64,000 bases of DNA from NCBI GenBank assembly GCA_019096195.1, contig JAGTXK010000108.1:62001-126000 (forward strand), read 5' to 3'. Positions within the stretch are counted from its first letter, which is position 1. Each line of letters starts with the position of its first letter. The position numbers and the translations under genes are program-made. The notes beneath the pieces were generated by a model, which was not told the DNA's origin, did no database searches, and saw only the letters and a program-made list of their open reading frames with translations. Positions 1 through 64,000 of this stretch are shown here, one piece after another. This DNA is from Boletus sp. NGJ. Its lineage: Eukaryota; Basidiomycota; Agaricomycetes; Boletales; Boletaceae.

Positions 1-1025
1 TGTGTCATGCCAGCGCAAGTATGATTTGCTAGTGGAAAATGCTTGCTCGATGGGATTGTAGTTGGAGGAGTATGGTGGCAAATAAATGAGTCTACACACT
101 AAAAACTAATCAGTAAGAATAACCCACCAGATTTTTACACTTATGATGCATATCTTCAACGAGCACTCAAACTTCTTCACCATGGTGGATACAACAATTA
201 TCCATGACAAGAACACTGTGTGAACCAGGGTATGGATTGGTAAAAGGCATCTGCAAGGAGTCAAACCATCAGTTGTGTTTGTCGATAGGAAAAAAAGTAC
301 ACTATACATACAACATGTTCCTGTGAAAACTGTAAAAAACGTGCACCATCAACTGGGCCTTCCATAATGTTGTATGCAATCACACCATCCAGTGTGATAA
401 CTGGGAGGATTGAGTAGTGTGCACCACATATGAAATATCGCCGGCCATGGCAATGCTGTCCCCTGAGTGATCGCCTGCATGGGTGAGAAGATGTACATCA
501 GTCTTTTGCAGCTTCATTCACAAAGAGAAGCATATTTGCATCTGGCACTTCTGCTGCAATACAATTCATGTAAATGGCATGCAACTTGTCATTCTGCTCA
601 GCAGCAGAGAAAGATATCATTTTTTGTATGAGCTGGAGGTGCTTTAGAGCATAGGAAAGAGTAGAGACCATTGCATATATGTTGTGCTTCTCCCACAACT
701 GGTGTTGGAGTTTGTCAAGATAAATTGTATTGTGATGTTGAACCACATTTTGAATAAATAAAATATTTGCTGTGCTGAGGATGTGATGGTGTCCGACAAT
801 GCAAGAGTATGTATGCAGGTTGTAGACAATGCTGAACCTTCTGTAGAAGTCAAGAGTCTTATATACAAGTGTTTTCTTGATGTCAAGAAGCCCACATATC
901 ACTTTTATGGTATAGCCATCAAGAGAAAGGGCAGGAATGTGTGTTTTGGTGTCATTGGGCACGGCATGGATTGGCATGGTGGGGCTAGTGATGGTTTGAG
1001 TCAGCACAGTATGTGACAGAGTCAT
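1..1025 (-). pseudogene. Tc1/mariner-like transposase, left-arm copy, cut by window edge
   Basis: This is the mirror copy of the transposase at 25959-27077. The reading frame begins at the ATG at 1025 and shows an N-terminal helix-turn-helix-like stretch ending in FVNEAAKD near 500. After that the frame is broken. The downstream parts are still recognisable between 106 and 480, including a DNCCIHH-like catalytic segment. The C-terminal NPIE block lies outside the window. The decayed frame means it cannot encode a working transposase. The assignment to the DDE_3 / Tc1-mariner group rests on the full-length copy in the right arm. Confidence 0.8.
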
Positions 1026-1044
1026 TTTGGCTTGGATGAGTTCA

Positions 1045-1116
1045 GGGTCCTACCCTGGTAGTTTCCGACAAGTTGAATTCTCAAATGTGTTTTCTACATT
1101 GCTTTGCAAATAGCTG
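1045..1116. repeat. 72-bp terminal inverted repeat of the Tc1-like transposon (left-arm copy)
   Basis: Mirror image of 25868-25939. It marks the transposon end next to the WD40 upstream sequence in this arm. The outer end reads CAGCTATTTGCAAAG on the minus strand and is preceded by a TA. Confidence 0.85.
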
Positions 1117-2498
1117 TAATGCACAGCATGAGCAAACTGAAACACCTTCATCCTTACTATTTTGACACCAACAATTGTGCACCATTGGTGAAAATGTCAT
1201 TGATGGATACCAGTGCATAGCAGCTCCGATGGGCCATTGCTATCCAATAAGATCAAACGATAGTCCTTGACACTGGTGGCCCTGGACAGGTCTGGGCAGT
1301 CATATTCCACCCTGATGGAAAGCATCTTTTGGGCAGCAGTAGTGATGGGATTCAATGATGGCAACTTTCAGACAGTGAAGAGGTCGGAAAGCAAACAGGA
1401 ATGAGAGTGTTCACCATTTCCATGTCAAGGGATCAGAAGTGGATTGTGTATGGGACTGACAAGGGGACAAACATGTGGGATGGAGAGATGCATAGAAAGG
1501 TCATCAATGTAAAGGGTGAAAACATGGTCTGGGCGGTTGATGTCTTCCCAGATTTGACAAGGTTTGCCACTGGGACTAGTGGCTACAACATGACAATGTG
1601 GGACATTACAAGTGGGAAAAGACTCATCAGCCCACTTAAGCATGTCAATAATGTCACTGGAGTCCAATTCTCCCCAAATAGCACACAATTTGCCACCACC
1701 TGCAAGAAGAATTCCATCCACATTTTTGACAGTCACAGTGGTGATGAACTCATCACCATCAAAATTGACATGCCCAACTTTTTGGGCACTCCACTTGCAT
1801 GGCCAAGTCAGCAAATATTTGCTGCATCCAGTCACAACAAAATCAGGTCATTTAATACATCCACTGGGTCCCAGCTTGCCAAATTGCAGATTCCCAATGG
1901 TGACAGGAACTACATCTTCTGTGTTGCCCAAGCCACCAAATTAATAGCTACCTTTGCAGGCCATTCCATCTCATTCCTAGACATATCAACACTGGCTCTG
2001 ATTGGTTCTGTTATTGAGGACAGTGAAAAGATATCGTTGATCACTATCTTATTGGATGGTACCCACCTTGCAACTAAAGGTGAAAGTGGGATAATTGTCA
2101 TTCGTGATCTTGGAAAGATTATCCCAGATTTGTGGCATCCACTTAATGTGAGCATTTGTCCCTTCAAACCACTTGCATGTCAAATAGGTCGGTTTCCATC
2201 TTTTACATTGACAAACTATTCAGGCATCTACTCACAAAGAAGTAAAACAAGATGAGCAGCCTTTGACATCAGGTGATGACCACAGCAAAGTACCTAGTTC
2301 CACCCTGGTAGGATTTCATCATTCCATCACTGGAATTGTTGTGCTGACTCCATTATTGTGTATGTACAATAGGAAGATTCTACAGAATCCAGTCGAGTTA
2401 AGTCCAAGAAACAGAGCAAAGAGGGCAATGGTGATCTCCTCAAGGTATCTGTTTGTTCATTTGCCCCTCAAAGCAAGCTCTTATGATGATATAGGTTG
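1117..2498 (+). pseudogene. WD40-repeat gene, 5' half (left-arm copy of unit D)
   Basis: Encodes seven degenerate WD blades: a leading VLDTGGPGQVWAV blade near 1270, then an uninterrupted 284-codon stretch from 1401. A 76-bp GT-AG intron (2148-2223) and a second intron starting GTAGGATTTC (about 2308-2370) match the positions seen in unit F. The sequence stops matching WD40 paralogues at 2498, where copia sequence begins, so the C-terminal tail exons are missing. An arginine codon after the first blade (GIQRW in paralogues) is TGA here, the product expected from CpG decay of CGA. Family members form seven-bladed propellers used as protein-binding scaffolds. The partner is unknown. Confidence 0.8.
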
Positions 2499-5279
2499 AT
2501 AAAGTACATTGATATTCTTTGTTCTTGTTTGCTGGTCATTGTGGTCAATTACTTCTGCATACATTAACTGCTTGTTGAGCAACAGGATGAGTAGGAATAG
2601 ATGCAGGAATAGGAGGGGCTGGAACAGCTGGAGGAACTGGAGCAGCTGGGAGGATTGGAACAGCTGGAATAGCTGGAGGAGCTGGGAGATGGAGTGCATC
2701 TAGATGAAGTTGTTCAAATTGATCTGCAAGCTCTAGTATAGTGGGGCTTGCTGGTCATTCAGGAACATCTGCTGGAGCTACATCTTCTTCCACTGGTCTG
2801 GAATTGGATGGACAGTAGTCTTCATCATCTCCACTGTTGTCCTCTGGTTGACAAAGATGCTCTGGAATTAGGCCCTCCCACTGTCCCTCAATAGTAGGGC
2901 CATTCCATGGAGCTGACTTAGTTCCAGAGATGGTTCTGGTTTCATCAAAAGTAACATGTCGACTGGAGATGATAGTTCAACGTTCTATGTTCAGGAGCTT
3001 GTAGGCTTGTTGTCCATATGTGTATCTAATCATGATGCATTTCTTTCCATGTGGTTGGAATTTCCCTCCCCATTGTTCCTTTGGTGTAGGCATATGCTGG
3101 ACATCCAAAAGGTTGGAAGGAGGGATCAACTTGGTGATTGAAAAAGACTTGGTAGGATATCTTTCCATCAAGTCCAGAAGTTGGGCTCTGTGCAGTAACA
3201 TAAGCAGCGGTGGCCATTGCATTGGCCCAGAAAGACTTTGAATGTTTAATTCTTCTGGCATGGTGTTTGCAAGAGTACATAGGGTCTGATCCATCCGTTC
3301 CACTAATCTGTTTTGTTCCAGAGTATATGGAGCTGAGGTCTCATGAAGTGTTCTGTCGGTTCGGAACTGACTTCAGAATGCCATATTGACATACTCGGTT
3401 CCTCCATCACTTCTGACAAACTTGACATAGGATTCTGAGAAGTCCTCTTGTCCTATTTCAGTGCGAAGGAGTATTTGGACATCTGTTTTCCACTGGTTGT
3501 AGATTCCAAGTGCTTCATTTTTGCGTTTCATGAAGTAGATCCAAGGGAAATGGGTAAAGTCATCTACGATGACAATCCAAAATCTATAACCTTCCTGGGA
3601 TCTTGGAGTTATTGGGCCTCCAACATCTATGCGGATCATTTCAAGTGGGTGAGTGGTGTGAGATCCATCTTGAAGTTCAAAGGGTAGTTTCTTCATCTTT
3701 CCAAGGACATATGCTTCACAAAATGTTGGTGAACCACTTAGGGTGTCTATCCCTTGGAGTTGTCCAGATTTCACCATATGTTGAATGCAGTGAGCAGAGA
3801 CATGGCCCATGCATTGGTGTGAAAGATTTATGTCTACTGTGGCATGTGCTGCTTCCTTCTGATCATTTGGATTAATTCTTGCATGGTACAGTCCATTTTT
3901 CTGTGTGGTAGCAAGTATGGTGTTCCAGTGCTTCCAAACATAGCACATGTCAGAACTGGCTGGAAAGGTAGTGAAAAGGCTGGCAGAAGCAAGTCAGTTC
4001 ACAGAGATGAGGGAGATTCAGGAACTCAGGAATCAGGAGAACATTAGATAGGATTATCTCATAGGTGGTTCCAAACACTTGTGAGATAAGTGGTACTATT
4101 CCAATTCCTATGGCCATGGTGTTGGAAACATCTCCAAGGGTTACAGAACAAGGAGGGTGTAGTGGACGGTATGTCCAGAATCAAGAGCGATGAGGAACAA
4201 TGTGTGAAGATGCTCCAGAATCAATGATTAGTGTGTTGCTTCCACTACTTTTAGATTCAGATGACAAGTAGGCGTGAATACATTGCATTGTGGAGCGAGA
4301 TACATGTTCTCTAGCTATGTTTGCCATATCTGGAGGATCTGGAGTTTCCTCCACTGCATTTGCCTTATCCTTTCCTTTCTCCAACTTCCTAAACCCTCCT
4401 TTCCTCAGCTTAAAGACACACATTTTGTAGGTGTTACAGTTGGAGGAGTTATGGGTTGATGAGAGGTGGTGCTCACACTAGGAAGAGGTGTTTGAGGGAT
4501 GAGTCAATGGTTTGGAATGTTTGGAAGCTTTCATGGCAGACTTGGAATGGCCAGAAGGGTAGAGCTGTGCATCTTCTGCAGTGATCCAGGTTTCTATGGT
4601 GTCAAAGGTGAGTTTGCTATCTTCCACAGTGTTGATGACAGAAGATTTGAACATTTCCCATTCCAGAGTTTTCGAAAGGGAGTTTAGAAGGATGAATGAA
4701 AGGACTTTGTTGTCCACTAAAAACTTCATTCCAGCAAAGTGAGCTTCCACTGTTCAGAGTGTGGAAATGTGCTTAGCAACAGCAGAAGTACCATTCCATG
4801 TACTACTAAAGAGTTGTTGGAAAAGGTAGAAGGTGGAGGAAATGTTTGGGCTTTCATGGAGTTTCACAAGAGCATTAAAGTGTTCCTTGGCACTGGAGCA
4901 GGTGTGAGTCTTTCATTAGGAGGGCATTGGAGATGTGTTGCTAAATGATGCCATGAGCCTTCTTGTCATGTTGCTGCCATTCATGGACTTCAGAAGTGGT
5001 AGCGACGCTTGGTCAGCCAACAATGGGCTTTACATCTGTTCCAGCAGTAATATCAAAAACTTTTTCAGCATGGAGTTTTGCTGAGATGTGAACCTTCCAG
5101 CTTTCATAATTGTTTGGTCCGGTAAGGGTTTCCTCTGGACAAATGGTGTCTAAGAGAGACATAGTGGAAGGTGTGGAAGTGAGTTCGTGATGAACTGAAG
5201 TGCACTGAGAGATGTGTGAGGTGAGGTTGAGTTGTCACTAAGTGTTACCATTTAGCTTGTGCCAATGGGGCTCATAACC
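2499..5279 (-). mobile_element. Ty1/copia element, 5' half: gag, protease, integrase (fossil)
   Basis: Read on the minus strand from the LTR at 5280-5762. A primer-binding site GGTTATGAGCCCC lies at 5267-5279. Gag begins near 5162 (MSLLDTICPEETLTG). A protease DSGASSH motif is near 4220, and an integrase GAG-pre/core region spans 3948-2977 (HQCMGH, TDVGGP-like, DDFTHFPW, SDGGTEY). A proline/alanine-rich linker (2700-2500) follows. The half ends at 2498 against WD40 sequence, with no reverse transcriptase. It is broken, with several interruptions. The inner 1.56 kb is duplicated in the right arm. Confidence 0.88.
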
Positions 5280-5762
5280 TGATAGAATCTAAGAAAGGGC
5301 AGGAATGCCCAAGACTACAGTACATTAGCTACAGGTACAGTAAATGATAAGTAAAAAGAGACTCACCTCAGCTGCTGCCTAAGAGGGCAAAAACAACTGA
5401 GGTATATAGTTGTCAGTGAGTGGAAACTATATATACTATGGGTGGAGGTATGCTTGTATTATGTTATATATAATATTATGTGAATGGGCCCAAAAGAAGT
5501 ATAATATGTGTAAATATCAGCTAAGAAATGATGGGAAGTCTAACTGTAATAAAAACTCATTCTAAGTTTGGAAAGAGCATGGGAAAGTTCCGGAAACAGT
5601 TCCAGAGCAGTTCCAAGATGACCATCTCAGAACCTGTGGAAGGGCATGGGAAAATCTCAAAAGCAACCCTCAGAACTGGAGGTTCCAGGATGTGGTTTCA
5701 GAATGGTACTTCTGGGATCAGAAGTGACAGAACTGGAATGGTTCAGGACTTGATTATGGGTG
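5280..5762 (-). repeat. LTR of the copia element (intron-bearing form)
   Basis: About 483 bp. It matches 19687-20112 along most of its length on the opposite strand. The inner end reads GATTCTATCA next to the primer-binding site. A TATATATAG box lies near 5430. It carries a 52-bp segment (5315-5366) absent from the other LTR, with GTGAGT at one end, CTAAT inside and TGTAG at the other end. The outer end is imprecise because the TG terminus is not conserved. Confidence 0.85.
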
Positions 5763-6485
5763 AATATTGTCAAGTTCCTTGGGTTGAGGATTAGGGTTTT
5801 CCGGACAAGGTCACTAGTTTTGCGCCTCATTGTCTAGGATTCATTGTTGGGAAGTAGCCCACTGCTGGTAGTCTTTGTCCCAGATTTGGGCAAGTCTGTC
5901 CATGGCTGCTTGTTCATCTATCTGGTTTGCTAAAATGGGAGTTTTGACAAGAGGACGGTAGGCAGCAGCAGCAAAGTCAGGAGGGATGTCAGCAGCAGGG
6001 TTAGTCATGTTGGAATAAAAGAGAGGGTGCGAGTTGAATGGGGGGGAGAGTGACAAGCAGCAGGGACTGGGGACAAAACTGAGGATGAGGAGGTGAGAGG
6101 CAAGAAGAAAGAGAGAGATGCCATAGCACCTTGTTCATCTGAAGACTAACTACTGTGGCTGCCTCATGCCTCATCATGCCTCTGTGTGAAAAACTATGCC
6201 TCCAATGATTACTGGTAATACATGGTCCATCGTCTACATCGTTTTCTGTCTTCTGTCTCTATGTGATTGTCATGCGATGTCGAGATTGCACATACTTTGA
6301 GCCAGCATTGGCAATAGAGATGCAATCCAACTCTTCTTCTGAGATGATGCTGCATTGGCTCTGATACACCATGACAATAGCGCAGCCTTATATGATTGCT
6401 GTACAAGAAACCCAACATCAAGACATGGCCAGAAGTTGGCTTATGTGACATTTTAACACACATTCTCATCTTGATTGATGATTGT
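5763..6485 (-). mobile_element. Fragment of a second copia-type element: LTR end, PBS, gag start
   Basis: On the minus strand a TGGTGTATCAGAGCC motif near 6355-6372 matches the classic copia primer-binding site for the 3' end of initiator tRNA-Met. It directly follows ...TTGTCA, a plausible LTR terminus. Downstream a 71-codon frame (6056-5841) starts MSLSPPFNSHPLF and could be a gag N-terminus. The copia LTR at 5280-5762 abuts it, so it was interrupted. The family is inferred from the PBS only. Confidence 0.5.
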
Positions 6486-6590
6486 TAGGTTTATAATGGC
6501 TCTAATAATCAATCATAAACTTAATCAATAACCATTGAGTGGATATCTGGGCAAGCTTGATCATGGACAGAGACCAATACTGGGGTAGTG
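6486..6590 (-). other. 3' flank of WD40 unit B, separated by gypsy insertion
   Basis: Matches the 3' flanks of units C (13495-13600), D (near 16800) and E (36350-36465): AATGGCTCT, then CCATTG(T)GTG, then GATCA(T/G)GGACAGAGAC. It shows the gypsy element at 6591 sits in WD40-derived DNA. Confidence 0.65.
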
Positions 6591-7194
6591 TGTTATGGTT
6601 GTAGAAGGGAGTACGCCTTTTTCTCTTCCTACTCCCCCTCCCAGACTCTGGGATGACCTACTCTTCAACTGATACAACTCGGGATTCCCCCATGACACCC
6701 ATCCAAGCATCACCCCATCCTGAACACCCTTTCTAGGTGATGTATCACTATGGCTGTGACACAGTCCTTTATTTCACCTATATGCATTTCACCTTTAATT
6801 CGATCACAGACATTGCCTCCTCAGCTATGTTCTCTCATACATAGCCTAGTATTCCATTTCCTCATTTGTCTGATGCCTATGATCTCCTTTCATAGTAATA
6901 TTTGATCTGCGATCTACTATTACTATATACAATGAGAAGCCTGCCCTAGATTAGGAAGGTCTATATATACAGGCGTATGCCCTTCATGTTGCCCTTAACC
7001 TTGATCTACACTTCTTACCGTGTAATCAACTCTACTCTCAGTTCCACATCACTTCAGGGTCTGCGCCCACTCTGGAAGTGACGACACTCATGCTTGTGAT
7101 ACTTCTTCTCATCACTTCACACTTGTGCAGCTTTCTCGTTATCCATTCACATGCTTAACCAGCAGCAGCATCTATGCAGATAGGGTTCTGCTCA
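6591..7194 (+). repeat. LTR 1 of gypsy element A (solo or 3' LTR)
   Basis: Starts TGTTATGGTTGTAGAAGGG and ends TTCTGCTCA. It is aligned with 7283-7878 over ~600 bp, including a shared TCTATATATA box. It lies 88 bp from LTR 2 with no internal coding sequence between them. Confidence 0.7.
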
Positions 7195-7282
7195 GGGAAG
7201 GTTGTTCACATGTCTAACCAACGGCAACACCAATACAGGCCTCTGCAAGAAGAGTTTCCTTGTAGAATGATAGAATAACAGG

Positions 7283-7878
7283 TGTTACGGTTATAGAAGG
7301 GGGTACATCTTTTTCTCTTCCCTCATCTTCTCTTGGACTCTGGGATGACCTCTTCTTTGACGTCTCCAACTACCCAGGATTCCCCCATGATACCCATGCA
7401 AACATTGCCCCATCCAGAATCTCCCTTCTAGGTGATGCACCACTATGGCTGTGACACAGCCTACTCTATTTCACTTTACATGCATTTCACCTCTGATCTA
7501 ATCATAGACATTGTCTCCTTGGCTGTGTTCTCTCACATACAGCCCAGTATTCCACTTCCTTCATTTGACTGATGATATGATCTCTTATGGTAATATTCCA
7601 GTATTACCATATATGACACAAAGCCTGCCCTGAATAGGAAAGGCCTATATATATGGGTGTCTGCCCTTCATGTAAACACAACCTAGATCTACACAACTTC
7701 CTGTGTAATCTATCAAGCTCTTGGTTCCACTTCACCTCAGAAGCCTGTGCCCGCTCTGGAGGTGATCACCACAGTGCTTGTGATCGTCCTTCTCATCACT
7801 TCGCACTTGTGTGGCCTTGTTACCATTTGGTCTTGTGCCTAGCCAACAGCAACTCCAACACAGACAGAGGTCTGCTCA
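7283..7878 (+). repeat. LTR 2 of gypsy element A (5' LTR)
   Basis: Starts TGTTACGGTTATAGAAGGG and ends TCTGCTCA, and is homologous to LTR 1. It immediately precedes the leader and gag of element A, so it acts as the 5' LTR. Confidence 0.7.
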
Positions 7879-10016
7879 TCTAAGCCCAGGATTCCACCAC
7901 TGGCAGCACAGTAAATCCAGGACTCCGCCACTGGTACTAGTATAGGCCCAGGACTCTGCCCCCAGCCCTCATATATGTATGATTGGTCTGTGCCTCTACC
8001 AGACTGTGCCACCCTCATTAAAGTCTGAGACTCCGCCATCGGTTGTAGAGTAGGCTCCAACCCCAAGGAAGGCTCCACGTGAAAGCTAGTTGTCGGTCCC
8101 CAGTCCAAGGAATATTGGGCCTCGGGAGGTATTTTCCCCTCAAGTCCGGCTAGTCCAGTAATCAAACAGGTTGATTACTTGGGAACATGTCACTTGTTAC
8201 CCAGCATAACAAAAGATCTAGGTTATAAATTGCTGTGCAACTATCTAGTCCAGCACTCCCACCTCTATTCAGGGAATAGAACTGCCTATCAGAGGATAGG
8301 CCCTCACTCTACACACTGCGCAGAATCAACCTCACCCAGCTCCTCAGAGAAGATCAAGAAGAAGAAGCTGCACCAACACAGGCTTCTACTCCAATCTCCA
8401 AAATGTCTTCAGGAAGAAGGATCCCAGGGTCATCATTCCATTACAACGACCCTCCTTCCCACACATTTCCAAATCCACCCAGATGACCAGATTTTCCAGG
8501 TGGTCTCCACTCTCAAACCATGACCCCATTGGCAGATCCTACCCCTCTGCCTGCATTCCAACCAGTTCCCATCAGAGTAGATTCCCCCGACTCCCTCCTC
8601 AATCAAAGTGGAGGATCTAGTCCAAATCCCTATCTAGGAAATCCCGGACTGACAAAGACTCAGATGACAAAGAAGACATGGTTGAAATCAAAGCTGCCTT
8701 GCCTGAGGAGTTCTCCAGTGAGACCAATGATGCCAAGAGATGGCTCGTGGAAATGGAAGGATACTTCCATCTAGAAGGAGCAGAGAAGTTCATAGAGGAA
8801 GCCAAAAGGCTTATCCTATTGAACAGGATGTCCAAGGGAAGAGGAAAAGTGTTTGCAGAAGCCCGGCTGACCAGGTTACTCAACAACACTGTGCCACAAG
8901 CAGACAAGACCTATAATGAAATCAAGAAAGCCTTCACCCTTACCTTCACCTCCCACAACACCAGCAATCTGGCCATGGCAGAACTCAGATCCCTCTGACA
9001 AGACAAAAGGGATCCAAAGGGATTTGACAAATTCATTTCCCGGTTCTCACTGCTGGTGGTCCGCACCGAGCTATAAGAATTCTGTTTCATCTTGGAATTC
9101 TTCCTCAGGGGGATTAATCCAAACATTGCCCAGCAACTAGTCAACAGCGAGACCTTCCAGAAAGCCAAGAAAATGGAGGAGGTCTATGAAGTAGCTGCCA
9201 ACATCCATAGGGCATGGCAACAGATCGAAGGAATACAGAAAGGACCCTTCATGACCTTTGGAAGAGGAAGAGGAAATCACCACAATCCAAACACTATGGA
9301 TGTGGACTGGATCACCCTATCCCCTGTCAAACATGCCAAGCGGATGAGAGAGCATAAATGCTTCATCTGCAACAAGATTGGGTGCAGTACCAGGAAACAT
9401 CCTGGATACAAGCCAATCAGAAAGGAAGGGTATAGGCAACCTCAAGAAATGCACACCCAGGTCGTCATCACCAGGGAAACACCACGAGACCCCCTCAACA
9501 TATATCTCTCAGAGATCTCCAAGAACAACAGACGAGACAAAGTTCTCAGGATGCTCCGGACAGCCTTTGACATGAGGCTTGACGAGCAAGGCCTCATTCT
9601 AGAACAAGCAGAGGAAGCTGCCACAATAGAATGGGAAGAGAATGTTGATTCTCTTGCCCTCAGATCCACTATGCAAATCTCCACCATTTCCCCCTATGAT
9701 GAAATGTCTTTTTAGATGGAGGAGGTGTATCAATGTCACCCTCCTCCTACACGATTGCACCTGTATTTATGTCCAGATTGAAGAGTAATTCTATTTGTAT
9801 TCCTCTCTCAATCTGGAAGCAGGATGGCAAAATCGTTGGAACAAAAGCCCTAATCGATAGTGGAGCAACTGGATGCTTTATTTCAAGACAGGCAGTGGAG
9901 CAGATGAAATTACCCACATGGAAGCTGGACACCCTGGTCCAAGCTTGGAATGTTGATGGAACCCCAAACCAAACCAACCTCCGTGCATGTATAGCTTCAG
10001 GGATGCATCCACATGA
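7879..10016 (+). mobile_element. Ty3/gypsy element A internal region: gag and protease only (fossil)
   Basis: The leader is followed by a retrotransposon gag (about 8678-9700: WLVEMEGYFHLEG, later a zinc-knuckle-like CFICNKIGC with a following KHPG). An aspartic protease follows at 9733-10016 (ALIDSGATGCFISR). The element stops before any reverse transcriptase. From about 10017 the sequence matches the 3' flank of WD40 units. It is broken, with a few interruptions, and 3'-truncated. Confidence 0.85.
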
Positions 10017-12420
10017 GTTCAATCATGGACAGGAACTCATACTGATGGTGCTAGGTGACATGAACTCAAGGAATTGTAGTCGATGACCACATATCCATGA
10101 TTTATCATCGTACCTATAGGTATTGCATTGAACGACCTGGATCAATGTGTCTCACCATGTGTACCTGAGAGAAAACATAACATCCATGTAGGAAACAAGA
10201 TTGAAAAGGTAGAGATGCCTGTTTCTTGTTGCTGCTGATCAACTGTAAGTCGGACAGTGGAGGTGAAAGGAAATTAACATGTACTGATAGATGGACCCCT
10301 GCAGCTGGGGGTTGAGATGGATCATTTGTTTGTTGTGCCTATTAGGATGTGAGCTATTGTGACGAGTTCCATGGTCACCAGAAAAAAACACACTTGGTTG
10401 GCTTTGTCTGTGCCTGCAGAATCTTGTCCACTGTGCGATGCATTCTTGCTTGGATGTTTTGGGACAGTAGTCTTCATGGGTGATTTATCCTGTAATATAT
10501 GATGAGCCTCTACATACAAACTCAAGACACAATGAACCTCCTCCTACAATGTTGCAACTGTTCGCTAGAATGACATGTTAGACACACCACATGCAACCAT
10601 CTTTAAGGAAGAGCACTCACTGGCCTGCATTGAGCTGCAGCCATCCACAAAGGTCCCTTCTTTTTTATGGCAATCACTTTCGCTGTGGAGTGGGAAGGAG
10701 ATTGACAATCAGCAGGCTTGCATGACTTTCCAGAATGTCGATCTGGCTTATGCAAAGCCAGGCCCTTGTTACCCACTTTCTGTAACCACTTTTTGAATAT
10801 TGAACGGCTTTGAGGTGTGTCAAGATTTTCCTGTGCATGAGCCACTGAAGGGGAGGAGGCCACTGGCAAGGCATCCGACAATTGTGATATGGCATGAGAT
10901 GAGCCAACAGGCTGTATCTCATCCTCCAGACACTCAGCAGACGAGACCAAGGACAGTGACTCCAGCAACATCAACATGGAAGCAAGAGGAGAATAAAGTG
11001 ATTGCCCACCTTGTCATTATAGTTAAATTGAGGACTGGGGGTGCTCAATGGCACCTCAACCTATACCATAATGAGAGTTGGCTCTGATGGAACAACAAAC
11101 AAGTTATTACCTTAAGAAGATCATTCCAATCATTGCTTTGATCCCCAGGCTTGGATGGACTAGACTTGCAGAGATCTTGCTATTGTGTATACCCTGAGGG
11201 AATCAGCACAACTCCTTTAGTGACAGAATGACAAACTCATACTAGATTGGAGGCTGATTTCTTGTTATCGTGACTGCCCAATGTTAGAGATTGCTCGTCT
11301 CGTTGTTCTTCCTCCTAAGTAGGTGCCTGTATAGTTGGGGATTATTTGACACACTGAGACTATAAAGCTACAGACACATACATGGAATGGGCCATACGAG
11401 TCCAGGAGAATCTTGCTGAGATCACGAATTATGATTTTCTGTCATCTCACCCAGTTGCAAGATAGCTACTGTCCACAGAGATGGAAATTGTATGTATCCC
11501 TTTGCCATCCTCAACAACAGGGCCAATGCAAGTCAGCGTCAATGTGTCCAGGAATAAAATGGAACACCTTGCAAAGGTAGTGATGAATTTGTTTTTGGTG
11601 GCTAAAGTAATAGAGGCAAAGTATATGTTGTCGCCATAGGAAATTTGTGATTTGGCAAGCAGGGACCCAGTAGAGACATCGAAAGACCTGACAAGTTTGC
11701 CATCCTCGGATGTCGCAAAAATCTGCTCAGGATCACTTGACCATGCAAGTGGAGAGGCCTGGGCCCATCTAGATAGATCAATCTTGATGGTGACACAGTT
11801 GTCACCGGTGTGAGTGTTGAAAATGCGCATGTAATAGAAACTGGCAGTGGTGACATGCTTGCCATTTGGGGAGAATTGGACACCAGTAACCCAATTGTTA
11901 TGTTTGAGTGGGCCAACAAGTTGCTTCCCGCTCATAATGCTCCAAACACTTGCATTGTGGTCAGGTGTTCCAGTTGTGGTGGCAAACCTGGTTGAATCAG
12001 AGGAAACATCAACCATATACACCACATTTTCGTCCTTCACATTGATGACTTTTTCTTCCATCTCTCTGTCCCACATGCTTTCCCCCTTTGAAGTCCCACA
12101 TACTGTCCATTTGTCATCATCTGACACAGAAATGGACAATACTTCCACATCCATTCCCATTTGCTCTCCAACCTGTTGACCATCTGCAAGTCACCATTGT
12201 CGAATTCCATCATCCCTGCTCAAAATATGTCTTCCATTGGAGTGGAACGTGACTGAGTTTAGATGGCGAGAGTGACCAGTGTCAAGTACTAATAGTGTTT
12301 GGTCTTACTGGATAGTTTAGCATTGCTCAATGGCTTCTCAGAGCTGTTACACACTGGTATTCATCAATGACATCATCACCAATGGTATACAAGGGTCGGT
12401 GGCAAGATGGCAAGGAGCAA
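10017..12420 (-). pseudogene. WD40-repeat gene, unit B
   Basis: The N-terminal propeller is open for 237 codons (12160-11447: GMDVEVLSISV, VDVSSDSTRFAT, WVTGVQFSPNG, PLAWSSD), then the frame shifts within blade 7. The 3' part retains the tail exon (10977-10603: FKKWLQKVGNKG, GKSCKPADCQSPSHS) and the last exon (10525-10322, DKSPMKTTVPK). The first blade near 12200-12300 is recognisable but out of frame. It has at least two frame disruptions plus CpG-type decay, so it is probably dead. Its downstream flank holds gypsy A and its upstream flank carries two copies of the conserved upstream module. Confidence 0.8.
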
Positions 12421-13300
12421 GACTTGTGCTATGCAATGTTGCTCCATAAGCAGGTTTCCTTATTGATACACAGGTCCAGGTGCCTCATTTCTTTCAGTTG
12501 GTGCTTATCCTTACCCGCATTCCAGCTACTAGCCTTGTTGTGACAACCTTGCCACATGTAGTCTTACCCTGGCACTTGTGAATACTTGTCATATCTCGGC
12601 TGCCGGACTTGGCTCATGACAACTGTACACTTTGCATCAAACCAACCCCACACAAAATCTGACATATTCCTATAAAAGGGCCCGGTTCAATAGTCAAATG
12701 TATATATGTGCACCACATTACATTCACATACATGCACAGTTGGCCACCTTGCACTTCCTATGTGCCTCTCCGGAGCTTGAGCAGCTATGCCCATGCATAG
12801 CCTCATTGACCTTAGTGATACCCTTAGATGTTTAACCACAAATTATCTCGTCCACCACGGACAGACTGGTCCTATGCACCCAGTGTGCACATCAGTGTGA
12901 CCAAGCACCACATTATCTAATGTGTTCTACAATCATATAGCAACCCTGCACAAAATCTGACATGTTTTCATAAAGAGCAGTCTAACTCCAGTCAAACATA
13001 TGTCTGCACACCCACTCACACCACATCACATTCACATATGTGTGCTAGCTGGTCATTCACTCCATCTCCAGAGCTCCAGCAGTAGCTCACTCACAACTTT
13101 GTTGACATTAGGAATACCTTTTGTCAATTGCAAGTCCCCTGGTTCACCAAGGCCAGGCTGTCTCACAGACAACCACATAAAAGCTACAGAATCACTAGAA
13201 ATTGCTCTTGTGGGAATCCTACAAATGCGGCATGCATGTCAGTGTGATCCAGTGCACCACATTATCTCATGTATTCTATTGACATTCAATGCAGGATAGA
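12421..13300 (-). promoter_or_regulatory. Conserved WD40 upstream region with duplicated module
   Basis: The stretch upstream of unit B matches those of unit E (45010-45420), unit F (51950-52560) and the detached copy (34821-35230). A core CATAAA(G)GGC, then GTCAAA, then CACATATGTGTG, then CCGGAGCT occurs twice here, near 12665-12780 and 12970-13080. The recurrence next to every unit suggests promoter or 5' UTR sequence. It could also be an unrelated repeat carried along by duplication. No coding sequence is evident. Confidence 0.55.
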
Positions 13301-13490
13301 GTGTTGTATTTCGTTGTCACCAGAGCGGAACCATGGACATTGTCCTCAATCATCTCCTACTATCCAGGAGAAATTCATTTTAGGGCTAGGACATTTGCAG
13401 CCATACTAAATAGTACTTGAGTTTGTGATAAATAAAACATTGAAACCAGGGGAATGCAACAACCCTTGTCAAAGTTGACATCCTTTACAT
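13301..13490. repeat. Unit-boundary repeat
   Basis: CATGGACATTGTCCTCAATC and the following ~140 bp recur at 16615-16757, about 3.28 kb away. This marks the period of the WD40 tandem row. No gene is seen in it. Confidence 0.6.
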
Positions 13491-15900
13491 TTAAAATGGC
13501 TCTCATCAATCGGACACTGTCCTTTGATCCTGACCTCTGTGTGTATAGACTTGATCAATAGCCATTGTGTGAATATATACTGGAGCTTGGCTTATTACTA
13601 GGGCTCGTGCTGATGTGCCTCATTATGTGTATCTGACTAAAAAGACAACAACCACACCAGAAACATGACAGAAAAGGTAGCATAACCCAATGCTTTCCGA
13701 TGCTGATTCACTCTAAGTCTAATAATGGAGGTTAAAGAAAGGTAATGTGCACTGATAACTGAACACCTGTGGCCTCAAGTTGAGATGGATTGTTCGTTTG
13801 TTGCAACTAATAGAATGTGGGCTGTCATGATGAGTTCTATCATCGCCAGAAAAAAAATGCACTGTGCTGGCCTCATTTGCGCCCATAGAATGTTGTCCAC
13901 TGCATGACGGGTCCTTGTTCAGAGGCTTGGGAACAGTAGTCTTCACAGGTGATTTATCCTGTAACATGGGATAAGTCTCTACATACAAACTCGAGACACA
14001 ATGAACTTGAACCTCTTGTCTTTCCCATGATGTTGCAACTGTTTGCTAGAATGACATGTTAGACACCCCATGTCTGATTGTCTATCAAGGAAGCATACTC
14101 ACTGGCCTACGTTGTCCTGCAGCCATCCACAAGGGTCCCTTGTTTGTTGCATCCATTCTCGCTGTGGAGTGGGAAGAAGATTGACAATTGGCAGGCTTGT
14201 GTGACTTTCCAGAACATTGATCTGGCTTATGTGAAGCTGGGCCCTTGCTACCCATTTTCTGTAGCCACTTTTTGAACATTGAACAGCCTTGAGGTGAGTC
14301 GACAGTGTTGACATTTTCCTGTGCATGAGCCATTAAAGGGAAGGCCACTGGTGGGGCAGCTGACAATTGTGATATGGTGTGAGATGTCCTGACTGGCTAT
14401 ATCTCATCCTCCTAACCCTTGGGGGGCATAACCAGGAACAGTGACTCCAGCAACATCAACACAGATGCAAGAGGTGAATAAAGTGCTCACCCACCTCATC
14501 ATTATAGTCGAATTGGGGAGTAGGGATGCTTAATGGTATCTCAACCTATACCATCATGAGAACTCACTTTGAGGGACAAATGAATGAACAGATACCTCAA
14601 GAAGATCACCTATGCCGTCGTCATTGTGTTCCTTGGACTTAACTCAACTGGATTCCATAGGATCTTCCTATTGTACATACACAATGACAGAGTTAGCACA
14701 ACTATTTCAGCGATGGAATGATGAAATCCTACCAGGGTGGAGCCAGGTACTATGCTGTGGTCATCGCCCAATGTCAAAGGCTGCTCATCTTGTTTTACTT
14801 CTTCGCAAGTAGATGCCTGAACAGTTTGTTGGTGTTGAAGAAATGGCCTATTTGACATGCAAGGAGCATGAAGGCACAAATACTTACATTGAATGGACCA
14901 GTATACAAGTCTAGAAGAATTTTACCAAGATTACAAATGTCAATTTTCCCCCTATGTCTTCCAATTGTGAGGTGGATATCATTCAGTAAGATGGTGATCG
15001 ACAATATCTTTTCGCTGTTCTCAATAACTGAATCAATCAGAGCCAGTGTTGATATGTCTAGGAACAAGATGGAATGGCCTGCAAAGGTAGCAATTAATTT
15101 GGCAGCTAGGACAACACAAAAGACATTGTTCCCATGGGGAAACTGCAATTCAGCAAGCTGGAATCCAGTGGATGTATTAAATGATCTGATTTTGTTGTCA
15201 CTATCAGTAGATGCAGCAAATATTTGCTGGCCATTGCTTGACCATGCAAGTGGAGTGTCCAACAAGTTGGGTATGTCAATTTTGATGATGATGAGGTTGT
15301 TACTGATTTGACTGTCGAAAATGTTGATTGAAGTCCTTCAGCAGGCAGTGGCGAAGTGCACCCCATCTGAGGAGAATCAAACTCCAGTGACAAAATCATC
15401 ATGCTTCAGTGGGCCAACAAGTTGTTCCTTCATCTTGATGCTTTAGATGCTCATGTCTTTGCAACTAGTTCCAGTGGTAAACATTGTTGAATCTGGGGAG
15501 ACATCCACTACCCACACCAAGTTTTCGCCCTCCACATTGATGAGCTTTTCGAGCATGTATCTGTATCACATGCTTGCCCCCTTATCAGTCCCACACACTA
15601 TCCATTTGTGATCCCTCAACACGGAAATGGCGTACACCTTCATTCCCATTTGCTTTCCGACCTCTTCACTGTCTAAAAGTCACCATTGTCAAATCCCATC
15701 TTCACTTCCACCCAAAAGATGTTTTCCATCAGGGTGGAACGTGATTGCCCACACTCGATCAGAGTGACCGGTGTCAAGTACTATCGTTGGGCCTTTTGAA
15801 TAGTCAGTACTGTTCAATGACTCATTGGAGCTGCCAGCTATGCACCGATATTCGTTGGTGACATTTTCACCAATGATACACAATCATCGATGGCAAAATG
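13491..15900 (-). pseudogene. WD40-repeat gene, unit C
   Basis: The first exon is open at 15883-15689 (GENVTNEYRCIAGSSNESL, then VLDTGHSDRVWAITFHP), giving the ancestral N-terminus. Blades 2-4 are in broken frames. Blades 5-7 are open again at 15265-14880 (LAWSSNGQQIFAAS, ATFAGHSILFLDIS). A GT-AG intron follows DLYTGPFN as in unit F. The tail exon (14366-14085, FKKWLQKMGSKGPA) and last exon (13988-13719, DKSPVKTTVPKP) are retained. Several stops and frame shifts make it a pseudogene, although it is structurally full length. Confidence 0.8.
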
Positions 15901-16604
15901 GTAAGGATCAAGATATGTTTCAGTTTGCTTGTGCTATGCAACTGTTGTTCCATAACTTGAAACACATTTCCTTATCATTCACACAGTACAGTACATAATT
16001 TGTATCTTTGGTGCTTATTCTTCCTTGCATCCATAGCCTCATTGCAACAACCAGGTAAGGTTTAACTTATCACATCGCCTCGATAGCTACCTCGAATGGA
16101 TGAGTTTCAATGATACATCACTAGGTCATCTGGACTTGCTGCCCCCAAAATGGCGTGTGCAATGTAGAATGAATTGTGAATGTACCTCCTTGGCATTGGT
16201 TAATAGACTCCAACAAGGTTAGGATGGCATGCACTCTGGGTGTGTCTATATGAAATGATCTATATACATAGTGGTTAGATATTGTTTGTATAGGGATTTG
16301 GTGGTAGCTACTCACCTCAGTCATTGTGCTTTGGGCAGACAGACTAAGGTGTTGTTCGGGATTATATCAAGTTTATATACAGGAAGAAGAACAATAAATG
16401 AGAAACCTATCATATGGAATCAAATTGGCAAATGGATGATATGGAACAAAAAGAAATGGAAAATATCTAGCAAGAACATATACTGTGTGGTTGTGTAGAG
16501 CCTCAGTGTTCTCCACACTTCCAGTTAACATGCAGGTGATGCAGTGACATTTAACAGCACAGCTGTGTGGCTGCTTGCCTAATTTCAACATCGGTGTGAT
16601 CATT
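15901..16604. other. Upstream of unit C, no gene recognised
   Basis: About 150 bp match the WD40 upstream sequence (TGCTATGCAACTGTTGTTCC near 15935). The remainder, to 16604, matches nothing else in the window. Short open frames here have no recognisable motifs. Confidence 0.5.
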
Positions 16605-17889
16605 ACTAGAGCGAGACCATGGACATTGTCCTCAATCATCCCCTACTACCCAGGAGAAACTCACTTCAGGGCTAGGACATTTGCAACTGTACTAAATTGT
16701 ACTTGGGTCTGTGATAGAGAAAATATTGAATTTCACATGGGGGAACACAAAAACTAATATATACCGTCGTTGAAGTTGGCATTCTTTGCGATTGCAATGT
16801 GTACAGGCTTGATCAATGGCCATTGTGTGAATATATACAAGAGAGCTTGGCTTATTACTAACTAGGGCTCATGCAGCAGGTGACACAAACTGAAAAAAAC
16901 TGCATGATTGATGTCCACATCCTTGCAGTTCAGTGTAGCATCTACATACATCACATCAAATCAACTGGGTCTATGTGCCTCATCATGTGTATCTGACAGA
17001 AAATACAACAACCATGCCAGAAATGTGAGTAAAAGGGTAGTGTAACCCAATGCTTCCCGATGCTGATTCACTTAGTCTAACAGTGGAGGTGAATGGAAAG
17101 TGATGTGCACCAATAGCTGGACCCCCACAGCCTTGAGTTGAGATGGATCGTTTGTTTGTTGTACCTAATAGAACATGAGTTGTTGTGGCAAGTTCTATCA
17201 CCATAAGAAAAAAACGCACTGGATGGAATTCGTTCACACCTGTAGAACCTTGTCCACTACATGACACATCGTTCTTCTGAGGCTTCGGAACAGTAGTCTT
17301 TGCAGGTGATTTATCCTGTAATATGGGATGAGCCTCTACATAGTACAAACTTGAGACACAATGAACCTCCTCCTATGATGTCGCGACTGTTTACTAGAGT
17401 GACATGTTAGACACACCACGTCTGATCGTCTATCAATGAAGAGCACTCACTGGCCTGTGTTGGCCTGCAGCCATCCACAAAGGTCCCTTGTTTGTAGCAT
17501 TGACTCCTGCCGAAGAGTGGGAAGGTGATTGAGGACCAGTAGGCTCATGCAACTTTCCAAAAAGTTGACCAGGCCTTGATGAAGTGGGGCCTCTGTTGCT
17601 CTTCCTCTGTAGCCACTTTTTGAGCATTGAACGACCCTGAGGTGAGTTGACTGTGTCAAGATGTTCCTCTGTACATGCTGCTTGAGGGGAGGCGACTGGT
17701 GGGGCAGCTGATAGTAGTTGTAATATGGCGTGAGATGTCCTGACTGGCTGTATCTTATCTTCTCAGCCCTCAGTAGATGAGACTGAGGACAGTGACTCAA
17801 GCAACATCAACATGGAAGCAAGAGGAAAATAATGTGATTGCCCACCTCATTGTCATAGTCAAATTGTGGAGCAGGGGTGCTCAATGGGA
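16605..17889 (-). pseudogene. WD40-repeat gene unit D, 3' half (tail exons)
   Basis: Carries the boundary repeat, the last exon (about 17348-17050: DKSPAKTTVPKPQ) and the tail exon (17627-17433: KKWLQRKSNRGPTSS, SPSHSSAGVNATNKG). It ends at 17889 in the sequence GGTGCTCAATGGGACCT. In units B and C the equivalent sequence runs straight on into CAACCTATA. That continuation is found at 24486 here, so the gene has been split by ~6.6 kb of foreign DNA without obvious loss at the break. Confidence 0.78.
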
Positions 17890-19686
17890 CCTGATGAAGA
17901 GGCTATGAGACAAGCCCATCAACAGCAAGAACAAGCAGAATACTCGGAAGCACTGGAAGCACTGGAAGCAGTATCAGAGCACCCAGAACCACCACCAGAA
18001 CATCTGGAATTCCAGAACATGTCGGAGATAAACCCAATATTCCAGGAGCCTTTTCAGCATCCATAGAAAACATGGAGGATTTCATATTCACTGCTTCTGC
18101 AAACTCAGACTCAAATGAACCCCTTCCTAGAACACTCAAGGAGGCTTACTCCAGAGTACTCTGGAAATCAGCAGTGGAAGAAGAGCTTCAAAGCCTCAAT
18201 TCCAATTATGTCTATGAAACTGTTTTCATCCCAGAGGGAGTCACCCCATCACTTTCAAACCTGTCTTTCGCATTAAACGAGACCAAAGTGGAAATGTGAA
18301 ACAATACAAGGTTTGAATAGTTGCATGGGAATTCACCCAAAGAGAAGGAGTTGATTATCAGGAAGTTTTTGCCCCAGTAGCAAACCTCAATTCAGTCCAT
18401 ACTCTGATTGCCCTGGCTGCAAAACACAATCTAGAGTTGGATCAAATGGATGTCTCCATGACATATCTGAATGGAGAACTTGAGGAAGATACCTCTAGAT
18501 GGTATTCCTATCCAACCCAGATATTGCTGGAAGCTCTGACACTCCCTGTATGGACTCAAACAGGCTGGATGAACTTGGATCAAAACTCTGGATCAAAAGC
18601 TTGCAGAACTTGGCTTACTTGTTTGAATGCAGCGACTTGCCTCTATGTCTACTGGAAGGACAAACAGGTCTGCTTCCTGGTGGTCTATATTGATGACCTA
18701 CTCCTAGCTACCAGCTCTCAGAAGTTCATGGATTCCATCAAAAAAGGAACTTTCTTTCAGTTTCAAAATGTGGGTTCTTGGAGAAGCCAACTACATCTTG
18801 GGGATTGAAATCAAGCGTAATCGTGAGCTTCAAACCATCTCTCTATCCAAATCACAGTACTGCTGGACAGTTCTGGAATGTACTGGCATGTCAAACTGTA
18901 AACCTGTATGGACTCCGATGGCACACAATTCCCACCTCCCTGCAACTGATCCAGAGAATGATTATATCATTCCAGAAATGGTCATGGAAGAACATCATGT
19001 CTCTTACCTCACTATCATCAGGTCTTTGATGTACCTCATGCTTGGAACACATCCAGATATTGCATACACAGTTGGGACACTTAGTCGGTTCAGTGCAAAA
19101 CCCAAACTAGTTCATTGGGAAGCAGCAAAATGAGCACTTAGGTACATCCAAGCCACAAAGGACATGGAACTCAGATTTGATGAAACTGAGATCTCAATGG
19201 ACTTGGACTTCCATGAATATACTAATATTGGGTGGTCTCAGGATCCCAACAATTCCTGATCCACTTTCGGCTTTCTCTTCATGAGCAATTGTGGAGCCAT
19301 CTCCTGGTCCAGTAAACAACAAAGCATGGTTGCACTTTCCACTACCGAGTCAGAATACATTGGACTTAGCAATGCTGGACAGCATCTTGTGTGGCTTCAG
19401 ACCTTCTTTGATGAAATTGGACATACACAAAAGGGTCCAACTGAGCTATTCTGTGACAATCAAGCTGCTATAATCCTATCCCGTGATCCACAGTTTTGAG
19501 CATAGACCAAGCACATCCAATGGAAGTACCACTTCGTCAGAGATGACCTCATTGGAAAAGGGAAAGCAATTATTTGCTAGTTCTGATCAAAGATATGGTG
19601 GCAGATATACTTACAAAACCACTTGTAAGGGATCAACACTGGAAGTTCATTAAAGCCATGGGACTATGGTTATACTCAAGTGGGAG
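17890..19686 (+). mobile_element. Ty1/copia 3' half: reverse transcriptase and RNase H (fossil)
   Basis: Begins abruptly after WD40 sequence with the end of the linker (a repeated EALEALEA stretch). Reverse transcriptase follows (LKEAYSRVLWKSAVEEELQS near 18130; YIDD near 18690; LGIEIKRN near 18800; SLMYLMLGTHPDIAY near 19030). Next comes RNase H (SWSSKQQSMVALSTTESEY near 19300; FCDNQAAI near 19450). A purine-rich AGTGGGAG tract precedes the LTR at 19687. It is broken, with roughly half a dozen interruptions. The gag-integrase half of the same family lies elsewhere in the window. Confidence 0.88.
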
Positions 19687-20112
19687 TGACCATAATCAAG
19701 TCCCGAACCATTTCAGTTCTGTCACTTCCGATCCTGGAAGTACCATTCTGAAACCACATTCTGGAACCTCCAGTTCTGAGGGTTGCTTTCAAGATTTTCC
19801 CATGTTCTTCCACAGGTTCTGAGATGGTCATCTTGGAACTGCTCTGGAACTGTTTCTGGAACATTCCCATGCTCTTTCCAAACTCAGAATGAGCTTTTAT
19901 TACAGTTAGACTTCCCATCATTTCTTAGCCAATATTTACACATATTATGCTTCTTTTGGGCCTGTTCATATAATATCATATATAACATAATATAAGTATA
20001 CCTTCACCCATAGTATATATAGTTTCCACTCAATAACACACCTCAGTCATTTTTATCCTTTTAGGCAGCAGCTGAGTCTTGGGCATTCCTGCCCTTTCTT
20101 AAGATTCTGTCA
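19687..20112 (+). repeat. LTR of copia 3' half (form lacking the 52-bp segment)
   Basis: 426 bp, TGACCATAATC to GATTCTGTCA. It aligns with 5280-5762 (opposite strand) but lacks exactly the GT...AG segment present there. It is followed by GAATTGAAAG, not by a primer-binding site, so this is the element's outer 3' edge. Confidence 0.85.
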
Positions 20113-21105
20113 GAATTGAAAGGAACAACCAACAGACAGAAGGATGAAGCCTATATCTGATATCTCAAGTGTTGCTAACTAAAGCAATATATGAGAGGGA
20201 GAGAGGCAATATTAAGACTAAGAGGAACATGGTATACTACCAGCTACTTATATACTACTGATAGCAGTGCATGGGCCATGCTATGCTATGACATCATAGG
20301 GACAAGGAAATGTTAGTGTCCAATAGCAAAAAAGACAAAAGTGGGAATGAGATGCATGTGTGATGCACATGTAAGTGAAAGGTAGTCCATGGCATTCTGG
20401 AATGCAGCTACATTGTGATATGTCAAGAGAGTTAATAGATAGGAATGCATACATGAAATACACGAGAAATAAAAAGGTAACACTTAAGGCATTGCATAGA
20501 TTAATCATTGAATCTGGTATCAAGATAGGATTACATCGGGGAATGGATGGGATATTGTCTAATGTCTATGGTGGGATCTAATAAATAGCCTTGTGACAGT
20601 ATTGTGGATAGCATCAATGATCTATGGTGTGAGCCAAGGATTGGAGATCAAAAGGAGGGTTGCTGTGAAGTAAGTCCTATTGGTTGGGGATCTGAAGGCA
20701 AGCTCCTGATTAGTAACCTTGTGTGGATACCAAGTGCTACATCAGGCATGTTTACAGGAGGTGTAGTGTACCAAGCACTGTGTCAGATACTATTTGTGGA
20801 ATGGCATAGTTTAGAGGTGTGCAGGCCTGTACTTGTGGTGGTGAACACCAGGGTTAGCCATGAGGCTACTTGGTATCATATGTATGGTGGATATGATGAG
20901 AGTACTGCTAGTAAAAGCATACATGGGTATGGGCAATGGTGTGGTGTATCATATGGTGAAGAATATGATGAGGAACTACTCTAGGTGTATGTAAAGTGAG
21001 GTAAGGATGGAGTTTGGTGAATGGTAGGTGAGAGTATCGTCTATAGGTAGTATGAGAGTGTAGGGAGGGTAGTGATAAATAATGGATATCACATGTTAAC
21101 ATTTC
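20113..21105. other. Unassigned flank of the copia 3' LTR
   Basis: A 126-codon frame (20604-20984, plus) starts MDSINDLWCEPRIGDQ and has no motif I recognise. The region is CpG-poor and low in coding signal. It is most likely host or old repeat DNA that flanked the copia insertion. Confidence 0.4.
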
Positions 21106-22830
21106 AGGAACCCCCCTAGGCTAAACCAAATCCCACATCTGACAACAGAGAGAATGAAAAGAAGAAATCCAAATTTATCCCCTTCATCAAGGGCAAACTC
21201 CCTCCCAATATGTCCTATAGAAGATTGCCAACTTTGAGTTTGTTGAACTCTGATAAGGGATGTTCCAAGGCCATCAAAACTCATAAATTGCAAGCTGATG
21301 ACTCCTTTAGTGTTGTCAACTCCCATGACATCCTCACACTCTGCCCTGTTGCCTCCATCAAGGTGTCACACAATGCCAAAGTGGACCAAGAGCTGTCCTT
21401 CAGCGATTTCTTACAGGCAAAGAACATGTTCCTATACCATGCCAAATAAGCAGCCTGGCCAGACTCCTATGTAGATGCCCTTGCTGAGTTCTTCTGGCAC
21501 CTTGAGAACCACCCCATGTGACTGACAGAGAATGGAGACCTCTGCTGCCCACATCCGCCAGCAATGGCACAATGACATCAAATTCAACTTCTGTGATGAG
21601 CTGTTCAACATCTTCCTAATCAACAATGTCCTCATGACCTCCATAGCATTCAAGATTAATTTGTCCATTCTGGCCAAGAACATATACAGAGTAAGCCCCA
21701 TTTCCTCTCCCCCCTCACCCACAGCTAACCCTTTTCTCCCCACACCTGGCACCCTCCAACTACTGCCTTTTTTTTTTTTTTTTTCCTCCCTCCCTATCAC
21801 CAATGATGCCCCTCCCACTGCTGTGACTCTCACTCCCTCCCACCCATAACACCCCCTTGTTGGAGTCTTCAAACAACCCCTCCCTCTCATTCTTCTTGCA
21901 CCACTTGCACCATTCCTCCATCCCACACTGGGAACACCTCCCATGAGTGTTGATGAAACTTGTGCTCCATCTCCCCTCATCACTGGCAGTTTCACCAGCC
22001 ATCAGGGTTGAGCACATCAGTGCCCCACCACTACCCCCCACCTCCCCAAAGACATGCCACCACTACTCCAGCAGTTCCTCTGCCCCCTTCAAATCTATCT
22101 GCCCCATTGACTTCTATACAGGCGAAAGCAATGGAAACCCTTTTTCAAATGACGGGTTTCCCCAGATGTTTGCTTTGCCTCCCATGGTTAGAACACTAGA
22201 AAAGCTTTAAGCAAGAATGAGCTCATTAGTGTTCCTTGTGACGGAGTTGCAGGTAGCTGCTCTAACGCATTTAAGTTCATTGCATGAACTGAACATCACT
22301 AATGCATCATCACATTACGGTTTTTGGCCAGTGAGTCTAGAAGGAAACACCCAGAAATATGCAAGGTCTGACAACTTTCCATTCCAAAACTAGCTTTACT
22401 TATACTCAGACAGGCAAAAACTCACTAGTCAATCCTAATAACTTCCCTTCCCCTTATAGCACCTTTAACACTGTATCCTTAATATTATCTACACTTCACC
22501 CAGATTCTCAAGGTGCAGTTAGAGATATAGCTAAAGCTTATCAAACTGTTCCACTCCACCTGTCACAGTGGCATGTGCTCATAGTGCGACTATCTGAGTC
22601 CTCCTTTGCAATTGATACAAATACCTGCTTCAAATTTGGCCCCTTGGGCAGCATCTATGGCAATCTTGCTAGTGCAGGAGCTGATATCATGTGCTCCAAG
22701 AGGATAGGTCCCATCCTAAGATGGGTAGATGACCATTTCTTCATCCATATTCCCAGATCCTATCTTGTCAAATACAATCAGACCCATTTGAAGGAGATCA
22801 TCAGACTGGGCACCGTCTTCCACATATGAG
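21106..22830 (+). mobile_element. DIRS-like retroelement fossil (RT domain and upstream region)
   Basis: An upstream region of the type that precedes the RT in basidiomycete DIRS-like elements lies at about 21140-21680 (LTLCPVASIKVSHNAKVD, DALAEFFWHLENHP). A reverse transcriptase follows at 22359-22829 (VRDIAKAYQTVPLH, FGPLGSIYGNLASAGADIM, ILRWVDDHFF). A VDD catalytic core and the GPLGSIYG block are typical of that group rather than of copia or gypsy. It is broken, with several interruptions. No recombinase or RNase H is seen before the right arm begins. Confidence 0.6.
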
Positions 22831-22918
22831 ATGATAGACAAAAAAGAGAACAAATACATGTGAATCACGAACTCACCAAATGTAAGCGAAGCTGTGGCTT
22901 GCTCTGGCGAAGACCTAA

Positions 22919-22934
22919 GGATCACAAGTGATCC
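22919..22934. repeat. 16-bp palindrome at inverted-duplication breakpoint
   Basis: GGATCACAAGTGATCC has 7-bp perfect arms around AA. The right arm of the inverted duplication begins inside its second half. Confidence 0.8.
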
Positions 22935-24485
22935 TATCTAATGTTCTCCTGATTCCTGAGTTCCAGATCTCCCTCATCTCTGTGAACTGACTTGCTTCTG
23001 CCAGCCTTTTCACCACCTTTCCAGCCAGTTCTGACATGTGCTATGTTTGGAAGCACTGGAACACCATACTTGCTACCACACAGAAAAATGGACTGTACCA
23101 TGCAAGAATTAATCCAAATGATCAGAAGGAAGCAGCACATGCCACAGTAGACATAAATCTTTCACACCAATGCATGGGCCATGTCTCTGCTCACTGCATT
23201 CAACATATGGTGAAATCTGGACAACTCCAAGGGATAGACACCCTAAGTGGTTCACCAACATTTTGTGAAGCATATGTCCTTGGAAAGATGAAGAAACTAC
23301 CCTTTGAACTTCAAGATGGATCTCACACCACTCACCCACTTGAAATGATCCGCACAGATGTTGGAGGCCCAATAACTCCAAGATCCCAGGAAGGTTATAG
23401 ATTTTGGATTGTCATCGTAGATGACTTTACCCATTTCCCTTGGATCTACTTCATGAAACGCAAAAATGAAGCACTTGGAATCTACAACCAGTGGAAAACA
23501 GATGTCCAAATACTCCTTCGCACTGAAATAGGACAAGAGGACTTCTCAGAATCCTATGTCAAGTTTGTCAGAAGTGATGGAGGAACCGAGTATGTCAATA
23601 TGGCATTCTGAAGTCAGTTCCGAACCGACAGAACACTTCATGAGACCTCAGCTCCATATACTCTGGAACAAAACAGATTAGTGGAACGGATGGATCAGAC
23701 CCTATGTACTCTTGCAAACACCATGCCAGAAGAATTAAACATTCAAAGTCTTTCTGGGCCAATGCAATGGCCACCGCTGCTTATGTTACTGCACAGAGCC
23801 CAACTTCTGGACTTGATGGAAAGATATCCTACCAAGTCTTTTTCAATCACCAAGTTGATCCCTCCTTCCAACCTTTTGGATGTCCAGCATATGCGTACAC
23901 CAAAGGAACAATGGGGAGGGAAATTCCAACCACATGGAAAGAAATGCATCATGATTAGATACACATATGGACAACAAGCCTACAAGCTCCTGAACATAGA
24001 ACGTTGAACTATCATCTCCAGTCGACATGTTACTTTTGATGAAACCAGAACCATCTCTGGAACTAAGTCAGCTCCATGGAATGGCCCTACTATTGAGGGA
24101 CAGTGGGAGGGCCTAATTCCAGAGCATCTTTGTCAACCAGAGGACAACAGTGGAGATGATGAAGACTACTGTCCATCCAATTCCAGACCAGTGGAAGAAG
24201 ATGTAGCTCCAGCAGATGTTCCTGAATGACCAGCAAGCCCCACTATACTAGAGCTTGCAGATCAATTTGAACAACTTCATCTAGATGCACTCCATCTCCC
24301 AGCTCCTCCAGCTATTCCAGCTGTTCCAATCCTCCCAGCTGCTCCAGTTCCTCCAGCTGTTCCAGCCCCTCCTATTCCTGCATCTATTCCTACTCATCCT
24401 GTTGCTCAACAAGCAGTTAATGTATGCAGAAGTAATTGACCACAATGACCAGCAAACAAGAACAAAGAATATCAATGTACTTTAT
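22930..24485 (+). mobile_element. Ty1/copia integrase region (right-arm copy, fossil)
   Basis: The integrase zinc and core regions span 23036-24007 (HQCMGHVSAHC, RTDVGGP, DDFTHFPWIYF, VRSDGGTEYVN). A Pro/Ala-rich linker repeat of LLQLFQ-coding type follows at 24285-24440. It starts at the duplication breakpoint, so gag and protease are absent. It ends at 24485 directly against CAACCTATATC of WD40 unit D. Broken. Confidence 0.88.
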
Positions 24486-25865
24486 CAACCTATATCATCA
24501 TAAGAGCTTGCTTTGAGGGGCAAATGAACAAACAGATACCTTGAGGAGATCACCATTGCCCTCTTTGCTCTGTTTCTTGGACTTAACTCGACTGGATTCT
24601 GTAGAATCTTCCTATTGTACATACACAATAATGGAGTCAGCACAACAATTCCAGTGATGGAATGATGAAATCCTACCAGGGTGGAACTAGGTACTTTGCT
24701 GTGGTCATCACCTGATGTCAAAGGCTGCTCATCTTGTTTTACTTCTTTGTGAGTAGATGCCTGAATAGTTTGTCAATGTAAAAGATGGAAACCGACCTAT
24801 TTGACATGCAAGTGGTTTGAAGGGACAAATGCTCACATTAAGTGGATGCCACAAATCTGGGATAATCTTTCCAAGATCACGAATGACAATTATCCCACTT
24901 TCACCTTTAGTTGCAAGGTGGGTACCATCCAATAAGATAGTGATCAACGATATCTTTTCACTGTCCTCAATAACAGAACCAATCAGAGCCAGTGTTGATA
25001 TGTCTAGGAATGAGATGGAATGGCCTGCAAAGGTAGCTATTAATTTGGTGGCTTGGGCAACACAGAAGATGTAGTTCCTGTCACCATTGGGAATCTGCAA
25101 TTTGGCAAGCTGGGACCCAGTGGATGTATTAAATGACCTGATTTTGTTGTGACTGGATGCAGCAAATATTTGCTGACTTGGCCATGCAAGTGGAGTGCCC
25201 AAAAAGTTGGGCATGTCAATTTTGATGGTGATGAGTTCATCACCACTGTGACTGTCAAAAATGTGGATGGAATTCTTCTTGCAGGTGGTGGCAAATTGTG
25301 TGCTATTTGGGGAGAATTGGACTCCAGTGACATTATTGACATGCTTAAGTGGGCTGATGAGTCTTTTCCCACTTGTAATGTCCCACATTGTCATGTTGTA
25401 GCCACTAGTCCCAGTGGCAAACCTTGTCAAATCTGGGAAGACATCAACCGCCCAGACCATGTTTTCACCCTTTACATTGATGACCTTTCTATGCATCTCT
25501 CCATCCCACATGTTTGTCCCCTTGTCAGTCCCATACACAATCCACTTCTGATCCCTTGACATGGAAATGGTGAACACTCTCATTCCTGTTTGCTTTCCGA
25601 CCTCTTCACTGTCTGAAAGTTGCCATCATTGAATCCCATCACTACTGCTGCCCAAAAGATGCTTTCCATCAGGGTGGAATATGACTGCCCAGACCTGTCC
25701 AGGGCCACCAGTGTCAAGGACTATCGTTTGATCTTATTGGATAGCAATGGCCCATCGGAGCTGCTATGCACTGGTATCCATCAATGACATTTTCACCAAT
25801 GGTGCACAATTGTTGGTGTCAAAATAGTAAGGATGAAGGTGTTTCAGTTTGCTCATGCTGTGCAT
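24486..25865 (-). pseudogene. WD40-repeat gene unit D, 5' half
   Basis: Reverse-strand twin of 1117-2498. A 284-codon open stretch (25583-24729) covers blades 2-7, with the same two introns. The first blade (VLDTGGPGQVWAV, near 25700) is separated by an in-frame TGA where paralogues have CGA. It starts exactly where unit D's 3' half at 17889 would continue. The upstream sequence is interrupted after TGCTGTGCAT by a TA and the Tc1-like transposon, so both ends of this gene have been hit by elements. Confidence 0.82.
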
Positions 25866-25867
25866 TA

Positions 25868-25939
25868 CAGCTATTTGCAAAGCAATGTAGAAAACACATT
25901 TGAGAATTCAACTTGTCGGAAACTGCCAGGGTAGGACCC
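25868..25939. repeat. Left terminal inverted repeat of Tc1-like transposon
   Basis: 72 bp beginning CAGCTATTTGCAAAG and ending GGTAGGACCC. It pairs with the reverse complement of 34747-34818. Confidence 0.88.
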
Positions 25940-25958
25940 TGAACTCATCCAAGCCAAA

Positions 25959-27077
25959 ATGACTCTGTCACATACTGTGCTGACTCAAACCATCACTAGC
26001 CCCACCATGCCAATCCATGCCGTGCCCAATGACACCAAAACACACATTCCTGCCCTTTCTCTTGATGGCTATACCATAAAAGTGATATGTGGGCTTCTTG
26101 ACATCAAGAAAACACTTGTATATAAGACTCTTGACTTCTACAGAAGGTTCAGCATTGTCTACAACCTGCATACATACTCTTGCATTGTCGGACACCATCA
26201 CATCCTCAGCACAGCAAATATTTTATTTATTCAAAATGTGGTTCAACATCACAATACAATTTATCTTGACAAACTCCAACACCAGTTGTGGGAGAAGCAC
26301 AACATATATGCAATGGTCTCTACTCTTTCCTATGCTCTAAAGCACCTCCAGCTCATACAAAAAATGATATCTTTCTCTGCTGCTGAGCAGAATGACAAGT
26401 TGCATGCCATTTACATGAATTGTATTGCAGCAGAAGTGCCAGATGCAAATAAGCTTCTCTTTGTGAATGAAGCTGCAAAAGACTGATGTACATCTTCTCA
26501 CCCATGCAGGCGATCACTCAGGGGACAGCATTGCCATGGCCGGCGATATTTCATATGTGGTGCACACTACTCAATCCTCCCAGTTATCACACTGGATGGT
26601 GTGATTGCATACAACATTATGGAAGGCCCAGTTGATGGTGCACGTTTTTTACAGTTTTCACAGGAACATGTTGTATGTATAGTGTACTTTTTTTCCTATC
26701 GACAAACACAACTGATGGTTTGACTCCTTGCAGATGCCTTTTACCAATCCATACCCTGGTTCACACAGTGTTCTTGTCATGGATAATTGTTGTATCCACC
26801 ACGGTGAAGAAGTTTGAGTGCTCGTTGAAGATATGCATCATAAGTGTAAAAATCTGGTGGGTTATTCTTACTGATTAGTTTTTAGTGTGTAGACTCATTT
26901 ATTTGCCACCATACTCCTCCAACTACAATCCCATCGAGCAAGCATTTTCCACTAGCAAATCATACTTGCGCTGGCATGACACAAATCCATCAATGATGGC
27001 TATCGTTCACACTTGTCAGAGTATCACCCCCAACAAGGTGGTAGATTATTTTCAAGCATCTGGATACATAGTGTAGT
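25959..27077 (+). pseudogene. Tc1/mariner (DDE_3-type) transposase, decayed
   Basis: Starts at the ATG 20 bp inside the TIR. The N-terminal half (175 codons) has a helix-turn-helix-like region (KVICGLLDIKKTLVYKTLDF), then FVNEAAKD, where a TGA interrupts. Catalytic blocks follow: ITLDG with the first Asp (~26590), VLVMDNCCIHH with the second Asp (~26780), and LPPYSSNYNPIEQAF with the Glu (~26930). It ends SGYIV and stop. A GT-AG intron (about 26671-26735) fits between EHV and MPFTNPYPG. A second TGA replaces an expected CGA after HHGEEV. The transposase cuts and pastes at TA. This copy is inactive as read. Confidence 0.82.
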
Positions 27078-27124
27078 ACTAGTCAATGTAACTAAGTACT
27101 ACTACTACCTTGTATGAAAAGTGG

Positions 27125-28640
27125 TTGAAATATGTGATTGTCCTCCTCCTCTTCACCAGTGTCTGCATCCTCAATGACAACAAAGCCCTTTGGAATGGGC
27201 AACCACTGATTCTACACATCACATTTGTAGTATAGATCATAATCAGCGCCTGACAGGGCCTGTATTGCCATCAGCTTGCATTGGTGGCCCCCAAAAGTGG
27301 CATCCACCACCATCATAGTATCACTTTTCATATGCAAACCTTTTCTTTGATGGCTGGCCTAACTTGTTGCCATGCTCAGTGCCTGACGATGTCAAGGTAT
27401 TGCTCTGCTTTTATTTGGCATCAGGGCCATTCCACCAAGCAATACTGCCTTTTTTGAGGCATATAATGTCACCCATTGAGAGACCAATGCCAGATAAAGT
27501 ATTGTTGTCGACATCTGTGAGAATATCTGGTCCAATACCTTGTAGTTCAAGTGGGTACCTGTATGTAGACATGTTGCACACACCAAGATGAGTTTCTACA
27601 TAACTAAGAAATCATGTGAGCTGAGATGGTGATGGACAAGGCAGGAAAATGGGCAGTCCAACTGGTTTGCACATTGGTGTCACTGGAGACACAGTAGGAA
27701 CTGCAACATTTGCATTGGTGGTAGTCAAGGGAGATGGAGATGTGGTAATAGACTGCAATAGACCAGAGTTCATAAGTGTCTGGAGAAGAAGCACCAACAT
27801 CAACAAGTTGACATCAATATCCAGTGTTGCTAGAGCAGGTGTCTTCACCTTTCATAACAGATGTAGAAATGGCGCTTTGTTGGTGAAATTGAATGACTTG
27901 ATGTTCAGCAGAGTGCTCAGCATGGCCTGCCCCTCCTCCTATGAGCTGGTTACTAGAATATTCTCACAATGAAAAAAAATGGCAATCTACCAGTGCACGA
28001 CACCAATCCAAGATCATCGCTGATGTTACAGCAATCATTCCCATTGGACCAACATATGTGAGCCCCTCATCAAAGCTATTCTTGTAATGGGTTTGAAGCT
28101 TAATATGCCAATGGGCAAGGTGCAATTCGAGATCAGAAGCTTCAAGCGACAGGCTCTATTGATGTTAGTACAGATTATATATTTTGGCAATACAATGAAC
28201 ATGTACTATATATGAACCTCACCAACATCTCCATCTGATTCATCCTTGACAGTGGCCAAGGTGGGGAGCTTCTCAACTTCCTTCATGTTGACAAGAATCT
28301 TGGTTACAGCAGGATTAGTACTGGCTCTGATTTTCTTCACCATTTCTTTGTAATCAGCTTTATGATTGACATCCATTGCATCACTGGAGCACTGGCTAAA
28401 TGAAGTTAACAGGTAGAACCAACCATTGAAGTCAAGCAATGAAAAAAATGAGAGACTTACCCTTTTGCCTTTGGCAGCACATACTTGAATGGAAACTGCA
28501 GTTTCTCTGATATCTTGTATTGATCTTGCCTGTGCTTGTCAAGTACACTTTGTAAAAAGTCGAGGTAGTTGCTGTCATTGATGGAAAATTGCAGTTCTTT
28601 GATTTTGATGGACTTCTCCATCAGTAAAAACAGAACTAAC
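27125..28640 (-). pseudogene. Companion gene of the Tc1-like transposon, SAM-like segment (function unknown)
   Basis: Minus-strand coding pieces run convergent to the transposase. They are a central block near 28620-28455 (DSNYLDFLQSVLDKH, FPFKYVLPKAKG), DYKEMVKKIRAS near 28350, a Pro/Thr-rich part with LMLVLLLQTLMNSGLL near 27800, a SAM-like block LQGIGPDILTDVDNN / GIGLSMGDIICLKKG near 27555-27450, and a C-terminal block YYKCDV...QWLPIPKGFVV near 27240-27180. Gaps fit short introns plus several stops. I recall proteins of this layout as common unknowns in Agaricomycetes. Co-residence inside the TIRs argues that it belongs to the transposon. A role in DNA or transposase binding is only a guess. 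Confidence 0.6.
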
Positions 28641-28659
28641 TGTCTGGTGCTGGACAGTA

Positions 28660-28850
28660 CTGGATAGTAACATAGTGCCCATAGTGAGGGTCCAACTGGA
28701 TAGTGGTTTGATAGTACTATGACAGTGTCTCATAGTCTGTTCATAGTCTGTCATAGTATTCTCAGTGTCTCATAGTATTCTCATAGTACTTTCATAGTGG
28801 TCATAGTATTCCCATAGTATCTCATAGTGTGGTCATAGTGATATTTCAAG
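28660..28850. repeat. TCATAGT-type simple repeat
   Basis: Irregular tandem copies of (T)CATAGT(GTC/ATT), the complement of the ACTATG repeat at 34397-34540. The transposon interior holds two parts of one satellite, split by the copia insertion. Confidence 0.8.
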
Positions 28851-28894
28851 CCAATTCTAATTTCAAATTCAATCAAATATTAATTCTACTAATT

Positions 28895-29025
28895 CTAATT
28901 CTAATTTTAATTTTAATTTTAATTTTAATCCTAATCCTAATCCTAATCCTAATCCTAATCCTAATCCTAATCCTAATCCCAGTCCCAGTCCCAGTCCCAG
29001 TCCCAATCCCAATCCTAATGATTTA
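28895..29025. repeat. Hexanucleotide satellite TAATTT / AATCCT / AGTCCC
   Basis: Successive runs of TAATTT, then CCTAAT (about ten copies), then CCCAGT hexamers. Each run differs from the next by transitions. It encodes only low-complexity peptides. It resembles but is not the fungal telomere repeat TTAGGG. Confidence 0.9.
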
Positions 29026-29179
29026 CAAAGTAAAGTGTTGACTTCATATAATGAGTAAAGAAGGATAAAATTAAGAAACAAGAGAGTGTGGGAAAGTTTT
29101 TGAAGTCTGGCTTGTTTATATAAGAATGGTGGCACAAACATTGGCAAACAATGTCCACTTTTTTAACACTGAGTGTGGG

Positions 29180-29440
29180 AAAATGGACTTGGATATTTTT
29201 TAAATGTAGGTCTACACTTTTGGTACACTTTGTGACTACACTTTTACTACACTTTTGGTACACTTTTGGTACACTTTGTTTGCTACACTGTACTACACTC
29301 TGCTACACTTTTGTTTGCTTTTTTTTACTACACTTTGTTTGCTACACTTTTGCTACACTCTTTGCTACACTTTTTGTACAACATTTGACTACACCTTTGA
29401 CTACACTTTTTGTATACTTTTGATTTAGGTTTAGGTTTAG
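29180..29440. repeat. CTACACTTTT simple repeat
   Basis: Imperfect copies of (C)TACACTTT(TG) in tandem, ending in GATTTAGGTTTAGG. No coding content. Confidence 0.85.
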
Positions 29441-29499
29441 GATTAGCTTAAAATTACTACTATAACTATGACTACTATGGATGTACTATGATCTATGAA

Positions 29500-29504
29500 A
29501 TGCT
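29500..29504. repeat. Target-site duplication ATGCT of nested copia (left)
   Basis: ATGCT immediately before the 5' LTR. The identical 5-mer is at 34392-34396. Confidence 0.9.
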
Positions 29505-29743
29505 TGTAGGATTTCTATACGATACAAATGGTAGTACACTGATTACATAATTATGTTGGACCGTAGTTGTTCTCTTTTCATACGCTACACACCTCAGTAA
29601 CTGTCTACTACAGTGACTGAGGTGAGCTACACTATTCATTAGCTACACTCTTACTAACATTACCTTAGTCCTACTGTGTTCAATAGGTAATGACCACCCA
29701 AGTAACTGTCTACTACAGTGATTGAGTCCTACTGTGTTCAATA
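29505..29743 (+). repeat. 5' LTR of nested copia
   Basis: TGTAGGATTTC to TTCAATA. Contains an internal duplication of CAGTAACTGTCTACTACAGTG-type sequence. Confidence 0.92.
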
Positions 29744-29758
29744 GGTTATGAGCCCTGG
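29744..29758 (+). other. Primer-binding site, half-tRNA type
   Basis: GGTTATGAGCCCTGG directly follows the LTR. GGGCTCATAACC, its complement, matches the anticodon arm (CAT) of initiator tRNA-Met. That is the internal site Drosophila copia and yeast Ty5 are known to use. The other copia family here has the same motif at 5267-5279. Confidence 0.75.
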
Positions 29759-32700
29759 CTCGAAAGCCTGAGTAGACCAAAAGTAGAAATCCAACTTGAA
29801 GACCTGAAACGATTTTAAACTTCCCAAACTCGATGCCGCTGGAAAAGAATGGACCTCTTGGAAATTCCAACTCACTTGCACACTCCAAACGCAAGACCTG
29901 AACAGTTACCTTGACAGAACCAAAAGTCTACCAATGGACCTGTCACTCAGCAAATCTCAAATGTGGAAACCAACCACAGCAGACAAGAAACTTGAAGCCA
30001 AGAAGTACAAGACAGACATGATTGAATGGCGAAAGAAGAATGCTACAGCCTGTCACATTATCCTGACCACACTCCCTAATACTCTCTGCATGCGTCTCAT
30101 GCAGAAGAAAACTGCACAAGAGTTCTACAAAGCCTTGGCAGTGATGTTTGAAAAGTGGTCGCTGGTCATAGGTACTAAGCTGAGATGGCAACTCAATGAG
30201 GTGAAGCTGAAGGAAGGCGGTGATGCACGCGCACACATAAACAAAATCCTAGTGTTGCATGAAGAACTCGCCACCATTGGAAATCCTGACTCAAAACAAG
30301 ACCTTTTCGGCATCATCTGTGCATCCTTACCTCGCTCGTACAACTCCATCCTATCCTCCATCTCATCAACCATAAAACTCAATAATACAACTATCTCATC
30401 TGACACCCTTCTTGACCTCGTCACTGATGAATACAACTGCCTCGCCCTACAAGACTCTGGCAAGTCGAAAGCGAAACCATCCAATGATGCTGCATTCAAT
30501 GCCGACTCGTCCAAAAAGGGAAAGGGCAAGAAGCACGAGCGCTACACTGGTGAATGTGGCAATTGCAGTTGGACGGGTCATCAAGACAAAGACTGCTGGG
30601 AGGAAGGAGGAGGCAAGGAAGGCCAAGCCCCAAAGAGTTGGAAGTTGTGGGGAAAGAAGTTGAAAGATTCACAGAACGGCAAGGGGAAGTCATCACCAAA
30701 GGTGAACACCGGTGTATGGCTCGCAGAAATATCTGAGTCTGAAACACATGACAACGAACTATCCTTACCATTCCTGAGCTATGCAATGCTCGTACATGAT
30801 GGTACCACACCATCGAGTGAAGTCACTGAACTGTATGACAGTGGTGCATCACAGCACATGTCACCAGCTCACAATCACTTCATCGACTTCAAGACTATCC
30901 CACCCAAACCAATACGGTCAGCTGACAATCGCACATTCAATGCAATTGGAAAAGGGAACCTTCATATCTACTTACCCAACGGTGAATGGAAGTCCCACAT
31001 CCTCTTGAAGGATGTCTTATATGCGCCGTCCATGAAGGTCACCCTTGTCTCGATCAGCCGACTCGCCAGCACAAACTATGCTGCCTTGTTCCATGATAAG
31101 TCTCTTCGAATCTTCAACTCGAAAAAGTGCATGTTTGGTGAAGTACCACTCGAAAACAGCCTCTATAGAACCCGCAATCAATACCCTACCCCATTTGCAG
31201 GTGTCGTAAAAACCGATGAAATACTCACCATGGAGGAATTGCACATCCGACTATCCCATATCGGCGCACCCACCATTCGCGAAATGCTAGCCAAAGGCAT
31301 GATTACCAGTGTGAAACTACACCCGGACCATACCTCTATGGGCCAATGTGAAGCATGCGAGTATGGAAAAGTGACACAGAAACCTATAGGGAAGGATCGT
31401 GACCCAAAACGTAGTGATAACTTCAGTGACGAAATACACACCGACCTGTGGGGACCGTCACCAATGCAAATGCCATCAAAGAAGATCTACTACTGCTTGT
31501 TCACAGATGATCACACATGTTACACCCACCTGTACCTTTTAACGGCCAAGTCCGAAACGTTCAAAGCATACTGCCAATATGAGGCTTGGGCAAAAAACCA
31601 GCACAACACCGACATTAAACGGTTGAGGTCGGATCATGGGGGGGAGTACCTGAGCGACGAGTTTACTCATCATTTGAAAGCCAAGGGTACAGAGTGAAAA
31701 CTCACCACTCACGATACCCCACAACACAACGGTGTCGCAGAACGCCTAAACCGAACCTTGATCGAACAGGTACATGTGGTCTTACATGCTAGTGGACTGC
31801 CTAAAACGCTGTGGGGCGAGGCTATCTTGCATACCCTCTGGGTAAAGAATAGGTCAGCGACACAAGCACTCGACAGCAAAACACCATATAAGATGCTGCA
31901 TAACAAGAAGCCAAACATAGGAAACTTACCTGTGTGGGGAGGACACTGCTGGGTACACGACGTGAACGGCTCGAAGCTTGACGTGTGAGTGTGCAAGGGC
32001 CACTGGGTTGGGTACGATCCCGACAGTGGAGCCCATCGCATTTATCTTGCAGACCGCCACACCGTTTCAGTTGAGCACAACATGACGTTTCAACGCCATG
32101 ACAACGCTGCCACCAGCCCTGTTGGCATCACAAGCGAAAGGGAGAATGAGCAGGCAAACAAAAATCATCAGCCAACCGCTCGAGACACACAGGAAATGAA
32201 CATACCTAAAGCCCCAGAAATCCCTCCAGTCCCAGACGCACCACACAACAACCACCTAAGTGCCAACTTCGAGATACCAGCACCTCAAAACAAGCTGAGA
32301 CGTTCGAGCCGAAAGCGAACGGAATCACCCTACCTACAAGCACTGTGCAACCAGCTTGGTACCCACGATGGACAAACAGGTGGCCCACCCTTTCCTTGAG
32401 GTATCCAAGCTGTCCAGAGTAGGAGTGAGAAAGAAAGGAGTGGAGGTGCAAGCGACGACCGCAGTGAGAACAGCGATATCGATAACTCCATCAATAACAG
32501 TGCAGCCATGGGTGCATGGGAATTCGACGACAATAGAGCGGCATACGCCATGGTAACCGGAGTCACCAATATGGAAGCATTGGAGCCAGCGATGATAGCA
32601 GAAGCACAAAGGAGACCAGATTGGGCGAAGTGGGATGAAGCAATAAATGCCAAGTTGAAGAGCCTTGACAATGCGCACACCTGGGACGTTGTCGAACAAC

Positions 32701-34152
32701 CTGCAAAGTCAAACGTAGTCAGCTGCAAATGGGTCTTCAAAATAAAGAAGAATGCAGCCAGCGAAGTTGACAAGTACAAGGCACGCCTAGTAGCGCGCGG
32801 TTTCACACAGCAACTCAGTGTCAACTACGATGAAACATACGCACCTGTCACATGGCTCTCATCTATCCGTCTCATCCTCGCGATCACAGCTCGTCAAGAC
32901 TGGGACATCAATGTCTTCGACTTCCACAGCGCTTTCCTCAACGGGAAATTAGATGACGATGAAATAATCTACATTGAACTACCACCCAGATTCAACAAAC
33001 ACGGCTGCAACCTTGTCGCCAAGCTCTGTGTCGCCCTCTACAGATCTAAACAAGGCGCTCTTAAATGGTATCTACGACTATTGAAGGAGTTAGCCGAATT
33101 AGGGTTCAGGTGGATGGAAGCTGACTGGGGAATATTTGTTGCGCTCACTGGCACACACATTTTAATCTTAGCATCTCATGTAGATGACTGTATGATCACA
33201 GGGAGCTCGAAGGAACTCATCAAAGCCTTCAAAGCCGAAATCAGCTTGCACTTTCATATCACAGATCTAGGACCCATCAGTTGGCTCCTAGAGATGAAGA
33301 TCACACGAGATCGACGTGCACGGACCATCTCCCTTTCCCAAGAACCGTACATCAATGCCATCCTCGCAAAGTTCAACTTTGTCAATGCAAAGCCAGTCGC
33401 AACTCCCCTCAACCCCAACCTTCACCTATCAGAATCACAAGGCCCTCAGATGACGAGTGAAATTGCCAAAATGCGCAACATCCCATACTGCCAGGCAATG
33501 GGATCACTAATCTACCTAGTAGCTGGCATGTGACCTGACATTGCATTCGCAACATCATACGTTTGCCAATTCAACGCCAACCCCAGATTGGCCCACTGGG
33601 AGGCTGTCAAATGAATCTATTGCTACCTCCTTGGTACAAAAACCTGGATGCTCACATTTGGTACTCAGACCTGTGGCCTTGTTGGCTATGTGGATGCAGA
33701 CGGTGCCTCACAGGAACACCGACATGCCATCACCGGATTTGCCTTCCTTGTCGATGGAGGAGCAATTTTGTGGGGTTCGAAGAAACAAGAACTCATTACC
33801 CTCTCCACTGCTGAGTCCAAGTATGTCGCAGCCACACACACAGCCAAGGAAGCCATCTGGCTTTGCTGTCTCATCAGCGAGATCTTCAGACCACTCCAGC
33901 AACCCACCATTCTGTATGGTGACAATCAGTCAGTGATTGCACTGACAAAGGACAGTAGTTTTCACGCATGCACTAAACATATTGATATATGATACCATTT
34001 CATTTGTTTCACTGTCGAACAAGGTCACATTCATTTTCTATACTGCCCTACTAATAACATGATTGCAGATACTCTTACTAAGGCACTTTCAAGTGTTAAA
34101 GCGAAACATTTTGCCTTCAAACTTGGCCTACGCCCTTCTGTTTGAGGGGGAG

Positions 34153-34391
34153 TGTAGGATTTCTATACGATACAAATGGTAGTACACTGATTACATAATT
34201 ATGTTGGACCATAGTTGTTCTCTTTCTGTACACTACACACCTCAGTAACTGTCTACTACAGTGACTGTGGTGAGCTACACTATTCATTAGCTACACTCTT
34301 ACTAACATTACCTTAGTCCTACTGTGTTCAATAGGTAATGACCACCTAAGTAACTGTCTACTACAGTGACTGAGTCCTACTGTATTCAATA
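34153..34391 (+). repeat. 3' LTR of nested copia
   Basis: Matches 29505-29743 with about 9 differences in 239 bp, and is preceded by the polypurine tract. Confidence 0.92.
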
Positions 34392-34540
34392 ATGCTATGG
34401 TACTATGATACTATGATACTATGCACACTATGAATATACTATGGATACTATGAATACACTTTCAATACTATGATACTATGAATACTATGAGTTATCTATG
34501 AAACTACTATGGCACTATGAGCACTATGATGAAATCCTGT
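34392..34540. repeat. TSD ATGCT and ACTATG simple repeat
   Basis: ATGCT (34392-34396) is followed by imperfect copies of (AT)ACTATG. The same repeat precedes the 5' LTR (29450-29500), so the copia entered a satellite. Confidence 0.85.
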
Positions 34541-34690
34541 ATTTACTGATGTCTTCCTTTGATGTCAACACTTTGCCCTTAATAGATGCCTTCTTCTTGA
34601 GGAGGGAAATAGACAGTAAGGGAGATTGTAAATACATGGAGTTCCTCAGATTCACAGGCTGGTGATGGCAGCAGCATAGTGGATACAGTA
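34540..34690 (-). pseudogene. Possible N-terminal exon of the companion gene
   Basis: On the minus strand a stretch ESEELHVFTISLTVYF followed in another frame by KKKASIKGKVLTSKED resembles the start of the companion protein family as I remember it. It is on the same strand as 28640-27125 and would be separated from it by the ACTATG satellite and the nested copia. Weak evidence. Confidence 0.35.
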
Positions 34691-34746
34691 CAGGTCACAG
34701 TCAGTCACAAGTAGCTAATTGTGCACACGTAGGCTAGGCACAACTG

Positions 34747-34818
34747 GGGTCCTACTCTGGCAGTTTCTGACGAGTCAAACTCTCAAATATGTTTTCCGCA
34801 TTGCTTTGCAAATGGCTG
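34747..34818. repeat. Right terminal inverted repeat of Tc1-like transposon
   Basis: GGGTCCTACTCTGGCAG to CATTTGCAAAG's complement. It matches 25868-25939 inverted and is bordered by TA at 34819-34820. Confidence 0.88.
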
Positions 34819-34820
34819 TA

Positions 34821-35410
34821 ACAATGTTGTTCCATAAATAAGCCTTATTGTTCACACAGTTCTTTGGCACTTATCCTTCCTCACATCCTACATGGTCTGG
34901 TGGCAATGACTGGGAGGTGTCAATTTTTCGGCAAAACATGCCCTCCTTGCCATGTGTAGTCTTACCCTGACACTTGCGAATGTTCGTCACATCTTGCCTG
35001 CAGGACTCGGTTTTCACGACAAGTGGACAACTCACATTGAATGAACTCACGACATACTGCCCATAAAATCCGAGTAAAAGGCACGGTCAAACTGTAGTCA
35101 AACATGCATCTGCACACCCACTCACACCACATTCACATATGTGTGCAGGCTGGCTGTTCTCATGCTTCCTCTGTGTCTCTCCGGAGCTCGAGCGGTTGCA
35201 CCCGACCCTAGCAATACCCTCGGACGTTTAACCATGCGGTACCTTCAGGCCTGATCATTCCACTCTGGACACATCTTTGGATGATTCCGAGCTCAGGGAG
35301 GATCATGGGGTTGATATCCTGTCCCGAAAATTTAGTTGAAAATGGGCAATAACACACCGGGTCAACAGGATTCGCGCATGTTTCGATGCTGGGCATCAGA
35401 ACTCAGTCAA
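34821..35410 (-). promoter_or_regulatory. Detached upstream region of WD40 unit D
   Basis: Collinear with the upstream sequences of units B, E and F: CAATGTTGTTCCATAA, GGCACTTATCC, TACCCTGACACTTGC, TAAAAGGCACGGTC, then CACATATGTGTG and CCGGAGCTCGAG. It is cut from its gene by the transposon insertion at 34820. The far end (35260-35410) also matches 45510-45700. That block has an open frame in E reading LDDSESGEVDEIEYP, which may be an old exon of unknown identity. Confidence 0.6.
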
Positions 35411-36465
35411 GACCTTTCAATATGAAGCGCAAGGGACAAGACGTTGCAAAGCACCAGCCAGTTTCTGTCCCTGCAGTGCTTGCACACACATAGTTGTCCT
35501 CTCCCACCCAATCTGCGAGCAACCAGAATACCACAGCAGTTAACACGTTTGCATCTATTGAGATCTAGCAGTGAAGCGACTTGCCAACAACGAGGATCTC
35601 ATCAATGCCATTTGATTAGTCAGCACTTTGAATAACAAGCCGAATGAACCCTCCAGGGCCCCCAAGCCATGTGTCAAATCATCCCCTCTGACTGGATTGT
35701 GTCTAGGAATGTGAACATATCGTTTACCTTGTTGTCCCAACCTGAAAGGTAAAGTACCGCTGGCACATCGACGTCATCAGACCCACCCTCCTATCCGTGC
35801 CAGACCTCATCCTCGCGAAAGAAATTGCATCAGAACAGAAGGCCTGTGAATGCAATCCAAACAGAAACAGGATCATGCAGAGGTAAAGGCAGCATCTAGA
35901 AGACCATGGTGGGACCAGAAGAAGTAGGTTGCAAGGATTGGAGAAACAACGCAGGTATAGGGAGGACATTTTGGGTAAGGGGGACAGTGGCTGTGAAGCA
36001 GATGAATTGACGTTGTTTGGCAGCAGGTATAGCTTCAGGGACAAGTTGAGTATTCTGTTTCTCACCAAGCTTTTGTTATTGACATCCACGGTAGCATAGA
36101 ACGACAGGATGCTGCCTGGAAAAGCTTTGAAGAAAAGTATGCAGCAGTGGCATGGGACATGCAAGACGACCATCGACATGTCCTGATAACTTGCTCAATG
36201 ATGCCTCAGATAGTCTGATGCCCATTGTACATATCATTGTTAGTACACATTCATGCTATGCTGGTAACACATGGCCTCAGGCTATTTTCTATATCAAATT
36301 CTCTCTCCATGTGGCATGTGGTGTTGAGACTGTGCATCTTATGAGCCAGCTTTGGCAAGTAGATCGAACACAGTCCCCCAATCCCATTCTCCATGTCTGT
36401 GTAGACTTCGTCAATGACCATTGTGTGAATGCCAGCAAGTTCGATCAGGGACAGAGACTCATACT
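35411..36465. other. Unassigned stretch before gypsy B
   Basis: No gene is recognised. A plus-strand coding-like piece at about 36042-36210 (FVIDIHGSIERQDAAWKSF, AWDMQDDHRHVLITC) has balanced composition but no family I can name. The last ~110 bp (36355-36465) match the WD40 3' flank (GACCATTGTGTGAATG, TTCGATCAGGGACAG). Confidence 0.4.
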
Positions 36466-36470
36466 AACGC
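36466..36470. repeat. Target-site duplication AACGC of gypsy B (left)
   Basis: AACGC before the 5' LTR, repeated at 42600-42604. Confidence 0.9.
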
Positions 36471-36687
36471 TGTTAGGACTTTTTAATTCTTCATGTTTCT
36501 CGTCTCAGACCATCTATGTCATCCTGATGTCATGTCTCACATTTGGATCTTATCTCGAAGGTAGTCTTGGTATTCAGTCCTCGTATTTAAATCTACCCAC
36601 ACCCATGTACTTTCCCTAATTTCAGAATAGTTATTCATTCGTCAGAATCATGGTTCATTTCGAGTCACCTCTGTTCACTACCTAACA
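36471..36687 (+). repeat. 5' LTR of gypsy B
   Basis: TGTTAGGACT to ACCTAACA. A TATTTAA box at 36584-36590 lies ~30 bp before 36618, the predicted transcript start (see PBS). At all differing sites this LTR has A or T where the 3' LTR has G or C. Confidence 0.93.
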
Positions 36688-36700
36688 TTATTCTGAAATT
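36688..36700 (+). other. Self-priming-type primer-binding site of gypsy B
   Basis: TTATTCTGAAATT right after the LTR is complementary, at 12 of 13 bases, to AATTTCAGAATAG within the same LTR (36618-36630). This is the arrangement known for Tf1/sushi-type chromoviruses, whose RNA 5' end folds back to prime. It predicts R beginning near 36618, which fits the TATA box spacing. Confidence 0.7.
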
Positions 36701-39700
36701 CCCCTCTACCCAACCTTACCTCCATTTCATCCTGCCTTTCGTCGACAAAGCTCTTGTGCTAACAACGACTGTCTATGCCCCCACCCTTCTACCATCATGA
36801 ACCAGAACGACTTATCCTTCTCAGCCTGTAGAGACCCTGGTTCTATGGAATCATCCCAATGTCTCCACCTCCCAATCTGTTCAAATGGAACTTGAACAGG
36901 AACCCCTTGTCTCTCCACCCTCCCAATTGTTCCAACTTGCCACCTCCCAACCCACTTTCAATGCTGTCTATCGAGAGTGGTACAACAACTACCGATGAAA
37001 CCCTACCTTGGCAGGCCCCCCCCCCTATCCCATTTGCGCAACCCGACGATGCAACTGAATTTCAACCAGAACCTCAGGCACCACTGCACGTTCCCCATCC
37101 ATGAACTCTGCTGCCTCATGTCAACCTTCCTACTGATGCCCACTCAAAGGGTATCAGCAAATTGCTTGCTGCCAAACCTGAGTTCTACGACAGCAGCAAA
37201 GAGAAATATGTACAGTGGTGGCGTACGGTCAAACTCTATCTCGCCGGGTTCAAAATCAAACCGACTAACCGACAAAAATCCTTATCATTCTCTCATACAT
37301 GAAAGGTAACAATGCAGCCAGTAGATTTGCAGACCTTTATGTCACCCAGGGTTTGCTTGACTCATCGGATTTCAACGACTTCTCCACCAAACTCCAACAC
37401 TCTTTCCGCCCTGTGGCTCTTCAGCACACTGTGGAAAAGAAACTACTCTCGTTGCGACAGGAGAAAGAGACCATCGAGGATTTCATCATACGAATGAAAC
37501 ACCTTATCATTGAAGCCAATTATAATGTCTTCACCCATGCACGACTCCTCATCAACATCCTTCGGAATGGGGTTCATAACAAAGTGGTCGAATATGTAGA
37601 GCGTTCACAACCAGAGCTCCTCGACTCCCACATATTCACCCGCTGGAAATCTGCCCTCATCAAAGCTGATCAAGTTCTTATGGAAATTGCCGAGCGTAAA
37701 CGTGGCATCCATTCCTCCTTCACCTCAAAGGGCTTCCCTACCACTAGCACTAGTAAGACAATGAACCCCCTACCAACAACTTCGACCTCAGCCCCACCTA
37801 AGGTTGATGTCCACCCAAACCAATCCGGAACATTCAGTGGTCAGGGAGTCCCCATGGATATCAGCAAGGCTCGTGCGGAGGGTAAATGTTTCAAGTGTGG
37901 CAGAGTGTGGCCATGCACAGAACATTCTTGCCCCCGTCGACAGATGCGTTTCATCGAATTCAAAGGAGCCAAGATTTTCTATCAAGGCACAGAGGAGCTA
38001 GCAGATGCAATGAAGATCATTGAGAAAAATGAACAGGGTTTTGGAAGCGGGGTTTAGTTAGTGGTCGAACTACAACCCTGTCCTATACATCATCGAATCG
38101 TTTTTCCCTTCTCAACATCGATGAGATCGCCCAAACTGTGGATGAGGAGACTACTGAAGTTCACCCTCCCGAAACCTCTCTGCCCCCTTGCACAACTGCT
38201 CACTCTGAAGACTCCATTAAATCCTGCACGCCTCCTACTCTACCCCCCTCTCTCACAGAGGTTACTCCTCAGATCACCATCCTTCGTCGATCTGTGGACA
38301 CTTCCACTCCCCCCATGTCTGTGGAATCAGTAGAACCCCCTCCAGTCACAGAAATACCCACCGTACGAGACCGTGTCCAAATGTTGACCAAACGATGTAC
38401 TTCAGGTAATGGTAAGATGTCGTGGGCTAATACAATCGACCCTTGGTCCATTTGGTGGATCAAGTCCGTCGTTGACACCAAAACTGAAGATCGCGCTCTT
38501 TCTCACCTCCGCTCCTTCGTTCATGACTCTCATGTGTCAGAGGTCGACTCCACTCTTGTTACTGACCTTCAATCACTCTCCAACAATGACGTTCACTGAG
38601 TCCTCCGTGACCTTCAAAGTCGTCCCTGATTCATCCACCGTGCTACTTCCACGGCCAACTCTCTCAAACTTCCTGTCTCACTCACCACCAGTGACTCTCG
38701 TGAATTTGTTGTTAAGGCACTCATCGACTCTGGTTGCATGGGTTCCTCTATCAACCGAGTGTTCATCCTCAAAAAGAGAATGAATACTCACAAGCTTCCC
38801 CGCCCTATCCTGGTCTATAATGCTGACGGAACTCACAACTCGGCCGGCAACATCGAAGAGTTTGTCATCATCGAACTGAGGATCCAAGATCATTCCGAAC
38901 AAATTGCATTAGCTGTTACGAACCTCGGAACCAATACCATTTTCCTTGGTCATGATTGGTTGAAGTTACACAACCCAGACATCGATTGGAAACAGGGGAG
39001 AGTCACATTTCGATGTCAAGACGACCATGTCCCAGGTCCAATCAATGGAGACAATGACAACGAAGGCGAAGATATATGCTTTCAGGATGGTGATTGGCTG
39101 TTCCAGTTGAATGCCGAAACCTATATCCAAAATGTTTCTACTGATATCGCGGCAGTGGCCAATCAGCAAAAGGCAAAAAGGACCTTCAAAGAAGCTGTCC
39201 CCTGTCATTACCACGACTATGAGGATGTGTTCGCGAAAGAGAATTTCAACGAACTTCCCCCACAACGACCCTGGGATCATGCCATAGAGTTACTGCCTGG
39301 CGACCATGTCATTGACTGCAAAACGTACAACCTCTCGCCCGATGAACAGAAAGAGTTAGATGTCTTCCTCGAAGAGAACTTACAGTCCGGGTGTATTCAG
39401 CCTTCTAAATCCCCTTTTGCGTCTGCTTTCTTTTTCATGAAAAAAAAAAAATGGAGGACTACGTCCAGTATACGATTATCGCAAATTGAACGCCATCACG
39501 ATCAAAAACCGTTATCCCCTCCCTCTAATTTCCGAACTCATTGACAAACTAAAAACAGCTAAGTATTTTACCAAACTTGATATCCATTGGGAATACAATA
39601 ATGTCCATTTAGTTGAGGGCGACGAATGGAAGGCCGCATTCTGGACGAATCGAGGGTTGTTCGAACCTCTCGTCATGTTCTTTGGCTTGCCGAACTCCCC

Positions 39701-42382
39701 AGCGACCTTTCAAACCATGATGAATCACCTATTTCGTGATTTGATCAATCAGGGGAAGGTAATCATCTACATGGATGACATTATGATCTTTTCGCCTACC
39801 CTTGAAGAACATTAAGTCATCGTCCGTGAAGTTCTCCAAATTCTCCACGAGAACAAACTGTACCTTAAATATGAGAAGTGCGAGTTCGAAACCCTCAAAA
39901 CCGAATACCTCGGCCTGGTTGTCTCGCAACACACGGTCAAAATGGACCCTGCCAAAGTTGCCGCTGTTACAGATTGGCCCACATCCACATCCAAGAAAGA
40001 TCTACGTGGTTTTCTGGGCTTCCTCAACTTTTATTGTCATTTCGTCAAGGGTTTTGCACAGATCGCCCACCCTCTCAATGCACTTACATCCATCAAAAAG
40101 GATTTCGTTTGGGACAATGCTTGTCAGGCTGCCTTCATCCAACTCAAAGATGTTCTCTCCACAGCCTCCACCCTCACCATGCTGACTGATTGCGATCCAT
40201 AACATGTCAAAACTGATGGCTCTGGTGTTGGTCTTGGTGCTGTACTCTCTCAATGCCATGACAATGTCTGGCGTCCCATCACTTTCATCTCCCGCTCTCT
40301 CAATGATGCCAAATGTAACTATCATGCAGCTGACCTTGAAATGCTTGCAATCATGTTCGCCCTTAAAGAGTGGTGTCACTACCTCCTCGGCTCTCACCAC
40401 CCATTTGAAATCCTGACTGACCATAAAAACCTGGCATTCTTCCAAAAGCCTCAGGACCTCTCCCGTCGTCAGGCACATTGGCAACAAATCCTCCAGGAAT
40501 ATGATTTTGCCATCTCGCATCGCCCTGGGAAGTCGAATCCTGCTGTCCCTCTGTCCCGGAGGCCAGATTATATGAACAGGGTGATGTCAGACAATTCACA
40601 GCAAACCCTCCTCCCAGCTCACCTTTTCGACACATCACGAATGGTGGCCATACGCGCCAGGACGTCTACCCTCCCCACAGTTAGTTCGAACGATGCAACC
40701 GAAGCTGGCACTCCGATCCACCCTGACTCCATCGAAACTGCCATACATAAAAATCAGTATAAACAAGAACGATATGTAAAGGTAGGTCTCACCCGAGACG
40801 GGTCGCCGTGGAGCGAACGAAGTGGCATAGTTTATTGGAAGGAGCTCCTTTATGTCCCACGCAATCAGGCGATCTGAGAACGCATCTTACAAGAACATCA
40901 CGACCACCCGCTCGCAGGACATCCAGGAATCCGATGCACTCGAGACCTCGTCATGAACAAGTATTATTGGCCCAGTCTCAGAAAAGACATCGAGAAATAT
41001 GTCAAAGGTTGCGACCGCTGTCAGAAGACCAAATCGAAGACCGTATCTGGACGTACCCCACTACATCCCAATACTACTCCTTCCGCCCCATGGGAGGAGA
41101 TTTCTATCGACATCATCGGACCACTCCCAGAGTCTAATGGGAAGAACGCCATCCTCAATGTCGTCGACCGCTTTTCCAAGATGATTCATGTTTTTCCCGT
41201 GCAAGACACCATCACCGCCCTCGGAGTAGCCAAGATCTATCGCGATCATGTCTTCAAATTACATGGGATACCAAAGAAGGTCATCTCCGATCGAGGGTCA
41301 CAATTCGTTTCCTCATTTATGAAAGACCTATACACGCTGCTCAAAATCGAGGCAAACCCATCCACCGCCTATCACCCCCAAACAGATGGACAGACGGAGC
41401 GTCTGAACGCGGAGGTCGAGCAATACCTACGGATCTACACCAATCACAGACAAACAGATTGGACCGAATGGCTGCCCGTCGCCGAGTTCGCTCACAATCA
41501 AAAAACCTCTTCGGCGACAGGATATTCTCCCTTCTTACTCAATTATGGGCATCAACCTCTCATGGGGATAGAACGACGGAAGGAAGTACGAAACGAATCC
41601 GCACAAGATTTTGTCCAACAGATGAAACGAACCCAAGAAGAGGCCCGCGTGGCGTTGGAACATGCCGCAAACGACATGAAGCGTTTTCACGATCGACACG
41701 CACGCGATCGCCGATACTATCGTCCAGGAGATCTAGTGTTACTGGAAGCTACTAACATTCGCTCAGATCGACCCTCTCGCAAGTTAGACGACAAACGATA
41801 CGGGCCATTTAAAGTTATTGAAAAGGTCGGTGCGAGCGCATACAAACTAAAGTTGGATAGGTCGTGGAGGGGTATTCATCCCGTCTTCAATGAGTGTGTC
41901 CTGTGGCCGTATACCCCAGGAGAATTCCCGTCTCAGAAGAAGCCTCCCCCGCCGCCGCCCGTTCTCGTCAATCAGGCCGACGAACAAGAAATCGAGTCCA
42001 TCGTCGATTCCCGCGAACGTCGTGGTCACATCGAGTATCTCGTGCATTGGAAAGGCTTCCCTCGTGAAGAACGCGAATGGAAGAAGGACAACGAACTGGC
42101 CAATGCCTCTGACGCTGTAACCCTATTTCATCGACTCCACCCGACCGCACCTCGTCCTCTTCCTGTCATGAAACTGCGTCATAGCACCGACGACTCTGCC
42201 GCGGACTCTCCTTGTAATTGTCCCATCTGTCGCAAGATCCCCCCCATTTCCCCTTCTCCCTTGTTCCTTACAGACGACTTCAAGTCCTTCAGGTCTAGTT
42301 TAAATCATCTCCCCGACTTTCTGTTCGAATTCCCTCCAAGTCCATCTGTTGTCGCGGACGCCAACTCTTGAAAGGAGGATGA

Positions 42383-42599
42383 TGTTAGGACTTTTTAATC
42401 CTTCATGTTTCTCGTCTCAGACCGTCTATGTCATCCTGACGTCATGTCTCACATTTGGATCTTATCTCGAAGGTAGTCTTGGTATTCAGCCCTCGTATTT
42501 AAGTCTACCCGCGCCCATGTACTTTCCCTAATTTCGGAATAGTTATTCATTCGTCAGAATCGTGGTTCATTTCGAGTCGCCTCTGTTCGCTACCTAACA
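42383..42599 (+). repeat. 3' LTR of gypsy B
   Basis: 217 bp, ~95% identical to the 5' LTR, CpG-rich version. It is followed by the AACGC target-site duplication (42600-42604). Confidence 0.93.
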
Positions 42600-42604
42600 A
42601 ACGC

Positions 42605-44950
42605 TACGACTCGATGACACGAAGTTAAAGGAATACGCGATCGATGTCCACATCCTCGCAATTCAGTGTTGTATCTACGTATATCGAATCGAATCAACTG
42701 GATAAATGCCCCTCATCATGTGTACCTGACCGAAAACACAGCAACCACGTCGGAAACGTGAGCGAAAGGGTAGTAAAACCTGATGCTTCCTGATGTTGAT
42801 TCAATGTAAGTCGTCTAATAATGAAGATGAAAGGGAAGTATCGCGCACCGTCAGATGGACCCCCGCCGCCGATGGTTGAGATGAATCGTTCGTTTGTTGT
42901 GCCTAACGGGACGTGAGTTGTCGTGACGAGTCCTACCATCGCAGGAAAAAAAAACGCACTGGGCTGGCTTCGTTCGCGCCCGCAGAACCTTGTCCGCTAC
43001 GGGAAGTATCTTCGTTCGGATCTTTGGGAACAGCAGCCTCGGCAGCTGATTTAGCCTGTAAGTGTGATGAGTCCCTGCACACAGACTCGAAGCACAACGA
43101 ACCTTTCGTCTCCCCCCCCTTGCGGCGGATCGCTGGAGTAGTGTTAGCACACTATATCTGATTGTCTATCATGGAACAACACTCACTGTCTTAGGTCGAG
43201 ATGCAGCCATCCTTACAGGCCCCTCCTGCTTGTCATCCACTCTCGGTGCGGAGTGGGGAGGAGATCGAGGACCGGCAGGCTCGCGCGACTTTCCAAAAAG
43301 TCGACCAGGCTTCGGTAAAGTGAGGCCCTTGTTACTCTTCCTCTGTAGCCACTTCTTAAACATTGAACGGCCCTGAGGTGAGTCGACAGTGTCGAGATTT
43401 TCCTGCGCAAGTGGCTCCAGAGGTAAGGTCGCCGGTGGGATATTTGATGATTGTGGCATGGCGTGAGATGAGCCAACCGGTGGCACCTCGTCCTCCCGGG
43501 CATCAACAGAGGATGTTTGGGACAGTGACTGCAGCAGCATCAACATGGAAGCAAGAGGAGAATGAAGTGATCACCCACCTCGTCAAAGTCGAATTCAGCG
43601 GGCGTACTCGGCCGCGCCTCGAGCCATGCTATCGTGAGAACTTGGTTCAATGAGTAAATAAACGAACAGATACCTCGAGGAGATCGTCGCCGTCTGCGCT
43701 GTGTCTCCCGGGATCTTCCTGTTGCGCGTACACGATGGAAGTCAGTGCACCACGTTTGGTGGCAGAATGATACAATCCTACCAGGGTGGGATCAAGTGGC
43801 TGGTCGTGGCTGCCTGATCTCGGGGATTGTTCGTCTTGTCGTACTTCCACATCAGTAGATGCCTGTATAGTTTATCAAGATGGAATGAGAAATGTTCAAG
43901 TTTGACATGCCGAGATTGTAAAGGCACAAATACCTACATTGGATGGACCATACAAATCTGGGAGGATCTTTCCAAGATCGCGAATGACGATTTTCCCATC
44001 CTCTCGTCCAGTCGCCAGACGGCTACTGTCCAGTGAGATGGCGACTGACCTGTATCCGATTCGCCGACCTCGAGAACAGGGCCAATCCGAGTGAGTGTCG
44101 ATGTGTCCAGGAACGAGGATGGAATTGGCCTGCGAAGGTAGTGATGAATTTGTCGTTGGCGGCTAGGGCGATAGAGCGAGACACCGTCGTAGTCGCTGAC
44201 AGGGAGAATTTGCGATTCAGCCAGTCGGGTGACTCGGGTCCACGTGGAGGCGTGAAACGCCCTGATTTTGTTGTCGGGGGATACAGCAAAAATCTGCTGA
44301 CCGTTGCTTGACCACGCAAGGGGAGTCATCGCGGGCCAATGCAGGTAGGTCAATCCTGATGGTGACGAGTTCATCACCGGTGTAACTGTCGAAAATGCGG
44401 ATCCTCGTGGTCGCAGGCAGTGGCGATGCGGTCACCACTTGGAGAGAAACGGATTCCATCGACATCTCGGTCATGTTTGAGTGGACCGACGAGTCTCTGT
44501 CCCAGTTGTTATGCTCCAGATGTTCGCTTCGCCAGCGCGAGATCCCGGTGGCGAACCTGGTCGAATCTGGGGAGACGTCGACCGCATCCACCGTCAACTG
44601 TCCGCCCTCCACGTCGATGACCCTTTCATGCAACTCTCCGTCCCACACGCTTGCCCCCGTGTCGGAAGAGTCCCACCAACTATCCACTGGTGATCCCTCG
44701 ATGCGGAAATGGCGATACAACCGTCACTCCCGTTTGCTTTCCGACCTCCTGACCGTCTGCAAGCCGCCATCGTCGGATCCCGTCGCTCGTTCCCGCCTAA
44801 AACATGCTTTCCGTCGGGGTGGAACGCAACTGCGTATATAGGGCTCACTGGTCTCAAGTACTGAGGTTGGGTTTTACCAAATTATCAGCATCGCACAATC
44901 ACTGCTCAGAACTGCTACACACCGATATTCGTCGACGACATTCTCACCAA
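42605..44950 (-). pseudogene. WD40-repeat gene, unit E
   Basis: All parts of the unit are present in CpG-rich form: first blade near 44860 (YAVAFHPDGKHVLGG), blades 2-3 (SASRDHQWIVGGT; AVDVSPDSTRFATG) in shifting frames, blades 4-7 to ~43940, the tail exon 43546-43169 (MFKKWLQRKSNKGLT, SREPAGPRSPPHS) and the last exon near 43070-42850. Several frame shifts between 44720 and 43940 prevent a continuous propeller. It is the direct duplicate of unit F, and its 3' flank is interrupted by gypsy B. It is a pseudogene, unless the shifts are assembly errors. Confidence 0.78.
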
Positions 44951-45740
44951 TGGTACACAGTCGTGGGGTTCGAAGAGCGAAAAAGCGAGGTGTTTCGGTT
45001 TACTCGTGGTGCGCAACGTTGCAGTATAAACACGTTTCCTTATTCTCAATATGGTCTGTTCACACAGCTGCCTTGTGTCTTTGGCGCTTATTCTCACTCG
45101 GATCCCGGGTACATGGCCTCGTTGGCGGCGATCAGACAAGCAGTCAACGTCGGTGAAATATGCCCTCTTTACCACGTGTAGCCTTATCCTGGCACTTGCA
45201 AATGTTCGTCGCATCTCGGCTGCCGGCCTCGGTTCACGACAAGTGTACCATTCGCATTAAATAGACCAACTCGCGACATGCCCCGCCCAAAATCCAACAC
45301 GTTCCCGTCAACCGCGCGGTTAAAGTCCGGTCGAATATATGTCTGCGCACCCATATTCATATATATGCGCAGGTTGGCTGTTCTCGCGAATCCTATTATG
45401 TCTCTTCGGAGCTCGGGCAGTTACGCTCGACCCTTTTTTCTTTTGTCGTCTCGGGCACTCACCGCCCATAGTTGAACAAGAACGCTGCTGTTGCACTGAT
45501 ACCAAGCCTTCGGTCCGTTGGATGATTCTGAGTCCGGGGAGGTTGATGAGATTGAATATCCCGTCCCGAAGCCTAGTCGGGAACGGACGATAACTCGTCG
45601 CGTCAACGGGACTCGCGCACGTTCCGATGGCGGGCATAGTTCTGTATGTCTCTGGCTGTTGGCTCACCTCTGCTGATGCCTCTCATGCGGGATCAGAACT
45701 CGGTTAAGAACTCTAAACGAAGCACAAGGAACAAGGCATT
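44951..45740 (-). promoter_or_regulatory. Upstream region of WD40 unit E
   Basis: Matches the upstream sequences of units B and F and the detached copy at 34821: GTGCGCAACGTTGCAGTATAA, TGGCGCTTATTC, CTTATCCTGGCACTTGC, GTTAAAGTCCGGTCGAA, TATGCGCAGGTTGGC. The 45510-45700 part matches 35260-35410 and contains the open frame LDDSESGEVDEIEYPVPK. Confidence 0.5.
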
Positions 45741-46800
45741 TAGAAGGACCAACCATCTGTCCAGCCAACCCCCGTCCGGGTGGTGCCCACCCCCATATAC
45801 GAACGTGAACCTCTTACATCATTTACAGTGCTCTTTCAACCTCATGAAAGGCAAAGTACTAGTGAGACATTGGCGTCGTCTTCATTGCTTTGCAAGTTTA
45901 ATTCAATGTCGCTACTTCCGTACTTTCTCCTCAGCCTGAAATAGGCACACGACAACGTGCGCCAATGATGGATAGTCACTATGCTTACAATGACAAGTCA
46001 GACGCAGTTTCTGTTTGTATTTCCCGTGTGCGGTCATCGCGGAGTTTCTCTCGCATTCCACCTCTGCTTCTGATCCATTTCATATCCGGGTCCTCTTCTG
46101 TCGAGGAAGACTACTAGTCAAATCGTCTTCGTTGTACTTCACGTACCTCCGCGGTCAGCGTTTCCGAGTGTCAGCCGCAGTTTCCGCACACTGCTTGTAT
46201 TTGCCATGTCCTCAACGTCAAGTGAATTCCTGTCACATGGATTTTAGTCACCATGGGTCCCTCAATGTTCAACGTCCATTTACAAGCAATGGTACCACCT
46301 GAGGAGAGAGTCCTGCAAGGAGCTCTATAGGTGACTCGCGTAATGGATGTGTCATTCATGCCGCGGAATGGTAGTGACATTGGTGTGCGGTCAAAGGACG
46401 ATGTGAGTTTTGCGGGCTCTACGTTAAAGGCTCAGAAACATGCGACGGAGCCGAGCGAGCGAGACCTTTGACCCGCAGCCTGTTGGGATTCAGGAGTGGG
46501 GAGAGACAGACCTTACCATGAGTGAACACAAGGATGGAGATGCACTGAGATCAAGGCTGCGATAAAGGTTGGCTTCATGTGCTCATCTGGTCTTATCGTA
46601 CTAATCAGGTGCCTATTTTCGTTTGGCAGGATCGTTGATGACCGTGGCCGCTGGTGCATCATGACTGACTCTGATGTGAGTCTGTGTAACAGCAATTCGG
46701 CGATTCATGTGACGACGGAGAATGGTGTCCACGTGATAGTGAAACCTGGCTGAGCAGGTTGGTAGCACCCTGAACGCAAATGAGGTCAAAGTATATATTA
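45741..46800. other. No gene recognised between WD40 E and NCS1-1
   Basis: Short frames only, without motifs. The last ~100 bp before 46900 begin to match 54400-54500 as part of the segmental duplication. Confidence 0.5.
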
Positions 46801-46998
46801 GCGACGGCTCCACAGAGCTATGTTTGGTCATCATCGCCAACGAGCAAGTACTGACTGAACGGACGATTGCATCACCTTGCATTGCCTAGGCTCAACTCTC
46901 GCTCGAAAAACCCAGTTTCAAATTCAAGATAAAATATAGATCGTATATGCCCATGGAGCTTCGACCACCCGCGCCAGGGATCACTCGACAAACCTTGC

Positions 46999-48960
46999 TC
47001 ACCTCCCTGTCAAGCGAATCTCCATCCATCGCAGAGGTGGGAACGTCACTGCTGCAAACGCAGCCGCGAGCTATGCATGGGAGAGTTGGGTATGTCAGTG
47101 ATACATGCCAAGAGAGGTGTCGCACCTCGAACCCGAGATCGGCGCCGTACGTCGCACCGGCCATTTTTCCTAGCGGTCCTGTATACCACACTTGTGACAT
47201 ACCAATCACTGCGCCAGCTATTCCGAAACAGCACGCCGAGAGACCTGCTATGCCAATAGGAAGTCTGCGAGTGAAAAAATGTGTGGTACACCACAAAGAA
47301 AAGAGTACATCAGGGTGTCATTACGACAGCCACATAGAACGAGAGGCACGTACTTGGAAGAGTTATCCCAATCTGCCAAGTTATATCCTCCCAACTGACC
47401 CCTTTTTCTTCGAAATAGGAAATTTTCCTCCGCAACGATGACGATAAAGAATGCTATCCAGTAACTCAATATGGACAAAAAGTTGGTGAGGATAGTACTG
47501 AAATGCGCCCGTCCAACAACACCGGCAACGGTATAGACAACGAAAACGAAGATTACCCAGAGAAAACGGGGTACCATGGCAAAGGGTCGACCGAGCGCTT
47601 GTATGGAGAGAGCTGCAGAATATGTATTGGGAATGTTGTTGGAACTTTGTTTGTGGACACGTAAGTTCAACATTCGGTCAGGAGCAAAAAGACGCACATC
47701 GCGCTCATCGCCAACACCACCAGGAGTAACTTTCCTCCGCCTCCCCAAGGTGACAGTACTTGAGCGATCAATGCACCCGTGTCCCCACTTGAACCGAAAG
47801 CAGCGACATAAGCAGGGTCGGTGATTGTCATCAACGCAGCGCCTAGTGTCATGGTAAAAACTACCGGAAGGTACAAGCCCAAGAAAGTCAACATGAATAC
47901 GCGCCAAGGATTCGTATCGACGGGTAATCGAACATTGTAGTCAGCAGCAACCGGCGCCCAGCCAGCGACTGAGCCAAAGATGATTGCACCAAAGCCAAGG
48001 ATATCAGCGCTGAGTGCTCTTCCAGTGTCTTCGAATTGCTTCTGGGCATTCACGTCATATCCGGCTTTGCTACCGAGTCCATAGAGACAGCACATGATGA
48101 AAAATGTGACCATCCATGCGTAACGCTCATAGACGTGGACCACGTCGTAGCCGATAAAACAAGGAATGAGAGCACAGACACCGATAATGACGATGCCAAC
48201 GACGAGGGGGAGTGAGTTTGCATCGATCGAAGCAAGCGTCTGGCCACCAAGGATAACAGTCACTGTGGCAAAGCCAAGCCTGAGAGCAGGGTGTCAACGA
48301 GGCTGGCGGCAGGCATGGAAAAGAAAATGTACTGGGTGAGGATGTTTAGGACAGAATAGAACGCACCACCCAGGTACCCTGAACTATAACGTGCGATGAC
48401 CATCGTACGCAAGCCAGTCCGTGGGCCAAGGGTGGCGATAAAGGCCGTTGCAATACTACCGATAGCGGCAAAGCAGAGGATAGTTGCGACGGCATGACTG
48501 GGTTAGGTCTGAGTATAAGGTGATATGGGTAATCGGAGACGCACGGTAGGGTAAGAGTGAACACGTATTGACCCAATACACCTACAGGTATTGTCGCGAG
48601 TACCGTGTTTACGGACCTATTCCATAGGTGAGGTGTGAAACAAAATGGAGAAAGTGGACACACCACCACATGAATAGGCTGTAAGGGATGATAAGTACAA
48701 GCTCGGATATAACTGAACATCGAGGAAACAGACTTGTTCCATGAATTTTTTGTTTCCCTGCGGTGTTCTGGCACGCGCTCTACGCCTCTTGCTTCAACAC
48801 CACTGTCGAAGAGTTTGGAGAGAATAGGGCCAAAGACACCAAAACGCTTTGCAATTACTTGATCCGGGACATCCTCGACCACGCGCACCTCGGTGCCGAC
48901 AGCAGATTCAGAGATGGCTTTTTCCTTGTCATAGGGCTGGCAGCTGCTAGCCTTGGACAT
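46999..48960 (-). CDS. NCS1 / Fcy2-type purine-cytosine permease, copy 1
   Basis: Start MSKASS at 48960 (an upstream in-frame ATG at 49002 is possible). In order: cytosolic N-terminus with GVEARGVERVPEHRRETKNSWNK (the NCS1 signature region), intron, SVNTVLATIPVGVLGQYVF, intron, a membrane segment with IARYSSGYLGG, LTQYIFFSMP, GGQTLASIDANSLPLVVGIVIIG, CFIGYDVVHVYERYAW, GWAPVAADYNVRLP, SPWGGGGK, a 49-bp intron, NNIPNTYSAALSIQALG, LADWDN, GMSQVWYTGPLGK, and LRWMEIRLTGR with stop at 46999. That matches the ~500-residue, 12-helix proton symporters for cytosine and purines. One apparent 1-nt shift (before FATVTVILGG, ~48255) is shared with copy 2 and needs resolving. Confidence 0.8.
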
Positions 48961-49002
48961 ACTGAAGGCACGAGAGAGGAAGAGGTGAGTGGGCGGGGGC
49001 AC

Positions 49003-49600
49003 GCGATATAATGGGCTGAATGAAGAGGGCAGTGATGATTAGTACACATTAAGATATGGGAACGACTGCACGGAGATCCGCACGCTTTATTTCTAGCGAG
49101 TCACACTACATCAAAACGTTGGCGTATTCACCACAGGCCAAGAACTTGGAAAGCTATGGACAGTGACTGCTGCTTGAACTAGCAACCAAGAAGGTGAGGC
49201 TGGTTGTACGAGCTGCTTGCTTTTAGTAAATTGTAAGGGCCCACATGCGTTTGAAAAACGTGTCGGATCGATAAGGTGTGAAAGATTCTTCTAAATCTAT
49301 GATCCCGTCAACAGAACGATATCAGCATGAGTAATTTGGACATTTGAACCTTCCATTTGCGAGCAGCCCGCAGGCCCAAAGTTACCCGATTCCGTCGAAT
49401 AATCATTCAAGGTCATTCGAACTTGAGTTACAAGTTCTTCCAGGTGGTTGAGACGCTCTTTGCAGCCTGGAGGACCACGACCGCGACATGGGAATATACT
49501 ACGTAATCCATATCCAAGCTTCTTTTGCTTTCCTTCAGGTCGACTGTAGCAACGTGATCGATAAATTCACAATCGATACAGAGAAGTATCTACATGGGTT
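49003..49600. other. Upstream of NCS1-1, part of segmental duplication
   Basis: Matches 56650-57110 (GGAGATCCGCA(C/T)GCTT, then GTTACAAGTTCTTCCAGGTG). Its last part (49490-49530, TGGGAATATACTACGTAA) matches 57855-57880 after a ~700-bp gap. No gene seen. Confidence 0.6.
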
Positions 49601-49609
49601 GCATTGTAT

Positions 49610-51890
49610 CACCTAGATTAATGTGTCTCATCTTGTGTAACCGAGCGACAACACCACATCCACGTAGGAAACGAGATCGAAAGGGTAGAGACGCCTGTTT
49701 CTTGTTGATGCTGATTGAGCGTAAGCCTATCGATGTAGGCGAACCGAAAGGAATGCGCACCGTTACGTGGACCGTCCCAGTCGAAGGTTGGGATGGATTA
49801 CTCTCTTGTTGCGGCTAATGGGACGTGAGCTATCGTTACGAGTTCTGTCGTCACCAGAAAAAAAAACGCACTGGGCGGGTTTCGTTTACGCCCACAGAAC
49901 CTGATCCACTGCGCGAGGTATCCTTGTTCGGAGCTTTTGGAACGGCAGCTTTTGAAGGTGGTTTATCCTGCAGGTGTAATGAGTCCCTGCATACAAACTC
50001 AAGGCACAACAAACCTTTCGTCTTCCAAACGATCTCGCGGCCACTCGCTGGAATAATATGTTAGCACACTACATCTGATCGTCTTTCAAGGAACAGCACT
50101 CACTGGCGTAGGTTGAGCTGCAGCCATCCACGAAGGTCCCTCGTTTGTGGCATCGATTCTTGTTGATGAATGGGAAGGAGATCGATGATCAGCAGGCTTG
50201 CGTGACTTTCCAGAAAGTTGACCGAGCTCAGGTGAAGTGGCACCCCCGGGCCTGTTACGCTTTCTCCATAGCCGCTTTCTAAATATCGAGTGGCGCCGGG
50301 GTGACTCGACAGTATCGACATTTTCAAGTTCCACTGGATGTACCTCAGGAGGAGAGGTCACTGGTGGAAAACCCAATGATTGTGATATGGGATGAGAGCC
50401 AACCGGTGGTATCTCATCCTCCCGGGTATCGACAGACGGCGCCGGGGACAGTGACTGTAGCAACATCAACACGGAAGCAAGAGGAGACTGAAGTAATCAC
50501 CAACCTGATCGTCGTAGTCGAATTGAGCGGGCGTCGACGACACCTCGTGCTATGCCGTCGTGAGAACTCGGTTCAAGGGGGAGCAAACGAACTTATACCT
50601 CAATGAGATCACCATTGTCACCCTCGCCGTGTCCCTTGGACTTGGCAACTCGACTGGATTCCCCAGGCACTTCCTGTTGTACGTACACAATATCGGAGTC
50701 AGCGCAACTATTTTGGTGACGGAATGACGAAATCTTACTGGGGTGGAGCTAGATACCCTGCCATCATGGTCGCCTGATGTCGGAGGTTGTTGAATTTCGT
50801 CGCGAGTAGATATCTATGTATTTCGTCAGCATGGGGGATGGAACAGGGCTTATTTGACAAGCAAGCAGTATAAAGGCCAAAGTACTTACATTAAATGGTC
50901 CATACAGGTCTGGGAGAATCTTACCGAGATCATGAATGATGATTTTCCCATCGTACCGTCCAGCCGCAAGACGGCTACTGTCCAGTGAGATGCCGATTGA
51001 CCGTATCTGATTACCAACCTCGAGAACAGGACCAATCTGAGTGAGTGTCGATGTATCCAGGAACAGGATGGAATCGGCTGCAAAGGCTGCAATGAATTTG
51101 CCATTCGCAGCTAGGGCAATAGAGGAGGCATCATTGTTGACATGGTGGAGAATTTGCGATTCAGCCAGTTGGGTCCCACTGGAGGCATGAAACGCCTTGA
51201 TTTTGTTTTCGCGGGATACAGCGAAAATCTGCTGACCGTTGCTTGACCATGCAAGCAGAGTCATCGCGGCCCATGTAGGTAGGTTAATCTTGATGGTGAC
51301 AAGTTCATCACCGGTGTAACTGTTGAAAATGCGGATCCTCATGGTGCAGGCAGTGGCAATGCGGTCACCACTTGGAGAGAATCGGATTCCATCGACATCT
51401 CGGTCATGTTTGAGTGGACCGACGAGTCTCTGTCCAGTTGTTATGCTCCAGATGTTCGCTTCCCCAGCGCGAGACCCGGTGGCGAACCTTGTCGAATCTG
51501 GGGAGACATCCACTGCATCCACCGCAACTGTGCCCTCTACCTCGATAACCCTTTCATGTATCTCTCCATCCCACACGCTTGCCCCCTTCGGAAAAGTCCC
51601 ACCAACTATCCACTGGTGATCCTTCGATGCAGAGATTGAACACAACTTCATTCCCGTTTGCTTTCCGACCTCTTGACCGTCTGCAAGTCGCCATCGTTGA
51701 ATCCCGTTGTCGTTTCCGCCAAAAACATGCTTTCCGTCGGGGTGGAATGCGACCGCCCACACCGCACCAGAGCGACCGGTGTCAAGTAGCATCGCTTCGT
51801 CTTACTGAATAGTCAGTATCACTCAGTCACTCCTCGGAGCTGCTACGCACCAGTATTTGTCGACGACATCCTCGCTAATACAGTGACAGT
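49610..51890 (-). CDS. WD40-repeat protein, unit F (best-preserved member)
   Basis: Seven blades are read without interruption from 51792 to 50890: VWAVAFHPDGKHVFGG, CSISASKDHQWIVGG, VDAVDVSPDSTRFATG, DGIRFSPSGDRIATA, TLLAWSSNGQQIFAVS, SSIALAANGKFIAAF and IGISLDSSRLAAG. A 76-bp intron (50889-50814), a second intron (GTAAGATTTC...CAACAG) and further short introns lead to the tail exon (50472-50086: FRKRLWRKR, KSRKPADHRSPSHSS) and a last exon near 49960-49850 (DKPPSKAAVPK). The N-terminal EYRCVA-type segment near 51860 is out of frame with blade 1, so translation may start at 51792. It is a propeller scaffold with a basic Ser/Pro-rich tail. Cytosolic or nuclear location is unknown. Confidence 0.72.
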
Positions 51891-52560
51891 CGTGGGGTTC
51901 GAAGAGTGAAAAAAACGAGTGTTTCGGTTTACTCGTGGTGCGCAACGTTACTTCATAACACGTTTTCGTATTCTCAATATATTTGGTCTGGTTATGCTGT
52001 GGCTCGTATCTTTGGCGCTTATTCTTACTCGGATCCCAGCCTGAGTTACTAGGTAACCTTGTTGCGATAACCAGGCAATCAGTGACTCAATCAGTCCACG
52101 TTGGCGAAACTTGCATTCCTTGCCAAGCGTACTCCTATCCTGCCCGGGGCCTACTCGAAGTGCTCGTCATGTCTCGGCTGCACCGGTTCACCATGAGTGT
52201 ACAGTTCGCATTAAACCAACTCGCGACATACCCCGCACGAAATTCGGCGTGTTCACATAAAGGGCGCGGTCATGCTCCAGTCAAAGTTGAATGCACACCA
52301 CGTCACGTTGACAGACATATGTGTACAGACTGGACGTTCTCGGGCTTCCTACGTGTCTCCGGAGCTCGAGCGGTTGCGCTCACACACAACTTCGTTGACA
52401 GACAACAGTATGAAAGTTACAGATCAAATGTCATGTTGAGGTTTGGATGAGGATCCTACCAGCGCAGCATACACGTCAGTGTGATCGAGCGCACCACGTC
52501 GTGTAGTGTGTTCTATGGTCATTCAATGCATGATGGAAGTATTGCAACTCTACTCCGATG
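51891..52560 (-). promoter_or_regulatory. Upstream region of WD40 unit F
   Basis: Shares with the other units GTGCGCAACGTTACTTCATAA, TTGGCGCTTATTC, CATAAAGGGCGCGGTC and ATATGTGTACAGACTGG. The far part (52440-52560, CAGTGTGATCGAGCGCACCAC) matches 13235-13290. Confidence 0.5.
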
Positions 52561-54400
52561 AAGAGGGACTAGGGAAGGACGACCCCATTACTGTCGCAGT
52601 ACTTCGACCGCATAGCAAGTACGCCCCCCTCCCGCGACGTTTGCAGGACCACCGACACTGACGAGCCGGCCAGATACAAATATTCCCTGCGATCTCATTT
52701 TACGCCCTGCATGTGGCAGAATCGGTTCACGCGGCCTGCAACATTCTCGACCAGGTTTACTATGGATCAAGCCTTGAGCTTCACTTCGTCGTGCGGCAAT
52801 TGCGAGTCTGAAACGGACCAACCACCGAGTTTATGTATGTTGGCAACACGGTCTGAGATGAAGTTGATTTATGGTCGTCATCGACGATGATACTCTGAAG
52901 AGCGGGGGCAGTAACCACTTTAAAGGCGACAGAGCGACTCGAATGAATAATCCCCGACGATTGTTTCAAGGGACGGGTCGTTGATCGAGTACTGTCATTC
53001 GAAACGTCGTGTGCGATGAATTAGAGAGAGTAAAATAGCTTGTGAGTGTGGCTCCTTATCATCGATATCGTCACCAGACTCCGGAGAGCGTAAGGAGTTC
53101 GCTGACGTGGATAGTGTCCATCAGTAGTACTCGGCCGTCTACTCACCTGTTCACATGTAGGGGAAATCACCTTCGGTATCGATACTGATTCAAAGAATAT
53201 CGAGTCCTCGTTACCTGTCGCTGTCTCTGGTGCTTGCTGCCAAGTCACAGATATCCGGACGGTAACACTGCGTTTGGTGCCATGGCAGAAACTTCTAGTG
53301 ACTTTCAACCGTGAACATTGAATGTCACACCCATCTTCGACGATGATAAACTCGCCGACTCGGGCTACACAAGCGCACTTCCTCCGTTGCGGGTTGAGTG
53401 TGAGCTGCGGTGTATGCACCAAGAAAGATTCCCATCAAGTTTGTGGTATGCATGGTGTCGAAGAACCATACAATGGCGTCAATGACCTCCGTGGAGGAGA
53501 GTGCCGGCGAACTCGAATGAAGCCATCCTGCTCGTTATATGCCTTGCTTGGGTTGTATGAATGCCAGGTGAGGCTACGTACTGGTACGTTCGAACTGTCG
53601 ATAAGGTGGATGGCTGACTGAATCTCCAACTGCAGATTGACACTAGTCTGGTGATCACCAGCCACGTCGACACCTCGGTGCTGCTGCCACGGTAGCAAGT
53701 TAGAACAGCAACACTGCGTTCGCTGTCACAGAGACTACACATTCAATCATTCAGAGGCATGCACGTTGCCGCACGTCTTCAATTTTGCAGTAAGAGCAGA
53801 TCGTCGAGAATACGGACCGAGTCATCGAATCCGTTTGTTGCGGGAGTCGGGAGCCCGCTGGTGCATGGCATGGGGGAGACGGGACGTGGACCCAGCCAAA
53901 GCCGTGCTCTAGGGGGTGGCACACGATCGATACGCACGCTGTCGAAGAACAATACAATGGTGTCAACGCCCTCCGCTGTGATCCAGGTCCTGATCAAAAG
54001 TGCACGCGAACCCAAATGAAGTGTCCTAGCGGTCGTTTCAAGCCTCTCTATGACATCCAAGTGAAGTACATCCAGAACGATAAAGGAGATTACCGGGCGC
54101 ATTTGAAGAGAAAAAAAGGCCATATTACGGAAGCAACCAGTGGTTTAGAAGGATGTTCAACCTCGACGACTCGTATGTGTTGGAAGACGAAGCAGACGAG
54201 GAAGAGGAAGAGGGGAGGACAAGGAAGAAGAGTAAGGTTGAAGATTGAAAACGTGTTCTGGATCCAAAGTCTGGTTTCCGCATGAAAGCGATGGCGATTG
54301 TTGCATATGTGGATGATGGCTCTAGTCATGGTCGGCTTGCCGTGTAAAGTATGAGCATGTATATGTGCACAGTGCGGCCAGTGTCAACAGTGACGGCTCC
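52561..54400. other. No assignable gene; local repeat with coding hints
   Basis: Minus-strand pieces near 53530-53440 (STEVIDAIVWFFDTMHTTNLMG) and 54010-53930 (ITAEGVDTIVLFFDSVRI) are similar to each other. They look like repeated exons of a membrane or other protein I cannot name. No continuous gene can be drawn. From 54400 the sequence matches 46800 (segmental duplication). Confidence 0.4.
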
Positions 54401-54609
54401 CCAAAGCAGTTGAAACCATGCTCGATCGTTATCGTCAACGAGCAAGTACGTACTGACTGAACGAGCGACTGGATTACCACGTATGCCTTGCATTGCCTAC
54501 ACTCAACTCTCGATTGAAAAACTCACTTTCGAATTCAAGATAAAATACACATCGTGTACGCTCACGGACCTTCGACCACCCGTGCCAGGGATCACTTGAC
54601 AAACCTTGC

Positions 54610-56616
54610 TCACCTCCCCGTCAAGCGAATCTCCATCCATCGCAGAGGTGGGAATGTCACTGCTGCAAACGCAGCCGCGAGCTATGCATGGGAGAAACAA
54701 AAAGAAAGGATGTATCAATGATACGTGCTGATGCTGACGATGACATCAAGAGAGGTGCCGCACCTCGAACCCGAGATCGGCGCCGTACGCCGCACCGGCC
54801 ATTTTTCCAAGCGGTCCTGTGTACCACACTTGTGACATACCGATAACTGCCCCGGTTACTCCAAAACAGCACGCCAAGAAACCTGCGATCCCAATTGGAA
54901 GTCTGCGGGTAAAAAATGCATGGTACAGTTCGGAGACGCCACAAAAAAAAAAAAAAAAAAAGTACATGAGCACGTCATTACGACAGCCGCCTAAAGCAAG
55001 AAGCACGTACTTGGAAGGGTTATCCCAATCTGCCAAGTTGTATCCTCCCAACCGGCCCCCTTTTCGTCGAAATAGGAAATGTTCCTCCGCAACAATGACG
55101 ACAAAGAATGCTACCCAATAACTCAATATAGACAAAAGGTTGGTGAGGATAGTACTGAAATGCGCCCGTCCAGCAATACCGGCAATGGTATAGGCAAGGA
55201 AGATGAAAAACACCCAGAGGAAACGGGGTACCATGGCAAAGGGTCGACCGAGCGCTTGTATGGAGAGCGCTGCAGAGAATAAGTATTGGGAATGTTGTTG
55301 GAACTTGGTTGTGGACACGTAAGTTCAACATTCGGTCAAGAGAAAAAAGACGCACATCGCGCTCAACGCCAACATCACCAAGAGAAACTTTCCTCCGCCT
55401 CCCCAAGGTGACAACACCTGAGCGATCAGTGCACCTGTGTCCGCACTTGCACCGAAAGCAGCAACATAAGCAGGGTCGGTGATTGTCATCAACGCAGCAC
55501 CCAGTGTCACAGTGAAAACTATCGGAAGGTACAAGCCCAAGAAAGTCAACATGAATACGCGCCAAGGATTCGTATCGACGGGTAATCGAACATTGTAGTC
55601 AGCAGCAACCGGCGCCCAGCCAGCGACCGAGCTAAAGATGATTGCACCGAAGCCAAGAATATCAGCGCTGAGTGCTCTTCCAGTGTCTTCGAACTGCCTT
55701 TGGGCATTCACGTCATATCCGGCTTTGCTACCGAGTCCATAAAGACAGCATATGACGAAAAATATGGCAATCCATGCGTAACGCTCGTAGACGTGGACCA
55801 CGTCGTAGCCGATAAAACAAGGAATGAGAGAGCAGACACCGATAATGATGATGCCGACGACAAGGGGGAGTGAGTTTGCATCGATCGAAGCAAGCGTCTG
55901 GCCACCGAGGATAACAGCGACCGTGGCAAAGCCAAGCCTAAAGGCCGGGTGTCAACAAGGTTGGTGACAGGCATGGAAAAGAAGACGTACTGAGTGAGGA
56001 TATTTAGGACAGAATAGAACACGCCACCCAGGTACCCTGAACTATAACGTGCGATGATCATCGTACGCAAGCCGGTCTGTGGGCCAAGGGTGGCGATAAA
56101 GGCCGTTGCAATACTACCGATAGCGGCAAAGCAGAGGATAGTTGCGACGGCATGACTGGGTTAGGTCTGAGTACAATGTAATATGGGTAATCGGAGACGC
56201 ACGGTAGGGTAAGAGTGAACACGTATTGACCCAATACGCCCACAGGTATTGCCATGAGTACAGTGTTTACCGACCTATTCCATAGGTGAGGTGTGAAAAA
56301 AATGGAGAAAGTGGACACACCACCACATGAATAGGCTGTAAGGGATGATAAGTACAAGCTCGGATATGAACTGAACATAGAGGAAACAGACTTGTTCCAT
56401 GAATTTTTTGTTTCCCTGCGGTGTTCTGGCACGCGCTCTACGCCTCTTGCTTCGACACCACTGTCGAAGAGTCTGGAGAGGGAAAGGGCCAAAGACACCA
56501 AAACGCTTTGCAATTACTTGGTCTGGTCGAGCGTCCTCGACTGCGTACACCTCGGTGTCGACAGCGGAGACCCCTCTTTCCTTGTCATAGGACCAGTGGC
56601 TGCTAGCCTTGGACAT
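54610..56616 (-). pseudogene. NCS1 / Fcy2-type permease, copy 2
   Basis: Near-duplicate of copy 1 with the same introns and motifs (GVEARGVERVPEHRRETKNSW, GGQTLASIDANSLP, GWAPVAADYNVRLP, SPWGGGGK, GMSQVWYTGPLGK). Start MSKASSHW at 56616, stop at 54610. Unlike copy 1 it has an extra base after FGVFGP (~56480) and two extra bases near NNIPNTYS (~55285). It also carries the shift before FATVTV seen in copy 1. An 18-A run lies in the last-but-one intron (54942-54960). Taken at face value it is a recent pseudogene. Confidence 0.75.
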
Positions 56617-56649
56617 GCTGAAGATACGGGAGAGGATGAGGTGAGTGGC

Positions 56650-58760
56650 CGGAGGGTACGCGGATATGGCAGGGCAGTGATGAATACATGTTAAATATCA
56701 ATATCGGGAGCGACCGCACGGAGATCCGCATGCTTCATTTCGAGGAAGCTGTAGCAAGGCACATTTAAATGTGGTGGTGTGTTTGAGACGACTATGGCAT
56801 ATTCATCACAAGCTAGCGAACTTGAAAGCGATCAACGGTTACTGGCCGAACCAGCAACCGAGAACATGAGAGTGATTGTACGAGCGGCGTGTCTTAGCAA
56901 GGAGTAGGGGCCCTGTCAGGTGGTAAAACGTGTCGGATAAAAGGTGTGGAAAAAAAAAGCTAAATTCATACTGTACGGTGATCGCATTAACAGAACGATA
57001 TCTGTGAGGAGTTTGAACGTTTGAACGTTCCGTTTTGCGAGACCCTGCAGACCTAAAGTCACCCGACTCCGGAGAATAACTAAAAGGTTAGTCGAACTTG
57101 GGTTACAAGTTCTTCCAGGTGTTTGACACGCACTTTGCAGCCCAGTGCACACAACGTTGTAATTCAGACGACTTAACCACCGGACCACAGACGGGTCTTT
57201 ACGGGGGTGTCTGTGGCGCTGCAATACGGCGTATTCAAACTCGACAGCGAGGGAATCGACATCGTTCTGTGAGAGACACGTCACATCATAGGAATAACCA
57301 TCACGTCGGAATTCCACTTGCCGGAGTTAACGTTGGATTGCGACCAACAGCGATGTAGTCTCATCTGAGCTTTCAGAGCGTAAGTGGAAAAATAAGATAC
57401 CGACCATCAAAACGTCAATCCACATTTACATTTTGGATCAAAGTCTCGATTGAGCCAGGAAAATGAGTAATCAGATACTCACGGAGTATCTAGTAATACC
57501 ACTATCCGCGAGACTCTGATGGCGTGTATCCCTCGGATCCAATGATGGTCCGCCGAATCACATGCCGGTCAATTTACCACCCGGCGTCTTCAGCTCAACT
57601 TCCCGTAGTGAGTTTGAGTGGGAGTACCACCTCGGTTCGATAACCACGACGAGATTTATATCCGATACATTCGCACTCTATATCAGCAATGATGATGAGG
57701 CGTCTGAACAAATGGGTTTAGCTTTATGAAGGCCTTTGCCGTATCACATACCCACCGGACTAGAAACCGCTCGATTTGAGGCGTTCATTCATAGTTTAGG
57801 GCTTGCTCGTGCGCCAAACTGGAACACAGGCCCGAAATCTGTGCCAACGTCCCTCGTGCGACGTGGGAATCTACTACGTAAGCTATACCCGGCTGCTTCA
57901 TAGAGAAATTGTATCCACCCGTAGCCCTAACCGCCAAGGTATCATTGAACCGATTCTTCAGGTTCAGCGCGCGATAGACGCGGAGACAAACACCCTACCT
58001 CACCTCACCCGTCGAGCGGCCTTGAGGCGACAGACCGCACTCACAACCCCAATTTTCTATTGCCCTTGCTCGTCTTGCATCCTCGAACGAGGTCAGTATC
58101 TGGGCTGGCGCTCGTGGCCATCGCGACCTCGAGGACGCTGGTCACAACAGCAATGGTGGCGAAACGCATCTCTTGGTGAGCTTAGGTGTTGATGACATCG
58201 ATGAGCTGCGGTGCGTGCGTTTCATTCTTGAGACCTTACCTAACTCGGTTATGCTTCCTCGAGGCAGTCGAGGTCGCGCGTGTTCGACAAGGCAATTGTA
58301 GGCGAGCCATCTTTTATATCCGTTATATCATTCGCTGTAGCGGCTCCTGTTCCAAGTCATTTATGATGGTTGACAGCATCTTACAGCAATCCTAGATGTG
58401 TCTCCTCGGGTGAAGCGTTCGCGAGAACGGTTCGTGACAGCCCATCATCGCAAGACCCGGGATAGAGCATGCCAAGGACGCCCCGACCCTTTGAATGGTC
58501 TATCCTTTGACAGGAGCCATGGCCTCGATCGATCGGATGAAAAAAAAAAAAGGTCATTCAGATCTTCGCGCTTGCAATAATTGGTCCGCCTCCGAGCCAC
58601 CGTCAGACAAGCACACTATTTACGATCCGGCAGGCTCGTTCGTATACCACTCGATCCATTTCACGTCGTCTCTGGATATGTACATGTTACCAATCAATGC
58701 AATGCCCATCCTTTCAGCGACGCCGCACCACTCGTCCGTTCTATTTCTAACACGCATGAA
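56650..58760. other. Duplication end and unassigned stretch
   Basis: 56650-57110 duplicates 49003-49490. 57855-57890 resumes the match to 49490-49530 after ~700 bp of unique DNA. A 129-codon plus-strand frame (57803-58192) has no recognisable domain and is not supported. Nothing else is seen up to the DLH stop at 58763. Confidence 0.45.
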
Positions 58761-58762
58761 AT

Positions 58763-60021
58763 TCACGTCGAAAATCGGGTGAACCACTCTTTGATACCAC
58801 GTGCGCTTTCCTCCTTTGCCCAACCTGTTCCCAGGAATACAAATGGTCAGCGTCCGAAACACAAGTCACGAGTGTCAAGACGTGGGAGAGAGGGGGAAGA
58901 CGTACGCTCATGGGGTACGTTCGGGTCTCCGCGCACAGCGAATCCGTGGGAAACGCCCGCAAACACCTGGAAAAAGTAGCTCGATTTGTTGCGTACCAAG
59001 ATGTCTTCCGCAAGTCGTCGTGACTCGAGTGGGAATGTGTGATCGACCTCTGTTGTCAATGCACAAACGCGGTGGAAGGTGTCAGCTCAGACGTTGGCGG
59101 GTGTGGAGAAAAACAGAATATCGGTTCGTCGACGCTCACCCGAACAGGAGAGGAGGAGGGGACCTGTCAAGGTGTCGGCATGAGCCCCGAGGTGATGGGA
59201 AAGGAGGATGTATGGGATTATAACGTACGTGTGATCTTTTCGAAATGGCTTTCTTCGAGGAAGGCAGGGTGGGCGATCGCACCTATGCGGACGTGCAGAC
59301 ATTAAGTGGGGGGGAAAGGTGAGCATGACGACACATGTTACCTGCGACGATGGATCCCTCTGCAGCTAGATCCAGCACAAATGGTGCGCCAAAACAGTAA
59401 CCTGGAGACAAAGACGTTCATGTTTACTCAGCATACGTCGATAGAGGAAAGACACGTACCGACTGCGGTGTACTTTGTCGTCTCGATGCCTTGTTGGGAA
59501 AAATGGACGACGACGAGCATTTCAGAGGGGGGATGGGATGTGTTCAAAGGGCAAAGAGCATACCATATGTCGCTTTGACGGCGTCAAGCCACTTTGGGAA
59601 GGCCTCGCTCGCGGGAGCGCGTGCCCCTTCAATCCAAGCATTCCTATCACTATTTGCGGGCAAATCCTGGACGGCCGACCCAAAGAAATAGTCAGGTCCG
59701 AGTACGATGAATCCTGGTGGCCCCCCCCCAAAAAAAAAAAAATGTCAGCATGTCCGAGGCACACCAACAACTGATGAACAAAAACGCACCACACGAGGCG
59801 AAATAGTCTTGCAACAACTTGTTGTTGATGAACATAGGTCCCCAGACGTCTGCGAGGAACAAGAGAACTCTCTTGTGTGGTGTAGACGCTGCACCTGCCG
59901 GCGGATCGGCGATGTAGGTGTTCAATCCACCGAGGAGTTCGACCCGTCCTTCAGGGGTCCCGGTGTGTTTGATGCCAGTCCAGCAACATGAGGTAGGGGG
60001 GCCTGCGAGCGTCGAGGACAT
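58763..60021 (-). CDS. Dienelactone hydrolase family protein A
   Basis: Alpha/beta hydrolase of the DLH family, start ATG at 60021. Exon 1 (GLNTYIADPPAG, VLLFLADVWGPMFINNKLLQDYFA) ends near 59800. Exon 2 (59713-59564) encodes FIVLGPDYFFGSAVQDLP and FPKWLDAVKATYG. Exon 3 (59401-59342) has GYCFGAPFVLDLAAEG with the nucleophilic Cys. The next exon reads AIAHPAFLEESHFEKI. A further exon ends with FPLESRRLAEDILV and FAGVSHGFAVRGDP (catalytic His). The last exon ends ARGIKEWFTRFST. The triad Cys-Asp-His is plausible and the frame is consistent across introns. Family members cleave dienelactones or act as general esterases. The substrate is unknown. Cytosolic, no signal peptide. Confidence 0.82.
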
Positions 60022-60397
60022 GGTATGGAGTGGATTTGGGGTGTCGATCTGCGAATACTGACGGACCAACGCGGACCGCTCTTTTATCTCGACGAACCGT
60101 ATCCCGTGACGAGACGAGATATTATTGGTCATGCCAAATGCACATCACCAAGTTCAGTTTTCTCGACTCGCTGAATTGTGGAGCAGTCACCATCATTATG
60201 CGTGCCGTGTCAAGTACGTTGCCTACACGCCTTGTCGAGAGATGTGCGCGTTTTCGCGTTTTCCCGGATCCATGTAATAACTCGCTGAATGGGCATAGCC
60301 TATGTGTCAGGCGATTGATTGGCTAAGAGGACATCCCCAATGATCAATAAATATTTTAATGGCGCCCGAATTAAGGCCTTGACACAACACAAAAACC
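60022..60397. other. Upstream of DLH A, partly duplicated
   Basis: 60022-60250 recurs with changes at 60960-61190 (ATCACCAAGTTC(A/G)GTTTTCT-type block, GCCTTGTCGAGA). It is the probable promoter of DLH A. No gene. Confidence 0.5.
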
Positions 60398-60545
60398 ATG
60401 AAATGTGAAGATTGCAGTTAAAATTTAAGCTTGACATTTTCACAGCACTTAAACTTGAAAAGTTTGCCTAATCTATGTCTAAACTTCAAGTTTAAGTGCC
60501 ACAAAATGTCAAGACTAAATTTTAACTGCAATTTTCCCATTTCAT
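60398..60545. repeat. AT-rich long hairpin, MITE-like
   Basis: Arms 60398-60464 and 60481-60545 are inverted copies (ATGAAATG...TTGCAGTTAAAATTTA...CACTTAAACTTGA) with a 16-nt loop. The stem could be ~65 bp with few mismatches. Weaker outward symmetry may extend to ~60345 and ~60580. It is AT-rich in a GC-richer setting, which fits a non-autonomous DNA transposon. No target duplication is certain. Confidence 0.7.
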
Positions 60546-60587
60546 ACAACATTCAGACCTGTCCTAAATATTGATTTTTGCATTTGT

Positions 60588-61260
60588 GTGACTAGTACAT
60601 CAATTCGTCGAAGGCGTGTCCTGTCTAAATTTTTCTCTTTGAATCAGCTGGCAGGTCTTCCGAGTCGTGTCTCCACTCCCTGTTTAACACCTGAAGCGCG
60701 TGAAGCTTCCGCCCTACCTCTCGTTGGAGCTCTCGACAACCTACCAGATCTAACTGAGAATTACAAGGTGGCGTTTGGAAAACGGATCTCCTCTACCTGA
60801 TGCGAATTGACGCTGATCCCTCAGCTAATCTTTGTTCACGAGGTCGAAATTCACCTCACCTCAATCTCTGGAACTGCTATGAAGTTGCCCAGCCGCTCGG
60901 CAATGTAAATCCCAGATCCTTGATGCGGGGTCAGCAGGATGAGCTAGGGGGACCTGCGAGCGTCGTATACACAGTGGGAGTAGGTTTGAGGTGTTGGCCT
61001 GCTAGAAACGACTGCTCGACGTTTTTTGTTATCTCGATGACCGTGTCCCGTGATAAGACAGGACCCTATTAACGGTGCCTATGCATATCACCAAGTTCGG
61101 TTTCTTGACTACTGATCCGCTGAACGTAGAACAGTCATCATCAATTGAGCGTGCCTGCGCAAAGTGCGTCACCTACGCGCCTTGTCGAGATACGTGGGAC
61201 GATCGTCACCGTAGAGCGTGCTGCGCAAAGTTCTCATTTACACGCCGCCATGTCGAGATT
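60588..61260 (-). other. Remnant of a DLH-upstream duplicate
   Basis: 60945-61190 matches the 5' flank of DLH A including GGGGGACCTGCGAGCGTCG, but the start codon region is lost. 60588-60945 shows no recognisable coding sequence. It looks like the relic of a third DLH-type gene copy or its promoter. Confidence 0.45.
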
Positions 61261-61479
61261 TGGTAAGTCAACACCTGATTAGGTGGGAGTACCGTCACGG
61301 ACGTTTCGCGGACATGGCATTCTTGGATCCGGAGGCAACCATTTCTGATGGCTATGATGGTACTTAGTCAGATACACCCCGTTCCGACCGATTGCGTTGT
61401 ACAATAAACATGCCTATCGTACATTTCGATGATGGTGATGACAAGATGTGTTCCTTCAAGCGTGTCCGAGTAAGCGTGA

Positions 61480-62639
61480 CTACGCTGCGAACCTGTTGAA
61501 CCATTGCAAGAATCCGCGCGCGCACTCCTCTTTCCCAAAGCCTATAGAAAGAGCAGCCCTGAGATGGGTGGATGTATGCGTTGTGAAAAAGCAAAGGACG
61601 CACGCTGAGAGTCGTCGGCGGGATCACCACGCGCGCCGAACCCGTGTGTCGTGCCACTGAAGATTTGGAAGTAATAGTGCGCCTTGTTCTTGACGAGGAT
61701 ATCTTCTGCCTGGCGACGCGCTTCGACGGGGAAAGCCTGGTCAACTTCTGGAATGTGTGTTCAGTCTCTGCTTTGATAGGGTTGACGAGCAAGATGTGTG
61801 AACAATCATTCACCTGCACAGCCAAAGGCGATTGGTGCTGAGATAGAGGAATCAGGATGTGTCTTTCCGATGTGCACGTTTTCACTAACCAACACAGTTC
61901 TCGATAAGGTCTGATTTGAGCTGTTTCGTCGCACCATCGTACATACTGGAGGGATGGGCGACAGCACCTGGGGACAGGGTCAGCGATGAGGGGAAAGCCA
62001 AGATCCCTGGAAAGACGGGCTCACCCGCAGCAAGGTTGAACGTCGGATCGTTTGCAAGGGCAAAGACGTACGGGGCCCCGAAACAGTATCCTGGATAAGA
62101 CGATACGATGTGAGCAGAACGACCGGGGAACGAGAGATGGCGTACCGACTGCAAAGTACTTGACGTCGGTCGTACCTAACCCAACCCAATCCTAGGTCAA
62201 TGTATGCAAGACAGTATGGGAGGAGGGTCTCTGACCGTAGCGTTTTTTGACTTCCTCGACCCACCTTGGGGTGTGTTCTCGTGCTTGAGCGACGGCCTTG
62301 TTGCGCCAAGTTTCGCGGACGAAAGCCCGGCTGTTTCATGAGCGTCTCGAACCTGTCGCCCATGAAGTAGTCGAGGCCGAGGACGATGTAGCCTACGTTC
62401 ATGTAAATAGTGTAGGCTGCATGGAATGAAACGTGGTCACCATTAGACGCAAACCAGTCCTGGAGAAGCTGGCTGTTGATGTAGAACGGGCCAAATACGT
62501 CCGAAAAGTAGAAGAGGATCTTCTTCTGCCCTGTGGTAGTGGGCTCAGCGATGTAGGTCGGCACGCCAGCGATGGACTCTGTGCGGCCGAGTGGTGTGCC
62601 GGTGTGGTGCACGGTCTTGAAGCAGTCGTCGCAGGACAT
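61480..62639 (-). CDS. Dienelactone hydrolase family protein B
   Basis: Start MSCDDCFKTVHHTGTP at 62639. Exon 1 has ILFYFSDVFGPFYINSQLLQDWFASNG. A 49-bp GT-AG intron leads to YIVLGLDYFMGDRF. AFVRETWRNKAVAQA and PRWVEEVKKRYG then follow in a frame one base off, which suggests a 1-nt shift or an unannotated splice near 62330. Next is GYCFGAPYVFALANDP (nucleophile Cys, ~62095), AVAHPSSMYDGAT, an exon with FPVEARRQAEDILVKNKAH and GTTHGFGARGDP (catalytic His, ~61645), and a final exon ending LQWFNRFAA with stop at 61480. It is a paralogue of DLH A in the same orientation and shares a divergent promoter with the Dsk2 gene. Confidence 0.78.
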
Positions 62640-62694
62640 GATCGATGGGACGTGGCTGTGTCGACAATTACTCACCTCTTCTGTCCGCTTCACC
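62640..62694. promoter_or_regulatory. 55-bp divergent intergenic region, DLH B / Dsk2
   Basis: Only 55 bp separate the two start codons. There is no TATA box. A pyrimidine-rich CTCACCTCTTCTGTCC lies just before the Dsk2 ATG. Transcripts must either have tiny leaders or overlap. Confidence 0.6.
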
Positions 62695-64000
62695 ATGGCC
62701 GACAATGAAATAAATATCAACGTCAAGGGTACCTCTTTCCCTCACCTCCTCTTCCTCGCTTACCCCCCCCCTCAACCAGGTCCCAGCGAGCTCAAGATCC
62801 AGATATCGATCAGCACAGACAAGACCGTCCTCGACCTCAAGCGCGCCATCGCCGAAAAGTCGGACGTCGAGGCAGACCGACAGAGACTGATCTATTCAGG
62901 TCCGTGTCAAAGCCACCCTCTCACCGCCAGATCTTGACTTTGACATTCACACAGGCAGAGTGCTCAAGGTACCGGTGCATTTCATCTTGGCCACTTCCAC
63001 TCATCTTATCGTTCCCTCGCTTTCCGCAGGATGAAGACGCATTGTCCGTGTACAAGATCCAGTCGTCACATACTATCCACATGGTCAAGGGCACTCCACG
63101 CGCCGCGGCCCCTTCTAGCTCCTCATCCACCGCAACGCCTCAGCAAATCCCCACGATGCAGGCTGGCCAGAACCCCTCCGACCCGCTCACCCTCCTCAAC
63201 GGTTATATGGGCCACGGTCTCATGGCTGGCTTCAACCCATTCGCCGATATGGGCGTAAACCAGAACGATCCTAACATGGTACGTATCCCTGCCTTGCACT
63301 GCGAGCGTGCCATCCACGATCGACTAACGTTTCTGCTCGCAGTTTCAAAACATGATGCAATCACCCGAGTTCCTACGGCAAATGTCAGGCCTCATGTCCA
63401 ACCCCGCCATCCTCGACCAGATCATCGCGCTCAACCCACAACTCGCGTCCCTGGGACCCCAAATCCGCGAGGTATTCCAAAGCGAACAGTTCAGGCAAAT
63501 GGTGTTCGTAACGTTCTCTCTCTCCTCCCTCACGCTTCTATTCATGACGCGTCCATCGTTAACCTATCCGTTTCTCCACCAAACAGGTCGAACCCCGAAA
63601 CGCTGCGTACCATGATGCAGATGTCTTCGCTGATGCGTGGCGCCGGGAGTGGCGGTGCAGGCGCAGCGGTTCAAGGCGCGTTTCCAGCCCCCGGAGTCCC
63701 CTCTAGCGCAACTGGCACTGGCGCCACCCCCACCTCGCCGTCCACGACGATGCAACCCAGCGCGGCCGGAACGGGTGTTAACTTGGGTGCTGGTGCTGGC
63801 GTACCTAATCCTGCACTCCTACAGGCGCTCCTGAGCGGGGGTGGCCTCGGGGGTGGTCTCGGTGGTGGTCTCGGTGGTGGCATGGGTGGTTTTGGTGGCC
63901 TAGGCAGTCTCGGTGGGGGCCTGGGTCCCTTTGGTGCGCCGCCCGCCGCTCCCCCGGATACCAGACCGCCAGAGGAACGGTTCCAAGTACAGCTTCAGGT
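62695..64000 (+). CDS. DSK2: Ubiquilin / Dsk2-type ubiquitin receptor, cut by window end
   Basis: Start ATG at 62695 in CACCATGG context. Exon 1 (62695-62899) and a 14-nt exon 2 (62955-62968) encode the ubiquitin-like domain (LKIQISISTDKTVLDLKRA, DRQRLIYSG, RVLK). Exon 3 (63030-63278) completes it (SVYKIQSSHTIHMVKG) and adds a linker. Exons 4 (63343-63503) and 5 (from 63587) carry an STI1-like region (MMQSPEFLRQMSGLMSNPAIL, NPQLASLGPQIREVFQSE, SNPETLRTMMQMSSL) and a Gly-rich stretch. The C-terminal UBA domain would lie beyond 64000. It delivers ubiquitylated proteins to the proteasome, in cytosol and nucleus. Frames agree across all four introns. Confidence 0.9.

What the first reader, a model, noticed from the sequence alone, without database searches (positions are those of the whole stretch)
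25868..34818. Two-gene Tc1/mariner-like transposon carrying a SAM-like companion gene
The TIRs, TA duplications and rejoining flanks define an element of ~4.06 kb once the nested copia is set aside. That is two to three times a usual Tc1/mariner. Besides the transposase it holds a convergent gene with a SAM-like block (LQGIGPDILTDVDNN) and a C-terminal QWLPIPKG block. Seen: both lie inside the TIRs. Known: SAM domains mediate protein or RNA binding. Inferred: the companion is a transposon accessory, such as a targeting or regulatory factor. I recall its relatives as uncharacterised proteins common in Agaricomycetes.
Basis: partly seen in the sequence, partly recalled or inferred. Interest (0 to 1): 0.75.

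Follow-up and report, generated by a model that had tools for sequence, protein, structure and literature searches.

The report
Two-gene Tc1/mariner transposon lineage
A kind of jumping gene that normally carries a single gene here carries a second, conserved one that has evolved alongside the jumping enzyme in many copies across what appears to be a fungal genome, which suggests that the second gene helps the element.

Summary
The element is real, but its size is corrected. TIRs, TA duplications and the nested copia are confirmed. A second nested insertion (1,041 bp, TC duplicated) splits the companion's first exon. Without both, the element is about 3.0 kb, not 4.06; the C77 copy (L012) shows this form. 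The companion (four exons) nearly fills the space left by the three-exon, DD34E-type transposase.

In this genome 29 of 31 companion loci lie convergent to a transposase, 25 of them 82-280 bp away (random placement: 0.02). TIRs enclose both genes in six of nine other elements examined. Distances of the two proteins correlate (Mantel r = 0.94, 12 elements), and both show codon-position constraint. The companion is best read as an old, selected part of this Tc1/mariner lineage. Its C-terminal half holds a SAM-like block (Sla1 SHD2, profile E = 2.6e-4), though Pfam finds no SAM domain.

Against: 22 of 51 transposase loci lack a companion. Nine are deletion derivatives, thirteen others, of which C126, C50, C35 and C91 are close relatives.

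Function is not shown; I favour a SAM-based scaffold or targeting factor. Other fungi could not be searched, so the recalled spread through Agaricomycetes is untested.

The parts
25868..25939 (+). left terminal inverted repeat (TA at 25866-25867)
34747..34818 (-). right terminal inverted repeat (TA at 34819-34820)
25959..27076 (+). Tc1/mariner-type transposase gene, three exons (about 25959-26672, 26734-26843, 26893-27076; splice sites by inspection), broken by stops
   Evidence: (same layout in L009)
27092..34677 (-). companion gene, convergent, four exons (about 34677-34554 plus 28618-28461, 28395-28223, 28155-27991, 27938-27092; splice sites by inspection); interrupted in exon 1 by the nested insertions; stops and a frameshift
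   Evidence: (same layout in L009, L012)
27414..27611 (-). SAM-like block of the companion (66 aa without a stop)
27185..27208 (-). C-terminal QWLPIPKG block of the companion
28619..34551 (.). nested insertion in companion exon 1: a 1,041-bp TIR element (28619-29504 + 34397-34551), TC at 28617-28618 / 34552-34553, itself carrying the copia
29505..34391 (+). nested copia-type retroelement (observed only), LTRs 29505-29743 and 34153-34391, duplication ATGCT at 29500-29504 / 34392-34396
1..1116 (-). left part of a second copy of the element (the rest lies outside the window on C71), within an inverted segmental duplication; that copy has no copia

Best explanation
This is a decayed copy of a two-gene Tc1/mariner-type DNA transposon, about 3.0 kb when uninterrupted: 72-bp TIRs, TA target duplication (in a TTAA context at most ends), a DD34E-type transposase and a convergent companion gene of roughly 460-490 codons. 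Shown in this genome: the pair recurs across diverged elements in one fixed layout, the two proteins co-diverge, and both are constrained. Best-supported inference: the pair is the old gene content of a whole lineage. Further inference (about 0.4): the companion is an accessory protein acting with the transposase in trans; it would self-associate through its SAM-like block to scaffold transposase/TIR complexes or tether them to chromatin, while the transposase does the cutting and joining. Short derivatives that keep only fragments of both genes appear to have been moved in trans. The confidence given is for the two-gene element with an element-encoded, selected companion, not for the scaffold role.
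For: 29 of 31 companion loci have a convergent transposase hit; 25 of the 29 hit-to-hit distances are 82-280 bp, the rest -15 (C113, transposase N-terminal part only), 714, 1,109 and 1,206 bp. Random placement: mean 0.02, maximum 1 in 200 trials. TIRs enclose both genes in six of nine elements examined: C3 (101 bp, 98%), C22a (91 bp, 86%), C21 (104 bp, 78%), C79 (103 bp, 87%), C122 (88 bp, 84%), C22b, each starting TTACAG. All seven exon pieces in the same order in six of 21 stretches searched (C3, C22a, C38b, C21, L009, L012), partial in most others. Mantel r = 0.938, p = 0.0001, 12 elements, 66 pairs. Among six diverged elements, codon positions 1/2/3 differ 0.27-0.32 / 0.14-0.27 / 0.48-0.56 in companion exons, like the transposase; the exon-4 linker is far less constrained (0.46/0.40/0.60). 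DDE_3 E = 5.9e-25 (C3); 34 residues between second and third catalytic positions. SAM-like match E = 2.6e-4. Deletion derivatives that share a junction at different sites.
Against: The companion's function is untested. Pfam finds no SAM domain and the single-sequence fold failed (pLDDT 44). 22 of 51 transposase loci have no companion: nine are deletion derivatives of the window family; thirteen are others, of which eight hold the last exon. Four of those eight are close relatives (C126, C50, C35, C91). In C50, C35 and C126 the 1.5 kb downstream holds no companion; C91 was not read. C50 and C35 are 99.9% identical over 3.3 kb, so count once. Three of nine elements gave no full TIR pair (C38b, C92, C85). 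Many copies carry stops. Correlated distances are expected for any two genes in one element, so they show co-inheritance, not interaction. Some loci are duplicates (the C71 pair; the C79 pair and C59/C127 judged only from like scores), so 29 is not 29 independent events.
Confidence: 0.85

Rival explanations
1. The companion is element-encoded but regulatory: a repressor of its own element, or an anti-silencing factor that counters the host's cytosine methylation, rather than a scaffold of transposition.
For: The window family shows strong CpG loss (observed/expected 0.18 in the window core, 0.63 in the whole window; 44 of 84 transition columns in the first 360 bp of nine copies lie at CpG), so it seems to live under methylation or a similar mutational process. 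SAM domains occur in chromatin repressors (recalled).
Against: No domain typical of such factors was recognised; nothing here tells regulation from assembly.
Confidence: 0.35
2. The companion is a passenger captured from the host, without a role for the element.
For: DNA transposons sometimes carry captured genes (recalled).
Against: 29 of 31 companion loci lie with this kind of transposase; the two co-diverge and are similarly constrained. No clear host version was seen: of the two unpaired loci, C126:54234 is a fragment with two stops and C44:253304 lies beside another copy.
Confidence: 0.06
3. The pair is an accident: two unrelated neighbouring genes, or the companion belongs to a nested insertion.
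For: The window copy carries nested insertions inside the companion, and the ATG at 28621-28619 lies in one of them.
Against: The C77 copy, without these insertions, has both genes between a full left TIR and an incomplete right TIR; the layout recurs in diverged elements with TIR pairs.
Confidence: 0.01

Closest known systems
[quoted passage not shown]
   Same: DDE_3 transposase with DD34E spacing, TIRs, TA duplication; profile match to Sleeping Beauty, E = 1.2e-4
   Different: Tc1 elements are described with ~30-bp TIRs (some far longer), one ORF and a mean length of ~1,300 bp (PMC7325037, passages read); here TIRs of about 72-104 bp, two genes, 3.0-3.2 kb
Ciliate TBE and Tec elements
   Same: Tc1/mariner-type elements with a DD34E transposase plus further ORFs (PMC7325037, passages read); all three TBE genes under purifying selection (PMC4724952, abstract)
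   Different: Three ORFs; the others are a zinc-finger protein and a small ORF (TBE), or include a site-specific recombinase (Tec). Here one partner, SAM-like, with no such Pfam match
PIF/Harbinger-type two-protein transposons
   Same: A DDE transposase and a separate accessory protein in one element (recalled; PMC4482050 seen only as a search listing)
   Different: Another transposase superfamily and a Myb-like partner (recalled)
MarorTcMar-18 of Marasmius oreades
   Same: A mushroom Mariner-type family of 3,972 bp with a newly inserted 1,120-bp relative lacking protein domains (PMC9674265, passages read): a similar long/short pattern
   Different: Gene content not given in the passages read; relationship untested
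Sla1 SHD2 (a SAM domain)
   Same: Best PDB match of the companion profile, E = 2.6e-4 over 55 residues; hhalign probability 95.8% over 53 columns
   Different: A yeast actin-regulating protein; only the domain is comparable

Membership tests
Tc1/mariner superfamily | DDE_3-type catalytic domain with DD34E/D spacing | tested here: met
   PF13358 E = 5.9e-25, above cut-off, for the C3 relative read through two stops; D149, D234, E269 in A3, 34 residues between the last two. The window copy reads Asn at the first position; some other rows also depart at single positions
Tc1/mariner superfamily | TIRs and TA target-site duplication | tested here: met
   most ends read TTACAG, others one-base variants; no empty target site was available
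Tc1/mariner superfamily | N-terminal helix-turn-helix DNA-binding domain | tested here: inconclusive
   HTH_23 E = 0.032, below cut-off, in the window; none listed for C3
Tc1/mariner superfamily | Position in a reference phylogeny | not tested
   No reference set at hand; PDB only (one match, Sleeping Beauty, E = 1.2e-4)
Single-gene Tc1 element | One ORF, ~1.3 kb | tested here: not met
   Two genes, about 3.0 kb
Ciliate TBE/Tec | Three ORFs with zinc-finger protein or recombinase | tested here: not met
   Two genes seen; no such Pfam match in the C3 companion, A1 members or A2 members
SAM domain | Pfam SAM-family match at the curated threshold | tested here: not met
SAM domain | Profile similarity to a solved SAM structure | tested here: met
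   3idw (Sla1 SHD2) first, E = 2.6e-4; next match CFAP221, E = 0.012; hhalign 95.8%. That 3idw is a SAM fold is recalled
SAM domain | Five-helix fold | tested here: inconclusive
   single-sequence model pLDDT 44, strands only, not interpretable

The most novel reading that the evidence does not exclude
A distinct branch of Tc1/mariner transposons, probably fungal, has become an obligate two-component system, in which a self-associating SAM-type protein encoded by the element is required with the transposase for assembly or targeting. That would be a dependence not described outside ciliates in the passages I read, in a superfamily known for needing little but its transposase.
Probability: 0.35. 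Interest if true: 0.8.

Novelty: new variant of a known kind. Interest (0 to 1): 0.62.

Why it matters
Tc1/mariner elements are the textbook minimal transposons: one gene, no element-encoded helper (recalled; single ORF per PMC7325037 passages). A lineage that has kept a second protein across strongly diverged elements points to an unknown step (assembly, targeting, silencing) that this protein serves, and offers a defined pair to test. It would also give an identity to proteins that annotation probably leaves as hypothetical.

Tried and rejected
Folding the 66-aa SAM-like stretch of the window alone: pLDDT 44, uninformative. A PB1-like fold for the N-terminal part (my own idea): no PDB support (best E = 0.086, a cytochrome P450, read as chance); Pfam gave isolated weak hits only, the best AvrM-A, E = 6.4e-4, in one of 10 members, read as chance. 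Exon 3 and head of exon 4: no PDB match up to E = 1. Companion relatives in viral and prokaryote contigs: none confirmed (33 and 15 pattern matches, none encoding a relative). Literature: ten searches (two returned nothing); judged by titles and abstract starts, no listed paper describes a two-gene Tc1/mariner with a SAM-like companion in fungi. Only open-licence papers are held, and a study of fungal cut-and-paste transposons that I asked for is not. TIR pairs not found in C38b (C38:11300-15100) and C85, only a left TIR in C92. Dropped: that the companion belongs to a nested insertion.
Full report
Names: C22a = C22:1736000-1739800, C22b = C22:2263350-2267693, C38b = C38:11300-15100, C71b = L009.

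Anatomy of the window copy. Inverted repeats 25865-25939 and 34747-34821 are 87% complementary over 75 nt; TA flanks both ends. The copia at 29505-34391 has a 5-bp duplication. The related copy on C77 (L012; 90.7% over 2,754 bp) runs straight from window position 28618 to 34552. The difference, 1,041 bp with its own TIRs and a TC duplication, is a second nested element. 25 other places match about its first 42 bases (which scored 40 of 111 candidates, so a lower bound); the 14 looked at begin with the same TIR or a one-base variant. The uninterrupted element is thus about 3,016 bp. In C77 the companion's frame continues through this join towards the right TIR, so in the window the insertion splits its first exon. 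Both window genes are broken.

Copies of the same family. The first 201 bases match 21 places. Twelve loci were compared. L009 is an inverted segmental duplicate of the window copy (99.3% over 3,651 bp; window 1-4054 equals 26983-22931 at 99.8%) without the copia; its outer right TIR is missing. C77 has both genes, a full left TIR and an incomplete right one. C44 is partial, as is C107. Nine are internally deleted: C56, two on C22, C118, C65, C141, C38, C31, C104. They span 0.73-1.04 kb, except C118 (8.6 kb, with an insert); C104 is cut by a contig end. They keep about 360 bp or more of the left side, and 52 bp or more of the companion's first exon followed by the right end. Three junctions occur at different genomic sites (C56 and C22; C65 and C118; C141 and C38): of eight loci compared, only the two C22 copies have like flanks (C104 left out). 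These derivatives encode neither whole gene and were most simply moved in trans (inferred).

Genome-wide association. The C-terminal 165 residues of the C77 companion match 39 places, the first 175 residues of the transposase 59, its last 60 residues 38; the middle of the transposase was not searched. Clustering gives 31 companion loci, 36 loci with the last transposase exon and 51 transposase loci in all. The first script paired 28 of 31 because clustering merged hits at C114:489885-494239; a recount on single hits gives 29 of 31, 25 of them at 82-280 bp between hits. Exceptions: C126:54234 and C44:253304. Of the 36 last-exon loci 28 have a companion. Of all 51 transposase loci 22 have none: the nine deletion derivatives, and thirteen others (C126, C50, C35, C91, C82, C97, C23, C89, C129:547215, C44:390969, C65:426918, C22:1742919, C71:17820). 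Uniform random placement gives 0.02 pairs on average, at most 1, in 200 trials. C50 and C35 are 99.9% identical over 3,327 bp and carry a left TIR of the lineage's kind; no companion lies in the 1.5 kb downstream in C50, C35 or C126. They may be truncated copies or a companion-free offshoot; I cannot tell.

TIR test. Nine divergent elements were examined: C3, C22a, C38b, C21, C79, C122, C22b, C92, C85. Six have an inverted pair enclosing both genes: C3 (3,173 bp), C22a (3,050), C21 (4,113, with 1.2 kb between the genes), C79 (3,074), C122 (3,174), C22b (about 3.1 kb between TIR motifs; the repeat detected there spans 3,148). C92 shows a left TIR only; C38b and C85 none in the stretch read. The twelve ends of the six all read TTACAG.

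Gene structure and selection. All seven exon pieces (transposase three, companion four), in the same order, were found in six of 21 stretches: C3, C22a, C38b, C21, L009, L012; most others are partial or cut, and L071-L073 (C50, C35, C126) have no companion. Protein distances of transposase and companion over 12 elements correlate at r = 0.938 (p = 0.0001, 66 pairs); this set includes the close groups C3/C38b/C92/C22b and C77/C71b. Among six diverged elements (C3, C22a, C21, C122, C77, C85; codons with stops dropped) third positions differ most in all six exons tabulated, and second least in all but the last transposase exon; the second transposase exon was not tabulated. The exon-4 linker, an internal control, is far less constrained. 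The four companion exon pieces of C3 have no stop, its transposase has two. CpG observed/expected is 0.18 in the window core, 0.16 in C77, 0.53 in C3, 0.63 in the whole window; 84 of 89 variable columns among nine copies are transitions, 44 of them at CpG.

What the proteins are. The C3 transposase, exons joined, matches DDE_3 (E = 5.9e-25) with DD34E spacing; the profile's only PDB match up to E = 0.1 is Sleeping Beauty (1.2e-4). The companion's last part, as a profile of 11 sequences, finds Sla1 SHD2 first (E = 2.6e-4), aligned over 53 columns by hhalign (95.8%); with one C3 sequence alone nothing relevant was found. Pfam finds no SAM domain in the window piece, in C3, or in any of the 11 members. 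So SAM-like is fair, SAM is not proven. The N-terminal and middle parts match nothing convincing.

Meaning. Tc1 elements are described as single-ORF elements of about 1.3 kb; the multi-ORF elements named in the passages I read are ciliate TBE and Tec (PMC7325037). A mushroom Mariner-type family of 3,972 bp with a newly inserted 1,120-bp relative has been reported (PMC9674265, passages read); its gene content is not given there, but the sizes fit. The best reading is an old two-gene branch of Tc1/mariner. What the companion does is inference: assembly or targeting scaffold (about 0.4), or regulation/anti-silencing (about 0.35).

Noticed in passing
1-4054 and 22931-26983: Inverted segmental duplication, 99.8% identical, carrying part of the element; the two C71 copies are therefore not independent insertions.
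   Followed up: yes
28619-29504 and 34397-34551: A 1,041-bp TIR element (CATCAGTAAAAACAG, TC duplicated) rich in simple repeats; 25 other places in the genome match its end. A similar stretch seems to follow the transposase of C50 (my reading).
   Followed up: partly
25868-28618: Strong CpG loss of the element (observed/expected 0.18 against 0.63 for the window); 84 of 89 variable columns among nine copies are transitions: points to methylation-linked or RIP-like decay.
   Followed up: partly
37269-42371: ORFs with retroelement gag, protease, and integrase with a chromodomain: an LTR retroelement of the chromodomain kind near the finding.
   Followed up: no
1359-2255, 11447-12190, 24729-25625, 50764-51801: WD40-repeat ORFs (three tested; 24729-25625 lies in the duplicate of 1359-2255), with inverted DNA similarity between several such stretches: a local WD40 gene family.
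   Followed up: no
3373-3993: A further copia-type fragment (gag pre-integrase and integrase core matches), repeated at 22991-23611 by the duplication.
   Followed up: no
L071 and L072 (C50 and C35), whole: Two contigs carry a 3.3-kb stretch 99.9% identical including flanks: recent duplication or two haplotypes in the assembly.
   Followed up: no
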